64,000 nt of DNA from Treponema brennaborense (GTDB taxonomy: Bacteria; Spirochaetota; Spirochaetia; Treponematales; Treponemataceae). Under the pieces are notes generated by a model. It was not told the origin of the DNA. It saw only the letters and a list, made by a program, of their open reading frames with translations, and ran no database searches. The stretch's first letter is position 1; every line of letters starts with the position of its first letter. The stretch is taken from assembly GCA_023666275.1 (NCBI GenBank), contig JAMPCJ010000001.1, positions 310,001 through 374,000 of the forward strand. Direction: 5' to 3'. This document shows, in pieces, positions 1 to 64,000 of the stretch. The position numbers and the translations under genes are program-made.

Positions 1-873
1 GAAGCGCGGCTGGCGGCGCATTATGCCGGAAAAAAAATTTCGGAACATTGCGGAATTGTAAGCCGCGCGGATTTTTTCGATTTTGCCGATGAGGTGCGCA
101 CATATTCGGCGGATGAATGCGCCGCGCAATTCAAGATTCCGTACAGCGAAGCGGCTTCTCTCGGCACAGGACTTTTATCCTGCAAACTGTTTATCGGCTT
201 GACGCAGGCGGACACGATACTTGTTCCCGATTCTTCAATCAGGGACGGAATTATTATCAGCAAAGCGGCCGGCGCGGAAACGACGCTCCAGCAGGAATTT
301 CTGATGCAAACGGTCGCTTCCGCGCGCAATCTCGGCAGAAAGTATCAGATTGACGAAAAACATGCGGATTTTGTGCGGCAAGCCTCGCTGCGGCTGTTTG
401 ATTTTCTTAAAGCAGAACTGGGATTAAACAGCCGCGCGCGGACGCTGCTTGAAATCGCCGCGCTGCTGCATGATACCGGCATGTTTATAAAAGGAACCGA
501 TCATCAGCTGCACAGCCAGTATATTATTGCGCATTCCGATTTGTTCGGATTGAACCGCGACGATATAAACATTGTGTCGCAGGTCGCGCGCTATCATCGG
601 GGAGCGCCGCCCGACAGTTCCGACGCCAATTTTTATGCAATGCCGCGCACGGACAGAATAACGGTTCAGAAACTTGCTGCAATTCTGCGAATTGCCGATG
701 CGCTCGATCGCGGGCACAATCAGCGCATCAGCAGCTTTGATATCGAACTGAAAAAAGATGCCATGATTCTGCATCTGCACGGAGTGCACGACATAATACC
801 GGAAAAAAGCGCCGTTTCCGAAAAAGGCGATATGTTCGAAGCTGTTTTTGGATACAAAATACAAATGGCGTGA
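1..873 (+). CDS. Ppx/GppA-type exopolyphosphatase with HD domain (5' end outside window)
   Basis: The reading frame is open from the first base, so this is the C-terminal 290 residues of a longer protein. The first part resembles the end of the ASKHA fold of Ppx/GppA phosphatases (motif VPDSSIRDGII). An HD-type helical domain follows, with ALLHDTGMFI and a later RYHRG motif, as in long exopolyphosphatases. Family members release phosphate from polyphosphate or hydrolyse pppGpp. It lies directly before ppk1: the stop codon is 14 bases from the ppk1 ATG. The pair therefore forms a polyphosphate synthesis/degradation operon. The choice between polyphosphate and pppGpp as substrate cannot be made from the visible part. 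Confidence 0.85.
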   Translation, partial: EARLAAHYAGKKISEHCGIVSRADFFDFADEVRTYSADECAAQFKIPYSEAASLGTGLLSCKLFIGLTQADTILVPDSSIRDGIIISKAAGAETTLQQEFLMQTVASARNLGRKYQIDEKHADFVRQASLRLFDFLKAELGLNSRARTLLEIAALLHDTGMFIKGTDHQLHSQYIIAHSDLFGLNRDDINIVSQVARYHRGAPPDSSDANFYAMPRTDRITVQKLAAILRIADALDRGHNQRISSFDIELKKDAMILHLHGVHDIIPEKSAVSEKGDMFEAVFGYKIQMA

Positions 874-887
874 GCGCAGGAGAAATT

Positions 888-3035
888 ATGGCGGAGCAAA
901 TCTTTTTCAACAGAGAACTTTCCTGGATTGAATTCAATGCCCGCGTACTGGCAGAAGCGGAACGGCAGGATGTTCCGCTTTTGGAACGGCTGCGTTTTCT
1001 GAATATCGTCAGTGCGAATTTCGATGAATTTTTCATGGTCCGCGTAGCCGGGCTGAAACGGCAGGAACAAACGCAGCCGCATTTGCGCGATATTTCCGGA
1101 CTGACGGCGCAGGAACAGCTTGAACGCATTTCGCAGCGGGCGCATGAAGTGCAATCCAAGCGGAATGCTTTGCTGAACACCGGAATTCTGCCGGAACTTG
1201 CGCGCAGCGGGATTGTTTATGTACCGCGCTCGCAATATTCGGCGGAACAGCGGCTGTATACGGAAAATCTATTTTCCAATGAAATTTTTCCGCTGCTGAC
1301 GCCGCTGCGCACGGACACAAAAAACAGTCTGCCGGAATTGGCAAACCAAAAACTTCACGCCGCGTTTCTGCTCGCGCCGCTGTTCAATCCGCAGGCAAAA
1401 ACAACGGATGCCGAAATTCTTTCGCCGTTTATGCATGCAGAAAAAACGGAACCTGCCGCTATTGTACAAGTGCCTTCATGCATTTCCCGCGTTATATGGC
1501 TGCAAAACAGCGGCAGCTCAAAAGTTTTTACGCTGCTCGACGATATTATCGAACTTCACGGTACAAAATTATTTCCCGGATATAAAGTTCTTGAAACGAT
1601 GCTATTTAAAGTAACAAGGGACGCGGATTTTTCCGTGGATGAAGAACGGGAACTTGATTTTATTCAAGCCATGGAAGAAGTGCTGGAAGAACGCCGCACA
1701 TCGATTCCGACACGGCTCACATGCAGCAACACCAGCCCGCATTTAACGCGCATGCTTGCGGAAAAACTTCGGATCGAAAGCAGAGATATATACACATTCG
1801 ACGGAATTCTGGATTTTGCCGCAATCGATGATATTGCCGGCATTGACGGATTCGATCATTTGAAATATTCCGAATGGAAACCGATTCCCTCGCCGGAATT
1901 CAACAACGGTGCGCCGATCTGGGAAACAATCGCGGCAAAAGACGTTCTGCTTCATGTTCCGTTTGAATCGTTTGATCCTGTCATTTCGTTTATCAAAGAA
2001 GCTGCGGAAGATCCCGATGTTCTTGCAATAAAAATGACGCTGTACCGCACAAGCGGAGATTCGCCGATCATACACGCACTGAAAAAAGCGGCACGCAGCG
2101 GCAAACAAGTTACCGCATTTGTGGAGCTGAAGGCCCGCTTCAGCGAGCAGCAAAATATTGACTGGGCGGCGCAGCTTGAACACGCAGGCGTCATAGTCGT
2201 ATACGGCATTATGCATCTGAAAGTTCATGCAAAACTGGCGCTCGTTATCCGCCGTGAACACGCGGGCATCAAACGGTATGTGCATCTTTCAACGGGAAAT
2301 TACAACGAAAAAACAGCACAGATATATGCGGATCTTTCTCTGTTTACGGCAAACAACGAAACAGCAAACGACGCAACTGTTTTTTTCAATATGATATCGG
2401 GATATTCTGCGATTCAGACAATGAAAAAACTTGTCATGGCGCCGGTTAATCTGAAATCAAAGCTTATCGCGCTGATTGAGCGGGAAACCGCTTTGTCAAC
2501 GCCGGAAACTCCGGGACTTATTATGGCAAAAATGAACAGTCTGGGGGAACCGGATATCATACATGCATTGTATAAAGCAAACCGCGCCAATGTACGGATT
2601 ATGCTGAATGTCAGAGGAATCTGCATGCTGGTGCCCGGCGTTAAAAATATCAGCGATAATATTACCGTAACCAGCGTCATAGATCGGTTCCTCGAGCACA
2701 GCCGAATTTTTTATTTTCAAAACGGCGGCGCGGAAGAATTGTACCTTTCCAGCGCGGACTGGCTCGACCGCAATTTGAATAAACGGGTTGAATTGATGTT
2801 TCCTGTGGAACAGGAAGATTTATTCCGCAGAATTAAGGATATTCTGGATATTTATTTCAAAGACACCGCCTCTTCGTTTACGCTGCTGAGCAGCGGCGAA
2901 TGGAAACCTAACGCCGAACTCCGCGGGAAACACGCATTTCAGGCGCAAAAAGAACTGCGCAGTATATACCGCCGGCGGAGCAAAAACACAGGGCATCGGC
3001 AGCCGTTTGAATTTACCGTGCGGCGCAGAACATAA
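888..3035 (+). CDS. ppk1: Polyphosphate kinase 1
   Basis: Reversibly transfers the gamma phosphate of ATP to polyphosphate. The 715-residue product has the usual PPK1 length. It begins with the typical FFNRELSWIEFNARVL segment of the N domain. The C1/C2 phospholipase D-like domains carry the two histidine regions MHLKVHAKL and YVHLSTGNYNEKTA; family knowledge places the phospho-histidine here. An in-frame GTG lies 18 bases upstream at 870, but ATG 888 is preferred because AGGAGA at 878-883 is well spaced from it. It follows the ppx-like gene closely and is probably co-transcribed. No internal defect was seen. Confidence 0.95.
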   Translation: MAEQIFFNRELSWIEFNARVLAEAERQDVPLLERLRFLNIVSANFDEFFMVRVAGLKRQEQTQPHLRDISGLTAQEQLERISQRAHEVQSKRNALLNTGILPELARSGIVYVPRSQYSAEQRLYTENLFSNEIFPLLTPLRTDTKNSLPELANQKLHAAFLLAPLFNPQAKTTDAEILSPFMHAEKTEPAAIVQVPSCISRVIWLQNSGSSKVFTLLDDIIELHGTKLFPGYKVLETMLFKVTRDADFSVDEERELDFIQAMEEVLEERRTSIPTRLTCSNTSPHLTRMLAEKLRIESRDIYTFDGILDFAAIDDIAGIDGFDHLKYSEWKPIPSPEFNNGAPIWETIAAKDVLLHVPFESFDPVISFIKEAAEDPDVLAIKMTLYRTSGDSPIIHALKKAARSGKQVTAFVELKARFSEQQNIDWAAQLEHAGVIVVYGIMHLKVHAKLALVIRREHAGIKRYVHLSTGNYNEKTAQIYADLSLFTANNETANDATVFFNMISGYSAIQTMKKLVMAPVNLKSKLIALIERETALSTPETPGLIMAKMNSLGEPDIIHALYKANRANVRIMLNVRGICMLVPGVKNISDNITVTSVIDRFLEHSRIFYFQNGGAEELYLSSADWLDRNLNKRVELMFPVEQEDLFRRIKDILDIYFKDTASSFTLLSSGEWKPNAELRGKHAFQAQKELRSIYRRRSKNTGHRQPFEFTVRRRT

Positions 3036-3040
3036 AGTTC

Positions 3041-3094
3041 AAAGTTCACGGCAAAACGGTGCCGCTTTACTGTACGCAGTTCCGCCGTGAACTT
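3041..3094. repeat. Inverted repeat downstream of ppk1
   Basis: AAGTTCACGGC at 3042-3052 is repeated as GCCGTGAACTT at 3084-3094, giving an 11-bp perfect stem around a 31-base loop. It starts six bases after the ppk1 stop codon, so it may form a transcript-end hairpin. No clear T-run follows. Bases 3095-3173 hold nothing recognisable. Confidence 0.5.
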
Positions 3095-3173
3095 CGTGCA
3101 GGCATCCGCTGCGAGCCGCTTCGCTTCGGTACAGCCTTTTCGGCAACGGTTATGTATTTACATAGAAGAGGCA

Positions 3174-3299
3174 ATGGGTAAAATGAATATAAAAAACGGA
3201 AAAACGAAAATGACGGAGCGCGCAAAATGCCTGCATTGTTTTTGCTGCCGCGCAATTTGTCCCGAAAGTGCAATTTCTTTGCGGAGGTTTTTTTTGTAA
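3174..3299 (+). CDS. Small 4Fe-4S ferredoxin-like ORF (41 aa), novel or a DUF362-tail remnant
   Basis: A 41-codon ORF starts at ATG 3174 behind GAAGAGG (3165-3171). It encodes a lysine-rich N-terminus followed by CLHCFCCRAICPESAI. This has the C-x2-C-x2-C-x3-C-P spacing of a 4Fe-4S ferredoxin cluster. The sequence is very similar in style to the C-terminal ferredoxin segment of DUF362 proteins (inference from family memory). The stop codon ends one base before the LysE-family ATG, and the exporter's GGAGG lies inside this ORF, so the two are arranged for translational coupling. It may be a real small iron-sulfur or regulatory peptide, or the remnant of a decayed larger gene. No upstream in-frame continuation resembling DUF362 was seen. 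Confidence 0.5.
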   Translation: MGKMNIKNGKTKMTERAKCLHCFCCRAICPESAISLRRFFL

Positions 3300-3300
3300 A

Positions 3301-3900
3301 ATGTTTGTTCCGATTCAAATTCTTCCGAGTTTTTTGTTTTATTGCTACATCACGGGAATTACGCCCGGTCCCGCAAATTTGTGTTCGCTTTCCGCGGCGA
3401 TGCAATTCGGCAAACGTCAGGCGTTTAAACAATGGCTGGGACTTTTGGCGGGATTTTTCGCGGATGCGATGGCGGCGGTTTTCATTGCGTTTTTCTTGGG
3501 AACGATTTTGAACGACTATGTGAAATTTTTGGCGTACATCGGCGCAGCGTATTTGATTTACCTTGCGGCAAAAATGCTTCGGCAGACTTATTCTGCGGAA
3601 GGCGGCTCGCAAAAAACGCCCGGATTTTTTACGGGGCTTTTCGTGAATCTCACCAACGTAAAAGTGATTTTGTTCTGCATCAGCGCGCTCACTTCTTTTG
3701 TTTTGCCGTACAGCCGGAATTTTGCGGCGGTTTTTCTCGCAGGAATGTTTCTGCCGTTCACGGGTCCTGTCTGCAATTTGGCTTGGCTTTTCGCGGGAGA
3801 TTTTCTGCGCAGATTTTTTGCCGGGCATACAAAAGCCGTGAACATTGCAATGGCATTTTCGCTTTTGCTTTGCGCCGCAAGCCTTGTATTCGGAAAATAA
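3301..3900 (+). CDS. LysE/RhtB-family exporter
   Basis: The 199-residue inner-membrane protein has about six hydrophobic segments. The family-typical ITPGPANLCSLSAAMQFGKR motif lies in the first loop, and KMLRQTY follows the third segment. LysE/RhtB/CadD-type proteins export amino acids or related small molecules; the substrate cannot be predicted here. ATG 3301 (MFVPIQIL) is chosen because the frame upstream is not membrane-like and GGAGG is present at 3283-3287, although its 13-base spacing is long. It lies one base after the small ferredoxin-like ORF and is convergent with the NYN-domain gene, 41 bases away. Confidence 0.8.
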   Translation: MFVPIQILPSFLFYCYITGITPGPANLCSLSAAMQFGKRQAFKQWLGLLAGFFADAMAAVFIAFFLGTILNDYVKFLAYIGAAYLIYLAAKMLRQTYSAEGGSQKTPGFFTGLFVNLTNVKVILFCISALTSFVLPYSRNFAAVFLAGMFLPFTGPVCNLAWLFAGDFLRRFFAGHTKAVNIAMAFSLLLCAASLVFGK

Positions 3901-3941
3901 TCCGCAATACAAATTTCCCAAAAAAGCAGAGCACCGCCGTA

Positions 3942-4871
3942 TTATTTTGCGTGCACGGACCAGGAAAATCCTTCGTTGCGCAATTCGACAAGGCCTCTTT
4001 TTTCCGCGTCGACAGCAAGTTTTTTGAACTGACGATAGCCGTATTTCCTGAACGGCACGCGTTTCGCGGCTTCGTTGAACGGCATCCATTTTCCGCTGTC
4101 TGCGGCAGGAACCGTTTTCAGCAGCACATCAAAAACTTCCGGCAGACTGCACCGCGCATTATCGCCCGGTTCGAGTACGTCATCCGCTTCAGGCGAAAAT
4201 TTTACATAACCGAGGCGCGCCGCTTCTTTCACAAAGGCTTTCCAGCTTCTGAACCCCAGCGCCGATTCATTAAAACGATTATTGAGCAGTTTCATTTTTA
4301 TTTTAAGCACGCCGAGATGCGGCGTTTTCTTTTCTTCGATTAAACTGCGCAGCGCTTCTTCAAGCAATTCAAACGCCTGATTTTTGGTTACATCCGCTTC
4401 CGCATCGTCGCCGGCGCTGTCATCGTCATCGTCGTCAATGAGATCGCGGTAATCAATAAAATTGTCCGCCATTTTCAGCAAATCTTCCGAAGCATTTATG
4501 ACATTGCATATAATCAATGTTTCTTTGCCGTACTTCCGCAGCGACTGAAGCAGCGGACGAAAATCCGCATCGCCCGTAATCAGCACGTAGCGGTCTATAT
4601 GCTGATACTGAAAAATCAGCTCAACGCCGTGCGCAACCATGGACATATCGGCGCTGTCCTTTATATTCCGCAAATGCGGCACGTGAATCAATTCAAAACT
4701 ATTTGCCGCAAGATCCGTCGCAAGTTTTTTATTTTGCTTCGACCAGTCGCCGAACGCCATTGCGTAGGAAATTTTTCCGTCCGACGACAGTTTATCGATT
4801 ATATTCTGGACATAATTGCTGCCCGACGGCGGCGTAACATTTTCTATGTCCCATAAAATTGCCATGTTCAT
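3942..4871 (-). CDS. NYN-domain (LabA/DUF88-like) putative ribonuclease
   Basis: The 309-residue cytoplasmic protein has an N-terminal NYN/PIN-like domain (about residues 1-145). It contains ILWDIENV near the start and VLITGDADFRPLL, the acidic metal-binding pattern of the family. An aspartate-rich linker (DDDDDD) follows. A C-terminal part of about 150 residues has repeated winged-helix-like segments that could be OST-HTH/LOTUS related. NYN proteins are RNA-cleaving or RNA-processing enzymes; the target here is unknown. The start at 4871 (MNMAILWD) fits the domain boundary, since residues further upstream overlap the def promoter. No convincing Shine-Dalgarno precedes it. It is divergent from def. 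Confidence 0.75.
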   Translation of the reverse strand: MNMAILWDIENVTPPSGSNYVQNIIDKLSSDGKISYAMAFGDWSKQNKKLATDLAANSFELIHVPHLRNIKDSADMSMVAHGVELIFQYQHIDRYVLITGDADFRPLLQSLRKYGKETLIICNVINASEDLLKMADNFIDYRDLIDDDDDDSAGDDAEADVTKNQAFELLEEALRSLIEEKKTPHLGVLKIKMKLLNNRFNESALGFRSWKAFVKEAARLGYVKFSPEADDVLEPGDNARCSLPEVFDVLLKTVPAADSGKWMPFNEAAKRVPFRKYGYRQFKKLAVDAEKRGLVELRNEGFSWSVHAK

Positions 4872-4921
4872 ACGCTTGATTGTATCATGTGCGGAGATTT
4901 TTGTCTGCACAGCCGCACGGT

Positions 4922-4948
4922 TTGACAAAAAGACACTGATTGTATAGT
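4922..4948 (+). promoter_or_regulatory. Promoter of def, predicted leaderless
   Basis: TTGACA at 4922-4927 and TATAGT at 4943-4948 are separated by 15 bases. The -10 ends only 8 bases before the def ATG at 4957 and there is no Shine-Dalgarno. Transcription should start at or next to the start codon. Confidence 0.6.
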
Positions 4949-4956
4949 GTAAATAA

Positions 4957-5529
4957 ATGGAAATTTTGTATTTGGGAAATGAACTTTTGCGGCAGAAATC
5001 AAAACCGCTGGCAAAAGAAGAAATAAACGACACATTGCGGAATACACTTAACGGCATGTTCGATCTGATGCTTGAAAAAGAAGGCGTCGGTTTGGCGGCG
5101 CCGCAAATCGGCATCCTGAAACGCTTTTTCGTCATCATTGCAGACGACAATGTGCGCCGCGTTTTTATCAATCCGCAAATCACCGCAACATCGGCGGAAA
5201 CGTGCGTATATGAAGAAGGCTGCCTGTCCATTCCCCGCCTGTACGAAAATATAACCCGTCCGGCAAAAATAACGGTTCAGGCAACGAACGAAAAAGGCAA
5301 ACCGTTCACGCTCGAAGCCGACGGGTACCTTGCCCGCATTATTCAGCACGAGTACGATCACCTCGACGGAATTTTGTATATAGACCGCGGAGACGAAGCG
5401 TTTAAACAAAAAGCTGCGGAAATCATGGCAAAACGCGAAGAGAAACAAAAACAGAAAGAAAAAATAAAAGCAGCGAAAGCCGCGAAAATCGCCGCGAAAC
5501 AAGCACAAAGGGAACTGAAAAACCGATGA
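4957..5529 (+). CDS. def: Peptide deformylase
   Basis: Removes the formyl group from the N-terminal methionine of new proteins. All three family motifs are present: GVGLAAPQIG (residues 43-52), EGCLSIP (87-93) and QHEYDH (130-135), giving the Cys and two His metal ligands and the catalytic Glu. The 190-residue protein carries a lysine/alanine-rich tail of about 35 residues beyond the catalytic core. The stop codon overlaps the fmt start (ATGA), so the deformylase and formyltransferase are translationally coupled. The promoter lies just before the ATG and no Shine-Dalgarno is visible. Confidence 0.95.
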   Translation: MEILYLGNELLRQKSKPLAKEEINDTLRNTLNGMFDLMLEKEGVGLAAPQIGILKRFFVIIADDNVRRVFINPQITATSAETCVYEEGCLSIPRLYENITRPAKITVQATNEKGKPFTLEADGYLARIIQHEYDHLDGILYIDRGDEAFKQKAAEIMAKREEKQKQKEKIKAAKAAKIAAKQAQRELKNR

Positions 5530-6584
5530 GAATTTTGTATGCCGGTTCGCCGGAAGCGGCGGCGGCGCCTCTGGATTTTCTGCTCACCGGCTTCCGAGAG
5601 GCGAATTCAAATCATGAAATAATCGGAGTTCTCACCAATCCGCCGTCGCCGCAGGGCAGGAGCAAAAAGCTGCTGCCGACGCCGGTAGCACAGACGGCAG
5701 CTTCATATAACGAAAAACTGAACATTGCCGAATCCGCCGCGCAGTCCGTCATAAAACCGCGTGCAGTCGCTGTGCTGACGCCGGAAAAACTTGACGCAAA
5801 TGCGCGGGAACAAGTTGCCCTGCTGAAACCGGATATTCTTGTGTGTTTTGCTTACGGCAAAATATTCGGTCCCAAATTTATGGCGTTGTTTCCGCGCGGA
5901 GGAATCAATCTGCATCCGTCTTTGCTGCCGAAATACCGCGGATGCGCACCGATTCCCGCAGCGATTCTCAATCAAGACAAAGAAACCGGAATCACTGTGC
6001 AGCGGATTGCCGAAGAAATGGACACCGGCGATATTTTAAGCTCGACCCGAATTCCGCTTGCCGGAACAGAAACGGCGGAATCTTTGCTGCATGAAGTTTC
6101 CCGAAAAAGCGGAAAAATTCTGCTGGATGTTCTCGACGCTATTGAAGACGGAACTGCTGTGTCCGTTCCGCAAAGCACGGAACAGGTTTCGTACTGCAGA
6201 ATGCTCAAAAAAGAAGACGGCTTTATAGATTGGAATCTTTCCGCGCAGGAAATAGACGCCCGCATCAGGGCATTTTATCCATGGCCGCTCGCATTCACGG
6301 CGGTAAACGGACAGCAGCTCCGCATTCACGCAGCCGCGGTTTACAAACCCGACTGCGCAGAAGATAATTCCCAAAACGGGTACAATGCGGCTTCGTGTTC
6401 CGGCGCGCCGCTGCCGGGAACTATCATCGGAACAGATAAAAAACACGGAATTTTAATTCAAACAGGATGCGGCATTCTTGCGGTGTCCGTTTTGCAATGG
6501 CAGACAAAAAAAGCCATGAACTGGAAAGATTTTTTAAACGGATCGCCGCAAATTATTTCCCGGCATTGTGAACAGAGGTATTGA
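5526..6584 (+). CDS. fmt: Methionyl-tRNA formyltransferase
   Basis: Formylates Met-tRNAfMet using 10-formyl-tetrahydrofolate. The 352 residues cover the N-terminal formyltransferase domain, with the folate/catalytic motif INLHPSLLPKYRGCAPI and the following QRIAEEMDTGDIL, and the C-terminal OB-like domain after DGFIDWNLSA. The N-terminus (MRILYAGSPEAAAAPL) matches the family start. It overlaps def by four bases and is followed after two bases by the PASTA gene, so def-fmt-PASTA form one operon. It is slightly longer than usual because of inserts around residues 25-75 and 270-300. Confidence 0.95.
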   Translation: MRILYAGSPEAAAAPLDFLLTGFREANSNHEIIGVLTNPPSPQGRSKKLLPTPVAQTAASYNEKLNIAESAAQSVIKPRAVAVLTPEKLDANAREQVALLKPDILVCFAYGKIFGPKFMALFPRGGINLHPSLLPKYRGCAPIPAAILNQDKETGITVQRIAEEMDTGDILSSTRIPLAGTETAESLLHEVSRKSGKILLDVLDAIEDGTAVSVPQSTEQVSYCRMLKKEDGFIDWNLSAQEIDARIRAFYPWPLAFTAVNGQQLRIHAAAVYKPDCAEDNSQNGYNAASCSGAPLPGTIIGTDKKHGILIQTGCGILAVSVLQWQTKKAMNWKDFLNGSPQIISRHCEQRY

Positions 6585-6586
6585 TT

Positions 6587-7594
6587 ATGAAAGATTTCAG
6601 AAGCAGTTTGGAAGATACGCTGGAAACTGTCCAAAAAAACGCAAAAACGTATATTCCTATGGCGATTATTTTTATCATCCTTATGGGCACAGTGTGCGCG
6701 GTTGCGTTTTTTTCAACAGTCAAAGGTTCCGAAGAAGTACTTGTTCCCGACGTTGTCGGGAAAGAACTGTCGGAAGCGCTGCTTGATATGCAGATAAAAG
6801 AATTGTACCCGAAAATACAGCTGCGGTATTCCGGCAGTCCCGATGAAAAAGGACACATTCTGTCGCAGGAACCGGAAGCAGGCGCCATTGTCAAAGCAGG
6901 AAGGCGAATACAGCTTACGGTAAGCCGCGGCGTTATTATCGATCATGTCGAAAACTTCATCGGACAAAAATTCGAGGATGTAAAAATTCATCTTCAAACT
7001 TTATTCCCTTCTTCCCGCCCGCTTATTTCACTGAAGGAACCGCCGCTGTATGTTTTCAACGAAGCGGAACCGGGCACTGTTTTGGAGCAGAATCCGCCGC
7101 CGGAAACGAATATTTCGGATCCGCTGCAAATAGAACTTGTCGTCAGCAAAGGCCGTCGGGCGGAACAAATTCAAATACCGGCGATGCGCGGGCTTTCCGT
7201 AAATGACCTGCTGATTCAAATGAGCCGGTCGAAAATTATCTTTGATATTACGGAACAGCCGGCGCAGGCGGATGAAACTCCCGGTACCGTTATTTCGCAG
7301 AATCCGCCGGCGGGAACAGTCCGTGAAATTTATACGCGTGCGGAACTGGTCCTCGCCGTACCGGAACAGCAAACCGGCACGATTGCATACGGCGTATTTT
7401 CCGCGAATCTCCCGGAATATCCTTATCCGGTGCAAATCCAGCTCGACGCGCTCGGCAAAAACGGAAATCTTCAGCCTGTCATTACAATGAATCATCCGGG
7501 AAAATTATGCACCATTCCGTATGCCGTTCCTCGGAATACGGTGCTGATTCTAAGCGTTTTGGGCAAAGAAATAACCCGCATCACCGTCAGATAA
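6587..7594 (+). CDS. Membrane-anchored PASTA-domain protein
   Basis: The 335-residue protein has a short cytoplasmic N-terminus, one transmembrane segment (about residues 22-43) and an extracytoplasmic region with three PASTA-like repeats. These are marked by PDVVGKELSEALLDM, a degenerate middle copy, and PAMRGLSVNDLLIQM, each ending in a SQEPEAG- or QNPPAG-type turn. PASTA domains bind peptidoglycan or muropeptides. No kinase or transpeptidase domain is attached, so the protein is probably a wall-sensing or scaffold factor. The start is ATG 6587 with AGAGG at 6574-6578; a TTG six bases earlier is less likely. It is the last gene of the def-fmt operon, a common spirochaete arrangement. Confidence 0.8.
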   Translation: MKDFRSSLEDTLETVQKNAKTYIPMAIIFIILMGTVCAVAFFSTVKGSEEVLVPDVVGKELSEALLDMQIKELYPKIQLRYSGSPDEKGHILSQEPEAGAIVKAGRRIQLTVSRGVIIDHVENFIGQKFEDVKIHLQTLFPSSRPLISLKEPPLYVFNEAEPGTVLEQNPPPETNISDPLQIELVVSKGRRAEQIQIPAMRGLSVNDLLIQMSRSKIIFDITEQPAQADETPGTVISQNPPAGTVREIYTRAELVLAVPEQQTGTIAYGVFSANLPEYPYPVQIQLDALGKNGNLQPVITMNHPGKLCTIPYAVPRNTVLILSVLGKEITRITVR

Positions 7595-7621
7595 GCGGAT
7601 AAATCGGGAAAACCGCGGCGG

Positions 7622-9232
7622 CTATTTCCGATTTATTCGCGGCAGAAAAATAAAACCGGCGGCAAACACCGCAGCGGCGGCAAGCCATGCGGCGGCAATA
7701 TTCATAAATACGCCGGCAAAAATAAACCCGATGAACGAACAGACGGCGGTAAAAAACGCATACGGCATTTGCGTTGCGACGTGTTCAAGATGCGGACAGC
7801 CCGCACCGGTCGAGGACAAAATAGTTGTATCCGAAATCGGAGAAGAATGATCGCCGAACACCGCGCCGCCGATTACCGCCGCAGCGGCAATAAACATGCT
7901 ATTCATGAACTGATGCATCGGAAGCGCTTTATTTTCCGCAAGAGCGGCGGCAATAGGCAGCACAAGCGGAATCATTATGCCGAATGTTCCCCAGCTTGTT
8001 CCCGTTGAAAACGAAATCAGCCCCGATAAAACAAATACCACAGCCGGAAGCATAAACAACGGGAAATTCGATTCTCCGACAATCCGTGAAAGATATATGC
8101 CGAGTCCAAGCCCGCCGTCTTCCCGCGGAGTTTTGATGAGCGCACCGATCGCCCAAGCCATCGTCAGAATGATCAAGGCGGGAACCATGGATTTTATGCC
8201 GCCGAGCAGCGCTTCACCGGCAGATTTCAAGTTCATTAAACGGCGGGAAAGATAATATATGTACGTTGCGGCAAGCGTAACGATGACCGCATAAAGCAGC
8301 GCCGCGGAAGAATCCGTATCGTTGAATGCCTGCCCTACGGAAACAACGCGCAGCGCTTCCGAAAATGATAAAGCGTCGCCGTTTTTTACGGCGTTGATCC
8401 AGGAAACAACCGGAAAAAAAACGACGGCGCTGACAATAAGCACGCAAATCGGAAAAAGCATATCGAACGGCTTTGCACGGGAATTCGCCGCTTCGCCGAC
8501 ATCGCCGGCAATATATCCGTATTTTTCTTCGTCATATAATTTTCCTTCCGCCGCACGCTGTTCCGCTTTTTTCATCGGTCCGAAATCTCTGCCGCTCAAT
8601 ATAATGACAAACACAAACAACAGCGACATCAATGCATACAAATTATACGGGACAGCTCTGATGAAAAACGCAAATTCGCTCATGCCGAGTTTTTCAAATC
8701 CGCCGGAAGATCGGACAATAGACATAACGGTAACAACCCAGCTCGAAACCGGCGCAATTATGCATACGGGAGCCGCCGTCGAATCGAGAATATACGCCAT
8801 TTTCGCATGCGGAATTTTATGCTTGTCGGCAACGGGACGCATTATCGTGCCGACCGCCAGCGAATTAAAATAATCGTCGATGAACACAATAATTCCGAAC
8901 ACGAACGACATCAGCAGGGTGCTTTTTTTTGTCCGCAGCTTTGAAGACGCCCACCTGCCGAATGCGCCGGTTGCGCCGGTATGAGAGAGCAGTCCGACAA
9001 GACCGCCGAGCAATGCGCAGAACAAGAAAATCCGGATATTCCAGTCATCAGCCAAAGACGATGCAAGCAAATCAGTCAAATGCATCAGCGCGGCAATCGG
9101 ATTTCCGCCGGCGATAATCAGCGCCCCCGAAAAAATTCCGAGAAAGAGCGACACGCATACATCTTTTGTAGCGAACGCAAGAAAAACAGTAAGTATCGGC
9201 GGAATAATTCCCCACAGCCCGAAGTGTTCCAT
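7622..9232 (-). CDS. NhaC-type Na+/H+ antiporter family protein
   Basis: The 536-residue polytopic inner-membrane protein has about 11-13 hydrophobic segments. Motifs such as FIDDYFNSLAVGTIMRPVAD and GDHSSPISDTTILSSTGAGC match the NhaC/TC 2.A.35 family, which exchanges Na+ or organic acids for protons. The start MEHFGLWGII at 9232 is chosen because the hydrophobic N-terminus begins there and GAGGGA lies 12 bases upstream. The frame stays open for another 366 bases upstream, but that stretch is not membrane-like. It is divergent from aroDE. The hydrophilic loop near residue 300 with KAEQRAAEGKLYDEEKYG is typical of this subfamily. Confidence 0.85.
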   Translation of the reverse strand: MEHFGLWGIIPPILTVFLAFATKDVCVSLFLGIFSGALIIAGGNPIAALMHLTDLLASSLADDWNIRIFLFCALLGGLVGLLSHTGATGAFGRWASSKLRTKKSTLLMSFVFGIIVFIDDYFNSLAVGTIMRPVADKHKIPHAKMAYILDSTAAPVCIIAPVSSWVVTVMSIVRSSGGFEKLGMSEFAFFIRAVPYNLYALMSLLFVFVIILSGRDFGPMKKAEQRAAEGKLYDEEKYGYIAGDVGEAANSRAKPFDMLFPICVLIVSAVVFFPVVSWINAVKNGDALSFSEALRVVSVGQAFNDTDSSAALLYAVIVTLAATYIYYLSRRLMNLKSAGEALLGGIKSMVPALIILTMAWAIGALIKTPREDGGLGLGIYLSRIVGESNFPLFMLPAVVFVLSGLISFSTGTSWGTFGIMIPLVLPIAAALAENKALPMHQFMNSMFIAAAAVIGGAVFGDHSSPISDTTILSSTGAGCPHLEHVATQMPYAFFTAVCSFIGFIFAGVFMNIAAAWLAAAAVFAAGFIFLPRINRK

Positions 9233-9518
9233 AAGATATAAAAATCCCTCAATAATATGAATATGCAGTTTCAAAACGGCAGACAGCATCCGCATTTTTT
9301 CGGTTCTGCGCAAATCAATACCGCCGAACTGCGGAAAAATGTGCCAGCCTTGCAGATAATCTGATACTGCTTTATAATACCACAGTTTTTGCAATGAACG
9401 ATAGTCCCGATTATCATTCATTTTCAAAATGTATTGCAGTCGGATACGTTTCTGTTGCGCAGCAAAAAGAGTAAAAATGTATCTTCCGCATAAATAATCT
9501 ATATTTTCAGGAGAATTC
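9233..9518. other. Divergent intergenic region nhaC-like / aroDE
   Basis: 286 bases between divergent genes. It must hold both promoters. A TATTAT on the minus strand near 9373-9378 is a possible -10, but no matching -35 was found. AGGAG for aroDE is at 9509-9513. No RNA element was recognised. Confidence 0.3.
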
Positions 9519-11021
9519 ATGTCAAAAGCAAAAATCTGCCTGTGCCTGACGGGCTCCACACTTGAAGAAGACCTTGCAATGCTGAATAAATACCGCAAAT
9601 GGATTGATATTGCCGAACTGCGCGTCGATTATCTGACAAAAGACGAACAGCTGCAAATCAGAAAATTTCCGGCGATGACCGACATTCCCTGCATTCTGAC
9701 AATCAGGCGGACCATAGACGGCGGACTTTTCAACGAAGGCGAAACATACCGCACCATACTGATGGCGCGCGGGCTTGCGTTTGCCGACCAAGATACATCG
9801 AAAAATTTCGCATACATTGATATGGAAGACGACTTCGATGTCCCCAGTCTGCAGGACAGCGCGGTTGCATTCGGGACGCGGGTTATCCGCAGTCATCATA
9901 ATATGAACGAACCGATAAAAAATATCGCGGAATACATGAAAAAAATGATGCGCACCGGATATGAAATTCCCAAAATAGCCTGCATGCCTCATACGCTTGC
10001 AGATGTTACGGATTTATTTCGGCAGGCAAAAGAACTTGAAAACACGGAACACATTCTGATAACAATGGGACCGTTGGGTCTTCCGTCGAGAATTCTCGCA
10101 AGCAAGCTCCATTCGTTTATAACGTACACATCGCCGGCAGAAACGCTTCCGGATCTCGCCAAGCTCGGACAAATCGACCCGATTTCGCTGAACGAAACCT
10201 ATCATTTCCGTGAAATAGACGAACAGACAAAAGTGTACGGCATCACCGGTTTTCCGCTCACATCGACGCAAAGCCCGCAACTGCACAATCACGGATACAA
10301 AAAACATTCATTAAACGCGGTGTACATTCCCATCCGTTCCGAAAAAATCGAAGACATTTTCGATTTTATGGATGAAGCCGAAATAAACGGGCTTTCCGTA
10401 ACGGTTCCGCACAAAGAACAAGTGATGCACCATCTGCATCAAATTTCCGAAGAAACCGGCGAAATCGGCGCATGCAACACAATCATAAAACGCGGCGGCG
10501 AATGGATCGGATACAACACCGATGCTGCCGGCTTGCGGCAGGCATTATGCGAATTTCTCGGAACAAAATCATTGGCACATAAGCGGGTTGCCATTATCGG
10601 AGCGGGAGGAGCCGCAAAAGCGGCAGCATACGTAGTCAAGCAGATGCGCGGGAATGCCTGCGTTTTCAACAGAACGGTTACCCGCGCACGCAGCATTGCG
10701 GACATGTACAACTTCAAATATGCTTCGCTCAGTGAAAATTCCATAGATTTGCTTGACTCGTATTCCGACTTGATTATTCAGACAACGTCATGCGGCATGA
10801 ACGCTTCCGAAACCGAATACAAAAGCAGCGACGATCCGCTCAGTTTTTATAATTTCAGCGGCAGAGAAGCGGTCTACGATCTTATTTACACTCCGGAAAA
10901 AACGCCGCTTCTGCGGCGGGCGGAAAAAGCCGGCTGCAAAATACAAAACGGAAAAACAATGCTTATGTATCAGGCATACAAACAATTTCTTTTATTTACG
11001 GGAATACAATATGTGCAGTAA
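9519..11021 (+). CDS. aroDE: Bifunctional 3-dehydroquinate dehydratase / shikimate dehydrogenase
   Basis: A fusion catalysing steps 3 and 4 of the shikimate pathway. Residues 1 to about 225 are a type I dehydroquinase (ELRVDYL, the catalytic histidine in VIRSHHNM, and a final MGPLGLPSR). From about residue 235 to 500 it is a shikimate dehydrogenase, with GFPLTSTQSPQLHNHGY for shikimate binding, VTVPHKE, NTDAAGL and the nucleotide-binding GAGGAAKAAAY. ATG 9519 has AGGAG six bases upstream. Its end overlaps rpiA by 11 bases, so the two are co-translated. Such AroD-AroE fusions occur in plants, Chlamydiae and several spirochaetes. Confidence 0.93.
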   Translation: MSKAKICLCLTGSTLEEDLAMLNKYRKWIDIAELRVDYLTKDEQLQIRKFPAMTDIPCILTIRRTIDGGLFNEGETYRTILMARGLAFADQDTSKNFAYIDMEDDFDVPSLQDSAVAFGTRVIRSHHNMNEPIKNIAEYMKKMMRTGYEIPKIACMPHTLADVTDLFRQAKELENTEHILITMGPLGLPSRILASKLHSFITYTSPAETLPDLAKLGQIDPISLNETYHFREIDEQTKVYGITGFPLTSTQSPQLHNHGYKKHSLNAVYIPIRSEKIEDIFDFMDEAEINGLSVTVPHKEQVMHHLHQISEETGEIGACNTIIKRGGEWIGYNTDAAGLRQALCEFLGTKSLAHKRVAIIGAGGAAKAAAYVVKQMRGNACVFNRTVTRARSIADMYNFKYASLSENSIDLLDSYSDLIIQTTSCGMNASETEYKSSDDPLSFYNFSGREAVYDLIYTPEKTPLLRRAEKAGCKIQNGKTMLMYQAYKQFLLFTGIQYVQ

Positions 11022-11790
11022 AACACAGCGCCAAAACACCGCACCGCTTACTCAGCAGGAACAAAAAAAACTTGTCGGGGAAGCAGCGATAGACAGGCTT
11101 ATAGAACGCGGAATGATTTTTTCGGGAATGAATATAGGTCTCGGCACGGGTTCAACCGCGGCAACGGCAGTTCGGCATCTGGCGGAAAAAATCGCAGACG
11201 GCACGCTCGCAGACATACACGCTGTTTCCACCAGCTTTCAGACATCAATTGCCTGCGAAACATACGGAATACCGTTATTCACGCTGAACAGCAGTCAAAT
11301 TGCAGGAAGTCTTGACCTTGCAATTGACGGCGCGGATGAAATCACTCCGAATGCGGCAGCCATAAAAGGCGGTGGCGCGGCGCATCTGATGGAAAAAATC
11401 ATTGAATACAATGCAAAAAATCTTGTTTTTATAGCAGACGAATCGAAGCAAGTGCCGCATTTGGGCACGAAATTTCCGGTTCCGATAGAAGTGATACCGG
11501 CAGCCCGCGTTCCCGTCATGCGCGAATTGGAAAAACTCGGCGCAGCATGTACGATTCGGGAAGGAATAAAAAAAGCCGGTCCGGTTATCACCGACAGCGG
11601 CAACATTATCATTGACTGCCTGTGGCAGCAAAAACAGCTTCAAGACGGAACGAAAACATCATGCGCCGATCCGTTTTTTTTGGAAGATGCCATAAATTCC
11701 ATAACCGGCGTCGTTGAAAACGGCTTTTTTACCAAAAAACATCCTATCGTATTTATTGCACATGCCGACGGCACCGTAACGGAATACTGA
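11011..11790 (+). CDS. rpiA: Ribose-5-phosphate isomerase A
   Basis: Interconverts ribose 5-phosphate and ribulose 5-phosphate in the pentose phosphate pathway. The 259-residue protein carries the family motifs GLGTGSTA (phosphate loop), DLAIDGADEI and KGGGAAHLMEKI (catalytic acidic and lysine residues). The N-terminus is about 15 residues longer than usual. The start codon lies inside the end of aroDE in another frame, indicating coupling. An imperfect GCCGAAAA/TTTTCGGC hairpin lies at 11800-11826, but no T-run follows it. Confidence 0.93.
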   Translation: MCSKTQRQNTAPLTQQEQKKLVGEAAIDRLIERGMIFSGMNIGLGTGSTAATAVRHLAEKIADGTLADIHAVSTSFQTSIACETYGIPLFTLNSSQIAGSLDLAIDGADEITPNAAAIKGGGAAHLMEKIIEYNAKNLVFIADESKQVPHLGTKFPVPIEVIPAARVPVMRELEKLGAACTIREGIKKAGPVITDSGNIIIDCLWQQKQLQDGTKTSCADPFFLEDAINSITGVVENGFFTKKHPIVFIAHADGTVTEY

Positions 11791-11832
11791 ACCGAGCCCG
11801 CCGAAAACATTTCAGGCTTTTTCGGCAAAGTA

Positions 11833-11861
11833 TTTTCAAAAATCAGCCGCTATGATATACT
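11833..11861 (+). promoter_or_regulatory. Promoter with extended -10 before the 378-aa hypothetical gene
   Basis: TTTTCA (11833-11838), a 17-base spacer and TGATATACT with hexamer TATACT at 11856-11861. The GTG start at 11872 is 10 bases after the -10 and has no Shine-Dalgarno, so the leader is very short or absent. Confidence 0.5.
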
Positions 11862-11871
11862 TTGCTCTGTT

Positions 11872-13008
11872 GTGAATTCAGCCGGACAAGAACACGCAGG
11901 CAAGACAGAATCTCCGCTAAACGACAATCGGAACAAAAGCCGTTCTTTTGTATTCACGCCTGTCGACATAGAAGAATTTTATGATACAAAAGCAGAAAAT
12001 GACGCAAAATTTTCCACGGATATCATTGTTCTTACGGCAGAAGAATCGCGGCTCGTAAAAGAATCGCTTGATACTCTCAAAGAAATATCGCCGGAAACGT
12101 ATGAAGTCCTTTCAAACAGAATATCCGATATTCAAAGACTGGCGGCAAGCATCGCGCAGTTTCCGTCGCTTTTGCAGCGGCAGACGCTTTCCAAAGAAAT
12201 TCAAACGCAGCATACGCTTGTCGAATCGCTGCTCTATCAGCGGGACGGAGACAACATGCTGCATCTGCCGGCAAAAGCCGTACTGGGAAAAGGTTTTCTC
12301 GTTGCCAAATTTCAGACATTTTCTTCGATAGTCAGAATTGCGCGGCAGTCGGGCTTTTCGGAAAAACTCACTTCGAATTTGCAGACAGCTGTGCATACGC
12401 TGATGTTTACGATAATGGCAGAAGATGTGTACATGAATTTGCTCCAAGATCATTCCATTCCGGTAGACATCAGGCGGCAAATCGCCTACTCCCTCGTTAT
12501 ATTGTGGGAACATCGCAGCGATCAAAACATCGCCGATATGGCGCCGGTTCTCGCCGCCGTATGGGAAGCCCGCCGAAAGCTCGCGCCGGCATTCGGCACG
12601 ATGGTCGGCACAAGCGAACTGCTGCTGCTTTCCATAGAAATGGACGATCAGTGGCGCAAATTCATATCGGAAAAAATGGGAATTACCGAAGTAGTAACGG
12701 CAATGGAAGAATTTCTTTTCGGGCTTTCCCATGAGCAAATACAAAAACTGAAAAATATGTTGAAAGAACGCGGCATTTCCGCCATCAGCAGAGATGAAGC
12801 GGCACAATTTCTGGGCGCCGATTTTCTGCATTCCCACGGCGATGATCCGAGAAATTTTTTCCTATTGTATTCCATACGCCGCCAAAATGCGAATGCACGC
12901 AAAAGAATGAATATTCAAGGACCGCATGCAACACTCGAAGATCACTATATGAGATTCATTCTGGAACAAAATAAGGAAAAACAGTACAATGACGTCTATG
13001 CAAGATAA
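11872..13008 (+). CDS. Conserved hypothetical protein (378 aa), mainly helical
   Basis: Not recognised as a named family. It is soluble, with no signal peptide or membrane segment. The sequence is rich in charged, heptad-like helices between about residues 55 and 240 (for example SRLVKESLDTLKEI and LQRQTLSKEIQ). The C-terminus contains a PHATLEDHYMRFILEQNKEK segment. It starts with GTG, preceded by an extended -10 and no ribosome-binding site. Its end overlaps the XRE-cupin regulator by 20 bases, so the two are co-expressed. The style suggests a spirochaete-specific cytoplasmic protein; no function can be assigned. Confidence 0.65.
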   Translation: MNSAGQEHAGKTESPLNDNRNKSRSFVFTPVDIEEFYDTKAENDAKFSTDIIVLTAEESRLVKESLDTLKEISPETYEVLSNRISDIQRLAASIAQFPSLLQRQTLSKEIQTQHTLVESLLYQRDGDNMLHLPAKAVLGKGFLVAKFQTFSSIVRIARQSGFSEKLTSNLQTAVHTLMFTIMAEDVYMNLLQDHSIPVDIRRQIAYSLVILWEHRSDQNIADMAPVLAAVWEARRKLAPAFGTMVGTSELLLLSIEMDDQWRKFISEKMGITEVVTAMEEFLFGLSHEQIQKLKNMLKERGISAISRDEAAQFLGADFLHSHGDDPRNFFLLYSIRRQNANARKRMNIQGPHATLEDHYMRFILEQNKEKQYNDVYAR

Positions 13009-13576
13009 AAAGCGCCCGTACCGTTTCGGCGAAAAGCTTCGGACGGTACGGGAACGCAAAGGACTCACGCTGAAAATCGTCGCAAAAGAAGCCGGCGTCA
13101 GCGAAAGCCTTGTGTCGCAAATAGAACGCAACAGAGTTTCCCCCGCAATCGATACGCTTTTGACACTTGCGGATGTTTTGGACGTGAATCTCGAATTTTT
13201 ATTCGAGGAATACCGAAAAAACAGGCCTGTCAACATAGTCCGTGCCGATGAACGGCGCACTATCGACGAAGGCGAAGTTATATACGAAGAAATATCGAAA
13301 CCGTTCGACAACAATGATACGCATGCTATGGAATCATATCTTGTGGAAATTCCCGTAAACGGCAAAACGCACCGAGGTTCCTACGGACATCAGGGGCGGG
13401 AAATGGGCTTTATAATTCAAGGAAACGCGAAACTTCAGTATGAATCGAAATTTTACGATCTTGCGGAAGGCGACAGCATCACGTTTTCCGCAAACGCACC
13501 TCATATATTGTCTAATTGCGGAAGCTGCCCGCTGAAAGCGCTGTGGGTCGTAACGCCGCCGCAGCGTTTTATATAG
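12989..13576 (+). CDS. XRE-family regulator with C-terminal cupin domain
   Basis: The 195-residue DNA-binding protein has a helix-turn-helix at about residues 14-70 (LRTVRERKGLTLKIVAKEAG then VSESLVSQIERNRVSPAIDT). The cupin_2 sensor domain at about residues 120-190 contains GSYGHQGREMGFIIQGNAKL and GDSITFSANAPHIL. Proteins of this layout (PuuR/SutR type) repress genes for polyamine, amino-acid or sulfur metabolism and sense a small ligand through the cupin. ATG 12989 lies inside the preceding gene; a second in-frame ATG at 13001 is also possible. The target is unknown; autoregulation together with the upstream gene is plausible. Confidence 0.85.
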   Translation: MTSMQDKKRPYRFGEKLRTVRERKGLTLKIVAKEAGVSESLVSQIERNRVSPAIDTLLTLADVLDVNLEFLFEEYRKNRPVNIVRADERRTIDEGEVIYEEISKPFDNNDTHAMESYLVEIPVNGKTHRGSYGHQGREMGFIIQGNAKLQYESKFYDLAEGDSITFSANAPHILSNCGSCPLKALWVVTPPQRFI

Positions 13577-13618
13577 CGGAATTTTTCCGTAATGCCGGAG
13601 ATTCGCGCAAAAAGCATC

Positions 13619-13647
13619 TTGACAAATCCTATTTTTTGCGGGACAAT
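13619..13647 (+). promoter_or_regulatory. rpsU promoter
   Basis: TTGACA (13619-13624), a 17-base spacer and GACAAT (13642-13647), about 60 bases before the rpsU ATG. The rpsU Shine-Dalgarno GGGAGGTGA (13694-13702) is close to a perfect anti-16S match, unlike most genes in the window. Confidence 0.55.
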
Positions 13648-13708
13648 TGTTTTTCTGTATATTTATATGCATGATTTTTACGGGCAGCCGAAGGGAGGTG
13701 ATTAAAAT

Positions 13709-13921
13709 ATGGCACGAATTATTGTCGATGATTCCGAAAATTTGGAAAAAGCTATCAAGCGTTTTAAACGCATGGTTGAAAAAGAAGGAATTATCCGCGA
13801 ATGGAAAAAACGCGAATACTATGAAAAACCTTCCACTATTCAAAACCGAAAAAACAAAGCGCTTCAGCGGAAACTGCTGAAAAAAGCGCATAAAACGCAC
13901 GACACAAAATCTGCGTATTAG
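13709..13921 (+). CDS. rpsU: 30S ribosomal protein S21
   Basis: A small basic ribosomal protein of 70 residues ([20 protein letters not shown], then lysine/arginine-rich to the C-terminus), matching bS21 throughout. It acts in translation initiation on the 30S subunit. The gene stands alone with its own promoter, a very strong Shine-Dalgarno and a terminator immediately downstream, so it is a single-gene transcript. Confidence 0.95.
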
Positions 13922-13925
13922 TGTC

Positions 13926-13976
13926 AAAAAGCTGCCTAAAAAAGCTTTACGGCTTTATTGAAAGGCGGCTTTTTTT
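13926..13976 (+). terminator. Rho-independent terminator of rpsU
   Basis: AAAAAGCTGCCT (13926-13937) pairs with AGGCGGCTTTTT (13963-13974) with one G-T pair, and T residues continue to 13976. A smaller AAAGC/GCTTT hairpin lies inside the loop. Confidence 0.8.
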
Positions 13977-14045
13977 ATCTGCATTTGTTTTCCCCGAAGT
14001 CCGAAGCAAATAATTTCGTATCCGGCTTTTTTGCAAAAGCCAGTA

Positions 14046-14074
14046 TTGACAAATCATTCGCAATAATCTAATAA
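14046..14074 (+). promoter_or_regulatory. Promoter of the PilZ gene, predicted leaderless
   Basis: A consensus TTGACA (14046-14051) and TAATAA (14069-14074) with an exact 17-base spacer. The ATG at 14083 is 8 bases after the -10 and no Shine-Dalgarno exists. Confidence 0.65.
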
Positions 14075-14082
14075 TTATTTTC

Positions 14083-14961
14083 ATGGGCGTAGCCACAAGA
14101 CAGCAGCTGGAGCGGTACTATGATATGTACCGCGATACGGAAATTACATTTTCAAAAGAAATCATCAAAACGTTGTGCTTGGATCCCCGGCAAATATATT
14201 TGAAATGCCACGGAGGACAATGGCCGTGCATTATCAATTCTTCGTCGCTTATCGCTTCGCGGATTATTATCGGCACAAAAGGCGGCGCTTACGCGGCACT
14301 CTCAAAAGACAATCCGACAGTCAATTTGCGTTTTTGTTTTGTGCAGCAGGGAAATCAGCCGCTGAGTTTTTTGGTTTCGGCGAAAGTTACCGAAATAAAG
14401 CAATATATGACATCCGCAGATCTGGCAATAGTAACGCTGACGTTCACGCAGCGCCCGCCGGATGACTTGATAGAAACACTCGGACAATTGCTCGAAGCAA
14501 ATGTCAACGCAATCCGCCGGAAAGAAGAGCGCATTATCATCAACGCCGATTCAAAACAAAGATTAAATCTTATAAAAGAAAAAACAATCGTAACGATTCA
14601 GAATGTGCCGCGCAACTGCATTTTGCATGATGTATCTTTTTCCGGCGCAAAAGTCATACTCGTCGGAATTGCGCATTTTCTGCAAACCAAAGAAGCACTG
14701 ATTCAGTTTGAATTCGACGAACCGCATGAAATTATCAGCATAAAAGGACAGATTGTTTCCGCGACTGAAGTTGAAGGCAGAAAAGAACTTTCGTCGGTTT
14801 CGATAAAATACGACGATAAATCGGTGCCGATGGCATACAAAATCCGCATCAATGCATATATTACCGCTTCCCGGAAGAAAATTTTAACTTCATATACTAG
14901 CCAGCCGTCGGGAAGCGCCCAGCATTCTTCGCCTAAATCCGCGGCTTCCGAAACCGCGTAA
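14083..14961 (+). CDS. PilZ-domain protein (probable c-di-GMP receptor)
   Basis: The 292-residue cytoplasmic protein has a PilZ domain at roughly residues 145-260. The c-di-GMP-binding elements are visible as RRKEER (the arginine box) and, further on, [10 protein letters not shown], which has the D-x-S-x-x-G pattern. The N-terminal 140 residues form a separate domain without a recognised family, as in YcgR-like proteins where a flagellar brake domain precedes PilZ. In spirochaetes such proteins link c-di-GMP to motility or virulence. A consensus promoter ends 8 bases before ATG. It is followed after 19 bases by the TPR gene, probably in the same transcript. Confidence 0.75.
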
Positions 14962-14980
14962 ATTTGAGGGGACTGCATAT

Positions 14981-16126
14981 ATGTCCGGTGTTGATCACCT
15001 TTCTTCGGTATTATTTATTTCGCTGCCGGAAAGTTTTTCGCTTGCCGTGCAGGATAAAAATTTCACATTCGATCCCGCAATTCCGCTGCCGGTACAGTGC
15101 TCCGCGGAACAAAATGCACTTTCTTTTGACATTTCATCGCTCACGCAGGAAATGATTTTGTCCGGAATTCTCGCAATATGCGCTTATGATGTTTCGAACG
15201 AACACATTTCATACTACCGAAAGCTGCTGACGGCAGTGCGCCCCGGAATTCAGCAGGAATTAACGGAAGCTGCCATTTTAAAAGCCCGGAATAAAGATTT
15301 TGACATTGCGGAAGAAATTTTCGCGGCACTGCGCGGTTTGGATCCGGATAATTCCGCCACGCTGCTGAATTCCGCGCTCTTGTTTGACGAGCGGGCAGAT
15401 TCATACAGAAAATCGGGACTGCATGAAGACGCGGACGCTTACGACGCAAGCGCGCATCAATATTATAAACAGGTTTTGGCAGCCGATCCGCCGATTCCCG
15501 ATGCGTTTTTCAACGCCGGTTTTTTTTATTTGAAGCAGCGCAATTTTCTGCGCGGCAAAGAATATTTCGAAACATATCTTTCGCTGACAGACGGCGGAAA
15601 CGAAGAAGATGCGGACGAAAATTTACGCTATAAAAAAGAACGCGCCGCGGAAATAATACAGGATATCGAAAACAGAAATCTCGATGATGAACTTTTCAAA
15701 TCCGCATTTGACTGCATATCCATGGAAAAAGAAGCGGAAGGAATCGAAAAAATAAGGCAGTTCATCAAAAAAAATCCGGGAGTTTGGAACGCCTGGTTTA
15801 TGCTCGGCTGGGGATTACGAAAACTTGAACGCTGGAGCGATGCAAAAGAAGCTTTTTTGCAGGCAATTTCCTGCGGCGGGCACACGGCAGACACCTGCAA
15901 TGAGCTTGCTATATGTCTTATGGAACTCGGAGAATATGACGAAGCAAAAAAATACTTGTACGAAGCTCTTGCTATGGAACCGGATAATACAAAAATCATG
16001 TCGAATCTCGGTTTTCTTGCGCTGAAACAAGATGACGACGCCGAAGCGCGGAAATTCTTTAACACCGTACTTGAATACAATCCTAAAGACAAAATAGCCG
16101 CGGCGGCGCTGGAAAACATGCGCTGA
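14981..16126 (+). CDS. TPR-repeat protein
   Basis: The 381-residue soluble protein has tetratricopeptide repeats over roughly residues 105-220 and 255-380. Clear TPR units appear near the end (WFMLGWGLRKLERWSDAKEA, CNELAICLMELGEYDEAKKY, IMSNLGFLALKQDDDAEARK). The first 100 residues are a separate, non-TPR region. TPR proteins are assembly scaffolds; no enzymatic residues are evident. GAGGGG at 14966-14971 lies about 11 bases before ATG 14981. The close spacing to the PilZ gene suggests a shared transcript and perhaps a shared role in motility or signalling, which is inference only. Confidence 0.75.
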   Translation: MSGVDHLSSVLFISLPESFSLAVQDKNFTFDPAIPLPVQCSAEQNALSFDISSLTQEMILSGILAICAYDVSNEHISYYRKLLTAVRPGIQQELTEAAILKARNKDFDIAEEIFAALRGLDPDNSATLLNSALLFDERADSYRKSGLHEDADAYDASAHQYYKQVLAADPPIPDAFFNAGFFYLKQRNFLRGKEYFETYLSLTDGGNEEDADENLRYKKERAAEIIQDIENRNLDDELFKSAFDCISMEKEAEGIEKIRQFIKKNPGVWNAWFMLGWGLRKLERWSDAKEAFLQAISCGGHTADTCNELAICLMELGEYDEAKKYLYEALAMEPDNTKIMSNLGFLALKQDDDAEARKFFNTVLEYNPKDKIAAAALENMR

Positions 16127-16192
16127 ACAAGCACATGCGCCTTTGATTTAACGCAAATCCGTACAAAAGCGGCGCGAAAAATTTCCCGATTC

Positions 16193-16669
16193 CTAAAACG
16201 AAGCCGGCAAAATAAGCCTGTCGCCGACCGCAATGCCGGCTTCGGCAAACCAGCCCTGCGGCACTTCCAGCGCGTAACGCACGGACACGGTGCTTGTGAC
16301 CGATGCAAGACTGTGCGGCGTCATATCGTAAATATTTCTGATTATTCCGCGGGAATCGATATACGCAATCGAAAGCGGAACAAGAGTATTTTTCATCCAA
16401 AAATCCGCGATAATATCATAATCGAAGACAAATAACATTCCCGTTCCTGCCGGAATTTTTTTTCGTCCCATAAAACCGCGCATTCGCTGCGCTTCTGTCA
16501 AGGCAAGCTCCGTGCAAACTTCGGAAATCTGCCCTGCCTGCGTTTCTATTGTCAAAGTGATTTTTTTTAAGCTGTTCCGACTGCCGCAGCCGTACAGCGC
16601 AGCACAAACGGCAAACAGCAGCACGTAATTTATGCATTTCGAAACACCGCATATCGCGCATTTTTTCAT
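16193..16669 (-). CDS. DUF192-family lipoprotein
   Basis: The 158-residue product begins with a lipoprotein signal peptide ending in LYGC, so it should be lipidated and periplasmic or surface-bound. The mature part is a DUF192 domain, with TEAQRMRGFMGRKKIPAGTG, a MLFVFDYD segment, FWMKNTLVPLSIAYID and a final VGDRLILP. The function of DUF192 is unknown. The start at 16669 (MKKCAICG) has GAGGT seven bases upstream. It is convergent with the TPR gene and precedes a minus-strand pair, with an 81-base gap to the next gene. Confidence 0.8.
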   Translation of the reverse strand: MKKCAICGVSKCINYVLLFAVCAALYGCGSRNSLKKITLTIETQAGQISEVCTELALTEAQRMRGFMGRKKIPAGTGMLFVFDYDIIADFWMKNTLVPLSIAYIDSRGIIRNIYDMTPHSLASVTSTVSVRYALEVPQGWFAEAGIAVGDRLILPASF

Positions 16670-16750
16670 TTTATACACCTCAGAAGTGCGCAAAACAAAA
16701 TATCATTTTTTTGTTCCGCGCGGCATTTTTCGACGGCAGCCGCAATCCGA

Positions 16751-17356
16751 TTATAATGAATCGAGAAAATCTTTTTCTTCCATGCGATTGAAATCACGGC
16801 GCTCCTGCTCATTCTGCTTCAACGATTCAAACACCGGAACCGATATATACTTCAGCGTAAGCGGCCGCTCAAGCACAAGAGAAACCGCATCATTTTTCCA
16901 AACCGATTTTTCAGGAGAAAGCGAATTCGGTTCGCCGTACTTCTCAGTCAATTCGGAAAAAACAGCATAATGATCGGTGCGGTGCCGATTCAGCTGAAAA
17001 ATCATGATATATAATTCGTCATCGGCGGAAAACTGAAACCAGCATCGTTTTAATATATTTTTTCCGGCTGTTTCGATAACGGCACATCCGCTGTCGGGAA
17101 GCATGGAAACATCGCGTTCTTCGCGGTATCCGAACTCCGCATCGGAAAGCAGAAGACCTTTCACTTTGTTCAGCGGCATTCCAAGCTGTATTCCGCGGAA
17201 AGTGTCCGGCAAGCCGTGTTCTGTCCGCTCAGCGGCATCCGCATCAGCCGCGGCAGATGTCTGCGGGAACAGCAGCGGAATTGCCGCCGCTAAAAACACA
17301 CAGCCGAGAAAAAAACATCGCAGAGAGCGCCGAAGGCGGGACAGCGTTTTTTTCAT
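16751..17356 (-). CDS. Exported hypothetical protein (201 aa)
   Basis: An arginine-rich N-terminus and a hydrophobic core (CFFLGCVFLAAAIPLLF) form a Sec signal peptide, with cleavage likely after SAAA. The mature domain (about 160 residues) contains FRGIQLGMPLNKVKGLL, a pattern seen in small periplasmic proteins of spirochaetes; no named family is certain. Its start overlaps the end of the cyclic-nucleotide-binding gene by four bases (ATGA type), so it is translated in the same operon. Function unknown. Confidence 0.65.
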   Translation of the reverse strand: MKKTLSRLRRSLRCFFLGCVFLAAAIPLLFPQTSAAADADAAERTEHGLPDTFRGIQLGMPLNKVKGLLLSDAEFGYREERDVSMLPDSGCAVIETAGKNILKRCWFQFSADDELYIMIFQLNRHRTDHYAVFSELTEKYGEPNSLSPEKSVWKNDAVSLVLERPLTLKYISVPVFESLKQNEQERRDFNRMEEKDFLDSL

Positions 17357-18528
17357 TTTTTGCGATAAAGACCGGCTGATTTTGTCAATTCATAACAATC
17401 CGGAACGAAAATCTTATCGTCCGTAATTTTTATGCGGGAATCCCCGATGAATTTGGCAATACAGGCGCTTTGTTCTTCCTTGGGAATTCCGCACATGTTT
17501 GCAAGATCCGCCGGCGTCAGATCGAATTGATACGGCATACCGGGCTGGATATTCACTTTTGATTTTTCCAGCTGAAGTTCAAGCATGTCAAACAGTTTAA
17601 ACAGCGGATCGGACAGGCGCGTATTTTCAAGCTGGCGGCTCATTGCCCATAAACGCTCGGCAAGCGTAGTTGTAAGTCTTGCTATCAGCTGCGGCTGCGT
17701 GGAAACCATTTGGTCGAAATTCCGCCGGTTTACCACCAAAAGCTGGCAGTCTTCATGTGCAATCGCACTTGCGGAACGCGGCTTGTTTTCCAGCAATGCC
17801 ATTTCGCCGAAAAAATCGCCTTTTTTCAGCACGGCAAGAATCACTTCGTTCCCGTCGACCACTTTCGAGATTTTTACCTGCCCTTCCTGAATAATGAACA
17901 AATCCTGCCCGCTTTGGCATTCCGAAAAAATCATCGTGTCTTTCGGATATGTTCTGATTTGATCGGGAGAATCTTCAAAATACACCGCATGAGAATGCGG
18001 ACGAAGCGCAAGAAAGCGGACTTTTGCCTGCTCGATATACATTCCGTGCGGGCAGGCTTTCATGTATTGATAGTATCCGTACACCGCGAGACTTATTTTT
18101 CCGTTTTTTTCGTAGTATGAAGCAATGGCAAATAATTGTTCCGGCGAAGAAACGATGCTGTTCTTCAGCGTCAATTTTGTGAGCGTTTCGTTAAAATTCC
18201 GCATTTTGTTCGCAAAAGTTTTGATAACTTTCAGCGCAACGGGAATATTCTTTTTTATCAGTTCGGGATACTGCTCCCGTGCCACGGAAATGACAACAAC
18301 ATCAGTCAGCGCGACAACTGTTTCCAGCTGATTATGCCCGGACATACACGGAATAACGCCGAGAAAATCTCCCGGACCGAGCACACCCGACTGACCTTCT
18401 CCGACGGAAAATTCACGGAAACAGCGGACATGTCCTTTCTGAAGAATAAAAAACCGGCTGTTATCTGAATTGCCTTCAACGAGCAGGCAAGCATCTTTTT
18501 TAAAATTCGCAAACGATAATTGTAACAC
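17353..18528 (-). CDS. Protein with two cyclic-nucleotide-binding domains and CRP-like C-terminus
   Basis: The 391-residue cytoplasmic protein has a first, degenerate CNBD at about residues 5-100. A second CNBD at about 200-310 carries the phosphate-binding cassette FFGEMALLENKPRSASA. A C-terminal winged-helix-like segment contains LTPADLANMCGIPKEE. It resembles Crp/Fnr regulators with a duplicated sensor. The start is GTG at 18528 with GAGAGG five bases upstream, behind a TTGACA-16-TATACT promoter. The adenylate cyclase fusion at 55.1-58.1 kb could be a cAMP source, but this link is inferred only from co-occurrence. Confidence 0.8.
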   Translation of the reverse strand: MLQLSFANFKKDACLLVEGNSDNSRFFILQKGHVRCFREFSVGEGQSGVLGPGDFLGVIPCMSGHNQLETVVALTDVVVISVAREQYPELIKKNIPVALKVIKTFANKMRNFNETLTKLTLKNSIVSSPEQLFAIASYYEKNGKISLAVYGYYQYMKACPHGMYIEQAKVRFLALRPHSHAVYFEDSPDQIRTYPKDTMIFSECQSGQDLFIIQEGQVKISKVVDGNEVILAVLKKGDFFGEMALLENKPRSASAIAHEDCQLLVVNRRNFDQMVSTQPQLIARLTTTLAERLWAMSRQLENTRLSDPLFKLFDMLELQLEKSKVNIQPGMPYQFDLTPADLANMCGIPKEEQSACIAKFIGDSRIKITDDKIFVPDCYELTKSAGLYRKK

Positions 18529-18558
18529 AATTTCCTCTCAATGCATTCTTATTTTAAA

Positions 18559-18586
18559 AGTATATGAACATAAAAATGCTTGTCAA
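18559..18586 (-). promoter_or_regulatory. Promoter of the CNBD-protein operon
   Basis: On the minus strand, TTGACA (18586-18581) and TATACT (18564-18559) are spaced by 16 bases. A normal leader follows, with GAGAGG before the GTG start. Confidence 0.65.
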
Positions 18587-18611
18587 GCACGGCAAATTAT
18601 TGCTTTTCGGT

Positions 18612-19640
18612 TCATCTACTGATTATATCATCGGTAAAAATTATTTCACATTCAAGCATAAAACCGGCGGATGCAAATACTTTTTCGCGTGCAATATCCA
18701 CAAGTTTTTTTATGTCGGAAGCTGTCGCGCCGCCGCAATTTATGATGATATTTCCGTGCCACGGTGCTATCTGCGCACCGCCGCAGCGAAAACCGCGCAG
18801 TCCCGCTTCATCTATAAGCTGCCCGCTCGGTTTTCCGAAAGAACGATTGTTTTTGAAAACACTGCCGGCAGACGGATATTTAAAATGACCTTTTAAGCGG
18901 CGGTCTTCTATAAACGATTCCGACAAAGATTTGATGTCATGCGGATTTCCCGGTCTGATGCGCACTCGCGCGCCGACAATAATGCCGCCGGCAGTTTCTT
19001 TTGCCGCGGAACGCCCCTGCCGGAACGGCGAACATTTATATGCCCAATCGGCTTTATTCATAAAATACACTGCCGGCGAACACATTTTCTCTTCTGCGGA
19101 CGGCGGCGCGTTTTTTTCGGGAGCGATACCGGCGGGAATGTATTCCGCGGAAACAAGCACATCGCTGAATGACACGTCATAACAGCGCGCATTCATAAAA
19201 GCGGCGCCGCCTATTGTGCCGGGCAGCCCCGAAAAAGTTTCAAGCCCCGAATATCCGTGCCGTATGCAAAATTCCGCTGCGTCATGAAAAGACGTGCCCG
19301 CGCCGCAGCAAAGCAGCAGCTGCCCCGATTCGGAGCAGACTTCAATGCCGCGCAAACCGCAGGCAGAAATAACGGCGCACGGCAGCCCCGAATCGGAAAC
19401 AACAAGATTGGAACCGCCGCCTAAAATAAAATAAGGAAGTTTTTCGCGGCGCAGACAATCCAAAACACGGCAAAGCGACGGAACATCAGACGGTTCGAAA
19501 AGGACCGCCGCCGCACCGCCGATTTTAAACGTGGTATATTCCGACATCGGCGCGTCAAACAGCACGGATCCGCGGTATGTTCCCGACGCTTTTTGTTCCG
19601 TATTGATATTTTCCGCTATTTTCCGTAGAGTATGCAGCAT
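18612..19640 (-). CDS. murB: UDP-N-acetylenolpyruvoylglucosamine reductase
   Basis: Catalyses the NADPH-dependent second step of UDP-MurNAc synthesis for peptidoglycan. The 342-residue protein has an FAD-binding domain with YFILGGGSNLVVSD and SGLPGTIGGAAFMNARCY. The C-terminal MurB domain has FKYPSAGSVFKNNRS and QLIDEAGLRGFRCGGAQIA. The conserved active-site Ser (in SAGSVFKN) is visible. The segment around residues 185-205 carries a small insert. The start at 19640 has no Shine-Dalgarno; a TATACT -10 lies six bases before the ATG. Confidence 0.92.
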   Translation of the reverse strand: MLHTLRKIAENINTEQKASGTYRGSVLFDAPMSEYTTFKIGGAAAVLFEPSDVPSLCRVLDCLRREKLPYFILGGGSNLVVSDSGLPCAVISACGLRGIEVCSESGQLLLCCGAGTSFHDAAEFCIRHGYSGLETFSGLPGTIGGAAFMNARCYDVSFSDVLVSAEYIPAGIAPEKNAPPSAEEKMCSPAVYFMNKADWAYKCSPFRQGRSAAKETAGGIIVGARVRIRPGNPHDIKSLSESFIEDRRLKGHFKYPSAGSVFKNNRSFGKPSGQLIDEAGLRGFRCGGAQIAPWHGNIIINCGGATASDIKKLVDIAREKVFASAGFMLECEIIFTDDIISR

Positions 19641-19646
19641 AAAATA

Positions 19647-19652
19647 AGTATA
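19647..19652 (-). promoter_or_regulatory. -10 element of murB, predicted leaderless
   Basis: TATACT on the minus strand (19652-19647), six bases before the murB ATG. The -35 region is weak (TTCATT, 17-base spacer). Confidence 0.45.
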
Positions 19653-19668
19653 ATGAAAAGAAAAAAAT

Positions 19669-19703
19669 GAATGAAGCCCCGCAAATCAATACGGGATTCA
19701 TTC
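19669..19703. repeat. Stem-loop between murB and cysS
   Basis: GAATGAA (19669-19675) pairs with TTCATTC (19697-19703), with CCCG/CGGG pairing inside. It lies between divergent promoters, so its role is uncertain. Confidence 0.35.
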
Positions 19704-19753
19704 TTATTCAATAACGTGCCGCGGCAGAATATTGCTTTTTCGGCAAAGACCGG

Positions 19754-19771
19754 ATGCGGAACGTTCCGCAT
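19754..19771. promoter_or_regulatory. 18-bp perfect palindrome upstream of cysS
   Basis: ATGCGGAAC directly followed by GTTCCGCAT, a perfect dyad without a spacer, ending 32 bases before the cysS ATG. It could be a repressor operator. No T-box signature was found near it. Confidence 0.45.
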
Positions 19772-19803
19772 GAACAAAACGGCACGGCTTGGAGGCTGAA
19801 AAA

Positions 19804-21327
19804 ATGGGTTTGCGCGTATTCAATTCCATGGGACGGCAATTGCAGGATTTTATTCCCATCAGGGAAAATAAAGTCGGCTTTTACGGCTGCGGACCGACAG
19901 TGTACAATTATGCGCACATCGGCAATTTGCGCGCCTACGTATTTCTCGACATACTCGACCGCACGCTGCGTTTTCTCGGATACGATGTTACCCATGTCAT
20001 GAATATAACCGACATCGGACATCTTTCCGGCGACAGCGATGACGGCGAAGATAAAATGCTCAAAACCGCAAAAGACAGAGGGCAGTCCGTTTTGGATATC
20101 GCCGATTTTTATACAAAGGCATTTTTCGGCGACATCGATCGGCTGAATATTCGGCGGCCGGATATTGTGTGCAAAGCGACGGAACACATTTCGGATATGA
20201 TAGCTTTAATACAGCGCATCGAAGCGAACGGGCACACATATTCAGCCGGCGGCAATTTATACTACGATGTTACAACGTTTCCCGAATACGGCAGACTCGC
20301 CAATATCCGTTTGACCGATCTTAAGCCGGGCGCACGCATCGGGCTGGACGCAAACAAACGGAATCCCTATGATTTTGTGCTGTGGTTCACAAAAAGCAAA
20401 TTCGAGAACCAGGCGCTTACCTGGGATTCTCCCTGGGGACGCGGATATCCCGGCTGGCACATAGAATGCTCCGCAATGAGCATGAAATACTTAGGCGAGC
20501 AATTCGACATTCACACCGGCGGAATAGATCATATTCCGATTCATCACACCAACGAAATTGCCCAATCGGAAGGCGCAACAGGAAAGCGCTGGGTGAATTA
20601 CTGGCTGCACAACGAATTTCTTGTTATTGCAAAAGAAAAAACGGCAGCCGCGGATGCAGCAGACGGAGCGGCGGCGGAAAGCGGACAATCCGGCAAAATG
20701 TCCAAATCCGCCGGTAACTTTCTGACGCTTCAAACCATTTTAGATAATGGATACGATGCAATGGATTACCGCTTTTTCCTGCTCGGCGCGCATTACCGCA
20801 GCCAGGTCGCGTTTTCCTGGGCAGCCATGGACAGCGCAAAAAACGCCCGCCGCGCATTGGTGCAGCGGATTGCGAAAATCATCGCAAAAGGCAAAAACAG
20901 CGCGCCGCCCGCTGCGGAACCTGCCGCTCTTTCGGGACAGGAAGCGCAGAACGCTTTATCGCGGTTTCGGGAAGCGCTGGAAAATGATTTTTCCACACCG
21001 AAAGCGCTGTCGGAACTGCAGCAGACAGTAAAGGATCCGGCATTGTCCGATGAAGAAAAAACCGCGCTCATTCAGCGAATGGATGAAGTTCTCGGTTTGA
21101 AATTGCTGGATCAGGCCCAAAAAACGCTCGATGCGGAAACGGAAATCCGTACGGAAACAAACGGCATGCAAACAGCCGAAATAACCGCACTGATTAACGA
21201 ACGCACCGAAGCAAAGAAAAACAAAGATTACGCAAAAGCAGATGCAATTCGCTCGATGCTGGCTGAAAAAGGAATATTGCTGACCGACACTCCGAACGGA
21301 ACAGTCTGGAAAAAAGCAGAACAGTAA
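19804..21327 (+). CDS. cysS: Cysteinyl-tRNA synthetase
   Basis: Charges tRNA-Cys. The 507-residue class I synthetase has the zinc-site cysteine region (YGCGPTVYNYAHIGNLRAYV), which includes the HIGN nucleotide-binding motif, WHIECSAMSM and GGIDHIPIHHTNEIAQSE for the zinc ligands, and KMSKSAGNF. An alanine-rich insert (AAADAADGAAAESGQ) lies just before KMSKS, where most orthologs are shorter. ATG 19804 is chosen over an upstream TTG at 19789, because the optimally placed GGAGG (19790-19794) would lie inside the longer ORF. A perfect palindrome lies upstream. Confidence 0.95.
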   Translation: MGLRVFNSMGRQLQDFIPIRENKVGFYGCGPTVYNYAHIGNLRAYVFLDILDRTLRFLGYDVTHVMNITDIGHLSGDSDDGEDKMLKTAKDRGQSVLDIADFYTKAFFGDIDRLNIRRPDIVCKATEHISDMIALIQRIEANGHTYSAGGNLYYDVTTFPEYGRLANIRLTDLKPGARIGLDANKRNPYDFVLWFTKSKFENQALTWDSPWGRGYPGWHIECSAMSMKYLGEQFDIHTGGIDHIPIHHTNEIAQSEGATGKRWVNYWLHNEFLVIAKEKTAAADAADGAAAESGQSGKMSKSAGNFLTLQTILDNGYDAMDYRFFLLGAHYRSQVAFSWAAMDSAKNARRALVQRIAKIIAKGKNSAPPAAEPAALSGQEAQNALSRFREALENDFSTPKALSELQQTVKDPALSDEEKTALIQRMDEVLGLKLLDQAQKTLDAETEIRTETNGMQTAEITALINERTEAKKNKDYAKADAIRSMLAEKGILLTDTPNGTVWKKAEQ

Positions 21328-21397
21328 TATCCCCTGACTGCGATAAGTTTTTGCGGATTCATGCAAAACAATTTTTGTAACATTCCGGGGGGATGCG

Positions 21398-21970
21398 TTG
21401 TTATCAGACGTACAGCGAAAATTATCAGGATTAAAAACCGGCACACAGCTTCATGCGAATGATCCTGCCGACTTCAAAAAGATTTACGACGAAACCATGC
21501 AGCTGCTGTTCAAAATCGCGTATAGGGTCGTCGGAGATGAGGAAGCCGCCGAAGATCTTGCGCATGATTCGCTTATAAAAGCAAACGAAAAAGCGCTGGT
21601 ATTTCCGTCGATTGACGATGCCAAATATTGGCTGATACGGGTTGTAAAAAACGCATCGCTGAATTATGCAAAACGGAAAACGCGGGAACGCAAAGCTTAT
21701 GAACGCGCATTGTACGAAGACAGCCGTTCTGTCGATTCGGGAGAAACGGAACTTTTAAAAGCGGAAACCAGAAAAAAAATGCGGGAAGCGCTTGATAAAC
21801 TTCCCGTCAATTTGAAAATGGTTCTTGTTCTGCGTGAATATGCGGAACTCAATTATAAAGAAATAGGCCGCGTTATGGGAATAACCGAAGGAAACGTAAA
21901 AGTCCGGGTATTCCGCGCGAGAGAGCAGCTGCTGAAACTGGTAGGAGAAGATGATGTCTACATGTCCTGA
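21398..21970 (+). CDS. ECF-type RNA polymerase sigma factor
   Basis: The 190-residue protein has sigma region 2 (LLFKIAYRVVGDEEAAEDLA then HDSLIKANEK) and region 4 (LPVNLKMVLVLREYAELNYK then EIGRVMGITEGNVKVRVFRA). This is the two-domain plan of extracytoplasmic-function sigma factors. The start is TTG 21398 behind GGGGGGAT. The gene overlaps the anti-sigma gene by 20 bases. The overlap and the zinc-finger protein downstream indicate a sigma/anti-sigma pair that responds to an envelope signal. Confidence 0.88.
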   Translation: MLSDVQRKLSGLKTGTQLHANDPADFKKIYDETMQLLFKIAYRVVGDEEAAEDLAHDSLIKANEKALVFPSIDDAKYWLIRVVKNASLNYAKRKTRERKAYERALYEDSRSVDSGETELLKAETRKKMREALDKLPVNLKMVLVLREYAELNYKEIGRVMGITEGNVKVRVFRAREQLLKLVGEDDVYMS

Positions 21971-22724
21971 CAGCGATATAATTTCCGTATATTTCGACGG
22001 AGAGCTTCCGCTCGCATATAAAGCGCAGATAGAATCGCATTTTGCCGCATGCAAAGTCTGCCGCGAACGCTATCAGCGGTACGCCGCGCTGAAAAAGATG
22101 TGTGCGGAAGACGCGCAGCATTCGGCATTAACGGAAGACGAATGCGCAGACAGTTATAAGCGCCTGTTGTCGAGAATGAAATTCCGCTGCGTTACAGAAC
22201 AGTCCCCGCACATCCGTTTATCCGCGGTCAAATACACACTGCCGGCAATTGCGGCGGCAGCGGTTTTCGCACTGATTCTGCCGCTGAGAATTACGCACGG
22301 CATAGACGAAACATACCGCCAGACAATGACGGCATCCGCTCAAAAAGCAACGCTGATGAAAAACCGCGGAATCATAATAGACGGCAATGTTCCGCATACA
22401 ACGCTTGCATCGTTATTCAAAGACAGCCGCGCGGCAGCCATAAACACTTTAGCGGCAAACCGCGCGGAACAAACGGCAGAAAAAGAACACACCGGCATTC
22501 CGCAGACAGTATACGCACATACAATTGCGGAACAAACCGAATCAAACCGGTATTTTTCCAATGTTGATTCCATTGATATTTTCAAGCCGGATTTTTTTGC
22601 CGCGCAGAATCGATTTCCCGTAAACATCAGCATATACGCACTGCCCGCAGCGGACAGGCAGATACCGGCAGTTCCGTTTGACAGGAACATATTTCATTAT
22701 CATACGCCGGATCCTTTGCCGTGA
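21951..22724 (+). CDS. Anti-sigma factor with zinc-finger (zf-HC2) domain
   Basis: The 257-residue protein has an N-terminal anti-sigma zinc-binding motif SHFAACKVCRER (H-x3-C-x2-C; about residues 30-41). A transmembrane segment follows at about residues 97-115 (AAAAVFALILPL), then a periplasmic part of about 140 residues without a known domain. It should hold the co-encoded ECF sigma factor at the membrane and release it on a signal. The start ATG lies within the sigma gene. Its stop overlaps the GTG of the next gene by four bases. Confidence 0.8.
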   Translation: MMSTCPDSDIISVYFDGELPLAYKAQIESHFAACKVCRERYQRYAALKKMCAEDAQHSALTEDECADSYKRLLSRMKFRCVTEQSPHIRLSAVKYTLPAIAAAAVFALILPLRITHGIDETYRQTMTASAQKATLMKNRGIIIDGNVPHTTLASLFKDSRAAAINTLAANRAEQTAEKEHTGIPQTVYAHTIAEQTESNRYFSNVDSIDIFKPDFFAAQNRFPVNISIYALPAADRQIPAVPFDRNIFHYHTPDPLP

Positions 22725-24397
22725 ACTTTTTTTCACATATCGGTTATTCATTTCGAAAATATCCGCAAATACGCTTTGTATGCGCCTGTTTTGTTGTCGC
22801 AGCCGGCGTATTTTTTTCGCTTATATGGACAGCAGATAAAAAAAAACCGCCGGAAATAACTGCCATTTCTCCGGCCGCGGCAAATCCGGAGGAAATACTG
22901 TCAATATCGGGGAAAAATTTCGGAGAAACGCAAAAAGACAGCTACGTGGAAATCAGCGGGAGCAGACTGACAGTTTCCAGATATGCGGCATGGAACGATA
23001 CGCTTATAAAAATACAGCTGCCGCCCAATATACAAGACGGACTTATTTACGTTGTTACCGCAAACGGACGCTCGGAACCCAGAATTTTCGCAAATAAAGC
23101 AGCGGTTCCAGTTCCCGTTCCGCAGGGAACACAAACATCGCTGCCGGTCATTACCGGACTCAAAGAAAAAACGGGAACCATAGGCGGCATACTTACGATT
23201 GAAGGCATAAATTTCGGGACACTGCGCAGCACATCAAAAGTATATTTTCCGCTGCCGGAAGAACAAACAAGCGGAGAAACAGCGTTTCATTCAAATCCCG
23301 GCGGCATGTATGATTTTTGGAACAACCAGGAAATCCGCGTGCGCATTCCCGACGGCACATGTTCCGGCATGATATACGTCGAAACCCCGAAAGGAAAAAG
23401 CAACGAATTCCAATTGGATATCGTCAATATGCCGGGAACGAAACGTTTTTCCGACAAACGAATATACTTGCTGTCCGCCTCAATCGATATTACAGACATA
23501 GACGCGCCGCCTAATTCCGCAATAACGATACGCTTTCCGAAACCGGCAGTTACGGCGTCGCAAACAGATGTTTCCGTCACAGCGTCATCGGAAGAGCCGC
23601 TTTTTTCCGATTATATGAACACCATTGTTCATCAAATTATGGCTCCGCAGGGAAAAAACGCGCGGAACGTGAAAATATCCATTTCGCATTCGTTTGTCGT
23701 AACCGCTCATGCCGTTGCAACAACAATTCAGCAGCGGCAGGTTAAGGATTATTCGGAACAAACATTGGCTTTGTACCGGCAATATCTGGATGAAGAAACC
23801 GATATTCCCGCAAACAACGAAGACATAATCGCAATGTCGCGGACAATCATCGGGCAGGAAAAAAATCCGTACCAAAAAGCAAAACTGCTGTACAATTGGA
23901 TTACGGAAAACTGCACAGCGGTCAGCGGCAGGAGCCGCAAAAACAAATCCGCAACCGATTTTATCGATACGAAAGAAGGCGACTCGTATGATTTTGCGAT
24001 GGCGTTTTGCGCGCTTGCACGTGCATCGGGCATACCGACGGTTCCCAACGCGGGAATTCTCATCGACGCTGCCATGAAAAGCAAAAATCATTGGTGGTGC
24101 GAATTTTACATAGAAAACTTCGGCTGGATTCCGGCAGATCCGGCGCTCGGCGCAGGCTTTGATTATGAGGCGTTTCAAAAAAAAGAGGACGGCAAAGCAT
24201 TTTATTTCGGGAATATAGACGCTCAGCATATCGTATTTTCCCGCGGCTGGAATCATCATCAGCAAATGATAAATGACGGGAAAACGGTATATCATCCCAA
24301 AATGTATGCACTCCAGTCAATTTGGGAAGAATCATCTCCGGACATAAAAAAATACAGCTCGTATTGGAGCGATATTTACATTATGGGGATATATTAA
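22721..24397 (+). CDS. Exported IPT/TIG and transglutaminase-like protein
   Basis: The 558-residue protein has an N-terminal membrane anchor/signal (VCACFVVAAGVFFSLIW). Two IPT/TIG Ig-like domains follow (about 45-125 and 140-235, each with an EEILSISGKNFG or GGILTIEGINFG motif). A C-terminal transglutaminase-like domain covers about residues 380-520. In that domain the usual nucleophile position reads GDSYDFAMAF, with Ser where a catalytic Cys is normal. The His (NHWWCEFYIENFGWIPADP) and Asp regions are kept. It may be catalytically inactive or use another residue. It is the third gene of the sigma/anti-sigma operon and is probably a sensor or effector of the same envelope response. Confidence 0.75.
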   Translation: MNFFSHIGYSFRKYPQIRFVCACFVVAAGVFFSLIWTADKKKPPEITAISPAAANPEEILSISGKNFGETQKDSYVEISGSRLTVSRYAAWNDTLIKIQLPPNIQDGLIYVVTANGRSEPRIFANKAAVPVPVPQGTQTSLPVITGLKEKTGTIGGILTIEGINFGTLRSTSKVYFPLPEEQTSGETAFHSNPGGMYDFWNNQEIRVRIPDGTCSGMIYVETPKGKSNEFQLDIVNMPGTKRFSDKRIYLLSASIDITDIDAPPNSAITIRFPKPAVTASQTDVSVTASSEEPLFSDYMNTIVHQIMAPQGKNARNVKISISHSFVVTAHAVATTIQQRQVKDYSEQTLALYRQYLDEETDIPANNEDIIAMSRTIIGQEKNPYQKAKLLYNWITENCTAVSGRSRKNKSATDFIDTKEGDSYDFAMAFCALARASGIPTVPNAGILIDAAMKSKNHWWCEFYIENFGWIPADPALGAGFDYEAFQKKEDGKAFYFGNIDAQHIVFSRGWNHHQQMINDGKTVYHPKMYALQSIWEESSPDIKKYSSYWSDIYIMGIY

Positions 24398-24445
24398 GCA
24401 AAACAATAAATCTCATATTTCGCATAAGGAAACGAGGTATAAAAA

Positions 24446-25135
24446 ATGGTACAAGTTATTTCAGTTGGCGGTTCCATTGTTGTGCCCGAAATGCCGGACA
24501 CGGATTTTTTGATGCGCTTCGCACAGATGATTAGGGACTGGCTCTCGGCGGACGAAAAACGGAAACTGATTCTTGTCGTCGGCGGCGGCGGACCGGCGCG
24601 CATATATCAAAACGCGTACAAAACAATTTGCGGAGCCGGCAGCTACAATACAGAACAAGCGGACTGGATCGGCATCACGGCAACAAGACTGAACGCACAG
24701 CTGCTGAAAGCGGTTTTTTCCGATTTGTGCGGCGATGCAGTTGTATATAACCCGACCGCGGCAGATGATTTCGAAGGACGCATGCTTATTGCCGCCGGCT
24801 GGAAACCCGGATTTTCAACAGATAATGACGCCGTGCTGCTCGCGGAACGATTTTCGGCAAAAACAGTTATCAACTTATCGAATATCGAAAAAGTGTACAC
24901 GGATGATCCGCGAAAAAATCCTGCGGCACAGCCGATAGATTCCATTTCATGGAAAGAATTCAGAAAAATGGTCGGCAATGAATGGGTTCCCGGCAAAAAT
25001 TGTCCGTTTGATCCCGTCGCAAGCAGCAGAGCGGAAAAAGCAGGGATTTCCGTCATCTGTGCGGCAGGCAGAAACATAGAAAACACACGGGCTATTTTGG
25101 ACGGCAAAAATTTTGTCGGAACAACGATAGGCTGA
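24446..25135 (+). CDS. pyrH: Archaeal-type UMP kinase
   Basis: Phosphorylates UMP to UDP. The 229-residue amino-acid-kinase-fold protein begins MVQVISVGGSIVVPEMPD and carries VVGGGGPAR, the TDNDAVLLAERF segment and NLSNIEKVYTDDPRKNP. These fit the shorter archaeal-type PyrH group, also found in spirochaetes, rather than the classic bacterial enzyme. A GAGGT lies 9 bases before the ATG. It stands alone between two unrelated genes. A GC-rich imperfect inverted repeat follows the stop at about 25147-25196. Confidence 0.85.
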   Translation: MVQVISVGGSIVVPEMPDTDFLMRFAQMIRDWLSADEKRKLILVVGGGGPARIYQNAYKTICGAGSYNTEQADWIGITATRLNAQLLKAVFSDLCGDAVVYNPTAADDFEGRMLIAAGWKPGFSTDNDAVLLAERFSAKTVINLSNIEKVYTDDPRKNPAAQPIDSISWKEFRKMVGNEWVPGKNCPFDPVASSRAEKAGISVICAAGRNIENTRAILDGKNFVGTTIG

Positions 25136-25295
25136 ACCTCTTGCCGCGGTGCGGTTTGCTTTTTGCACTGAAAATGAATGAACCGCGCCGCCAAGGAACA
25201 CAAGGAATTCGTGCGCTTCGGCAGAACAGCGCAGGCTCAGACTGATTTCCGCACATATTAAAGCGGGCATCGGCGAATGCGTATTTTTCGCACAT
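25136..25295. other. Convergent intergenic region with imperfect inverted repeat
   Basis: CGGTGCGGTT is repeated inversely as AACCGCGCCG within about 50 bases, which could end transcription of pyrH. No other feature was seen. Confidence 0.35.
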
Positions 25296-25910
25296 TCAAT
25301 ACGATTCAAGACGGCAAAGCAGCGCCAGCAGTTTATCTCCGTATGCGGAATCGGAAGCCCATGTTCCTCCGAGCTCGACGGCATCGGAAGCTTTGCCGCG
25401 GGGCTTTACATACATATAGCGCGGATCGACTAACGTTCCTTTCAGCGCCGCCGTAGTGCCGTATGCGTGCAAATGCTGAATATGCGCTTTGACGCCGGTT
25501 ATTTCATCCGGCAGCTGCACGCCGGGATGTTCTTTGTCAATCGCACCGAGCCCGCAGAAATTATTCATGCTTTCCGTTACAAGACCGCCGAAGCGAAGAA
25601 AGCCTGTTTCCAAACACATCTGGACAAATGCAAGATCGCTGTTGATGCTTTCAAACTTTCCTTCTTCCACATAATATTCGGCAAGCCGCATCACCTTTGC
25701 AGAATCGGCAAGCGGCTGTTCAGCCATAAAAAATCGAAACAGCTGTTCAGGGGTTTTCACGCCCCGTGCGGCAATAACGGAAGAAACATGCTCCTGCGGC
25801 GGATAAATCTTGCTTTGCTCAGGCAATTTGACAGATCCGCATGAATACATGCACAAAAGAACAGGCAGCAGCAAAAGTATCGGCGTTTTTTTCGGCAATA
25901 TCATCGGCAT
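25296..25910 (-). CDS. Glucosaminidase-domain lipoprotein
   Basis: The 204-residue protein has a lipoprotein signal (ILLLLPVLLCMYSC). The mature domain matches the glucosaminidase (lysozyme-subfamily 2/Bax-like) fold: LAFVQMCLETGFLRFGG with the likely catalytic Glu, then NFCGLGA and a GVKAHIQHLHAYG segment. It should cleave peptidoglycan glycan strands in the envelope. The start is 25910 (or the in-frame ATG at 25904). A TATAAT -10 lies 7 bases upstream with no Shine-Dalgarno. Convergent with pyrH, divergent from radC. Confidence 0.8.
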   Translation of the reverse strand: MPMILPKKTPILLLLPVLLCMYSCGSVKLPEQSKIYPPQEHVSSVIAARGVKTPEQLFRFFMAEQPLADSAKVMRLAEYYVEEGKFESINSDLAFVQMCLETGFLRFGGLVTESMNNFCGLGAIDKEHPGVQLPDEITGVKAHIQHLHAYGTTAALKGTLVDPRYMYVKPRGKASDAVELGGTWASDSAYGDKLLALLCRLESY

Positions 25911-25917
25911 AGACAAA

Positions 25918-25945
25918 ATTATACGGATTTTTATCGATTTTTCAA
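25918..25945 (-). promoter_or_regulatory. Promoter of the glucosaminidase lipoprotein, predicted leaderless
   Basis: TTGAAA (25945-25940) and perfect TATAAT (25923-25918) are spaced by 16 bases. The ATG follows the -10 after 7 bases. Confidence 0.65.
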
Positions 25946-26056
25946 TAACATACAGCAACGCGGCGCGGCGATGAATTTTAAAATTCAAACAAATGCAAAA
26001 TAATCAAAAAAAACATCATGCGAAATGCCATTATAAAATAGACAGCGGAGAAAATA

Positions 26057-26764
26057 TTGTACGAAAATATCATAAAAAAACCGTATTTGAAGCGGGAAAA
26101 ACCGGACGCACGGGAAAACCTTATGAAATTCGGCGCGGAATTCATGAGCGACCACGAACTGATTATGCTGCTTCTCGGAAGCGGAATAAAAGGAATTCCG
26201 GTGCAGAAACTGGCGGCATCGGTTTTATCCGCAATACGGGGACACAACAGCGAAGAATGGATTGAAGTCCTGATAAAAGAAAACGGCATCGGTTCGGGAA
26301 AAGCCGCCGTCATCTGCGCCGCACTGGAACTCGGCAGAAGATACAATTCAAACAGAGGCGTGAAAATCACCGGTCCCAAGGATTTAATTCCGTTGGTGCA
26401 GTATTATGCACTGCAGCCGCAGGAAAATTTCATCTGCGTCAGTTTAAACGGCGCAAACGAACTGCTGAAAATCAGGGTCGTTTCGCTCGGCACGCAAAGC
26501 AGAGTTATCATTCATCCGCGCGAAATATTTTCCGATCCGTTAAAAGAGCGCGCGGCAGGCATCATTGTCTGTCATAATCATCCGGCAGGAACGCTCGAAC
26601 CTTCCGTCAACGATATCGAAGTAACAAACAGACTGAACAAAGCGGCGGAATTGCTCGGCATCAATTTTTTGGATCATATTATTCTTACTTTGGCAGGATA
26701 TTTCAGTTTTCGGGAATCGGGCTTTTTCTCCGAGAGCGAATCGGAAACAGCAGGTGGCGGATAA
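26057..26764 (+). CDS. radC: RadC-family JAB1/MPN protein
   Basis: The 235-residue protein has an N-terminal helix-hairpin-helix segment (IKENGIGSGKAAVICAALEL) and the C-terminal JAB/MPN metalloprotease-like domain. The motif IIVCHNHPAGTLEPSVNDIE contains the H-x-H...S...D zinc ligands, followed by DHIILT. Its cellular role is unclear despite the name. The start is TTG 26057, with GGAG at 26046-26049. The 3' end runs a little beyond the usual GYFSFRESG end with a short acidic/glycine tail. Confidence 0.88.
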   Translation: MYENIIKKPYLKREKPDARENLMKFGAEFMSDHELIMLLLGSGIKGIPVQKLAASVLSAIRGHNSEEWIEVLIKENGIGSGKAAVICAALELGRRYNSNRGVKITGPKDLIPLVQYYALQPQENFICVSLNGANELLKIRVVSLGTQSRVIIHPREIFSDPLKERAAGIIVCHNHPAGTLEPSVNDIEVTNRLNKAAELLGINFLDHIILTLAGYFSFRESGFFSESESETAGGG

Positions 26765-26870
26765 CAACGCCTGCGAAAAAAAATTCGATTTCCGCGCCGT
26801 TCTCCGCGCCAGCGCTGCGTGAATACAATTTTCCGAAAGCCGAATCTTTGTTTTTCCCGTTCCGCTGTGA

Positions 26871-26899
26871 TTGTTTTTGAAAAAAAAAACAGCTATACT
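26871..26899 (+). promoter_or_regulatory. Promoter of cls
   Basis: TTGTTT (26871-26876), a 17-base A-rich spacer and TATACT (26894-26899), about 50 bases before the cls start. The A-tract in the spacer is striking and may bend the DNA. Confidence 0.5.
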
Positions 26900-26952
26900 A
26901 TCCCCGCGCCGCCGCGCTTTAGTTTTACGCGAAAACACATAGGGAAGCACCG

Positions 26953-28488
26953 ATGAGCAATATCATAACAAATCTTTTTACAATTATTTCTGTTTTAAAT
27001 ACCGTTTTTATTTGTTTCATTTTATTTTTCGAACGAAAATCGTCTTCGCGCCGCTTTGCCTGGCTGCTTACGCTCTATTTTGTTCCGGGCATCGGAGCGC
27101 TGCTGTATATTCTGCTCAGCGGACATTTTTTCACAAAAAACAGAAAAATGGCAACGGCACAGAAAATCGTCAGCGACACAATTCTTCCGATTGTCAATGA
27201 GCAGAAAGAATTTTTTCAGGAAAATATATCATCCATTCCAAACGAAACAATAAAAAAATACATACATCTTATAAACATGAATCTTGCGGGAAACAACAGC
27301 CTTATGACCTTTGCCGATTCGTTCAGCATTTACTGCTGGGGGCAGGATATGTTTGAGGCAATGATCCGCGATATGGAAAATGCGGAACACAGCATCCACA
27401 TTCAAACGTTTATATTCCGCAAAGACAAAACCGGAACAAAAATCCGCGACCTGCTGTGCAGAAAAGCGCGAAGCGGCGTTGCCGTAAAAGTACTGTATGA
27501 CGATGTCGGCTGCATTTCCACGCCGCTTTCTTTTTTCAGCCCGCTCCGCAAAGCCGGCGGAGAAATTCTGCCGTTTTTTTCGATAAGAAGAGGTTCTCCG
27601 TTTTCGCTCAACTTCCGCAACCATCGCAAGCTCACGATTATCGACGGAAAAATCGGATATATGGGAGGCGTCAATATCGGCGACGAATATGCAAATTGTT
27701 CCGAAAAAAAACACGCCGTTCTTTGGCGGGATACGCATATCAGATTTACCGGAAGCACCGTTTTGTCGATGCAGTCCGTTTTTCTCATGGACTTTTACAG
27801 CATGGCAAGCGGCAATAAAATGATAAAAACGATTGAAGAGGCAAACAAATATTTTCCGCTGTCCGATTTTGCGCATCTGAACCAAACAATATCGACTGAC
27901 TACACGAAACAGATTATGGCAAATTCATTTCAGCGAAAAGCCATACCGGTGCAGATACTCGCGACAAGCCCGAACGCGCTGCACAAATCGGAAATCCGCG
28001 ACACACTCATCAGAATGATTATGAGCGCGCGGAAAACCGTGTACATCCAAACTCCGTATTTTACGCCGGACGAAACATTTTTCAGCATTCTGCGGATTGC
28101 CACCGGCTGCAAGCTGGATGTCAGAATTATGGTGCCCGGAAAATGGGATAAATGGTATGTAAAAGCCGCCGCAATGGGATACATAAAAGATTTAATGGAA
28201 GAAGGCATCCGATTTTTCAGTTACAACGGATTCATACATTCAAAAACGATTGTCGTGGACGGCGCAATCGCGGCAATCGGTTCTGCCAACATCGATACGC
28301 GAAGTTTCGATTTGCTTTTCGAGGTAACCGCAATACTTTTTGACAAAGACATCGCGGCGACATGCGAATCCGTTTTTCTCGAAGACATGAACAACAGCAG
28401 GGAATTAACACCGAAAGATTTCGGACGCAGATTCAGCCCGCGCAAAGCCTGGTGGGGATTTTTCAGACTTTTTTCATCGCTGATGTAA
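26953..28488 (+). CDS. cls: Cardiolipin synthase (phospholipase D family)
   Basis: Condenses phosphatidylglycerol to cardiolipin at the inner membrane. The 511-residue protein has two N-terminal transmembrane segments (first about residues 5-27, second about 36-56). Two HKD motifs follow: NHRKLTIIDGKIGYMGGVNI (about residue 217) and HSKTIVVDGAIAAIGSANID (about residue 431). The length and layout match ClsA-type enzymes. AGGGAAG lies just before ATG 26953. It has its own promoter and an AT-rich terminator-like hairpin downstream. Confidence 0.93.
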   Translation: MSNIITNLFTIISVLNTVFICFILFFERKSSSRRFAWLLTLYFVPGIGALLYILLSGHFFTKNRKMATAQKIVSDTILPIVNEQKEFFQENISSIPNETIKKYIHLINMNLAGNNSLMTFADSFSIYCWGQDMFEAMIRDMENAEHSIHIQTFIFRKDKTGTKIRDLLCRKARSGVAVKVLYDDVGCISTPLSFFSPLRKAGGEILPFFSIRRGSPFSLNFRNHRKLTIIDGKIGYMGGVNIGDEYANCSEKKHAVLWRDTHIRFTGSTVLSMQSVFLMDFYSMASGNKMIKTIEEANKYFPLSDFAHLNQTISTDYTKQIMANSFQRKAIPVQILATSPNALHKSEIRDTLIRMIMSARKTVYIQTPYFTPDETFFSILRIATGCKLDVRIMVPGKWDKWYVKAAAMGYIKDLMEEGIRFFSYNGFIHSKTIVVDGAIAAIGSANIDTRSFDLLFEVTAILFDKDIAATCESVFLEDMNNSRELTPKDFGRRFSPRKAWWGFFRLFSSLM

Positions 28489-28550
28489 GATTTTTGAAAA
28501 CCGATTTTTTCCCTCTTTCTCCCCTCCTCGATACGGGAAGTACGGGATAA

Positions 28551-28587
28551 GAAAAAACAAGCAATTTTCAAATGCAATTGTTTTTTC
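28551..28587 (+). terminator. Probable terminator of cls
   Basis: GAAAAAACAA (28551-28560) pairs with TTGTTTTTTC (28578-28587), with further CAATT/AATTG pairing inside. The T-run ends the structure. The stem is AT-rich, so confidence is moderate. Confidence 0.5.
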
Positions 28588-28688
28588 CGCCCCGCGCCGT
28601 TCGCAGTGAATCTTCCCGCGCGAATCGCAAATAAAACAGCCTGCAATAACTCTCCGACGCAGGATGCGCCGCGGGCAAAAATATGAGA

Positions 28689-28718
28689 TTGTACTTTAAA
28701 CTGTTTCCATGATATAAT
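28689..28718 (+). promoter_or_regulatory. Promoter of the PPi-phosphofructokinase gene
   Basis: TTGTAC (28689-28694), an 18-base spacer and extended -10 TGATATAAT, with TATAAT at 28713-28718. GAGAGG follows before ATG 28742. Confidence 0.65.
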
Positions 28719-28741
28719 TCTTAGCCAAGAGAGGATGCACG

Positions 28742-30499
28742 ATGAAAAAAATATCACCCTTACAGAATGATCGTTATTCATACCGGCCGGAACTGCCTGA
28801 GATTTTAACGCAGAAACCGCAAACCATCGCAGTGGAATTCGGAAAAAAAACACAGTCCGTTGCCGATCAGGCGGAGCTTTCCGAATTATTCAAGAACACA
28901 TACGGAAAACCGCAAATTTCTTTTGTAAAAGGAAAAAACCCCGATGTTCTCAATCAAATGAAAATAGGCGTAATTCTTTCCGGCGGCCAAGCGCCCGGCG
29001 GACACAATGTTATCGCAGGTTTATATGACGGACTGAAAAAAGCCAATCCCGCGTCCCGCCTGATTGGTTTCCAAAACGGTCCCGCAGGTTTGATTGAAAA
29101 CAACGCTGTCGAAATAAAAGATGCATTGATTGATCAGTACCGCAATACCGGCGGATTCGACATAATCGGTTCCGGACGAACAAAAATAGAAACGCCGGAG
29201 CAATATGAGGCCGCGATAAATACGGCAAAAAAATTAAAATTGGACGCAATTGTCATCATCGGCGGCGATGATTCAAACACAAACGCGGCGCTGCTTGCGG
29301 AACGTTTTATCCAGGCGGGATTAACAACAAAAGTTATCGGCGTACCGAAAACCATCGACGGAGATTTGAAAAACGATCAAATCGAAACAAGTTTCGGCTT
29401 TGACACGGCGACAAAAACGTATTCCGAACTCATCGGGAACATTCTGCGCGATACCTGTTCCGCAAAAAAATATTGGCATTTCATAAAATTGATGGGACGC
29501 TCGGCAAGTCATATCGCACTGGAATGCGCACTGCAAACACAGCCCAACATCTGCCTTATATCGGAAGAAATCGCACAAAAGAAAATGACGCTTTCTCAAA
29601 TAACGGATGAAATTTGCAAAGTCATTGCAAAACGCGCGGAAAACGGAGAAAATTACGGCGCAATTCTTATTCCCGAAGGATTGATCGAATTCATTCCGGA
29701 AATGAAAACACTGATTGCAAACCTCAACGATGTAATGGCTTTGAACGGCGCGGAATTTTCAAAACTGGAAAAGTTCGAGCAGAAAAAAGAATGGCTTAAA
29801 ACAAAGCTGAAAAGCGCAGAATACAAAACGCTCGACTCAATACCGGATATTTTTGCCGACCAGCTGCTCGGCGAACGCGATCCGCACGGGAATGTGCAGG
29901 TTTCCCAAATAGAAACGGAAAAACTGCTCGAAGCCATGGTCAAAAAACAGCTTGCAGCCATGAAAAAGAAAAATACTTATTCCGGCAAGTTTGCTTCATG
30001 CACGCATTTCTTCGGATACGAAGGACGCTGTGCGTTTCCCTCCAATTTCGATGCGAACTATTGCTACGCGCTCGGCTTTACCGCATTTATGCTGGCGGCT
30101 TCGGGACAAACCGGCTACCTTGCCTCTGTCAAAAATTTGACGGCGCCCGCAAAATACTGGACAGCAGGCGGAGTTCCGCTGACGATGATGATGAACATGG
30201 AACAGCGCAGCGGCGAACAGAAACCTGTTATACGCAAAGCACTTGTCGAATTGACCGGCAAGCCGTTCAAAACTTTTGAAAAAGCGCGCGAAGACTGGGC
30301 AGTGAATTCCCGCTATGTATTTCCGGGTTCCATTCAGTATTACGGACCGGCGGAAGTATGCAATAATCCGTCCCAAACGCTTTTGATTGAAAAAGGCAAA
30401 GGAAAAATTCCTGAGGCTTCTTCTGCCAAAAAAGCGCCGGCAGCGAAAAAGTCCGGCAAATCGGCAGCAAAAACAAAAGCAAAAACCGGCACAAAATAA
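28742..30499 (+). CDS. pfp: Pyrophosphate-fructose 6-phosphate 1-phosphotransferase (long type)
   Basis: Uses pyrophosphate to phosphorylate fructose 6-phosphate reversibly in glycolysis. The 585-residue protein carries [33 protein letters not shown] (the GGDDS pattern typical of PPi users), [10 protein letters not shown] with the catalytic Asp, and [19 protein letters not shown]. The length fits the long plant/spirochaete-type PFP. After [18 protein letters not shown] comes an unusual tail of about 25 residues made almost only of Lys, Ala, Ser and Thr, resembling histone-H1-like tails. The tail is not part of the known catalytic fold. Confidence 0.93.
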
Positions 30500-30544
30500 A
30501 AGAAAAGATTCGAAAGCAAACGCAGTATTCCGCGACTGCTTTCG

Positions 30545-30595
30545 GGCGGCGCTGCTTGGACTGCAAGCTGTTTTTACAGTCCAAGCAGCGCCGCC
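30545..30595. terminator. Perfect 19-bp hairpin shared by convergent gene ends
   Basis: A 19-base arm (30545-30563, starting GGCGGCGCTGC) is followed by a 13-base loop and its exact reverse complement (30577-30595). The right arm encodes the last residues of the minus-strand amidohydrolase, and its stop codon lies in the loop. No T-run flanks the stem, but its strength and position between convergent genes suggest a bidirectional transcript end. Confidence 0.6.
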
Positions 30596-31368
30596 GCATT
30601 TCCGCCGAGGACTGCGTTTATTTGTTCTTCCGCTAACGGAAGCGCGCGGATGCGGCGGATTTCTTCCCGCGCATCGCTCCAGGGCGAATCGGACGCAAAC
30701 AGGATTTTATCGGTTCCGTGTTTTTCCGCAATGCGGAGAAACTGTTCCTGCGAAAAGTACGAAAATCCCATCGATGTATCAAGCCAAATGTTTTTTCCGG
30801 CAAGACAGCGTTCCACATCGTCCCATTGTTTGTGCCCGCCGAGATGCGCCGCCACAATGACGCCGCCGCGCATTTCATCGACAATATGCGCAAACTGCGC
30901 AGGCGAACTGTGATACGGCGGCGGAAACGCCGGATCCGCACCGGCATGAAAAAGCAATATCAGATTTTTTGACAGCGCATAATCATACATTCGCAGCATC
31001 TTCGGAGCATCGACAGCAAACTGCTGATATTCGGGATGCAATTTAATGCCTTTCAATCCGAGAAAAGCAATGCGGTCGATTTCCTGCTTCCAATTTTCGG
31101 AATGCGGGTATATGCCGCCGAACACAGCGATTCTGCCGGACGCCGCCGCTGCCGCCCATTCATTTGCATGAGGCAGCTGCGAGGCTTTTGTAACGACAGG
31201 CTGAATAACCGACATGTCGATATGCCATTCATCCATGCGGGAAACAAGACCGCGGACAGTTCCGTCGGACACAGGCTTGTATATTCCGCCGCACGCTGCG
31301 GCAAGAGAATCAAGCGCTTTGCATGCAATCTTATCGGGAAAAACATGCGTATGAAAATCGATAATCAT
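30574..31368 (-). CDS. Amidohydrolase-family metal-dependent hydrolase
   Basis: The 264-residue TIM-barrel protein starts MIIDFHTHVFPDKIA, the typical D-x-H-x-H metal-binding entry of amidohydrolase_2 proteins. It continues with GLKGIKLHPEYQQF, ILLFHAGADPAFPPPYHSSP, VIVAAHLGGHKQWDD and LFASDSPWSD, which supply further metal ligands and the catalytic Asp. The substrate is unknown; relatives are decarboxylases or hydrolases of small cyclic compounds. The start at 31368 fits the family. TACAAT lies 6 bases upstream and no Shine-Dalgarno is present. Confidence 0.82.
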   Translation of the reverse strand: MIIDFHTHVFPDKIACKALDSLAAACGGIYKPVSDGTVRGLVSRMDEWHIDMSVIQPVVTKASQLPHANEWAAAAASGRIAVFGGIYPHSENWKQEIDRIAFLGLKGIKLHPEYQQFAVDAPKMLRMYDYALSKNLILLFHAGADPAFPPPYHSSPAQFAHIVDEMRGGVIVAAHLGGHKQWDDVERCLAGKNIWLDTSMGFSYFSQEQFLRIAEKHGTDKILFASDSPWSDAREEIRRIRALPLAEEQINAVLGGNAAALLGL

Positions 31369-31374
31369 GATGCA

Positions 31375-31404
31375 ATTGTAGCGCCGCACGCATAATCTGC
31401 ACAA
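31375..31404 (-). promoter_or_regulatory. Promoter of the amidohydrolase, predicted leaderless
   Basis: TTGTGC (31404-31399), an 18-base spacer and TACAAT (31380-31375). The ATG comes 6 bases after the -10. Confidence 0.5.
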
Positions 31405-31469
31405 GACATACCGTACAACACACGAAAACGTTTTCACACGGCGCTTTTGTAGATTTTCCGCCGCTATTT

Positions 31470-31478
31470 TGATATAGT
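31470..31478 (+). promoter_or_regulatory. Extended -10 of htrA, predicted leaderless
   Basis: TGATATAGT at 31470-31478 ends 7 bases before ATG 31486. The -35 is weak, as usual for extended -10 promoters, and there is no Shine-Dalgarno. Confidence 0.5.
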
Positions 31479-31485
31479 TATCCGC

Positions 31486-32784
31486 ATGAAACTCTACACC
31501 AAGCATCAGATTATCGGAACCGCTGCGATTTCCGCAGTCTGCGCCGCGGCAGTTTTCGGCGGCATTTATTTTTTTTCGGAACATATTCAGAAAAAACAGG
31601 AGCGCAAAAGCGGCGCCGAAACATATTCGTCCGTGCGGAAAAACGACCCGCAGTTTGCGGCGGACACGATGATTTCTTCCGGCAAAGAACTTTCGATTCC
31701 GTCGGATACTACGTCATTCGAGCTGAACACGGCATCGGGGCCGGAGCCTGTTTTTGCGGCGGATGCTTCAAGCGATTACACAATAGACGAAACGCAGAAT
31801 ATTTTGGTTTACGAGCGCTGCAACGAAGCTGTCGTCAACATAAACACGCAGATTATGGCAATCAATTGGTTTTTGGAACCCGTTCCCCAAGACGGCGGTT
31901 CCGGATCCGGTTCCATTATCGACACGCGCGGATATGTCGTTACAAATGTGCATGTCATTCAAAACGCATATAAAATATACATTTCCCTTTCCGACGGAAC
32001 ACAATATGAAGGCACCGTTATCGGAACGGATTCCGCAAGCGACATCGCCGTTATCAAATTCGATCCGCCGAAAGGAATGGAACTGAAAACGATTTCGTTT
32101 GCGGATTCATCGAAATTGAAAGTGGGACAAAAAGTAATTGCAATCGGCAATCCGTTCGGACTGGAACGGACAATGACAACGGGAATTGTATCGGGACTGG
32201 GCAGGCCGATACAGTCGTCCAAAGATACTATTATCCGCGATATGATTCAAACCGACACGGCAATCAATCCCGGCAATTCGGGCGGTCCGCTGCTCGACAC
32301 GAAAGGACGGATGATCGGCATCAACACAATGATTTATTCAACGTCCGGCAGTTCCGCAGGCGTAGGTTTTGCGGTGCCCGTCAACACGGCAAAGCGCGTT
32401 GTTTCCGATCTTATTCAATACGGATCTGTGCGGCGCGGAATTATAGAAGCCCGTTTTGTACAAATGAATTCTTCCATTGCGCGGTACGCAGGCGTAAAAA
32501 TCTCGCAGGGACTGCTTGTTTCGGAAATAAAAAAAGGCAGCAGCGCGGAAAAAGCCGGACTGCGGGCGGGAACGGAAGCGGCGCAGTACGGAAGCCGCTT
32601 GAATCCGCAGATAATTTATCTCGGCGGCGACATCATCACGGCAATCAACGGCATTCCGACAAATACCTTTGCGGATTATTATTCCGTGCTTGAAAGCAAG
32701 CGGCCGGGAGATGTCGTTGCCGTGAGCATCCGCCGCGGAAACCACGACCTTGATATTCAAGTGCGCCTGGCAGAAGAAAAATAA
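31486..32784 (+). CDS. htrA: HtrA/DegP-type serine protease
   Basis: The 432-residue envelope protease has an N-terminal membrane anchor/signal (about residues 10-30). After a low-complexity linker comes a trypsin-like domain with His156 (TNVHVIQNA), Asp186 (SDIAVIKF) and Ser265 (NPGNSGGPLL), followed by one PDZ domain (about 330-430; GLLVSEIKKGSSAEKAGLRA). It should degrade or refold misfolded periplasmic proteins. A single PDZ and a retained anchor make it DegS/HtrA-like rather than DegP. It lies 51 bases before uvrB, which has its own good Shine-Dalgarno. Confidence 0.93.
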   Translation: MKLYTKHQIIGTAAISAVCAAAVFGGIYFFSEHIQKKQERKSGAETYSSVRKNDPQFAADTMISSGKELSIPSDTTSFELNTASGPEPVFAADASSDYTIDETQNILVYERCNEAVVNINTQIMAINWFLEPVPQDGGSGSGSIIDTRGYVVTNVHVIQNAYKIYISLSDGTQYEGTVIGTDSASDIAVIKFDPPKGMELKTISFADSSKLKVGQKVIAIGNPFGLERTMTTGIVSGLGRPIQSSKDTIIRDMIQTDTAINPGNSGGPLLDTKGRMIGINTMIYSTSGSSAGVGFAVPVNTAKRVVSDLIQYGSVRRGIIEARFVQMNSSIARYAGVKISQGLLVSEIKKGSSAEKAGLRAGTEAAQYGSRLNPQIIYLGGDIITAINGIPTNTFADYYSVLESKRPGDVVAVSIRRGNHDLDIQVRLAEEK

Positions 32785-32835
32785 AACTGCATGCGCCGCG
32801 GCAAAAACACAGGTATTTTATTTTAAGGGAAAGAT

Positions 32836-34833
32836 ATGCGTCCTTTTAAAGTAGTTTCGCCGTATCAGCCTTCGGGAGATCAGCCGGAAGCAATCGCCGC
32901 ACTGACGGAAGGCATCAAAAACGGAGAACGTTACCAAACGCTCAAAGGCGTTACCGGTTCGGGAAAAACGTTCACCATGGCAAAAATCATCGAACAAATA
33001 CAACGGCCGGTTCTTGTCATCAGCCACAATAAAACGCTTTCCGCGCAGCTGTACCGCGAATTCAAAAGTTTTTTTCCGGAAAACGCCGTGGAATATTTTG
33101 TTTCGTATTATGATTATTATCAGCCGGAAGCCTATGTTCCCGCACGCGATTTATATATCGAAAAAACTTCGTCACGGAACGAAGAAATCGACCGCCTGCG
33201 CCTTGCGGCAACATACAGTCTTATGGAACGCCGCGACGTCATTGTCGTTGCAACCGTATCATGCATTTACGGCTTGGGAATGCCGGATTTGTATAAAGAC
33301 ATGCGCATCCATATCGAAAAAGGACAGCCGCTGTTTCCGCAGAAATTCGCGCAGAAACTTATTGCGCTTCAGTACGAACGCAACGACGCTGTCTTGGAGC
33401 GCGGCAAATTCCGTATCCGCGGCGACGTGCTCGAAGTGTTTCCCGCATATATGGAAACCGATGAAGCATACCGCATCGAACTTGACTGGGACAATGTATC
33501 GCGCATACGGCGCTACAATACTATTTCGGGAGAAATTACGGAAGAACTCGATGAAACAGTCGTATATCCGGCAAAACATTTTGTCGTGCCGCCTGAAATG
33601 CTGAAAGCCGCCACAGACAGAATACGCGCGGAACTGGATGAACGCGTCGATTTTCTGCGTGCGGAAGGAAAAATGCTCGAAGCGGAACGGCTCAAAACAC
33701 GCACGACATACGATATCGAAATGATGAACGAAATGGGATACTGTCCCGGAATAGAAAATTATTCCGCGCCGATTGCCGGCAGAAAAAAAGGAGAACCGCC
33801 CGCAACTTTGCTGCATTATTTTCCCGATGATTTTTTGTGCTTTATCGATGAATCGCATGTTACGCTTTCGCAAATCGGCGCAATGTACGAAGGAGACCGC
33901 AGCAGGAAGCAGAACTTGGTTGACTTCGGATTTCGCCTGCCGTGCGCGCTCGATAACCGTCCGCTGAAATTCGCCGAATTCGAAAAAAAACTCAATCAAA
34001 CAATTTTTGTTTCCGCAACACCGCGCGAAGAAGAACTCAAACGCAGCACCCGCGTCGTCGAGCAGCTTATCCGCCCGACGGGACTTCTCGATCCTGTCGT
34101 GCACATCCGTCCGAGCGAAGGACAGATGCAGGATATTTACAATGAAATAAAAGAACGAATTGCACGCAACGAACGCTGCCTGCTTTTAACGCTTACAAAA
34201 AAAATGGCAGAAGATCTTACCGATTATCTTTCGAACCTTGCGCTGAAAGTGAAATATATTCACTCCGAAATAGAAACCATAGAACGAGTTGAAATACTGA
34301 AGGGACTGCGTGCCGGCGAGTTCGATATTCTTGTGGGAATCAATTTGCTGCGCGAAGGAATCGACTTGCCGGAAGTTTCTTTTATCGCAATTCTCGATGC
34401 GGACAAAATCGGTTTTCTCCGCTCGGCGACAAGTCTTATTCAGATAATCGGCCGCGCCGCACGGAATCAAAACGGCACGGTCATAATGTATGCGGATGCA
34501 ATGAGTCCCGCAATGAAAGAAGCCGTCAGCGAAACAAATCATCGGCGCGAAAAACAAATCGCATACAACAAAGCGCATAATATTACGCCGCACACAATAT
34601 CAAAAGCAATTGACGATATGCTTGTCCGCCAGAAAACCGAAACAGCGGAAACAATCGGCACGGAACTTTCCGTTTTGAAAAAAAGCTGCAATATGCTTAT
34701 AGCTTCCGATCGGAAAAAACTGCTCAAAATCATGGAACAGCAAATGCTCGAACACGCGGAACGGCTTGAATTCGAAGAAGCGGCGGCAATCAGAGATGAA
34801 ATAGACGCAATCAAAAAACAATTCGGCACGTGA
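32836..34833 (+). CDS. uvrB: UvrABC system protein B (excinuclease helicase subunit)
   Basis: The damage-verification subunit of nucleotide excision repair. The 665-residue protein has the Walker A motif GVTGSGKTFTMA, the beta-hairpin region VEYFVSYYDYYQPEAY, FIDESHVTL, the helicase motifs GINLLREGIDLPEVSFIAIL and QIIGRAARN, and a C-terminal UVR domain (AERLEFEEAAAIRDEIDAIK) for UvrA/UvrC contact. The last 20 bases around its stop codon are exactly repeated 1.1 kb downstream (see the repeat entries), which suggests a past insertion at its 3' end. AGGGAAAG precedes ATG 32836. Confidence 0.96.
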   Translation: MRPFKVVSPYQPSGDQPEAIAALTEGIKNGERYQTLKGVTGSGKTFTMAKIIEQIQRPVLVISHNKTLSAQLYREFKSFFPENAVEYFVSYYDYYQPEAYVPARDLYIEKTSSRNEEIDRLRLAATYSLMERRDVIVVATVSCIYGLGMPDLYKDMRIHIEKGQPLFPQKFAQKLIALQYERNDAVLERGKFRIRGDVLEVFPAYMETDEAYRIELDWDNVSRIRRYNTISGEITEELDETVVYPAKHFVVPPEMLKAATDRIRAELDERVDFLRAEGKMLEAERLKTRTTYDIEMMNEMGYCPGIENYSAPIAGRKKGEPPATLLHYFPDDFLCFIDESHVTLSQIGAMYEGDRSRKQNLVDFGFRLPCALDNRPLKFAEFEKKLNQTIFVSATPREEELKRSTRVVEQLIRPTGLLDPVVHIRPSEGQMQDIYNEIKERIARNERCLLLTLTKKMAEDLTDYLSNLALKVKYIHSEIETIERVEILKGLRAGEFDILVGINLLREGIDLPEVSFIAILDADKIGFLRSATSLIQIIGRAARNQNGTVIMYADAMSPAMKEAVSETNHRREKQIAYNKAHNITPHTISKAIDDMLVRQKTETAETIGTELSVLKKSCNMLIASDRKKLLKIMEQQMLEHAERLEFEEAAAIRDEIDAIKKQFGT

Positions 34834-34835
34834 CG
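34816..34835 (+). repeat. Direct repeat, left copy (uvrB 3' end)
   Basis: AAACAATTCGGCACGTGACG covers the last codons and stop of uvrB. An identical 20-base copy lies at 35917-35936 and the two flank the DUF3990 module. Confidence 0.85.
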
Positions 34836-34870
34836 GTGTATCGATTTTGCGAAAAACAAAGGAGCGGAAT

Positions 34871-35503
34871 ATGAACGAGTTGATTTTATATCACGGGTCG
34901 AAAAACGGCATCAAAGGCGGCATCGCTCCCATAAGCCGCGACAAGTGCGATTTCGGAAAAGGCTTTTATATGGGAACGGAAAAACTCCAGCCGCTCACTT
35001 TGGTTTGCAGTTACGAGAACGCCGTCTTGTACACAGTGCATTTTTCTTTGGACGAATTGAAAGTTCTGGAAATTCCGCTCGGCATTGATTGGGCTTTGTT
35101 CGTCGCTTACAATCGCGGACTTTTGGATTCGGCAAAAAACTCAAATCTCTATAAAAAAATGAAAAGTTACGCAAAAGATTACGATGTCATAAAAGGATAC
35201 ATTGCGAACGACAGAATGTTCGTGGTGCTGGACAGATTTTTCGGCGGAACGATAACCGATGCCGCTCTTGTGGAATGTTTGAGCGCCTTAAAACTCGGCG
35301 AACAGTATGCCGCAATTACGCACAAGGCGTGCGGAAAAATCAAAATCGTTCAGACGGAAAAACTTGCAAAAGAATATAAAAACGAACTTTCCGAAAAAAG
35401 CGCGGAAAACAGGGAAAAAGGTATCTCACTGGCAGAAGAGATTTGCCGAAAGCACAGAAGAAACGGAATGTTTTTTGATGAAATTTTGGAGCATGCAAAA
35501 TGA
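34871..35503 (+). CDS. DUF3990 protein, putative ADP-ribosyltransferase-like toxin
   Basis: The 210-residue cytoplasmic protein begins MNELILYHGSKNGIKGG, and the GKGFYMGTEKLQPL segment follows. This H-G-S ... G-F-Y-M-G-T pattern is that of DUF3990, a family with an ART-like fold often found in two-gene toxin-antitoxin-like modules (family knowledge). The C-terminus is a charged helical region ending HRRNGMFFDEILEHAK. AAAGGAG lies before ATG 34871. Its end overlaps the next gene by four bases. Both genes sit between exact copies of the uvrB tail, so the pair looks mobile or recently inserted. The target is unknown. Confidence 0.7.
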   Translation: MNELILYHGSKNGIKGGIAPISRDKCDFGKGFYMGTEKLQPLTLVCSYENAVLYTVHFSLDELKVLEIPLGIDWALFVAYNRGLLDSAKNSNLYKKMKSYAKDYDVIKGYIANDRMFVVLDRFFGGTITDAALVECLSALKLGEQYAAITHKACGKIKIVQTEKLAKEYKNELSEKSAENREKGISLAEEICRKHRRNGMFFDEILEHAK

Positions 35504-35934
35504 ATTCCATAGAAAAACAACTCTGCGACATACAAGGCAGGCTTTTTGAACTTTCCGCTGTGCACGGCTTTGACTCCTGCGACTTCATTTGCAAATATAT
35601 GAATTCCGATGTTGCCTTTCATCTCGACTTGAAATTCGATTTTTTTCAATGGGCGGGTGAAGCGTATCTGCTCGACGAACTTTGCGATGAGTCACAAATA
35701 AAAAAAACGGAACACGTTTTTTCCAAAGAAACGCTTTACTGGACAGGCTATGTTTACAGATATTGGCACTATTACAAAAATATTTCCAGCAAAGAAATCC
35801 ACAAAATCGCCGACGCAAAAACGATGGCGAAAGTTTATTTGTCATATCACACGCTTGACGCGGAAATGGCAATAGACAGGCTTTGCGAAAGTGAAAAAAA
35901 CAAAGCGCCCGTATCGAAACAATTCGGCACGTGA
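35500..35934 (+). CDS. Putative partner/antitoxin of the DUF3990 protein (144 aa)
   Basis: The 144-residue acidic, soluble protein (MNSIEKQLCDIQGRLFELSA ... KFDFFQWAGEAYLLDEL ... YWTGYVYRYWHYY) is of a type that co-occurs with DUF3990 genes in my recollection; it has no named domain I can be sure of. The start overlaps the DUF3990 stop, which is typical of a toxin-antitoxin pair. The last five residues and the stop (KQFGT) are read from the duplicated uvrB tail in the same frame as in uvrB. The natural C-terminus of this protein has therefore probably been replaced at the insertion junction. Confidence 0.6.
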   Translation: MNSIEKQLCDIQGRLFELSAVHGFDSCDFICKYMNSDVAFHLDLKFDFFQWAGEAYLLDELCDESQIKKTEHVFSKETLYWTGYVYRYWHYYKNISSKEIHKIADAKTMAKVYLSYHTLDAEMAIDRLCESEKNKAPVSKQFGT

Positions 35935-35936
35935 CG
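35917..35936 (+). repeat. Direct repeat, right copy of the uvrB 3' end
   Basis: An exact 20-base copy of 34816-34835 (AAACAATTCGGCACGTGACG). Flanking bases differ on both sides, so the repeat is sharply bounded. Confidence 0.85.
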
Positions 35937-35998
35937 AATTTATCTGTTGCCGCTGCGGGATTAACAATGCAGCGCAAGCCCTGCGCTTTCGCTGCCGA

Positions 35999-36664
35999 TC
36001 AATTTTTTGAATTTGCTTTTCGGCGTTCACAAATTTTCAGCACAAAATGAGATGCAAGGCACACGGCAAAAATCATCAGCATCGAAAATACGATTTGCGT
36101 TTTGAAAGAATAGCGCAGGCTTGCGTCCGTGTAAAACAAAAAAAGGTTTGAAAAAATCTTGCTTTGCGAAAACGCGAAAACTCCCGCACCGAAAACAAAA
36201 ACCGAAGCAGCCACAAAAATCACACGCGGCATTTTCCGCTCAAAGCGGGAAAGCGCGGAATGCGCGTGCAGCGAAATGTGAAACGCCGCAATCATGAACA
36301 TCCAGCTCGAACATGACGCGTGAATGTTGCGCCATGCGAAATTCACCGGAAGAAAAGCGACGTTGAAAACAAGCCCCGAAATCATCAATGAACTTGCCGC
36401 CATCAAAAGCATCGCCGCGAACAAGGACGCGTTCGCTGCCGCAAGCACAATTCGCCGCACATTGTACGTGCCTTTGAAAAGCGATTTGAAATACGAAGCG
36501 TTCAGAAAATGGTGCAGCGCAAAAAGAACAAAAAGCACAATCCCCAAAACCGCGTGAAGCAAAAGCCCCGTGCCGTTCTGCCGATTGGCAAGGAATGCCA
36601 AAATCGCCGTCATAACAATGTCAGTCAACATCTTGGCGAGTTTTTTCGCCGCACCTTTTTTCAT
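35999..36664 (-). CDS. DUF4405 membrane protein (cytochrome b-like)
   Basis: The 221-residue inner-membrane protein has about five hydrophobic helices. Histidines sit in or next to membrane segments (LLHAVLGIVLFVLFALHHFL, NIHASCSSW, AFHISLHAHSAL), as in DUF4405/cytochrome b561-like proteins, where they could ligate b-type heme. AAGGAG lies 7 bases before the start. It is the third gene of a minus-strand set behind two exported flavodoxin proteins, with a 91-base gap. It could carry electrons across the membrane to or from them; this is inference from context. Confidence 0.7.
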   Translation of the reverse strand: MKKGAAKKLAKMLTDIVMTAILAFLANRQNGTGLLLHAVLGIVLFVLFALHHFLNASYFKSLFKGTYNVRRIVLAAANASLFAAMLLMAASSLMISGLVFNVAFLPVNFAWRNIHASCSSWMFMIAAFHISLHAHSALSRFERKMPRVIFVAASVFVFGAGVFAFSQSKIFSNLFLFYTDASLRYSFKTQIVFSMLMIFAVCLASHFVLKICERRKANSKN

Positions 36665-36755
36665 TCCGGCTCCTTATCACAATCGGACTGCCGCCGCATT
36701 GCGCTAACACCTGCGCCCGATACAGTCCGCTTCGATTCACAGTGCATCGCAGAAA

Positions 36756-38159
36756 TTATTTTCGGGGAATTCCGTTTTGCGAAAGCCATGCTTCGATTTC
36801 ATTCCTGTTGTGGCGCGAATATTCCCATTCATAGCCGATGCCGACATAACTTTGCAAAACTTTTTTCGAAAATGCCGAAACGCTGTCGCCGAATTTCGTT
36901 CCGCCGTGGCTTGAAAAGCTGACGATTGTTTTTCCGGCAAAATCATATTCTTCCAAAAACGAAACTACGGGCATCGGAAGCGTTCCCCACCAAGTCGGAT
37001 AACCGAGCAAAATCACATCGTACTGCGCCATATTTTTTACATGGGAAGCAAGCGGCGGTTTGTAGTATGCGCCCAAATCTTTTTGGCTTGCTTCGTAAAT
37101 GGCGCCGAAGTACGGACGCTGCATTTTGATTTCAAAGAAGTCGCCGCCGCACAGTTCCGCAATAAGTTTTGCGCCGCGCTCCGTGTTTCCCGAATACGAA
37201 AAATACGCCACAAGGATTTTCGGATTTTTCGGAACGGAAATATTCAAATCGTAAGTCGTAGTAAATTCGGCAGCAGCTCCATGCGGGTATGACGCATCCG
37301 CATTGCGGCAAATCCGAAAGCCCAAGTTTTCATCCGTATCAATCGGATTCGTTGCGCTCCTGTAGCACGAACGCAGATGCTTTCCGAAATCGTTGAAACT
37401 TCCGCCGCGGTTCACGCGCAGATGTCCGCTCGCGCTTCCCGCAGGATTTTCCGAATTGTTCACATCGTAAGGCGCGTAGAAGTCGAAACACCATTCCGCA
37501 ACATTTCCGTGCATATTGTAAATGCCGAATTTATTCGGCGAAAACGAATCCACCGCAAGCGTTCTGTGCAAGGCGCGTCCCGGCTTTACGCTTGGGTCGG
37601 TATGATGCACATAATTGTCTTCTATAGAATACGGATACGTTCCTTCGAAGTTTGCAAAATCGGAATGCACTTGATTTCCGAAACTGTAGCGCGTCGTGCT
37701 TCCCGCGCGGCAGGCATATTCCCATTCCGCTTCGGTCAAAAGCCGGTAGCCGTTTGCACTGCGGTTCCAAGTTACGCTCGCCTTGCCGCTTTTCGTGTCG
37801 CCCGAAATTTCGTATACGAGCGTAAGATTTCTTTGCGATGAAAGGCGGTTGCAGTATTCTATCACGTCGAACCACGTTACATTTTCCGCAGGCAGGTTCG
37901 CGCCTTTGAAATAACTCGGATTGCGTCCCATGATTTTTTCAAAATCCGACTGCTTCACTTCAAACGGATCGCAGTAAAACGAATTGACTTTTACGCTGTG
38001 CAGAACCTCATCGTCCTCGCGCCATTTTTCGTTCTGCGCACTTCCCATTGTGCAGCTGCCGGCGGGAATCAAGACAAATCCGTCATCGATTTTCGCAGAC
38101 TGCGCGGAAGCTGCCGCCGCCAAAATTGCCGATGTAATCATAAAAGCGATTTTCTTCAT
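36756..38159 (-). CDS. Exported fusion of FGE/SUMF1-like domain and flavodoxin
   Basis: The 467-residue protein has a signal peptide (MKKIAFMITSAILAAAASAQ). Residues 25 to about 285 form an FGE-sulfatase/SUMF1 domain (FVLIPAGSCTMGS, YRLLTEAEWEYACRAGSTTR, NMHGNVAEWCFDFY, RVNRGGSFNDFG, LGFRICR). A C-terminal flavodoxin domain (about 300-460) contains ILVAYFSYSGNTERGAKLI and VILLGYPTWWGTLP. The segment after RGGS, where true FGEs carry a catalytic Cys (GGSWLC pattern), reads FND, so formylglycine formation is unlikely. Export of an FMN-binding flavodoxin is unusual. The start at 38159 overlaps the upstream flavodoxin gene by four bases. Confidence 0.8.
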   Translation of the reverse strand: MKKIAFMITSAILAAAASAQSAKIDDGFVLIPAGSCTMGSAQNEKWREDDEVLHSVKVNSFYCDPFEVKQSDFEKIMGRNPSYFKGANLPAENVTWFDVIEYCNRLSSQRNLTLVYEISGDTKSGKASVTWNRSANGYRLLTEAEWEYACRAGSTTRYSFGNQVHSDFANFEGTYPYSIEDNYVHHTDPSVKPGRALHRTLAVDSFSPNKFGIYNMHGNVAEWCFDFYAPYDVNNSENPAGSASGHLRVNRGGSFNDFGKHLRSCYRSATNPIDTDENLGFRICRNADASYPHGAAAEFTTTYDLNISVPKNPKILVAYFSYSGNTERGAKLIAELCGGDFFEIKMQRPYFGAIYEASQKDLGAYYKPPLASHVKNMAQYDVILLGYPTWWGTLPMPVVSFLEEYDFAGKTIVSFSSHGGTKFGDSVSAFSKKVLQSYVGIGYEWEYSRHNRNEIEAWLSQNGIPRK

Positions 38160-38674
38160 TTCCAATCCTTTACCTGCGCTTCGCTCACGCTGCGGGTGAA
38201 GCGTTTTCCATTCTTCCAATCGCCTTTCGCTTTTCGCGCCAAATTCCTCGCGCTTCCGCCGATTCCGCTCGAACCTGAAGTGCAGAACGGATAGACTGTT
38301 TTTCCGCTGAAGTCCGCGCTTTCGACGAACGTGTACAAAATGTTCGGCGCTTCGCCCCACCAAATCGGATAGCCGATGTAAACCGTGTCGTAAGATGAAA
38401 TGTCGAGAACTTCCGCCATTTCCGGACGAACCGTCGCCAAATTGTGGCATTCTTTCGTCGTCCGCGAATTCGAATCGTGCCAATTCAAGTCGGCTTTCGT
38501 ATAGGGGACACGCGGCTTGATTTCCAAAATATCGCTTCCGGTGATTTTGGCAATCTGCTGCGCCGCGTTTCGCGTGTTCCCGAACTCCGCGGAAAAATAA
38601 ACCACCACGCTTTTCGCGCTCGCCGCCATGTTTACGGCAAAAACCGCCGCAATCGTCAAAAGAATTTTTTTCAT
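38156..38674 (-). CDS. Exported flavodoxin
   Basis: The 172-residue protein has a clear Sec signal peptide (MKKILLTIAAVFAVNMAASA). The flavodoxin fold is marked by VVVYFSAEFGNTRNAAQQIA (phosphate loop for FMN), YDTVYIGYPIWWGEAPN and TVYPFCTSGSSGIG. It is shaped like the flavodoxin_4 group. Ordinary flavodoxins are cytoplasmic; this one should work outside the inner membrane. AAGGAG is 9 bases before the start at 38674. It is the first gene of the operon with the FGE-flavodoxin fusion and probably the DUF4405 cytochrome. The distal end of the CRISPR array lies about 160 bases upstream. Confidence 0.85.
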   Translation of the reverse strand: MKKILLTIAAVFAVNMAASAKSVVVYFSAEFGNTRNAAQQIAKITGSDILEIKPRVPYTKADLNWHDSNSRTTKECHNLATVRPEMAEVLDISSYDTVYIGYPIWWGEAPNILYTFVESADFSGKTVYPFCTSGSSGIGGSARNLARKAKGDWKNGKRFTRSVSEAQVKDWK

Positions 38675-38835
38675 TTCAAAGCTCCTTGCAGTTTTGTAAA
38701 TCTTAGCGTGCACAGCCGATTATGTCTAATACTTTGTTTTCATGTCGTTTTATGCCTTTTAAGTATACAGCGCTGTGTGCAGGCTTGTTTTGCGGGAATT
38801 ATTTATCGTTTTCAGAAGAAAAATATTTTCGATAA

Positions 38836-39987
38836 ATCTACAACAGTAGAAATTTTGTATTTGTCTGAAACTTGAGACATACAAAGATGTTTTTGGTAAT
38901 CTACAACAGTAGAAATTTTGTATTTGTCTGAAACTCGATACCGGAACGGTTACGGCTCCGATCTACAACAGTAGAAATTTTGTATTTGTCTGAAACATTC
39001 AATCCAATTGTTCATTGGACAAAATCTACAACAGTAGAAATTTTGTATTTGTCTGAAACTGTATGTAAGTTTTCCGCCAAACTCATCTACAACAGTAGAA
39101 ATTTTGTATTTGTCTGAAACTATCACATTACGATCATGAATGTTTTTATCTACAACAGTAGAAATTTTGTATTTGTCTGAAACTTTTTACGCAAAGCAAA
39201 TGGAATATATCTACAACAGTAGAAATTTTGTATTTGTCTGAAACCTGTTCGCGCTAAATTATCTGTTTCTGATCTACAACAGTAGAAATTTTGTATTTGT
39301 CTGAAACATCGTGAATTATACTTTCCGATATATATCTACAACAGTAGAAATTTTGTATTTGTCTGAAACAAGGAAGGTGAAAATCATCATAAGAATCTAC
39401 AACAGTAGAAATTTTGTATTTGTCTGAAACCATCAAGGATATATCTCCACTTCATGTATCTACAACAGTAGAAATTTTGTATTTGTCTGAAACCCTTTGT
39501 CTTCGCCATACTCACCAACAAATCTACAACAGTAGAAATTTTGTATTTGTCTGAAACTTTCTTTGAACAGAATATGGGTCTTATCTACAACAGTAGAAAT
39601 TTTGTATTTGTCTGAAACCTATATGCGTTACGTGACGTTCATTCATCTACAACAGTAGAAATTTTGTATTTGTCTGAAACACTTTCAACAAGCTAAGAAA
39701 TTAATTATCTACAACAGTAGAAATTTTGTATTTGTCTGAAACCTTCCAGCAAGCTAGAAAACTTATTATCTACAACAGTAGAAATTTTGTATTTGTCTGA
39801 AACTTGGATTCGATATGAGATTAGCAGGATCTACAACAGTAGAAATTTTGTATTTGTCTGAAACTTAATTTGCTTATTGAGTACAGCCTATCTACAACAG
39901 TAGAAATTTTGTATTTGTCTGAAACCTCAGAATAAAGAGTTATTTGAACAGATCTACAACAGTAGAAATTTTGTATTTGTCTGAAAC
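38836..39987 (-). CRISPR. Type V-A CRISPR array, 19 repeats and 18 spacers
   Basis: There are nineteen identical 36-base repeats with 18 spacers of 25-28 bases. Repeats start at 38836, 38899, 38961, 39024, 39085, 39148, 39209, 39272, 39334, 39395, 39458, 39522, 39583, 39645, 39707, 39768, 39829, 39890 and 39952. Read on the minus strand each repeat begins GTTTCAGACAAATACAA and ends AATTTCTACTGTTGTAGAT, which is the Cas12a crRNA handle (CTAC-TGTT-GTAG hairpin). Transcription is therefore leftward and the leader is at the right end. No repeat is degenerate, including the leader-distal one. Spacers 14 (39681-39706) and 15 (39743-39767) are related to each other. Confidence 0.98.
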
Positions 39988-40106
39988 CCCTAACTTTTGT
40001 ACAACAGTACGGTATCTTGCTTTTTTTCGCATTTGCTGCATAAAAAGAAAGGCAAAATCGCTTCTTTTTTCATATTCATCACAGTAAGACCCAGAGTTTG
40101 CAGTTT
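39988..40106 (-). promoter_or_regulatory. CRISPR leader with a handle-like hairpin
   Basis: The 119-base region between cas2 and the first-transcribed repeat is rich in A/T runs and has no coding sequence. At 39999-40010, 11 bases from the repeat, it holds GTACAACAGTAC. On the minus strand this is GTAC-TGTT-GTAC, the same loop as the repeat's CTAC-TGTT-GTAG hairpin with changed stem pairs. No clear -35/-10 pair was found. Confidence 0.7.
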
Positions 40107-40382
40107 TCAGCCGACGATGAAAATTTCCTTTTCCTCATTTCTGGCATATCCATAGCATGTTTTTTTACATGTTTCGGACAAACTGATTATAATAATACTG
40201 TCCTCTTCTGTAAAGTGCTTCATATATGTATTTTGAATTTCTGTTTCAATATTCCGCAGGACGGTTTCGCTGTTGCGGATTTCAAAGACAGAATACTGCA
40301 GTCTGAATCCGAATTTTGAAAGATACTTTGCAAATTTCGTGCGAAGTTTGTCATCACTGATATCATACGTTATCAAAAGCAT
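40107..40382 (-). CDS. cas2: CRISPR-associated endonuclease Cas2
   Basis: The 91-residue ferredoxin-fold protein begins MLLITYDISDDKLRTKFAKY and contains FGFRLQYSVFEIRNSE, as in Cas2. It forms the structural core of the Cas1-Cas2 spacer-integration complex. The first beta-strand Asp (YDIS) is retained. GGGAG lies six bases before the start. A 16-bp hairpin sits just before this site, so cas2 expression may be separated from cas1 or attenuated. It is last in the cas set, 119 bases from the array. Confidence 0.95.
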   Translation of the reverse strand: MLLITYDISDDKLRTKFAKYLSKFGFRLQYSVFEIRNSETVLRNIETEIQNTYMKHFTEEDSIIIISLSETCKKTCYGYARNEEKEIFIVG

Positions 40383-40395
40383 AGTTTACTCCCAT

Positions 40396-40437
40396 AAAAA
40401 GTCAAGAAGAATGTTTGAACTTTCTTCTTGACTTTTT
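40396..40437 (-). terminator. 16-bp perfect hairpin immediately before cas2
   Basis: AAAAAGTCAAGAAGAA (40396-40411) and its exact reverse complement (40422-40437) enclose a 10-base loop. On the minus strand the stem ends in TTTTT, like an intrinsic terminator, about 14 bases before the cas2 ATG. Confidence 0.6.
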
Positions 40438-40439
40438 GC

Positions 40440-40459
40440 GCTGCTTCGCAAGAAGCAGC
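40440..40459. repeat. GNRA-loop hairpin in the cas1-cas2 gap
   Basis: GCTGCTTC - GCAA - GAAGCAGC, an 8-bp perfect stem. On the plus strand the loop is a GNRA-type tetraloop. Confidence 0.6.
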
Positions 40460-40469
40460 AGTTGATATG

Positions 40470-40490
40470 CAAGTTTCCAACGGAAACTTG
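40470..40490. repeat. Hairpin CAAGTTTCC/GGAAACTTG in the cas1-cas2 gap
   Basis: A 9-bp perfect stem with loop AAC. Its core AGTTTCCRACGGAAACT recurs in the hairpin at 53351-53371, in another hairpin cluster. Confidence 0.65.
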
Positions 40491-40493
40491 ACA

Positions 40494-40530
40494 TGATAAA
40501 AGTGCGCGCATTTGTGCGGCGCTTTTATCA
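40494..40530. repeat. Hairpin at the cas1 stop codon
   Basis: TGATAAAAG (40494-40502) pairs with CTTTTATCA (40522-40530), with GC-rich pairing inside. It overlaps the cas1 stop. Confidence 0.6.
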
Positions 40531-41499
40531 TACCTCCTCCATATCAAAAACAGGAAATTGTTTTGCAGACTTATCCCGCATAAAGGCACGATAATAGCTC
40601 TGCAAATAAATAAAGATTTCGTTTTTGTATTCCATAATTGCCTTCAAAATCAGTGAAATGTATTTCTGTGAATTTTTCCAGGGAAGAATATACTGTTTTT
40701 GATTTTTCCAAAAATCCTTTTCGCTCACTTGTCCGAGATTCATCGCCTTTAGTATTGCCGCATCAACAATCGGACGGAACGGCTCTTCGAGATCGCAGAC
40801 AAGCGACTTTCTGTGAAAAAACTGCGTATGCAGAATTCCTTTATATACATCAAATCCGTACATTTCCAAAAGCGCATTTACAATGCTGAACAAAATAGTG
40901 TAGCCGATATCGAGCAATGTGTTTGCAATATCGTTTTTTACACGCGGCTGGCGCGATTTCCAGTTATAGGCGGCAAACAATGTTTTAAAATACTGTTTTG
41001 CACTTATGCCTTCGATTCCCATTATTTCCTGAACTGACAAGCCGGGATTCAAAACGTCTTTTTCATAGCGTTCAAGGTCTGCAATCACACGTTTTTCATC
41101 ATCCGTTTTTTTCCGCATCTTTTTCAAAAGAAAGTTTTGATTGCGAATTTTGTTTGAAATCACCCAGGCAGCGATATCGTTTTTTTCGTATGCGTATTGT
41201 TTCTTTCGCAGAAGCACATTTCCTTCCGCTTTCGAAGGCAGAATCATTGTCACGCGCAGACCGGCAGTCATAAATACAATGGTGAAGCCGAATTTTTTGG
41301 AACGCTCAAGCAGCCCTGTTGTCAGGCAGTAGTCTCCGCACACAAACAAGGCGAAAAGCCGGTAGCAGGTGGACTGATGTTTTGTTTTTCCTTCCGAATC
41401 GGAAACAATGATGTTGTCGTTTTTAAAACTGATTTTTTCGCCGCGGTTCGAAAAAACAAAGGCAATTTGCTTGTGCTCAAAGTCCCTCGTGCTCATCAT
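40528..41499 (-). CDS. cas1: CRISPR-associated integrase Cas1
   Basis: The catalytic subunit of spacer acquisition. The 323-residue protein carries the metal-binding residues Glu163 (IMGIEGISAKQYF), His224 (GILHTQFFHRKS) and Glu239 (DLEEPFRP). This is the normal Cas1 set, so it should be active. It overlaps cas4 by four bases (ATGA), indicating coupled translation. Three bases later there is a second in-frame ATG (41496). Downstream, four consecutive hairpins separate it from cas2, which is unusual for a cas operon. Confidence 0.96.
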   Translation of the reverse strand: MMSTRDFEHKQIAFVFSNRGEKISFKNDNIIVSDSEGKTKHQSTCYRLFALFVCGDYCLTTGLLERSKKFGFTIVFMTAGLRVTMILPSKAEGNVLLRKKQYAYEKNDIAAWVISNKIRNQNFLLKKMRKKTDDEKRVIADLERYEKDVLNPGLSVQEIMGIEGISAKQYFKTLFAAYNWKSRQPRVKNDIANTLLDIGYTILFSIVNALLEMYGFDVYKGILHTQFFHRKSLVCDLEEPFRPIVDAAILKAMNLGQVSEKDFWKNQKQYILPWKNSQKYISLILKAIMEYKNEIFIYLQSYYRAFMRDKSAKQFPVFDMEEV

Positions 41500-42080
41500 A
41501 AAAAACCTCCGTTGTACTTTTTAGGAGACAGCGGCCGGTCGCAGAAATCGTTGTAAATGCAGTGTGCGCATTTTTCTTTGTTCTCAGGGGCAAACGAATT
41601 TAAGTCAAAGTTTTGCATGGCGTAATTTACGGCTTTGAACTTTTCAAGCATTGCCGGATCTTCTTCCGGCAGAGGAACGGGATAAACAATATTATTGTCA
41701 AAGGAATAAAATCGAAGCTGCTTCACCGTACAGCCCATCTCACGCAGACAGAAGCATTGCGCGTAAAGCTGAAAGATGTAGCCGTCATATATTTTTTCGA
41801 TGTGTTTTTTCCGCTCCGTCAAAAGATTTTTTTTCGTATCGAAAATGTCGATTTTTCCGCACAGTTTATACTCATCGGAATACACGTCGATTCCCTGCAA
41901 AATATTTTTGTGCGTTGAATATCTGTGTCCGTCAATTGCCTGGTGAGCTGCCTTTCCGTCAAGCTGCGCCTTTCCATAGTACAGATGCTCGGAAAGTTCG
42001 CCGTAGAGCTGATGATAATAAATCGAAAGCGGGCAAAATATAAAGTCGTTGAGATAACTGATTTTAAGATAAAGTTCCAT
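41496..42080 (-). CDS. cas4: CRISPR-associated exonuclease Cas4
   Basis: The 194-residue RecB-family nuclease processes and orients prespacers by PAM. Visible are Cys16 (DFIFCPLSIYY) and the C-terminal cysteines 171, 174 and 180 (KCAHCIYNDFCDRP) for a 4Fe-4S cluster, GKIDIFDTK for the metal-binding Asp, and DGYIFQLYAQ for the QhXXY-type motif. No Shine-Dalgarno precedes ATG 42080. It lies 39 bases after the YoeB-like gene, so it is probably transcribed from the toxin-antitoxin promoter and perhaps translated at low level. Confidence 0.95.
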   Translation of the reverse strand: MELYLKISYLNDFIFCPLSIYYHQLYGELSEHLYYGKAQLDGKAAHQAIDGHRYSTHKNILQGIDVYSDEYKLCGKIDIFDTKKNLLTERKKHIEKIYDGYIFQLYAQCFCLREMGCTVKQLRFYSFDNNIVYPVPLPEEDPAMLEKFKAVNYAMQNFDLNSFAPENKEKCAHCIYNDFCDRPLSPKKYNGGFL

Positions 42081-42119
42081 GGCTTAAATTTTATTGCATC
42101 TGTTTTGTCATAAATTGTC

Positions 42120-42380
42120 TTATCCATAATGCGTCCACATACGCAATACTTGGACGGTTCCTTCACTTTCGTAGACTTTATAAACAAGGCGATGCTGTAT
42201 CGTAATTCTGCGTGAATAAAAACCGAGCAAGTCGCCGACAAGTTTTTCGTAAGGCGGCGGATTTTGAAAAGGATTTGCGGAAAGAATTTCAAGCAATGCC
42301 GCGGCTTTGCCTTTTAGGCCGCATTCTTTTATTTTTTTTGAGTCCTTAACCGCTTGCTTTGAATAAACAATTTTCCACAT
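42120..42380 (-). CDS. YoeB/Txe-family toxin
   Basis: The 86-residue RelE-superfamily protein begins MWKIVYSKQAVKDSKKIKEC and contains PPPYEKLVGDLLGFYSRRI, RLVYKVYESEG and a C-terminal WTHYG. These match YoeB, a ribosome-dependent mRNA interferase, including the final His-Tyr. It directly follows its antitoxin with no gap. Its place inside a cas operon, between cas12a and cas4, is the striking point: loss of this DNA would release the toxin and could select for keeping the locus. That role is inferred. Confidence 0.9.
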   Translation of the reverse strand: MWKIVYSKQAVKDSKKIKECGLKGKAAALLEILSANPFQNPPPYEKLVGDLLGFYSRRITIQHRLVYKVYESEGTVQVLRMWTHYG

Positions 42381-42623
42381 TTACCAATCCAATTTGTTCG
42401 CACATTCGGATAAAGGTTCTTTTGCGCCTTCGATAATGCTTTCTTTCATTCCGGGAATAGAAGAAAGATAAAGTGTTTCCTGAATGGCATTCCAGTCCGA
42501 TTCCGAAACAAGAACCGCATTGTTCCTTTTTCCGGAAATTATAACCGGAGTATGAGAAGCATTTGTTTCATCAATCAGTTTGTAAAGATTTGCTCTCGCT
42601 GCACTTGCCGTTAATACAGACAT
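42381..42623 (-). CDS. YefM/Phd-family antitoxin
   Basis: The 80-residue protein (MSVLTASAARANLYKLIDET ... HTPVIISGKRNNAVLVSESD ... LYLSSIPGMKESIIEGAKEP) matches YefM: an N-terminal Phd-like DNA-binding domain and a C-terminal toxin-wrapping helix. It should neutralise the YoeB-like toxin and repress their promoter. AGGAGA lies before ATG 42623. Just upstream are two copies of CGTACGG within a promoter-like region, the likely operator. It follows a terminator-like hairpin that closes the cas12a unit. Confidence 0.9.
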   Translation of the reverse strand: MSVLTASAARANLYKLIDETNASHTPVIISGKRNNAVLVSESDWNAIQETLYLSSIPGMKESIIEGAKEPLSECANKLDW

Positions 42624-42643
42624 ATCCGTCTCCTATGTTACAG

Positions 42644-42679
42644 CGTACGGTATATCGTACGGAAAGTCAAGAAACAAAT
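42644..42679 (-). promoter_or_regulatory. Promoter/operator of the YefM-YoeB pair
   Basis: On the minus strand TTGACT is followed after 17 bases by TACGCT. An alternative is TTGTTT-17-TATACC. CGTACGG occurs at 42644-42650 and 42656-42662, 12 bases apart. Each contains the palindrome CGTACG, so a dimeric antitoxin could bind both sites over the promoter. Confidence 0.6.
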
Positions 42680-42712
42680 TATGCAATGATGGCTGCATAC
42701 ATCATTGCATAA
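42679..42712 (-). terminator. Hairpin terminator after cas12a
   Basis: TTATGCAATGATG (42679-42691) and its exact reverse complement (42700-42712) give a 13-bp stem with an 8-base loop. It starts 13 bases beyond the cas12a stop and is followed on the minus strand by TTTGTTT. Confidence 0.6.
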
Positions 42713-42725
42713 CACGACAGCAGAA

Positions 42726-45700
42726 TTATTTTAAATATTTTTTTTCCTGCACAAATTCAAACCAATCGGCATTGGAAATTTTCAAATCCGCTTTCTTGAG
42801 ATTAGCATCCTCTGTGTCAGAAAACCGTTGAAGCAACAGAAGCCCTTTCAGCGCGATGTGATACGCTCCGTTTGCGTCGGCATCGATCGGAAGTTTTGCT
42901 TTGCCGCCGAGTTCTTTTTCCTTGCGGCTGTCAAAGAAAGTGCCGTCCTTGTTTTTTACGGGCGAAATAATATAATCTTCGCCGGTTGAAGCATTGGAAT
43001 TTCTCATTTGCAAAATGAGTTTGAAATTTTTGAGCATTGCATCCCAAAAATCAGCGATGGGCTTGTCCGGTCTTTCGCCGTCTTTCAAATCCGCGCCTAT
43101 TTCCAAAATCGGATCGATTAAATTCCTGCCGTCTTCAAAATTTATGCCGCACTGACTGAAAATCTTTTTGAATTCATCGGTCGGATAAACATCTGAATAG
43201 GATTTTGACTTTGATGAATAAGCAATCCTTTTGTCGCAGGAATAAACGATCCATTTTGCGGCAGCCATTTCGGTTTTGCCTTTCCCGTCAAAATTTTTGT
43301 AATCGAACGTAAACGCAAAAGATTCGGTTTCTGCATCGTAGCGAATTTCATCGAATTTTGAAAAAAACTCGCGTTTTTTATGCACATTCGTCAAATCGCG
43401 CAAATTCAGCAAATCCACAAATCCTGTTTTTGGATCGATTTTTGATGTGTAGGCGGCGGGAACATAGAACAAAAATCCTGACTGCTTGCCAAGTTTCTGG
43501 AAGCTTTCAAATTTCCCCGCTAATTGATAGCCATTTAAGACTCCGCCCGCTTCGGAAAAACCTTTGTCCTTGAACACAAGATAATTCAGTTTGTCTATGA
43601 GCATTTTTTCAAATTTTTGATAAACCTGCTTTTCAACATGAAATCGTCCGCGCTTAAAGCCAAAATTCAAATCTTCCATGACGATAACGGCGTTATATTG
43701 AATCATCAGTTTTGCAAGCTCATGAATTACGGCAGAAAGATATCCTTCCTTTAATTCGGCGATTTTGCCGATTGCGTTCCAGTTTTTTCGGGCGGCATCA
43801 CGCTCTTTTTCGCGATTGTCAAGTTTTTCATGGTAGTTTACTTTTACCGACTGTCCGTTTTTGCTGCGTTCAACTTCATTAAACGAAAACTGTTTGAGTA
43901 TTTCGCCTTTTTGATTTATAAGCGACAAATAGATTAAGTGACGCTCGCCGCGGTCAAGTCCGATGACATTAACGTCGGGATTATTTTTTAAGAATTCCCT
44001 GACGCGTTCGTTCATTGTAAAAACGTTTCCCTGCGCTTTAAAGTTGATGGTGATTGGAACATGAAACAAAAACTTCGGTTCCGCAAATCGTCTGTCTTTT
44101 GTAATATCGTGCCGAGCCGTTTTTACAATTACCTTGTGTTCATCGGCATATTTTTGTGCATCTGCCGAAAGTGCTTTCTGGGTGCCGTTTTCGAATTTGT
44201 AGATTTCCTCGTAAATCTCTTGCGGAATAGAAAAACCGTCCTGCGTGATTTTGTTTACGAGTTTCGAGCCTTTTTTATGGACGATAGGCTCTTTTATTCC
44301 TTTTTCACGATAAAACAGCTCAGCCTCTCCGTTCAGTTTAAAAACAGTGTCTTGCAGATTTTCTTTGCTGAAAAGATTTTTCCAATAAAGCGTGTGCATG
44401 TTCGGCGTGCCGTTTGCGCCTTCGGCAAAATCTTTGTTGTAAATTTGGAAGAGGTAGAGTTTGCCTTCATCTACCAGTGAATTGATGTATGATTCCGGGA
44501 CATCAGTAAAAGTGATTTTATACCCCTGTTCTGAAATTTCCCTGTAAAAACAGCTTATGTCCTTGTATGACGCTGTGTCCGAAAATGTGAAACCGAAATT
44601 TTTCCAGTCAGGATGACGACCGATTGCATCCTTGAAAAAATCTATCAATGAACGGCAGAATTGTTTGTCGAATATATCGCCTTTTTTATGCAAGCCTTTG
44701 TCATAGCCGCTTAAGATTTCTTCGGGCGGACAAAAATCGGCTTTTCCTTTTTTCGAAAAGAATACTTTCGGAAGCATTTTGTTCGGTCCGGGAAGCAGTT
44801 TGTAAACCATTTTTTGATAGCACTTTTCACCGTTCGATTCGTATTTTTCTTGAAATTTGGGCTTGTCGTGCGCATTCATTATTCCCAGAAAATATTTCTC
44901 GTCTTTTATCAAAATGATTGCACCATTTTCTCGCTCTTTATTTTCATCCCAGCCGTCAGCAAGTGTCGGACAATCAAAATTCAACTTGAATTTTTCCGGT
45001 GCATTTGCTTTTTTCGCAATGTAGTTTCTTGTTTTATTGTAAAGAGAAATTACTTCACTGAGCGCAAAATACACTTCGTCATAAATCGTGTAAAAATTCG
45101 CATCTCCCAAACCGCTTGCCTTTAAAGGCTTGATGCGATGCAGAAGGTTTTGCACCGAATCCAAATAACTCTTGATTTTTTCAACATCGGCAGGTTTTTC
45201 ACGCAGTGTCTTTTCAGACGGAACAGTTTCAAAAACAGTATGCATTGCGACAAAATTAGTTTCTATTTCCGTGCACAAATCTTTTATTGACGGCTCAATG
45301 ATTTCTTCGCTTTTTGTAAAAATTTCTGTTTGCTTGTCGAAATAATAGCGGTTTGTCGTTCCAAAATAATCTTGTATGCGAATTGTTGTAGGCGAGCAGT
45401 TTTCAGAACAATATTCCAAAACGGCATTAAGTTCTTCAAAACTGAAAATTCCTTTTGTTTTGGAAGTGTCGTCATCAAGCTCTTTTTTCCAGCGTTTCTG
45501 TTCTTTTTTGTTTAAAGTTTCTTCTGCAAAGATGTTCATGCGTTTTTGCAAATACGCCCAGTCGCCTGTCAAAATTCGTGAAACAGTGTTTATGTCTTTT
45601 TGATTTATATAAATTTTTGACAAATCAAACTGTATGATATTTTCGCAAAGTTCTGTTACGACAGTGAAAACTGTTTTCCCTTCATTGTTTTTTGAATTCA

Positions 45701-46697
45701 TTTTTTCCGCAAATGACAAAAGCGACTCTTTTAATTCTTCATCGGAATCAATTGTCTGGATTTTAAATGACAATGACGTGCGGTCGCTCAAAATTTGCTT
45801 GTACAATGGAATGAATTTTATTTTTCGATTTGTCTTTGCAAAATCGGCATTTTGCTGCCAGTAAAGGTTTAAAAATTCGTTTATTCCGCGGAGTTTTTTG
45901 TCGTTTTCGGTTTGAACGATTCCACCGATTACTTGATTGTAAAAATCAATTCCGCGTTGTTTTTCCGCTCCTGTCTGGCACAAATAGTTGTTGTAATTTT
46001 GTACATTAAAAATATCAGACAATTTTTTATTTCCGAGGTAGACAGAAAGTTCTGTTTCCACTTGCTCGATGACTTCGGGGCATTTTTTCTGCATTTCGTT
46101 GAAGGAATTGACATTCTGCAAAAATTTCGGAAAGTTGTCATGAACAATTCTATACGGCACCGCCGTGGGAATCTCCTCTTCCTTATACATGTTTTTTCTG
46201 TTTTCCTGAAAGCCTTTAAAATAAGAGCTGAATTTCCTGAAGGTCTCGACAGCTTTTTCATTCAACATAAGGGATGCGTTTTTTTCAAACCATTCAGGCA
46301 AAAGGGAATTGAACAAATCTTTTGGAGTGGACGCAGTAAGCGGATTAAACCGTTCGTCCTTTTTAATATATTTTACAATCTCTTTTCTAAGCGCATCCTG
46401 TTCCTTTTTGACATAAGAATCGTCTTCTTTTGTTTTGCTGTATTCAATTAAAGCGTCGGCAAGTTTTGTCCAGTCCAAATTCACATTTTGAAGGACATCA
46501 TCGATAAAGTATTTATGATAATTGTCTATGATGACCTTAACATCTTTGTAATCTTGAGACTTTTTAAAGTCGCTTTCAAGCAATTTCGCTTTTTCGATGT
46601 TCTCAAGCGTCGCGGCCTGCGGCTTCAATTCAAAACGCAATGTCTTTGAAATTGAATACCCGTTCTCCTGTCCGCAGAATTGTTCCGAAATTTTCAT
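42726..46697 (-). CDS. cas12a: CRISPR effector nuclease Cas12a (Cpf1)
   Basis: The single-protein effector of type V-A. It processes its own pre-crRNA, recognises a T-rich PAM and cuts DNA. The 1323-residue protein starts MKISEQFCGQENGYSISKTL, with GGAGGAA before ATG 46697. Seen in order: REC lobe; WED/PI with KMVYKLLPGPNKMLPKVFF; the crRNA-processing region around HDITKDRRF and FHVPITINFK; RuvC-I with Asp915 (GLDRGERH); bridge helix; RuvC-II with Glu1008 (VMEDLNFGFKRGRF); Nuc with LILQMRNSNASTGEDY; RuvC-III with Asp1274 (DADANGAYHIALKGL). All catalytic residues are intact. The gene is visibly more A/T-rich than flanking housekeeping genes, consistent with transfer. Confidence 0.98.
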   Translation of the reverse strand: MKISEQFCGQENGYSISKTLRFELKPQAATLENIEKAKLLESDFKKSQDYKDVKVIIDNYHKYFIDDVLQNVNLDWTKLADALIEYSKTKEDDSYVKKEQDALRKEIVKYIKKDERFNPLTASTPKDLFNSLLPEWFEKNASLMLNEKAVETFRKFSSYFKGFQENRKNMYKEEEIPTAVPYRIVHDNFPKFLQNVNSFNEMQKKCPEVIEQVETELSVYLGNKKLSDIFNVQNYNNYLCQTGAEKQRGIDFYNQVIGGIVQTENDKKLRGINEFLNLYWQQNADFAKTNRKIKFIPLYKQILSDRTSLSFKIQTIDSDEELKESLLSFAEKMNSKNNEGKTVFTVVTELCENIIQFDLSKIYINQKDINTVSRILTGDWAYLQKRMNIFAEETLNKKEQKRWKKELDDDTSKTKGIFSFEELNAVLEYCSENCSPTTIRIQDYFGTTNRYYFDKQTEIFTKSEEIIEPSIKDLCTEIETNFVAMHTVFETVPSEKTLREKPADVEKIKSYLDSVQNLLHRIKPLKASGLGDANFYTIYDEVYFALSEVISLYNKTRNYIAKKANAPEKFKLNFDCPTLADGWDENKERENGAIILIKDEKYFLGIMNAHDKPKFQEKYESNGEKCYQKMVYKLLPGPNKMLPKVFFSKKGKADFCPPEEILSGYDKGLHKKGDIFDKQFCRSLIDFFKDAIGRHPDWKNFGFTFSDTASYKDISCFYREISEQGYKITFTDVPESYINSLVDEGKLYLFQIYNKDFAEGANGTPNMHTLYWKNLFSKENLQDTVFKLNGEAELFYREKGIKEPIVHKKGSKLVNKITQDGFSIPQEIYEEIYKFENGTQKALSADAQKYADEHKVIVKTARHDITKDRRFAEPKFLFHVPITINFKAQGNVFTMNERVREFLKNNPDVNVIGLDRGERHLIYLSLINQKGEILKQFSFNEVERSKNGQSVKVNYHEKLDNREKERDAARKNWNAIGKIAELKEGYLSAVIHELAKLMIQYNAVIVMEDLNFGFKRGRFHVEKQVYQKFEKMLIDKLNYLVFKDKGFSEAGGVLNGYQLAGKFESFQKLGKQSGFLFYVPAAYTSKIDPKTGFVDLLNLRDLTNVHKKREFFSKFDEIRYDAETESFAFTFDYKNFDGKGKTEMAAAKWIVYSCDKRIAYSSKSKSYSDVYPTDEFKKIFSQCGINFEDGRNLIDPILEIGADLKDGERPDKPIADFWDAMLKNFKLILQMRNSNASTGEDYIISPVKNKDGTFFDSRKEKELGGKAKLPIDADANGAYHIALKGLLLLQRFSDTEDANLKKADLKISNADWFEFVQEKKYLK

Positions 46698-46729
46698 AAA
46701 AATTCCTCCATTTTTTCCAAACTTCTCTC

Positions 46730-47734
46730 TCACGCTTTATCTGTTTCGTATTTCTTCGCCATTGCCTCGCATTCCGCTTTGATTTTTTCGCGGAGTTCGG
46801 GCGGTTTTATTACGACGGCGCTGTTTCCGAATCCCATGAGCCAAGAAAATATCATCTGTTTTTGATTTGACTCGAATTTCAAAAGAACAGAGCCGTCTTC
46901 GTAAATTTCGGTTTGCTGATCCTTGTGCCATTCGTGTTCAAGAATGTAATTGCTTGTTTGCGGCGAAAACAGAATTTCATATTCCGCAACTTGCTGCGGA
47001 TTGTTCCAAATACCGAAATCTATATCTATGTGATTTTCTATGTCGAATTCGTTCGGAATAGTAAAGGTTTCGGCTTTGAAAGCAATATTTTTGATTCGTG
47101 CAAGCGCATACACGCGGATTTCCTTTGTACCGTGGTCAAATCCGATTGCGTACCAGTTTCCTTTTTGGCATAAAACGCGGTATGCATCAAAAATTTTTTC
47201 ATTATATGTTTTGCTCTTGTTGCTTTTGTATTCAAACGAAATGACGGTGCGGCTTCGAATTGCCTTAAAAATCGAATTGAAACAATTCTCGTCGATTTTC
47301 GCCAGCGGGTCGGAAATAAAACAGACATCTCTGTTCAAAAACGCAGAATCGACAACAACATTTTCGGGCAAAAAAGACGCGAGTTTCTTCATTATATTCT
47401 TGAACGACGGCTCAAGGGGCGTGTTTTTATACTGCTCGATAAGCTGCGTCATCACGGAAACAGTAAAAAGCTCTCCCTCGGTAAGGACGACATTCGGAAC
47501 AGAAAATGTCGAATCGGTATAGTGATACGCTTTTCGTATTCGGTCGTACTCAAGCGGGGCGTTCATTTCGTCACGAAGATATGCAAAAGTACGCTCAATG
47601 GTGCGCCGGCTCACTCCGAATTCAAAAAGCAAATTCTCCATCTTAACGAACGCGCCGCCCCGCAGTTTTTTATCAATCTGAATCAAGCGGATATGTTCTC
47701 TGATACTGTCGCGTTTTTTTATGCCGTTATCCAT
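46730..47734 (-). CDS. HTH-WYL transcriptional regulator next to cas12a
   Basis: The 334-residue protein has an N-terminal winged helix (RLIQIDKKLRGGAFVKMENL, FGVSRRTIERTFAYLRDEM). A WYL domain at about residues 165-240 contains ISFEYKSNKSKTYNEKIFDA, GNWYAIGFDHGTKEIRVYAL and the following RIKNI. A WCX-like C-terminus follows. WYL proteins are known regulators of several CRISPR-Cas loci and bind nucleic-acid-like ligands. The stop is 32 bases before cas12a, so both are likely co-transcribed. The start 47734 has TATAGT 6 bases upstream and no Shine-Dalgarno. It probably controls cas12a and itself. Confidence 0.85.
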   Translation of the reverse strand: MDNGIKKRDSIREHIRLIQIDKKLRGGAFVKMENLLFEFGVSRRTIERTFAYLRDEMNAPLEYDRIRKAYHYTDSTFSVPNVVLTEGELFTVSVMTQLIEQYKNTPLEPSFKNIMKKLASFLPENVVVDSAFLNRDVCFISDPLAKIDENCFNSIFKAIRSRTVISFEYKSNKSKTYNEKIFDAYRVLCQKGNWYAIGFDHGTKEIRVYALARIKNIAFKAETFTIPNEFDIENHIDIDFGIWNNPQQVAEYEILFSPQTSNYILEHEWHKDQQTEIYEDGSVLLKFESNQKQMIFSWLMGFGNSAVVIKPPELREKIKAECEAMAKKYETDKA

Positions 47735-47740
47735 ACTGTA

Positions 47741-47749
47741 ACTATACCA
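47741..47749 (-). promoter_or_regulatory. Extended -10 of the WYL regulator, predicted leaderless
   Basis: TGGTATAGT on the minus strand (47749-47741), ending 6 bases before the ATG. A candidate -35, TTCCAA, lies 18 bases further upstream. Confidence 0.5.
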
Positions 47750-47774
47750 TGAAAAGCCGTGCCGTTGGAAAATA

Positions 47775-48707
47775 TCACACTTCGATTTCCACCGCAATTT
47801 CCTGTTCCGAAAGCTGAACAAGTCTTGCGGGAAATGCCATCACTTCGGGTTTTGCCGCACGAATTATTTGTGCTGCCGCCGCACGAATATACCCCGCTTT
47901 CTCATGAATGGAATTTCCCGCCAATTTTGCATCAATATTTTCAATCATCACAGTGACGGCATTTTTATCGGCCGGATTGTACGGCTCGGCTTGAACTGCG
48001 ACGGAAAGATTCGCATAAGAGCTCCGCTTCGCTTTATATATATTTTTGAACTGATTTTCAAAAGCATCCGGCGTTATATTGCGAAAAAGATTTTCCAAAA
48101 CTTCGGAATACGGCGACCAGTGATAATAATTTGTTCCCACGACAGGAAGAGAAATGATGCGCTTCTTCTCCTTGAAATAGCGGACAAACGCCTGCTCCAG
48201 CGTTTCCTTTGCCGGATTAAAACCGAGCGATTTTTTTGCCTCGTCAAATATAAGCGGAACATCTTCCTCGGAAACGGCGCGGAACTGTCCGTACACAAGA
48301 CAGAACAGGATTTCCGCAGCAAGCGGCCGCATGATGAATTGGGCAAGCCTTGCACATTTTGCAAACGAATTCCGCCGCCGCCAGTACAGCTTTCCGGCAA
48401 GGAATGCGTTTTTTGCTTCCGCCGCACACAGCAATGCACCTGCGTGGAGCAAAAACTCATACGAATCTTTGTCCGAAATATCGGTTTTCGGAGAAACAAA
48501 AAGCACCGGCGAACAATTCATTTCGTCCTGTATATAAAGGTACTGTCCCAAAGAAAAATATGCACTTGATTCGATTTTTTGATAACCTTCAACATTCACA
48601 GCCTCGCCGTCAGCGACTTTTCCCGCATAGTCAAGCTGTCCTGTCCGGCTTTTTGAAAATTCAAACCAATTTTTTCCGCACTTAATCAGAATCTGTTTAC
48701 TGTCCAT
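47775..48707 (-). CDS. HIRAN-domain protein upstream of the WYL regulator
   Basis: The 310-residue soluble protein is mostly of unknown family. The C-terminal 95 residues look like a HIRAN domain (LSVAVQAEPYNPADKNAVTV then AGYIRAAAAQIIR), which binds DNA ends, often 3' ends, in repair or restart proteins. The N-terminal 200 residues have a helical region rich in Ala/Phe/Cys without enzymatic motifs. GGAGG lies 7 bases before ATG 48707. It is 40 bases upstream of the WYL gene on the same strand. It may belong to the CRISPR locus, possibly handling DNA ends, or be an independent defence gene; this is inference. Confidence 0.6.
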   Translation of the reverse strand: MDSKQILIKCGKNWFEFSKSRTGQLDYAGKVADGEAVNVEGYQKIESSAYFSLGQYLYIQDEMNCSPVLFVSPKTDISDKDSYEFLLHAGALLCAAEAKNAFLAGKLYWRRRNSFAKCARLAQFIMRPLAAEILFCLVYGQFRAVSEEDVPLIFDEAKKSLGFNPAKETLEQAFVRYFKEKKRIISLPVVGTNYYHWSPYSEVLENLFRNITPDAFENQFKNIYKAKRSSYANLSVAVQAEPYNPADKNAVTVMIENIDAKLAGNSIHEKAGYIRAAAAQIIRAAKPEVMAFPARLVQLSEQEIAVEIEV

Positions 48708-49094
48708 GACAAAACCTCCAATCATCGCAGCTTACGGATTTTATTATAAAGCAGCGGAGCGACATATAATGTCGGAATGAAAGAAGTATGTTAAAAAAGG
48801 CAGCTTGAAGCCGTATGATATTCGCTGCTCACGAATTCATACGGCACGAAATCTCTATATATGGGGAGGGAAAAATCGTATTTTTTTGGGGGGCGCATTG
48901 TGCAGCCATTCCGCACAGACATTGACTGCGGCGAACATACGAACGTGCCCGCCGTCAATGCGGCGCCCCGCAGCGCACTCGCGCCCTTGCCCGCGCAGTC
49001 CTGCCGTGCGGTTCGGCTTTGTCCGCCGCGCGGCACTCGCCGCACGCAAGGCGCAGTCCACGGGTGCAGCCGCGCTTTTACAGGCAGCGCAGAA
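48708..49094. other. Intergenic region between the CRISPR locus and the nifX-like gene
   Basis: 387 bases. The left part (48708-48900) is A/T-rich and includes a minus-strand TATAAT near 48743-48748, a candidate promoter for the HIRAN gene. A TTTTTTTGGGGGG run lies at about 48881-48893. The right part (48900-49090) is abruptly GC-rich. No ORF in it has a recognisable motif and I see no gene. Confidence 0.4.
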
Positions 49095-49499
49095 CTAATC
49101 TTGGGAAGCGGAACCGCCGCAGGAACCGTGATGCGCGCAGGAATGTTCTTTTCCGCCGCCGTGATCATGACCGGCGCATGCCGCATTCGGATTATGCTTC
49201 AGCGTTCCTGCCAGCAGCGCGCATACCGCATCATTGCACGAACCGGTTACGCCGCCGTACACGGTTATATCCGCTTCCGCAAGCGCGTTTTTTGCGCCCG
49301 CGCCGATGCCGCCGCAAATAAGATGCGTAACACCGTGATCGCGCAGAAATCCCGCAAGCGCGCCGTGTCCGCTGCCGTTTGTATCGACAACGGCGGTTTT
49401 TTCGACAAAACCGTCGGCAGTATCATACAGCTTAAACCGCGCCGTATGTCCGAAGTGCTGAAAAATATTTCCGTCTTCAAATGGAACTGCTATTTTCAT
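49095..49499 (-). CDS. NifX/NafY-type (dinitrogenase Fe-Mo cofactor) protein with His/Cys tail
   Basis: The 134-residue protein matches the dinitrogenase iron-molybdenum cofactor-binding fold: MKIAVPFEDGNIFQHFGHTA, VTHLICGGIGAGAKNALAEA, DITVYGGVTGSCNDAV. Small members outside nitrogen fixation carry Fe-S or metal clusters. The last 25 residues are a metal-binding-like tail rich in His, Cys and Gly (HDHGGGKEHSCAHHGSCGG). GGAGAAT precedes the start at 49499. It lies 81 bases after fprA on the same strand and may work with it in redox or metal homeostasis. No nif genes are near. Confidence 0.8.
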   Translation of the reverse strand: MKIAVPFEDGNIFQHFGHTARFKLYDTADGFVEKTAVVDTNGSGHGALAGFLRDHGVTHLICGGIGAGAKNALAEADITVYGGVTGSCNDAVCALLAGTLKHNPNAACAGHDHGGGKEHSCAHHGSCGGSASQD

Positions 49500-49580
49500 A
49501 AGATTCTCCAATCCGCCGTACTATTCGGCGATATATACTATATGCCGACAAGATGCCGACAGCACGGCACAATTTACGTT

Positions 49581-50744
49581 TTATGCAAGCAGCGCGCACG
49601 CAAGGGCTTCCAGCTGCGCAGCAGATTCGGCATTCAGCGTTGATTTTATCGTTACCGTCGGCGCCAAAACGGCAATGTCTTTCATGCCGGAAAGCTGTTC
49701 CGCCATAAGCCTTGCGGCTGCCGGCGCCCAGCTGCCGTTTTCGATAATGCCGACCGTGCGCTTTTGATAATTTTTCGATTTCAGATGCGCCAAAAAGCTT
49801 TCCATGCACGGGAAAAGTCCCGCGTCGTAGGTTGCCGACGCCAGCACCAATCTGTCGTAGCGGAACGCATCTTCCACCGCTTCCGCCATGTCTTCGCGCG
49901 CAAGATCCGCCGTTGTTACTTTCGGAGCGCCTTTGCTGCGCAGAATACGCGCCAGTTCTTCCGCCGCCGCGGCAGTGTTTCCGTGAATCGAAGCGTAGGC
50001 GATAAAAATTCCCGCTTCTTCCGCTTCGTAGCTGCTCCAGACAGCATATTTATCGATATAATAGGAAAGGTTTTCTTTCAGAATCGGACCGTGCAGCGGA
50101 CATATCGTGCGGATATCCAAAGCCGCGGCTTTTTTCAGCAAAGCCTGCACCTGCGCGCCGTATTTTCCCACGATGTTGCAGTAATAGCGCCGCGCTTCGC
50201 ACGTCCAGTCTTCGTCCGCATCGAGTGCGCCGAATTTCCCGAACGCATCGGCGGAAAATAAGATTTTCTCGCTTTTTTCGTATGTTACCATGACTTCGGG
50301 CCAGTGCACCATAGGCGCCATGACAAACACCAGCGTATGGGCGCCGAGGCATAATTCATCGCCCTCTTTTACCGCCGTGCAGCGGCCGCGCATATCCTGC
50401 GTGAAAAACTGCGGCAGCATCGACTGCGCCCGCGCGGACATTACCAGCTGTGCGGACGGATATTTTTCCGCAAACCGCATAATGCTGCCGGAATGATCCG
50501 GCTCCAAATGGCTTACAATCAGATAATCCGGCGTTTTGCCGCCGAGCGCGGCTTCGAGATTCGCAAGCCATTGTTCGGCTGCGCGTTTGTCCACGCTGTC
50601 CAAAACGGCGGTTTTTTCATCGATTATTACATAGGAATTGTACGATACGCCGTTGGGAACAACATACTGGCTTTCGAATAAATCAATAGTTCTGTCGTCA
50701 ACGCCTGCATATTTGACAGAATCCGTAATCGCAATGGCATTCAT
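49581..50744 (-). CDS. fprA: A-type flavoprotein / flavodiiron protein
   Basis: Reduces O2 or NO to protect anaerobes. The 387-residue protein has a metallo-beta-lactamase-like di-iron domain (VSHLEPDHSGSIMRFAEKYP with the H-x-E-x-D-H motif, MVHWPEVMVTYEKSEKILFS, SADAFGKFGAL and ICPLHGPIL). A C-terminal flavodoxin domain follows (IFIAYASIHGNTAAAAEELA). GGAG lies 6 bases before ATG 50744; the frame is open further upstream but without a start signal. A rubredoxin partner was not seen in the window. Confidence 0.93.
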   Translation of the reverse strand: MNAIAITDSVKYAGVDDRTIDLFESQYVVPNGVSYNSYVIIDEKTAVLDSVDKRAAEQWLANLEAALGGKTPDYLIVSHLEPDHSGSIMRFAEKYPSAQLVMSARAQSMLPQFFTQDMRGRCTAVKEGDELCLGAHTLVFVMAPMVHWPEVMVTYEKSEKILFSADAFGKFGALDADEDWTCEARRYYCNIVGKYGAQVQALLKKAAALDIRTICPLHGPILKENLSYYIDKYAVWSSYEAEEAGIFIAYASIHGNTAAAAEELARILRSKGAPKVTTADLAREDMAEAVEDAFRYDRLVLASATYDAGLFPCMESFLAHLKSKNYQKRTVGIIENGSWAPAAARLMAEQLSGMKDIAVLAPTVTIKSTLNAESAAQLEALACALLA

Positions 50745-50876
50745 TGTCATCTCCATGGTACGCAGAATTTTCGTTTTTCGCGTATTTTTCGAAAAAAAAC
50801 GCACAGCAAGTATATCACGGACGGCGCAAATACTCAAACGGCTGAAAATGCGGTATGATAACAGCAGGACGCGTTC

Positions 50877-52469
50877 ATGATTGATTTAAGCAATATCGGA
50901 AAATACCGTGAAAACAACAGACTTGAAGCCAAGCAGGCCGTCGGCGGATTTCCGCGCAGCTTGTGGGAAACATACTCGTCGTTCGCCAACACATTCGGCG
51001 GAATAATTCTGCTCGGCGTGGAAGAAACGCATGACAAAGAGCTGCGGATTATCGGGCTTTCCTGTGCGGAAGAACGGCTTGACGAATTCCGCCGCACGGT
51101 AAAAGACCGTCATGCCGTCAGCGTCAATATTCTGAAGGAAGACCAGTCATACATTGCCGACATCGAGGGCAGACGCATCGTAGTTATCGAAGTGCCGCGC
51201 GCGGACAGACATTACCGTCCGGTATTCATCGGCAGCGACCCGTACAGCGGCACATTTCGGCGCAGCGGGGACGGCGATTACCATTGTTCCGCGGAAGAAG
51301 TGCGCAGCATGTTCCGCGACCGCGGCGATGTGCCCGACGACGGCGAACCGCTCTGCGCACTGCCGATGTCCGCTTTATGCGCGGATACCGTGCGCCGCTT
51401 TCGTTCCCGTATGAAAAATCTGCATCCGTCCCATGAACTGAACACGCTCGGCGACGATGCCTTTCTCGAAGCAGTGCGGGCAGCTTCCCGCGGCGGAAAA
51501 ACAGCGGACAAACACGGCGGCAGAAAAACAGCCGAACTGCATCCGACTATCGCGGGGCTTCTTGCATTCGGCTGCGAAAATTTCATTACGGCGCAGTTTC
51601 CCAATTACTATCTCGAATACCGCGAAGAACTCGGCAGAAAATCCGGCTGGAGCGACCGCATCGTATCCGATTCCGGCGACTGGAGCGGCAATCTGTTCGA
51701 CTTTTATTTCAAGGTGTACCGCAGAATCGTGCGCGGAATCCGATGCAGCACGGTATCTTCAAGCGGCGAATGGGTGCACGAACCGGTACACAGCGCCCTG
51801 CGCGAAGCGCTCGCAAACGCGGTGCTGCACGCAAATTACTATGACCGTCAGGGACTGGTAATCCGCAAATGCAAAACGGCAGTGATTATTTCGAATCCGG
51901 GCTGCCTGCGCTCCGGCACGGTGCTTTCCGACACGGGACATTGCGGCAATGCGGACAATGCATGCGGCGCCGATCCGAGAAACGCAACGCTGACCGAAAT
52001 TTTCGCGCTGGCGGGCATTGGCGAACGCACGGGCGCAGGATTGCCGTTTATAAAAGCGGTATGGCAGCAGCAGGGCTGGATTGCGCCGAAGCTCGAAGAA
52101 TCTTTCGGCCCCGACCGCGTAACAATATCGCTGCCGCTGTCTTTTTCCGCGGAACACGGCGAATACGGCGCTTCTCCGCACACGCAGGCACTTCGCGCCG
52201 AAAAAACGGCAGAGCGCCGCACGGGAATATGTTCCGCCGCACGCCGGTTTTTCAGCCGCAGCGTCCGCCGCACGCACGAAACGGAACAGCGGCAGATTAT
52301 CCTCGATTATTTGCTTGCCAACGTTTCCGCGGATATTTTTACGCTTTCGCGGGAAATCAGCCGCGGCATTTTGTATACGTCCGCCGTACTCAAAAAACTC
52401 GAAAAAGAAAACAGCGTCGTGCGCCTGCAAAAGCGCGGTTTTTTCGGCGTGTATCAATTGAAAAACTGA
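50877..52469 (+). CDS. AlbA_2 (Schlafen-like) and HATPase_c_4 regulator
   Basis: The 530-residue protein has an N-terminal AlbA_2/Schlafen domain (RLEAKQAVGGFPRSLWETYS, FANTFGGIILLGVEE, GTFRRSGDGDYHCSAEEV). A central HATPase_c_4-like part (LREALANAVLHANYYDRQGL, FALAGIGERTGAGLPFIKAV) and a C-terminal winged helix follow. Such proteins are common transcription regulators or defence-associated factors. An unusually long Ala/Arg-rich insert lies between the ATPase part and the C-terminal helices. AGGA lies about 8 bases before ATG 50877. It is divergent from fprA. Confidence 0.8.
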   Translation: MIDLSNIGKYRENNRLEAKQAVGGFPRSLWETYSSFANTFGGIILLGVEETHDKELRIIGLSCAEERLDEFRRTVKDRHAVSVNILKEDQSYIADIEGRRIVVIEVPRADRHYRPVFIGSDPYSGTFRRSGDGDYHCSAEEVRSMFRDRGDVPDDGEPLCALPMSALCADTVRRFRSRMKNLHPSHELNTLGDDAFLEAVRAASRGGKTADKHGGRKTAELHPTIAGLLAFGCENFITAQFPNYYLEYREELGRKSGWSDRIVSDSGDWSGNLFDFYFKVYRRIVRGIRCSTVSSSGEWVHEPVHSALREALANAVLHANYYDRQGLVIRKCKTAVIISNPGCLRSGTVLSDTGHCGNADNACGADPRNATLTEIFALAGIGERTGAGLPFIKAVWQQQGWIAPKLEESFGPDRVTISLPLSFSAEHGEYGASPHTQALRAEKTAERRTGICSAARRFFSRSVRRTHETEQRQIILDYLLANVSADIFTLSREISRGILYTSAVLKKLEKENSVVRLQKRGFFGVYQLKN

Positions 52470-52636
52470 CGCCGCGAAAAAGCGCAGAACCGAAAAATAC
52501 TGCTTGACTTTGAGCGCGCTCCAAAGAGTAAATTTCAATAAAATTGTTTATTGTATGCGCTCTGTGATAAATTTTGCATATATATCTGGCATCTTTATTG
52601 ATATACTGATATAAATTATTTTTAAGGAGTCCAATT

Positions 52637-53191
52637 ATGACAAAAACAAATGCAATCGCATCGTTTGAAACGAAGAAAAAAAGTCTGGTACTGCTCGGCG
52701 GAATTATCGCCGCAGTGGCGCTTCCGCAGCTTTTTCACTTTGTCGGGCGCATAAGCGGCGCCGGAACACTGCCGGGCGTAATATTTCTGCCCATGCATTA
52801 CGGCGTATTCCTTGCCGGATTGCTCGGCGGTCCGATAATCGGTCTGCTGGCAGGAATCGCAAGCCCCGCAGTCAGCATGATCGTTTCGGGAATGCCGGCG
52901 GCACACACGCTGCCCTTTATGACAATCGAACTTGCGGGATACGGGTTCGTCAGCGGCTTCCTTGCCGAAAAAGAAATGCCGGTATTTCTGAAAGTACTTG
53001 CGGCGCAAATTGCAGGCCGTATTCTGCGCGCGCTTGCCGTTCTCGCGGCAGTGTATCTTTTCCATGCCGATAATGTATCGCTTGCATCCCTGCGCTCGAT
53101 GCTGCTGCCGGCACTCCCCGGCATTCTGATCCAGTGGGCGGTCATTCCGCTTATCATGTACAGAATCGAACACGGCTTGCGCCGAAGCTGA
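52637..53191 (+). CDS. ECF transporter S component
   Basis: The 184-residue membrane protein has five to six hydrophobic segments (ALPQLFHFVG, PGVIFLPMHYGVFLAGLLGG, IGLLAGIASPAVSMIVSGMP, FMTIELAGYGFVSGFLAEKE, LPGILIQWAVIPLIM). This is the layout of substrate-binding S components of energy-coupling-factor transporters for vitamins or related compounds. No EcfA/EcfT genes are adjacent, so it would share a common energising module. The substrate cannot be told. AAGGAG precedes the ATG. No riboswitch was recognised in the 167-base upstream gap. Confidence 0.75.
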   Translation: MTKTNAIASFETKKKSLVLLGGIIAAVALPQLFHFVGRISGAGTLPGVIFLPMHYGVFLAGLLGGPIIGLLAGIASPAVSMIVSGMPAAHTLPFMTIELAGYGFVSGFLAEKEMPVFLKVLAAQIAGRILRALAVLAAVYLFHADNVSLASLRSMLLPALPGILIQWAVIPLIMYRIEHGLRRS

Positions 53192-53227
53192 TTTGCCGCG
53201 CGGGTTTTTATAAACATTCCTTGATTT

Positions 53228-53267
53228 TTTTGACAGTTTGGAAGTTGCGACTTTCAAACTGTCAAAA
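53228..53267. repeat. 18-bp hairpin downstream of the ECF S-component gene
   Basis: TTTTGACAGTTTGGAAGT (53228-53245), loop TGCG, then ACTTTCAAACTGTCAAAA (53250-53267), with one G-T pair. It may also end transcription of the S-component gene. Confidence 0.7.
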
Positions 53268-53305
53268 TGATGCGCTGTTTCACTGTCAATTTTTAACGTT
53301 CCTTT

Positions 53306-53349
53306 TTTTCAATAACGAAAAAAAATTTCGATTTTTGAGTTATTGAAAA
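53306..53349. repeat. AT-rich hairpin, second in the cluster
   Basis: TTTTCAATAAC (53306-53316) is the exact reverse complement of GTTATTGAAAA (53339-53349), with A-run/T-run pairing inside. Confidence 0.6.
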
Positions 53350-53350
53350 C

Positions 53351-53371
53351 GCAGTTTCCGACGGAAACTGC
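53351..53371. repeat. Hairpin GCAGTTTCCG/CGGAAACTGC
   Basis: A 10-bp perfect stem around a single A (or 9 bp with loop GAC). Related to the cas1-cas2 hairpin at 40470-40490. Confidence 0.7.
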
Positions 53372-53383
53372 AATAAATGAGCA

Positions 53384-53400
53384 AGTTTCTTGCAGAAACT
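53384..53400. repeat. Hairpin AGTTTCT/AGAAACT
   Basis: A 7-bp perfect stem with loop TGC, fourth in the cluster. Confidence 0.55.
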
Positions 53401-53404
53401 CGAG

Positions 53405-53441
53405 TTAAAAGCTGCGGCGATATTTCAGATGCAGCTTTTAA
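53405..53441. repeat. Hairpin TTAAAAGCTGC/GCAGCTTTTAA
   Basis: An 11-bp perfect stem with a 15-base loop, fifth in the cluster. Confidence 0.6.
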
Positions 53442-53605
53442 ACGTTCCTTTTCGTTTGTGCAGACATTTTTTGCAGTTCCGCCGATATTTTTCCGCATCA
53501 ATTTGAAAAAATCCGGCAAAACTTCGCAGCAGCGCTTCACTCTGCTCGAATCTTCGGCACAAACAGCCGTACATATTTTGCGGCTGCACAGTATATTAAA
53601 TTTGG

Positions 53606-53634
53606 TTTACAATTTCCGCATCATAGGATATTCT
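53606..53634 (+). promoter_or_regulatory. Promoter of the nfu-like gene
   Basis: TTTACA (53606-53611), a 17-base spacer and TATTCT (53629-53634), about 70 bases before the ATG. Confidence 0.5.
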
Positions 53635-53706
53635 TGCAATGTGATTTTCGCGACAAACCGCAGTTTTGCGGAAATTCCGCACTATAAATTTTTACAGGAG
53701 CAAGAC

Positions 53707-53937
53707 ATGACACTCGAAGAAAAGGTAAAAGAAGCACTTGAAAAAATGCGCCCGCAGCTGCAGGCCGACGGCGGCGATCTTGAATTTGTTTCGCTTGAAG
53801 ACGGCGGAAAAGTTTTTGTAAAACTCACGGGCGCATGCGGCAATTGTCCCATGGCGACCATGACGCTCAAGCAGGGCGTTGAACGTTTCTTGAAAGAAAC
53901 TATCCCCGAAATTACCGAAGTCGTGCAGGCGTTCTGA
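53707..53937 (+). CDS. NifU C-terminal-domain (Nfu-type) Fe-S scaffold
   Basis: The 76-residue protein is a single NifU-like C-terminal domain: VKEALEKMRPQLQADGGDLE, then VFVKLTGACGNCPMATMTLK with the C-x2-C pair that holds a shared 4Fe-4S cluster. It delivers Fe-S clusters to target proteins. ACAGGAGC precedes ATG 53707. The frame is open further upstream through the hairpin cluster, but that part is not protein-like. It is separated by 83 bases from the next gene. Confidence 0.92.
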   Translation: MTLEEKVKEALEKMRPQLQADGGDLEFVSLEDGGKVFVKLTGACGNCPMATMTLKQGVERFLKETIPEITEVVQAF

Positions 53938-54020
53938 AGCAGGACGCCTATTCTGCGGCAGACAAGGCAGCGGCGGCAAGCCGCGCCCTGCACGGCAGAT
54001 CGGCACACGGATTTCATATA

Positions 54021-54953
54021 ATGAAACATTATACGCATTTAATTGCGGCTGTATTGTCGGTGCTGTCCGCGGCGGGCGCAAACGCCGATATGCCGCAAAT
54101 ACAAGCGCCTGTTTTGTCGGCGCCGACAGTTTCCATGCCGAAAGTGGATCCGCCGCAGCTGTCCGCCGGCACGGGCGGCAAAAGCAAAAGCGGCGCAGTG
54201 CTCCGCGCGGGCACGGGAACCGCCGCCAAGGCAGTTTCCGGAAAACTTACCGCGCAGGCGCTTCTCGGCATCGCAGGCGGCGGACAATCCGATTTGCTGG
54301 CGGCAATACTGTCCGGCAGCGCGGCAGAATACGGAACAGCAGGATTATCCGAAACAGACGGCACACTTCAGATGCTTTCGAACACGGGGCTGCTTTCCGC
54401 AAAAAACACAAACGCATCCGCTGCCGATACGGTGCTGCTGCTGCGCATCCTTGAAAAACTGGATTCCCTTGACGGCGGCGGCAGTGTTCGCCGCGGAACG
54501 CCTGCATCTTCCGCAGAGAGCGATGCGGCAGACATCGGCGGCACAAGCGGAAAAAACGCCGCGCGCGGCAATACGGCTGCACAATCGCAGAGGGACGCCG
54601 TTATCCGCTTTCGGGTTGACGGCTGTGATATTCTGCCGAGCTGCAAAACAATATATTGTTCGCCGGCGGATAAATCGGGCGCGTTTCTGCTCACCGGCGA
54701 TCGGGAATACCGCGCGGACGGGAAGCGCTGTGCGGAAACATTTTATTTTTTGTTCCGCGGCGGCACGGTGTCTGCGGCAGTAATGCAGGGGCATGAAAAT
54801 CCCGATTCTTTTTTATACAGGATTGCCCGCCGTTCGCCGCTGCCGTCGGAAACAATCGGCACTATCGTATCGGTGCTGTATTCCGCAGACAAAAACGGCA
54901 CGGAACAAACGCCGCTGCGGCTGGAACTGCTTGTAAATCCGCCCCGCGAGTAA
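54021..54953 (+). CDS. Exported hypothetical protein (310 aa), low-complexity N-terminal half
   Basis: Not recognised. The signal peptide MKHYTHLIAAVLSVLSAAGA is followed by an Ala/Gly/Ser/Pro-rich region with AP/VS repeats (about residues 25-80 and 155-200). A more ordered C-terminal domain (about 205-305) has two Cys (VDGCDILPSCKTI) and the FYFLFRGGTVSAAV segment. There is no Shine-Dalgarno; TATAAT overlaps the ATG itself. The convergent GC-rich reading frames on the other strand are shadows. Probably a periplasmic or surface protein of unknown role. Confidence 0.55.
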   Translation: MKHYTHLIAAVLSVLSAAGANADMPQIQAPVLSAPTVSMPKVDPPQLSAGTGGKSKSGAVLRAGTGTAAKAVSGKLTAQALLGIAGGGQSDLLAAILSGSAAEYGTAGLSETDGTLQMLSNTGLLSAKNTNASAADTVLLLRILEKLDSLDGGGSVRRGTPASSAESDAADIGGTSGKNAARGNTAAQSQRDAVIRFRVDGCDILPSCKTIYCSPADKSGAFLLTGDREYRADGKRCAETFYFLFRGGTVSAAVMQGHENPDSFLYRIARRSPLPSETIGTIVSVLYSADKNGTEQTPLRLELLVNPPRE

Positions 54954-55076
54954 ACACGCCGCGGCAGTCGGGAAAAAGCCTGCAAAATTGCCGATAAGCA
55001 CCGCTAGTTTTATTTATTCCCGCATTTGCCAAATTATTCCGCCGAAATTCTGTTTCAATTTTTGCGAAACAACACA

Positions 55077-55082
55077 TACTAT
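55077..55082 (+). promoter_or_regulatory. -10 of the propeller-cyclase gene, predicted leaderless
   Basis: TACTAT at 55077-55082, with TTTCAA 18 bases upstream as a weak -35. The GTG start at 55088 is 5 bases later and there is no Shine-Dalgarno. Confidence 0.4.
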
Positions 55083-55087
55083 TATGT

Positions 55088-58000
55088 GTGAAACATCGTT
55101 TTTTTTATTTTTTTATTCCCGCATGCATGTACCTGCTGAACAATGTATCGGCGCAGAATTTTCCGCAAGATTATGTCAGCAGAAAATGGAAAGCTGCCGA
55201 CGGGCTGCCGGGCAACAGCATCACGGATATAATACAAAACAGGCAGGGATATATTTATATCGGCACATACAATAATTTCGTGAAATTCGACGGCATTCGT
55301 TTTGCCGAAGTGTCCGCAGACAACGATGCGGACGGCAGGCGGTTTTCCGCGCGCTGTATTTTCGAAGATTCCCGCGGAATTATATGGATAGGCACCAACG
55401 ACGAAGGGCTTGCAAAACTGCAAAACAACACGGCGGCTGTTTACACAACGGAAAACGGACTGCCGAATAATTCCGTTCGGGACATTATCGAGGATGCACG
55501 CGGAAACATTTGGATCGGCACGGCATCGGGAGCCGCGTATTTGACGCCGGACGGAACATTTGCATATCCGAGCGGGCTTGCCGAATACGGAGAAGAAAAA
55601 GCGTCCGTTTCGTTTTTGTACTGCGATTCCGGCGGCATCGTCTGGCTGGGAACAACAAATCACGGCGGCTTGTACCGCTTTGCCGCGGATGCATTCGAAA
55701 AATTCGGCGGACTCGAACAATACGCGGATTTTGAAATTACCGCCATGAATCAGGATGCGTCGGGCGCATTTTGGTTCGGCGTTTCGGGCTGCGGAGCGCT
55801 CAAGTACGACAACGGCAGCCTCAGGCTTTTCAATCAGCCGCCGCCGCTTCGGGATTCGGCGGTCAACGATATCGTTCGGGACAAAACGGATTCGCTGTGG
55901 TTCGGCACAACCAAAGGCGTTGCCCTGCTGAAAAACGGCAAATTTTCGTCGTATACGGAACAGCAGGGGCTTGCGAACAACAATGTCAAGCGCATTCTCG
56001 AAGATTCCGAAGGAAATATCTGGCTGGCGACAGACAGAGGCGGAATCGAACGGCTGAATCCGGGGAAATTCCGCACAATGCATACCGCCGGCGCGGTAAA
56101 CTGCATAACCGAAGATACCGAAAAACGCGTTTGGATCGGCACAGACAGCGGACTTGTTTGCAGAGAAAAATCCGCGGCTGCTGAAAACATATTGACGCAG
56201 GAATGCAGCGGCAGGCGCGTGCGGGATGTGTTTGCCGCCGCGGACGGAACTATTCTCGTGAGCATGTACGGCGCGCCGGGGCTTCTGCTGTTCGACGGCG
56301 CACGGGTGCGCAGCTGGTCGGCAAAAGACGGACTTGCCGGCGACAACATCAGAACTGCGCTGAAATCTTCCTGCGGTACCATATACGCGGGAAGCATTAC
56401 CGGCTTGAGCATTATAAAAAACAACGCCGTCGCAAAAAACATCACGCATGCAAACGGATTCGACAACGATTTTATTACGTGTATATGCGAAACAAACGGC
56501 GACATTTGGATCGGCACAGACGGCGCGGGCGTATACGTTCTGCGGAACGATGAAATTGTTTCTCATTTTACTACGCAGAACGGCCTTGCGGGAAATGTTA
56601 TTTTTCATATTGCGCAGGATTATTTCGGCACAATCTGGATCTGCACCGGAACCGGCATCAGCCGATACGACAATGCATCTTTTTTTACGTACAGCGCGTC
56701 ATGCGGAATCGGGACGAATTCCGTTTTTCAAATAATCGCGGACAAAACAAATACGATATGGATGACAAGCAGCAGCGGCATTGCATCGGTGCCGCTTGAC
56801 GAAATGAACGCGGTAAAAAACGGCAGGAAGAAAAAAGTGCAGGCAAAATTTTTCCGCAAAGACGACGGCTTGCAGTCCGGCGGCATCACGGCGACGTCAT
56901 CGGGATTATGCGATTCTTTCGGCAAACTGTGGTTTCCGCTGATAGACGGATACGCCGTATACGATCCGCTCAAAGCAAACAGGAACACTGCCGCGCCGCT
57001 GGTGTATATAGAATCGATGCAGTTTAACGGCGGCAGTACATCGGATTTTTCGCGGCCGGTAATTATTCCCGCCGGAACAAAACGAATAACAATCAGTTAC
57101 AGCGGTTTGTATTTTGCTTTTCCGGAAGCGGTAAAATTCAGATACATGCTTGACGGATTTGACAGCGGTTACTCGGAACCGACAACGGAACATTCCGTGT
57201 CGTTCACGAATCTTCCGCCGGCTGCATACACATTCAAAATCAAAGCCGCAAACGAAAACGATGTTTGGACGGATGTGCCGGCGGAAGCGGTATGCATTCA
57301 GCAGCCGTTTTTTTATCAGCGCGCTGTTTTTTGGATAGTATGCGCAGGAACGTGCATTATGCTGATAGTCTGTTTTATCCGTCTGCGTTATATGCAGATG
57401 CTCAGCACGCAGAAAAAATTATCGCGAATGGTACAGGCAAAAACAGAAGCGCTTGAAAACGAACGCGATAATTCAAACAAACTGCTGTGCAACATTCTTC
57501 CGCAGGCAATTGCGGAACGTTTAAAACATTCCGAACAAATGACTATTGCAGACCGCTTCGAAGAAGTTTCCGTGCTGTTTGCCGACATAGTCGGATTCAC
57601 GGAAATAGCGGCGAAATTATCGGCTGAACAAATCGTCAGCGCGCTGAATAATTTATTCAGCCGCTTCGATATACGCGCGAAAAAAAGCGGCGTCGAAAAA
57701 ATAAAAACCATCGGCGATTCTTATATGGCAGTGTGCGGCCTGCCGGAAGCGAATAAAAATCACGCAGAAGTTATGATACAATTCGCCGCCGGCTTGTACG
57801 AAGATCTTGCCGATTACAACAAATCTGCGGAGATACCGTTTAATTTGCGCATCGGCATCAATTCCGGCAGCGTAATTGCGGGCGTCATAGGAAAAACAAA
57901 ATTCGTTTACGACTTATGGGGCGACACGGTGAATGTGGCAAGCAGAATGCAGTCACTGTGCACTCCGGGTTATATTCTTGTAACGGAAGAAGTAAAAGAA

Positions 58001-58099
58001 CGCGCACAGCAGCATATCTGCTTTACGGATGCCGTCCTGTGCAATGTCAAAGGGAAAGGCATTATGAAAACATATAACGTACAGATAGGCATTCAATAA
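55088..58099 (+). CDS. Two-component-propeller sensor fused to adenylate cyclase
   Basis: The 1003-residue protein starts with a signal peptide (FFYFFIPACMYLLNNVSA). Residues 25 to about 640 form a periplasmic beta-propeller with many Reg_prop repeats of the type GNIWIGT / GIIWIGTNDEG. A Y_Y_Y-type domain (about 640-740; FRYMLDGFDSGYSEP) and a transmembrane segment (about 745-765) follow. The C-terminal class III cyclase domain contains VLFADIVGFTEIAAKL, KIKTIGDSYMAVCGL and KFVYDLWGDTVNVASRM. The Lys and Asp at the base-recognition positions favour ATP. The propeller, usually tied to histidine kinases, here drives cAMP synthesis. The start is GTG 55088. Confidence 0.88.
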   Translation: MKHRFFYFFIPACMYLLNNVSAQNFPQDYVSRKWKAADGLPGNSITDIIQNRQGYIYIGTYNNFVKFDGIRFAEVSADNDADGRRFSARCIFEDSRGIIWIGTNDEGLAKLQNNTAAVYTTENGLPNNSVRDIIEDARGNIWIGTASGAAYLTPDGTFAYPSGLAEYGEEKASVSFLYCDSGGIVWLGTTNHGGLYRFAADAFEKFGGLEQYADFEITAMNQDASGAFWFGVSGCGALKYDNGSLRLFNQPPPLRDSAVNDIVRDKTDSLWFGTTKGVALLKNGKFSSYTEQQGLANNNVKRILEDSEGNIWLATDRGGIERLNPGKFRTMHTAGAVNCITEDTEKRVWIGTDSGLVCREKSAAAENILTQECSGRRVRDVFAAADGTILVSMYGAPGLLLFDGARVRSWSAKDGLAGDNIRTALKSSCGTIYAGSITGLSIIKNNAVAKNITHANGFDNDFITCICETNGDIWIGTDGAGVYVLRNDEIVSHFTTQNGLAGNVIFHIAQDYFGTIWICTGTGISRYDNASFFTYSASCGIGTNSVFQIIADKTNTIWMTSSSGIASVPLDEMNAVKNGRKKKVQAKFFRKDDGLQSGGITATSSGLCDSFGKLWFPLIDGYAVYDPLKANRNTAAPLVYIESMQFNGGSTSDFSRPVIIPAGTKRITISYSGLYFAFPEAVKFRYMLDGFDSGYSEPTTEHSVSFTNLPPAAYTFKIKAANENDVWTDVPAEAVCIQQPFFYQRAVFWIVCAGTCIMLIVCFIRLRYMQMLSTQKKLSRMVQAKTEALENERDNSNKLLCNILPQAIAERLKHSEQMTIADRFEEVSVLFADIVGFTEIAAKLSAEQIVSALNNLFSRFDIRAKKSGVEKIKTIGDSYMAVCGLPEANKNHAEVMIQFAAGLYEDLADYNKSAEIPFNLRIGINSGSVIAGVIGKTKFVYDLWGDTVNVASRMQSLCTPGYILVTEEVKERAQQHICFTDAVLCNVKGKGIMKTYNVQIGIQ

Positions 58100-58148
58100 T
58101 AAAAAAATTATTCATTCCGAAATTCAGGCAGCAGCAAATACATGCGCA

Positions 58149-58523
58149 TTACTCCAATTTTTTTTGTATTTCAATTAACTGATCGTCGTAATGCTCGATT
58201 TTCCATTGAAGCCTGCTGCGGCATTCTTCCATATCCGCAAGACGCAGTTCGAGATCCGCGAGCTGTTTTTGCAGCAGCATTTTCCGCGCGCTGTGTGTTT
58301 TTTCGCCTTGCTGAAACAACAATATGTATTCGGCAAGCGCTTTAATGGGAATTCCCGCGCGCCGCATGCAGATAACAAAACGAACCCAATTGCAGTCATT
58401 TTCCGTGTAATCACGCAGCCCGCTTTTATTGCGATGCACCGGCGGCACAAGACCTGTTTTTTCATAATATCGTAATGTATCGGCAGAAATGCAAAACCGT
58501 TCCGCGACTTCCGCAATTGTCAT
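58149..58523 (-). CDS. MerR-family transcriptional regulator
   Basis: The 124-residue regulator has an N-terminal MerR helix-turn-helix (MTIAEVAERFCISADTLRYY, EKTGLVPPVHRNKSGLRDYT) and a C-terminal coiled coil (about 85-124) for dimerisation. No metal-binding cysteines are placed as in MerR/ZntR, so it resembles the AdhR/YhdM-type group that senses aldehyde or redox stress. The start at 58523 is preferred because GGAG lies 6 bases upstream. A longer frame from 58559 begins directly on the promoter -10. It is controlled by a MerR-type promoter immediately upstream. Confidence 0.85.
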   Translation of the reverse strand: MTIAEVAERFCISADTLRYYEKTGLVPPVHRNKSGLRDYTENDCNWVRFVICMRRAGIPIKALAEYILLFQQGEKTHSARKMLLQKQLADLELRLADMEECRSRLQWKIEHYDDQLIEIQKKLE

Positions 58524-58559
58524 ATAATCTCCGTTGCTGTTTTCGATGCGATTTGCCAT

Positions 58560-58590
58560 ATCATATAATTTGGAGTTGACTCCAAGTCAA
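58560..58590 (-). promoter_or_regulatory. MerR-type promoter with dyad operator
   Basis: On the minus strand TTGACT (58590-58585), a long 19-base spacer and TATGAT (58565-58560). The dyad TTGGAGT-TG-ACTCCAA (58570-58585) lies in the spacer. A lengthened spacer with the operator inside is characteristic of MerR-activated promoters and supports autoregulation. Confidence 0.75.
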
Positions 58591-58605
58591 GAATTCGCAG
58601 AAATA

Positions 58606-61236
58606 TCAATAGCGAATGCTGCCGAAATCAAATGAAACAAACGGACGCACCTGCTTCGGATGAGATTCCGCAGCATTAAACGGAACGGATTTCCGTGCCG
58701 AAGCGGATGTTGTTCCCGCGCCGATTCGCAGAACAACGCTGAAATTTTCCGTGATGCGGATGCCGGCATCGGCGGACGCACGCCAATGCAATGCAGCGAG
58801 CGACATATCCGCGAACGACTGCCACACGTTGCCGACAGCGCCGGAAACAGAAAAAAATGCCTGCCCGCCGAGAATCGTGATTTGATCCCAGGGCGCAAAC
58901 TGCAACGCGCCGCCGATGACAATTTTATGAAGACCGAACTGCGCCGTTCCCGCAATCTGCGGAAAAAAACGGCGATCCCCGTCGGAAAAACCGTACACCG
59001 GCAGCAGATGCGGCAGTTTTTGCAGCTGCTCCGAAAAGCAAAAGCCGGAAAATCCGCTGACAACAAATGAAATTTTTCTTCCGAAAGAAAATGCGGAACA
59101 AACATCCAGCGCGGCAGTTTCAAAAATGCGGACAGTGTTTGTGTCGGAAACAGGCAGCACTCCCAAACCGCGCGCGGAAACATACACGCCTTTTGTGGGA
59201 AACGACTGGTGATTTAAAAGATTAAACGTGTATGACGCGGAAAAATCTCCCGCGAATGTTTTTTTCCCCGCAATTTCCGATTCGGTTGTGTCAAAGTGAT
59301 GTATGCCTGCGCCGCTGAGCAGATAATGATATTCGGAAAACGGAAAACCGAATTCGACTTCGGCGCTTTTTTTTCCGGAAATAAAAAATCCCGCCGGCAT
59401 GGAATTCCATCCGGATATAATCCAGCGTTTCCGTTTTTCATATTCCGCGGAAAAGCGCAGAAAAAAGCGCGCGCCGAGCGGCTGCATATACATCATGCGG
59501 AATGCCGCGGTGTTAAGACAAGAAGCGGAAACCGAAAGCACCGAACCTTCTCCGGAAAAACCGCGGTACTGCGCATCTGCCGACAGCGCAAGCGAAGAAG
59601 AAGAATCGGAAGAATATGTGCCTTCGTAATTGCCGCCCAAAAGCACAAGTCCGGTTTTTGTTTTCACCGGCGTCAGGTATACTTCGAGCGCGGCATTATC
59701 CGTTTCGTTTGTATTCAGACGAATTACAATTCTCGCGTACCTGCCTGTCGCATACAGCGAATCGAAAAAAGCATGAAGCATCTCTTCTTTCAGCGGCTGA
59801 TTTTTGATACGCGAAAACATTTTTCGGATATAGTTTGCGTCCTTGCCGACTGTTCCGGAAACCGTCATGCGCTTTAAAATAATCGGCGGCAAATCTTCAT
59901 AGGAAACATTTCGAAAATCGCGCGCGGTTTTCGGTTTCGGATATTCCGCGAAGCTGTACGCCGACATGCGTTTTTCTATCGAACGCGCAGCGGCGCTTTG
60001 CGGCACGGACGCGGAGGAACTCGGCAAAGCGGACGAATGCGGCGGCAAAACATCGGCTTGTTTTTCCGAAAAAATTTTTTCACGCAGTGCGGCAAGCGAA
60101 TCGCGGTATCTTTCCAAATCGGTTTTCGCACGGCGGTATATTTTTTCCGCTTTCGAATAATCAATCAGCGAAAACGACTCCGTTTCCGGAAACAGCACAA
60201 TATCCGCCATTGCGTATTCTTTCTTTTTGCGCACAGCTTGTTCCATAATCGACATTTGCCCAAGCGCTACAAGCGGATTCTGTTCGAATTTCGTTTTATC
60301 CTGACTCAGCGGCGCCTGCAATTCCACGGCAATAATGCACTCGTATCCCATATCGTGCGCCACATCGATAGGCAGATTATTCCGCGCGAGACCGTCGATA
60401 TATACATTCCCGTCGATATCAAACGGTTCGAAAAATGCCGGAATGCTGATGCTTGCGCGGACAGCTTCCGCCAAATCGCCGCAATCGAAAACATGCACTT
60501 CGCCCGTATATAAATCAACCGCAACCGCACGGAACGGAATCGGCAGCGTATCAAAATCAGTGTAGGACGGAATCCGCAGCGTAAGTTTCTTAAAAAGTTC
60601 ATACGCTTTTTGTCCGGTAAGAATACCCGTGCCCATTTCCAAAGCCATATTCGCGCCGAACCTGACAGCAAACGGAGCCGAATAGCTGCTGTGATTCTCC
60701 AGCGTTTTTTCAAAAGCCGGATGCGAACCGTCCTGAAATATTTTGCTCCAGTCAAGCGTCGTCAGTTTGTGCCGAATTTCCTGCGGAGTATATCCTGCGC
60801 AATACAAAGAGCCTATTATCGCACCGGAACTGTTTCCGATTACTATATCGACAGGAATGTCGAGTTCTTCAAGAAGTTCCAAAACAGGAATATGGGCGAA
60901 TCCCTTGGCGCCGCCGCCCGCAAGAACGAGCGCCACGGATTTTCTGTCCGCAGCAATTTTTTCAGATCCCGCAGATTGGGAATTCGGCGGCAATTGATTT
61001 TTGATGTTATGCGGCAAATCGGCAGCAGCCGCACCGTATGCTTCGGAATACGACGGCGCCGCAAAAAGAAAAAGGAATGCTGCCGTAACAAAACCATACA
61101 GTTTCATTGAAGCGGCAAGCTGACGGCGGCATTCATTATCATGCGGCACCGTGGCAAAACGCGTTTTCCGCCGGCGGCTGAAAAATCGGGACACGCATTG
61201 TCTGTATAAATCAATCCGAAAGCACTTTATTATCAT
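58606..61236 (-). CDS. Patatin-like phospholipase with POTRA and outer-membrane barrel
   Basis: The 876-residue protein has a patatin domain (about residues 100-310) with ALVLAGGGAKGFAHIPVLEL (oxyanion loop), GNSSG (nucleophile Ser) and DGLARNN (catalytic Asp). A POTRA-like segment (about 450-540) and a C-terminal surface-antigen/D15 beta-barrel ending SFDFGSIRY follow. This is the PlpD-like type Vd layout: a lipase exported or displayed through its own barrel. AGGAG favours the start at 61236, which places about 42 Arg-rich residues before the hydrophobic signal core. Starting at 61107 (MKLYGFVTAA) gives an ordinary signal peptide but has no ribosome-binding site. Confidence 0.82.
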   Translation of the reverse strand: MIIKCFRIDLYRQCVSRFFSRRRKTRFATVPHDNECRRQLAASMKLYGFVTAAFLFLFAAPSYSEAYGAAAADLPHNIKNQLPPNSQSAGSEKIAADRKSVALVLAGGGAKGFAHIPVLELLEELDIPVDIVIGNSSGAIIGSLYCAGYTPQEIRHKLTTLDWSKIFQDGSHPAFEKTLENHSSYSAPFAVRFGANMALEMGTGILTGQKAYELFKKLTLRIPSYTDFDTLPIPFRAVAVDLYTGEVHVFDCGDLAEAVRASISIPAFFEPFDIDGNVYIDGLARNNLPIDVAHDMGYECIIAVELQAPLSQDKTKFEQNPLVALGQMSIMEQAVRKKKEYAMADIVLFPETESFSLIDYSKAEKIYRRAKTDLERYRDSLAALREKIFSEKQADVLPPHSSALPSSSASVPQSAAARSIEKRMSAYSFAEYPKPKTARDFRNVSYEDLPPIILKRMTVSGTVGKDANYIRKMFSRIKNQPLKEEMLHAFFDSLYATGRYARIVIRLNTNETDNAALEVYLTPVKTKTGLVLLGGNYEGTYSSDSSSSLALSADAQYRGFSGEGSVLSVSASCLNTAAFRMMYMQPLGARFFLRFSAEYEKRKRWIISGWNSMPAGFFISGKKSAEVEFGFPFSEYHYLLSGAGIHHFDTTESEIAGKKTFAGDFSASYTFNLLNHQSFPTKGVYVSARGLGVLPVSDTNTVRIFETAALDVCSAFSFGRKISFVVSGFSGFCFSEQLQKLPHLLPVYGFSDGDRRFFPQIAGTAQFGLHKIVIGGALQFAPWDQITILGGQAFFSVSGAVGNVWQSFADMSLAALHWRASADAGIRITENFSVVLRIGAGTTSASARKSVPFNAAESHPKQVRPFVSFDFGSIRY

Positions 61237-61370
61237 ATACGACGCTCCTGAATATATTGTATATGCCGAACAAAATTATTCAAGATTCAAAACAAATGAT
61301 CAGCTGTGTCCTGCTGTCTGTTCTGCTGATTATGCTGCAAACCGACAGCAGTCATTTTAATACGAAAAAA

Positions 61371-62486
61371 TCAGAAACAATTTTTTCCGGCTTTTTTCCG
61401 GCAGCGCGGAGATGTTTGCGGTGAATTATCTTCGGGCATTCCCGCACGGCAAAACACGTCTGCGCTTCCGCATTGATAGCACACTTCATTCGGCAGGTTT
61501 TTTCTTTCGATAAAATCTTTGACATTTTGCAGCGTAATTTCCGCAATGGCAGAAAGAGCTTCTTTTGTCAAAAAAGCCTGATGACTTGAAATAATGACAT
61601 TCGGCATCATCAGAAGCCGCGCCAATATATCATCACGAATTACTGTCTGCGACCAATCTTCGTAAAAGTATGCATCTTCTTCTTCGTATACGTCGAGCGC
61701 GGCGCCGCCGATTTGTTTGTTTTTCAGAGCTTCCACCAACATGCGCGTATCTATAAGCGCACCTCGGCCGGTATTGATAATCACTGCATCAGGCTTCATG
61801 CGGCTGAATGCTTTTTCATCGATTACATGATATGTTTCCGCCGTTAAAGGACAATGCAGACTTATCACATCGGATTCACAAAAAAGCGTTTCAAGCGGTA
61901 CGTACATAATTTGTTTTTTATCAGCCCAGTCTTTATCGGGAAAAGCATCATAAGCGATAATGCGCATTCCGTAACCGGATAATATATCCGCCATGACTTT
62001 GCCGATTTTTCCGCTTCCGATTATGCCTGCCGTTCGTCCATGCAAATCACGGCCGGTAAGACCGTCAAGACGGAAATTGCCGTCGCGCGTCCGATTAAAT
62101 GCCTGCGGAATTTTTCTTGTCAGTGACATCAATAAAGCAGCAGCATATTCCGCAACGGAATAAGGCGAGTAAGCAGGAACACGGACAACAGGAAGCTTTC
62201 CCCACACTGCTTTTAAATCAATGTTATTATAGCCGGCACAGCGCATTGCCAATAATTTCACGCCGCTGTTTACAAGTATTTCCGCGGTTTTCGCATTGAT
62301 TTTATCATTGACAAATGCGCAAACTATTTCATGACCTTTTGCAAGATTTGCGGTTTGTTCATTTAAACGCGGTTCCAAAAAATCGATTGTGTATAAAAAT
62401 TTTTTATTTGCTTCCGTAAAATATAAAACATCATACGGTTTCGCATCAAAAAATGCTATTGAAATTTTTTGATCGGTCTTTCTCAT
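61371..62486 (-). CDS. D-isomer-specific 2-hydroxyacid dehydrogenase (D-lactate dehydrogenase type)
   Basis: The 371-residue NAD-dependent enzyme carries MRCAGYNNIDLKA, YSPYSVAEYAAALLMSLTRK, the nucleotide-binding TAGIIGSGKIGKVMADIL, INTGRGALIDTRMLVEALK with the catalytic Arg region, GAALDVYEEE and ISSHQAFLTKEAL with the catalytic His. It closely fits D-lactate dehydrogenases that turn pyruvate into D-lactate. A Cys-containing tail (YQCGSADVFCRAG) extends past the usual end. GGAGG precedes the start at 62486. It is divergent from the CdaR-type regulator, which may control it. Confidence 0.9.
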   Translation of the reverse strand: MRKTDQKISIAFFDAKPYDVLYFTEANKKFLYTIDFLEPRLNEQTANLAKGHEIVCAFVNDKINAKTAEILVNSGVKLLAMRCAGYNNIDLKAVWGKLPVVRVPAYSPYSVAEYAAALLMSLTRKIPQAFNRTRDGNFRLDGLTGRDLHGRTAGIIGSGKIGKVMADILSGYGMRIIAYDAFPDKDWADKKQIMYVPLETLFCESDVISLHCPLTAETYHVIDEKAFSRMKPDAVIINTGRGALIDTRMLVEALKNKQIGGAALDVYEEEDAYFYEDWSQTVIRDDILARLLMMPNVIISSHQAFLTKEALSAIAEITLQNVKDFIERKNLPNEVCYQCGSADVFCRAGMPEDNSPQTSPRCRKKAGKNCF

Positions 62487-62753
62487 TTTTCCTCCATTGT
62501 TTATTGTTATATCGAAAATAATAAAAACAACAGGGAAAAGCAATTTCTCTTTTTGCAGAAAAATAAAAAATACAAAATTCTTATAAATAATTCTTGCGTG
62601 CCAGCGGTTTTTCCGCGAATATCAGCCGTTAGGCAAAACATAAAAGCATATTCGGCAATCATTTGATTGTCATAAATATAAAATTATCGCTATGCTTAAT
62701 TTTTTTTTGCATCTTGTCTTTTGTTTTTATTCCGCATAATACATCATCAAAAC
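62487..62753. other. Divergent intergenic region dehydrogenase / CdaR-type regulator
   Basis: 267 A/T-rich bases. TATAAC on the minus strand near 62505-62510 is a candidate -10 for the dehydrogenase gene. No convincing promoter for the regulator or operator dyad was found. Confidence 0.3.
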
Positions 62754-63908
62754 ATGCAGCAAATATTGAAAAAAAATGCGGCAAATATTGTCAATGAAAT
62801 AAGTTCTATCATCAATCAAAAAATAAATGTAATAAACGACAAAGGAAAAATTATCGCAAGTTCCGATCCGTCGCGAATCGGTTCTATTCATTTCGCCGCA
62901 AAAAAAATGATAGAACAAAAACTTAATGAGATTGTTGTTTTTTACGATCATGAATACGAAAACTCTCTTGCGGGCACAAACACCTCGCTGATACTTAACG
63001 GAGAAATTATCGGCGCTATCGGAATTACCGGACCATACCAAGAGGTCATAAAATATGAAAAAGTTATTTGCAAAATGACAGAACTGCTGATACAAGAAGA
63101 ATATTACAAAACCCGCAATGATATTGAAAAACGTATTCGCTGCCGTTTTTTAAATGAATGGTTTTTCGGAGAAGCAAATCAGTTTACGCAGGATTTCATT
63201 GCACAAGGCTTGCTGCTGGGAATTGATGTTACAAAAAAACGCCGTGTTTTTATAATTCTGCCGATATTGAACAACACAAAAATTCCGCTTGTGGAACAGC
63301 AGCATCTTTTTGACAATATATATAACAGCATAAAAAAATACATTGAGCAGGATTTTTGCGGTGCCATACTTATTACCGGAAATATGTATACCTGTGTTAT
63401 ATCGGATCGTCCAGATAAATTGATGATAGATTTTATGTCGCAGTTAAAACATGAAATTGAAACACACTATCCTGTTACACTTGCTGTCGGCATAGACAGC
63501 AGAATGGAAAATTATCAGTATATTAAGCAGGCTTATAAAAAAGCAGAAAAAGCAGTGAAAGCATGCATACGTTCGGCAGGAAAAAAACCGCATTTATACA
63601 ACAGCATCAATATGGAAATTTTTGCGGGAGAAATTTCGGAACATATAAAAAAAGAATATATCACTTGCGTATTCAAAAATAAATCGTTTGAAACAATCGG
63701 CAAACTGGTTTCGTTTCTTCAAACATATTATGAAACAGAAGCGTCAATAACAGAAACGGCAAAAATTATCGGCATTCATAAAAACACAGTGCAATACAAA
63801 CTGAAAAAACTGCATCTGCTCACAGGATACGATCCGCGTTCCATACAATTTTCTTCGCTTTTCTATAACGCCATATATTTCTATCATGATTTATATGATA
63901 AAACCTAA
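62754..63908 (+). CDS. CdaR-family (sugar diacid) transcriptional regulator
   Basis: The 384-residue protein begins MQQILKKNAANIVNEISSII. An N-terminal sugar-diacid recognition domain (about 1-130, including INVINDKGKIIASSDPSRIG and LNGEIIGAIGITGP) is followed by a GGDEF-like central region (about 190-290). A C-terminal PucR/CdaR helix-turn-helix (SITETAKIIGIHKNTVQYKL) ends the protein. The family activates genes for glycerate or sugar-acid use. ATG 62754 is chosen over TTG 62721 because it matches the family N-terminus; neither has a Shine-Dalgarno. Its divergent neighbour, a 2-hydroxyacid dehydrogenase, is a plausible target. Confidence 0.85.
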   Translation: MQQILKKNAANIVNEISSIINQKINVINDKGKIIASSDPSRIGSIHFAAKKMIEQKLNEIVVFYDHEYENSLAGTNTSLILNGEIIGAIGITGPYQEVIKYEKVICKMTELLIQEEYYKTRNDIEKRIRCRFLNEWFFGEANQFTQDFIAQGLLLGIDVTKKRRVFIILPILNNTKIPLVEQQHLFDNIYNSIKKYIEQDFCGAILITGNMYTCVISDRPDKLMIDFMSQLKHEIETHYPVTLAVGIDSRMENYQYIKQAYKKAEKAVKACIRSAGKKPHLYNSINMEIFAGEISEHIKKEYITCVFKNKSFETIGKLVSFLQTYYETEASITETAKIIGIHKNTVQYKLKKLHLLTGYDPRSIQFSSLFYNAIYFYHDLYDKT

Positions 63909-64000
63909 ACAAAGCGAACAATCACAGCAGGCATTGTCGTGCATACTATAATAAACCGATAATTTTTGGCATCAAAAACATATCTTTCTTTTAAACAGCA

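Follow-up and report, generated by a model that had tools for sequence, protein, structure and literature searches.

Electron transfer by DUF4405 membrane proteins and exported flavodoxins has already been proposed: Huang et al. (2024; PMC11334425) described apbE gene clusters that contain DUF4405 together with flavinylated, exported Flavodoxin_4 proteins. DUF4405 proteins had been predicted in 2015 to be cytochrome b561-like, within the cytochrome b family (PMC5898192), and heme b was demonstrated by Huang et al. in one DUF4405 protein, a different member from the one considered here. The same authors found signs of flavinylation in exported flavodoxins and none in cytosolic ones, and viewed this modification as a guard against the loss of FMN (PMC11334425). 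The core idea, a DUF4405 protein serving an exported flavodoxin, is thus known. An earlier note on the present locus, which lies in a 64,000-nucleotide stretch of Treponema brennaborense DNA (the window), proposed an extracytoplasmic FMN-type electron-transfer set that was not a standard described pathway; the first half of this proposal is supported by export signals and by co-occurrence with DUF4405, and the second half gives way to the publications just cited. Like the system of Huang et al., the window operon pairs an exported Flavodoxin_4 protein with a DUF4405 cytochrome whose heme histidines are conserved. In contrast to that system, its flavodoxins lack the flavinylation insertion, apbE lies outside the cluster, and a second flavodoxin and a formylglycine-generating enzyme (FGE)-like domain have been added. 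Three features, namely the FGE partner, unflavinylated flavodoxins and a triple fusion described below, mark a variant of the known system; we found no description of this variant, or of the FGE–flavodoxin pair, in open-access full texts, and an earlier survey (PMC8238504) makes no mention of FGE, formylglycine, Treponema or DUF4405. We consider it probable, at roughly two chances in three, that the operon encodes a DUF4405 cytochrome b relay to exported flavodoxins that hold FMN non-covalently, together with a binding module derived from FGE.

The three genes are co-oriented on the minus strand. P0001 (38156-38674; 172 aa) is a Flavodoxin_4 protein (PF12682, residues 22-171, 6e-46 in Pfam), P0002 (36756-38159; 467 aa) joins an FGE-sulfatase domain (PF03781, residues 27-284, 5e-41) to a second PF12682 domain (residues 314-439, 2.5e-24), and P0003 (35999-36664; 221 aa) is a six-helix membrane protein of the DUF4405 family (PF14358). 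The stop of P0001 and the start of P0002 overlap by four bases (ATGA, 38156-38159, minus strand), and P0003 starts 91 bases past the P0002 stop. Sec-type signal sequences, MKKILLTIAAVFAVNMAASAKS and MKKIAFMITSAILAAAASAQS, stand at the N-termini of the two flavodoxin proteins; these were called by eye, and those of relatives by a simple hydrophobicity rule rather than by SignalP. The earlier description of two Sec-exported flavodoxin domains with a 4-base gene overlap, the second of them joined to an FGE-type domain, is therefore borne out by Pfam, the signal sequences and the coordinates. The genome, 97.7% complete at 2.35 Mb in 18 contigs, contains five Flavodoxin_4 domains, one DUF4405 and a single apbE, which sits on a different contig (C1:39560-40405), outside the operon cluster.

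On one side, a stretch at 34847-35934 faces the operon; it comprises a DUF3990 gene and, after it, a frame at 35500-35934 that has no Pfam match, the two overlapping by 4 bases. Also adjoining the operon is a type V-A CRISPR-Cas system (38833-46733), which comprises an array of 19 repeats (38833-40012), a cas2-like frame assigned by position only (40107-40382), cas1 (40528-41499), cas4 (41496-42080) and cas12a (42726-46733), with a WYL-domain protein after cas12a (46730-47821). Two adjoining spacers of the array (39643-39765), ACTTTCAACAAGCTAAGAAATTAAT and CTTCCAGCAAGCTAGAAAACTTATT, resemble each other, as might be expected if both targeted one gene shared by related elements.

A search over 294 genomes of the order found DUF4405 in 78, and loci were scored with profiles built here, the 67 loci with a clear DUF4405 forming the base of the counts given next. 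A same-strand Flavodoxin_4 gene lies within 2.5 kb of DUF4405 in 53 of the 67 (79%); about 1% would be expected by chance, as estimated from the five Flavodoxin_4 copies in a 2.35-Mb genome, so co-location is far above chance and the gene set is not accidental. FGE genes are near DUF4405 in 18 of these loci and FGE–flavodoxin fusions in 13, and the window's order of small flavodoxin, fusion and DUF4405 is repeated in loci L081, L092, L102, L105 and L115 under the same 2.5-kb limit. In some genomes, for example G003, the fusion is found apart from DUF4405. By the hydrophobicity rule, export signals are present in 12 of the 13 fusions (the thirteenth sequence is incomplete), in 41 of the 52 separate flavodoxins near DUF4405, where several of the signal-less ones are broken off at contig ends or are extra copies, and in all six separate FGE genes. 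The earlier note had named orthologs without signal peptides, and a DUF4405 gene never beside flavodoxins, as observations that would speak against its proposal; the relatives have instead kept both the signals and the neighbourhood. To judge from this linkage, the operon is real and conserved.

P0003 reaches 26.7 bits in Pfam, exactly the curated cut-off, and 30.2 bits in the genome search. Its histidines H37, H51, H115, H129 and H133 are nearly invariant, each recurring in 66-70 of the roughly 70 DUF4405 proteins aligned, in agreement with the heme-ligand-like residues reported by the earlier note. The pairs H37/H51 and H115/H129 are each 14 residues apart, the distance known from di-heme cytochromes b, making P0003 a putative member of that class. 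Its AlphaFold model is weak (pLDDT 67.4, from five alignment rows) and the fold matches are non-specific, being four-helix bundles with FdnI (1kqf_C) among them. With regard to menaquinone as a candidate electron donor, MqnA and MqnD are absent from the genome itself, MenD has no match at the cut-off, and one UbiA-family protein is present.

The solved structures nearest to P0001 are 3klb, an FMN complex, 4j8p and 4ici, and the flavodoxin domain of P0002 likewise matches FMN-bound 3klb and its relatives. The FMN sites appear intact in alignment to 3klb, while both proteins lack, between strand 1 and helix 1, the insertion that carries the flavinylation motif D-x-x-S-G/S-A-S/T; the best reading is that both domains hold FMN non-covalently. 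The flavodoxins that partner FGE, whether fused or separate, form one subclade (support 97/92) adjoining the flavinylated ones, and P0001 belongs to a different clade, common to most DUF4405-bearing genomes. The flavinylated form described by Huang et al. is also found in this spirochaete order (L041, L045, L046, L047 and L130). Within the order the motif is rare: among the 52 separate flavodoxins whose neighbour is a clear DUF4405, only 4 have it, and a fifth motif-bearing flavodoxin, that of L130, adjoins a weaker DUF4405. Two further exported flavodoxins beside DUF4405 (L068, 5078-5746; L079, 5101-5721) have an insertion with DVNSGSS, possibly a degenerate flavinylation site. Contrary to the published expectation, then, most exported flavodoxins that adjoin DUF4405 in this order lack a flavinylation site, which raises the question of how FMN is retained outside the cytoplasm.

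The FGE-like domain of P0002 shares the fold of FGE/SUMF1 (PF03781) and differs from it in the loss of both catalytic cysteines, in a private insertion and in its fusion to a flavodoxin. Past RGGS it reads FNDFGKHLRSC (RGGSFNDFGKHLRSC), and the cysteine pair that corresponds to human C336/C341 was not found. The earlier note was right about the missing cysteine, yet bacterial FGE-like proteins usually lack it: none of the 75 FGE-like domains compared has both cysteines together, so their loss is ordinary for the family. All 28 flavodoxin-linked FGE domains, fused or adjoining, fall on one side of a branch with support 100/96, and none of 47 stand-alone domains, which come from the same searches and represent the nearest outgroup rather than a census, falls inside that clade. 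An insertion with IExNY, which in P0002 lies in the YPYSIEDNYVHHTDPSVKPGRALHRT region (37544-37635, minus strand; about residues 175-200), is present in 27 of the 28 linked domains and in none of the 47 stand-alone ones; the tree was computed with the insertion columns included. The clade-private residues are I179, E180, Y183, N256 and D257, the last two just past RGGS, at the position of FGE's active-site loop. In the AlphaFold model of P0002 (pLDDT 78.9, pTM 0.82) a low-confidence stretch spans much of the insertion, and the top Foldseek matches of the FGE-like part are Treponema denticola TvpA (2y3c), the nearest solved structure, PvdO (5hha) and FGE. On its fold and conservation, the domain is a putative binding or docking module.

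When the fusion alignment was scanned against 84,980 species genomes, the matches listed included fusions in Bacillota metagenome-assembled genomes (MAGs), at 58% identity in L133 and 44-45% in L134-L136. Binning errors in the MAGs are possible, but L133 also encodes a flavodoxin whose match to a choline-binding-like repeat, though weak (26.7 bits against a cut-off of 27), fits a Gram-positive. In L134, a Lachnospiraceae MAG, one frame of 746 residues (4119-6359) contains DUF4405, an extra transmembrane helix, FGE and flavodoxin, and Pfam recovers all three domains. In L141, DUF4405 is fused to the start of FGE and a frame change breaks the reading frame further on. As read from sequence, the loops that face the N-terminal side of the six-helix DUF4405 are positive, and by the positive-inside rule the extra helix after it would place the FGE–flavodoxin part of the L134 protein outside the membrane. 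The link to FGE, which the earlier note had no means of seeing, is the stronger part of the finding: across the sequences compared it is conserved and clade-specific, and in this case FGE is fused directly to DUF4405. L136 also encodes a cyclophilin-like domain fused to Flavodoxin_4 (4537-5592), with a flavinylation-like DAIASAS. Over 19 loci, the pairwise distances among FGE, flavodoxin and DUF4405 correlate at r 0.914, 0.939 and 0.875, to which common genome ancestry contributes, and none of 5000 permutations gave a correlation as high. L133 is nearest to the window in all three parts, and likewise to L033; because these cross-phylum nearest neighbours agree in every part, they suggest that the module moves as one.

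The sequences show the parts with their export signals, the conserved histidines and the absence of a flavinylation site, as well as a linkage that has been kept among relatives, the fusion of all three domains and their inheritance together; the relay that we favour would connect the parts as follows. The six-helix, di-heme P0003 would take electrons from a donor in the membrane or on its cytoplasmic side and pass them across the membrane through its hemes. Non-covalent FMN in P0001 and in the C-terminal flavodoxin domain of P0002 would receive them, and the non-catalytic FGE/C-type-lectin-like domain would either hold whatever substrate or partner is reduced by the flavodoxin or dock the flavodoxin to DUF4405. 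Counted against this relay are the position of P0003 at the Pfam cut-off and its weak model, the unflavinylated state of the flavodoxins, and the occasional separation of the fusion from DUF4405.

The genomic company of relatives' DUF4405 loci includes aldo/keto reductases (20), cyclophilin-like proteins (19), DUF362 (17), ABM monooxygenases (14) and cupins (11). A similar gene run, known from annotation only, is found on a Klebsiella plasmid (NZ_CP141562.1, L245; 1978-11667), where exported flavodoxins, DUF4405 and FGE occur in the order flavodoxin-DUF4405-cupin-CMD-flavodoxin-FGE-aldo/keto reductases, with an adjoining two-component system. Unlike that of the window, the Klebsiella FGE is unfused, and the flavodoxin that adjoins its DUF4405 has a flavinylation-like DGFSGAS. 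On a Microvirga plasmid the flavodoxin and FGE genes overlap by four bases. The FGE of neither plasmid has the private insertion, and the pairing of FGE with an exported flavodoxin may for that reason have arisen more than once. A strict rule that a cluster has either FGE or flavinylation, and never both, was rejected, since L136 and the Klebsiella plasmid each have both in one cluster.

Small-molecule redox genes in these neighbourhoods, namely the aldo/keto reductases, ABM monooxygenases and cupins, are among the evidence for a different role of the FGE-like domain, as a redox enzyme comparable with PvdO, EgtB and FGE, whose fused flavodoxin would supply electrons for the conversion of a small molecule or a protein that has been exported. 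The fold relatives do include oxidative enzymes (PvdO, FGE and EgtB-type matches), the fusion sets an electron carrier next to the domain, N256-D257 occupies the place of the FGE active site, and I179, E180 and Y183 are private to the clade. However, the catalytic cysteine pair is absent, no metal-binding triad was seen in the domain, and the PvdO model NF051459 (NCBIfam) scores 70.5 bits against a cut-off of 500; enzymatic activity of this kind therefore appears unlikely.

In the periplasm of T. pallidum and T. denticola, ApbE-like Ftp proteins cleave FAD to FMN (PMC4767422). The ApbE of the present genome is a Treponema-type ApbE/Ftp (nearest structures 7esa and 4xdt/4ifu), so free periplasmic FMN may be at hand, and this enzyme could supply it for non-covalent loading. 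Such FAD-splitting activity in treponemes, together with a non-covalent FMN site, would also suit flavodoxins that mainly carry or scavenge FMN, in flavin trafficking outside any electron chain, but the strong link to the heme-type DUF4405 and the direct fusion with it make this highly improbable. That the domain is a TvpA-like surface ligand binder diversified by a retroelement, its flavodoxin link being incidental, is hardly credible, since despite TvpA being the closest solved fold, the RGGS region is conserved within the clade rather than hypervariable, the FGE and flavodoxin trees agree, and the genome, having no reverse transcriptase (PF00078) match, lacks the retroelement.

DUF4405 and exported flavodoxins are widespread, and in the relay favoured here the conserved FGE-like partner offers a concrete starting point for approaching the substrate. 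The genes that neighbour relatives' loci suggest that the operon may serve in the response to reactive small molecules such as quinones, aldehydes and oxidants. More tentatively, and with the balance of our judgement against it, the FGE-derived pseudoenzyme might replace covalent flavinylation, keeping flavodoxin and FMN at DUF4405 and presenting a specific substrate, in a unit that moves between Spirochaetota and Bacillota. If this is true, then systems with FGE in place of flavinylation would form a class of their own within extracytoplasmic electron transfer.
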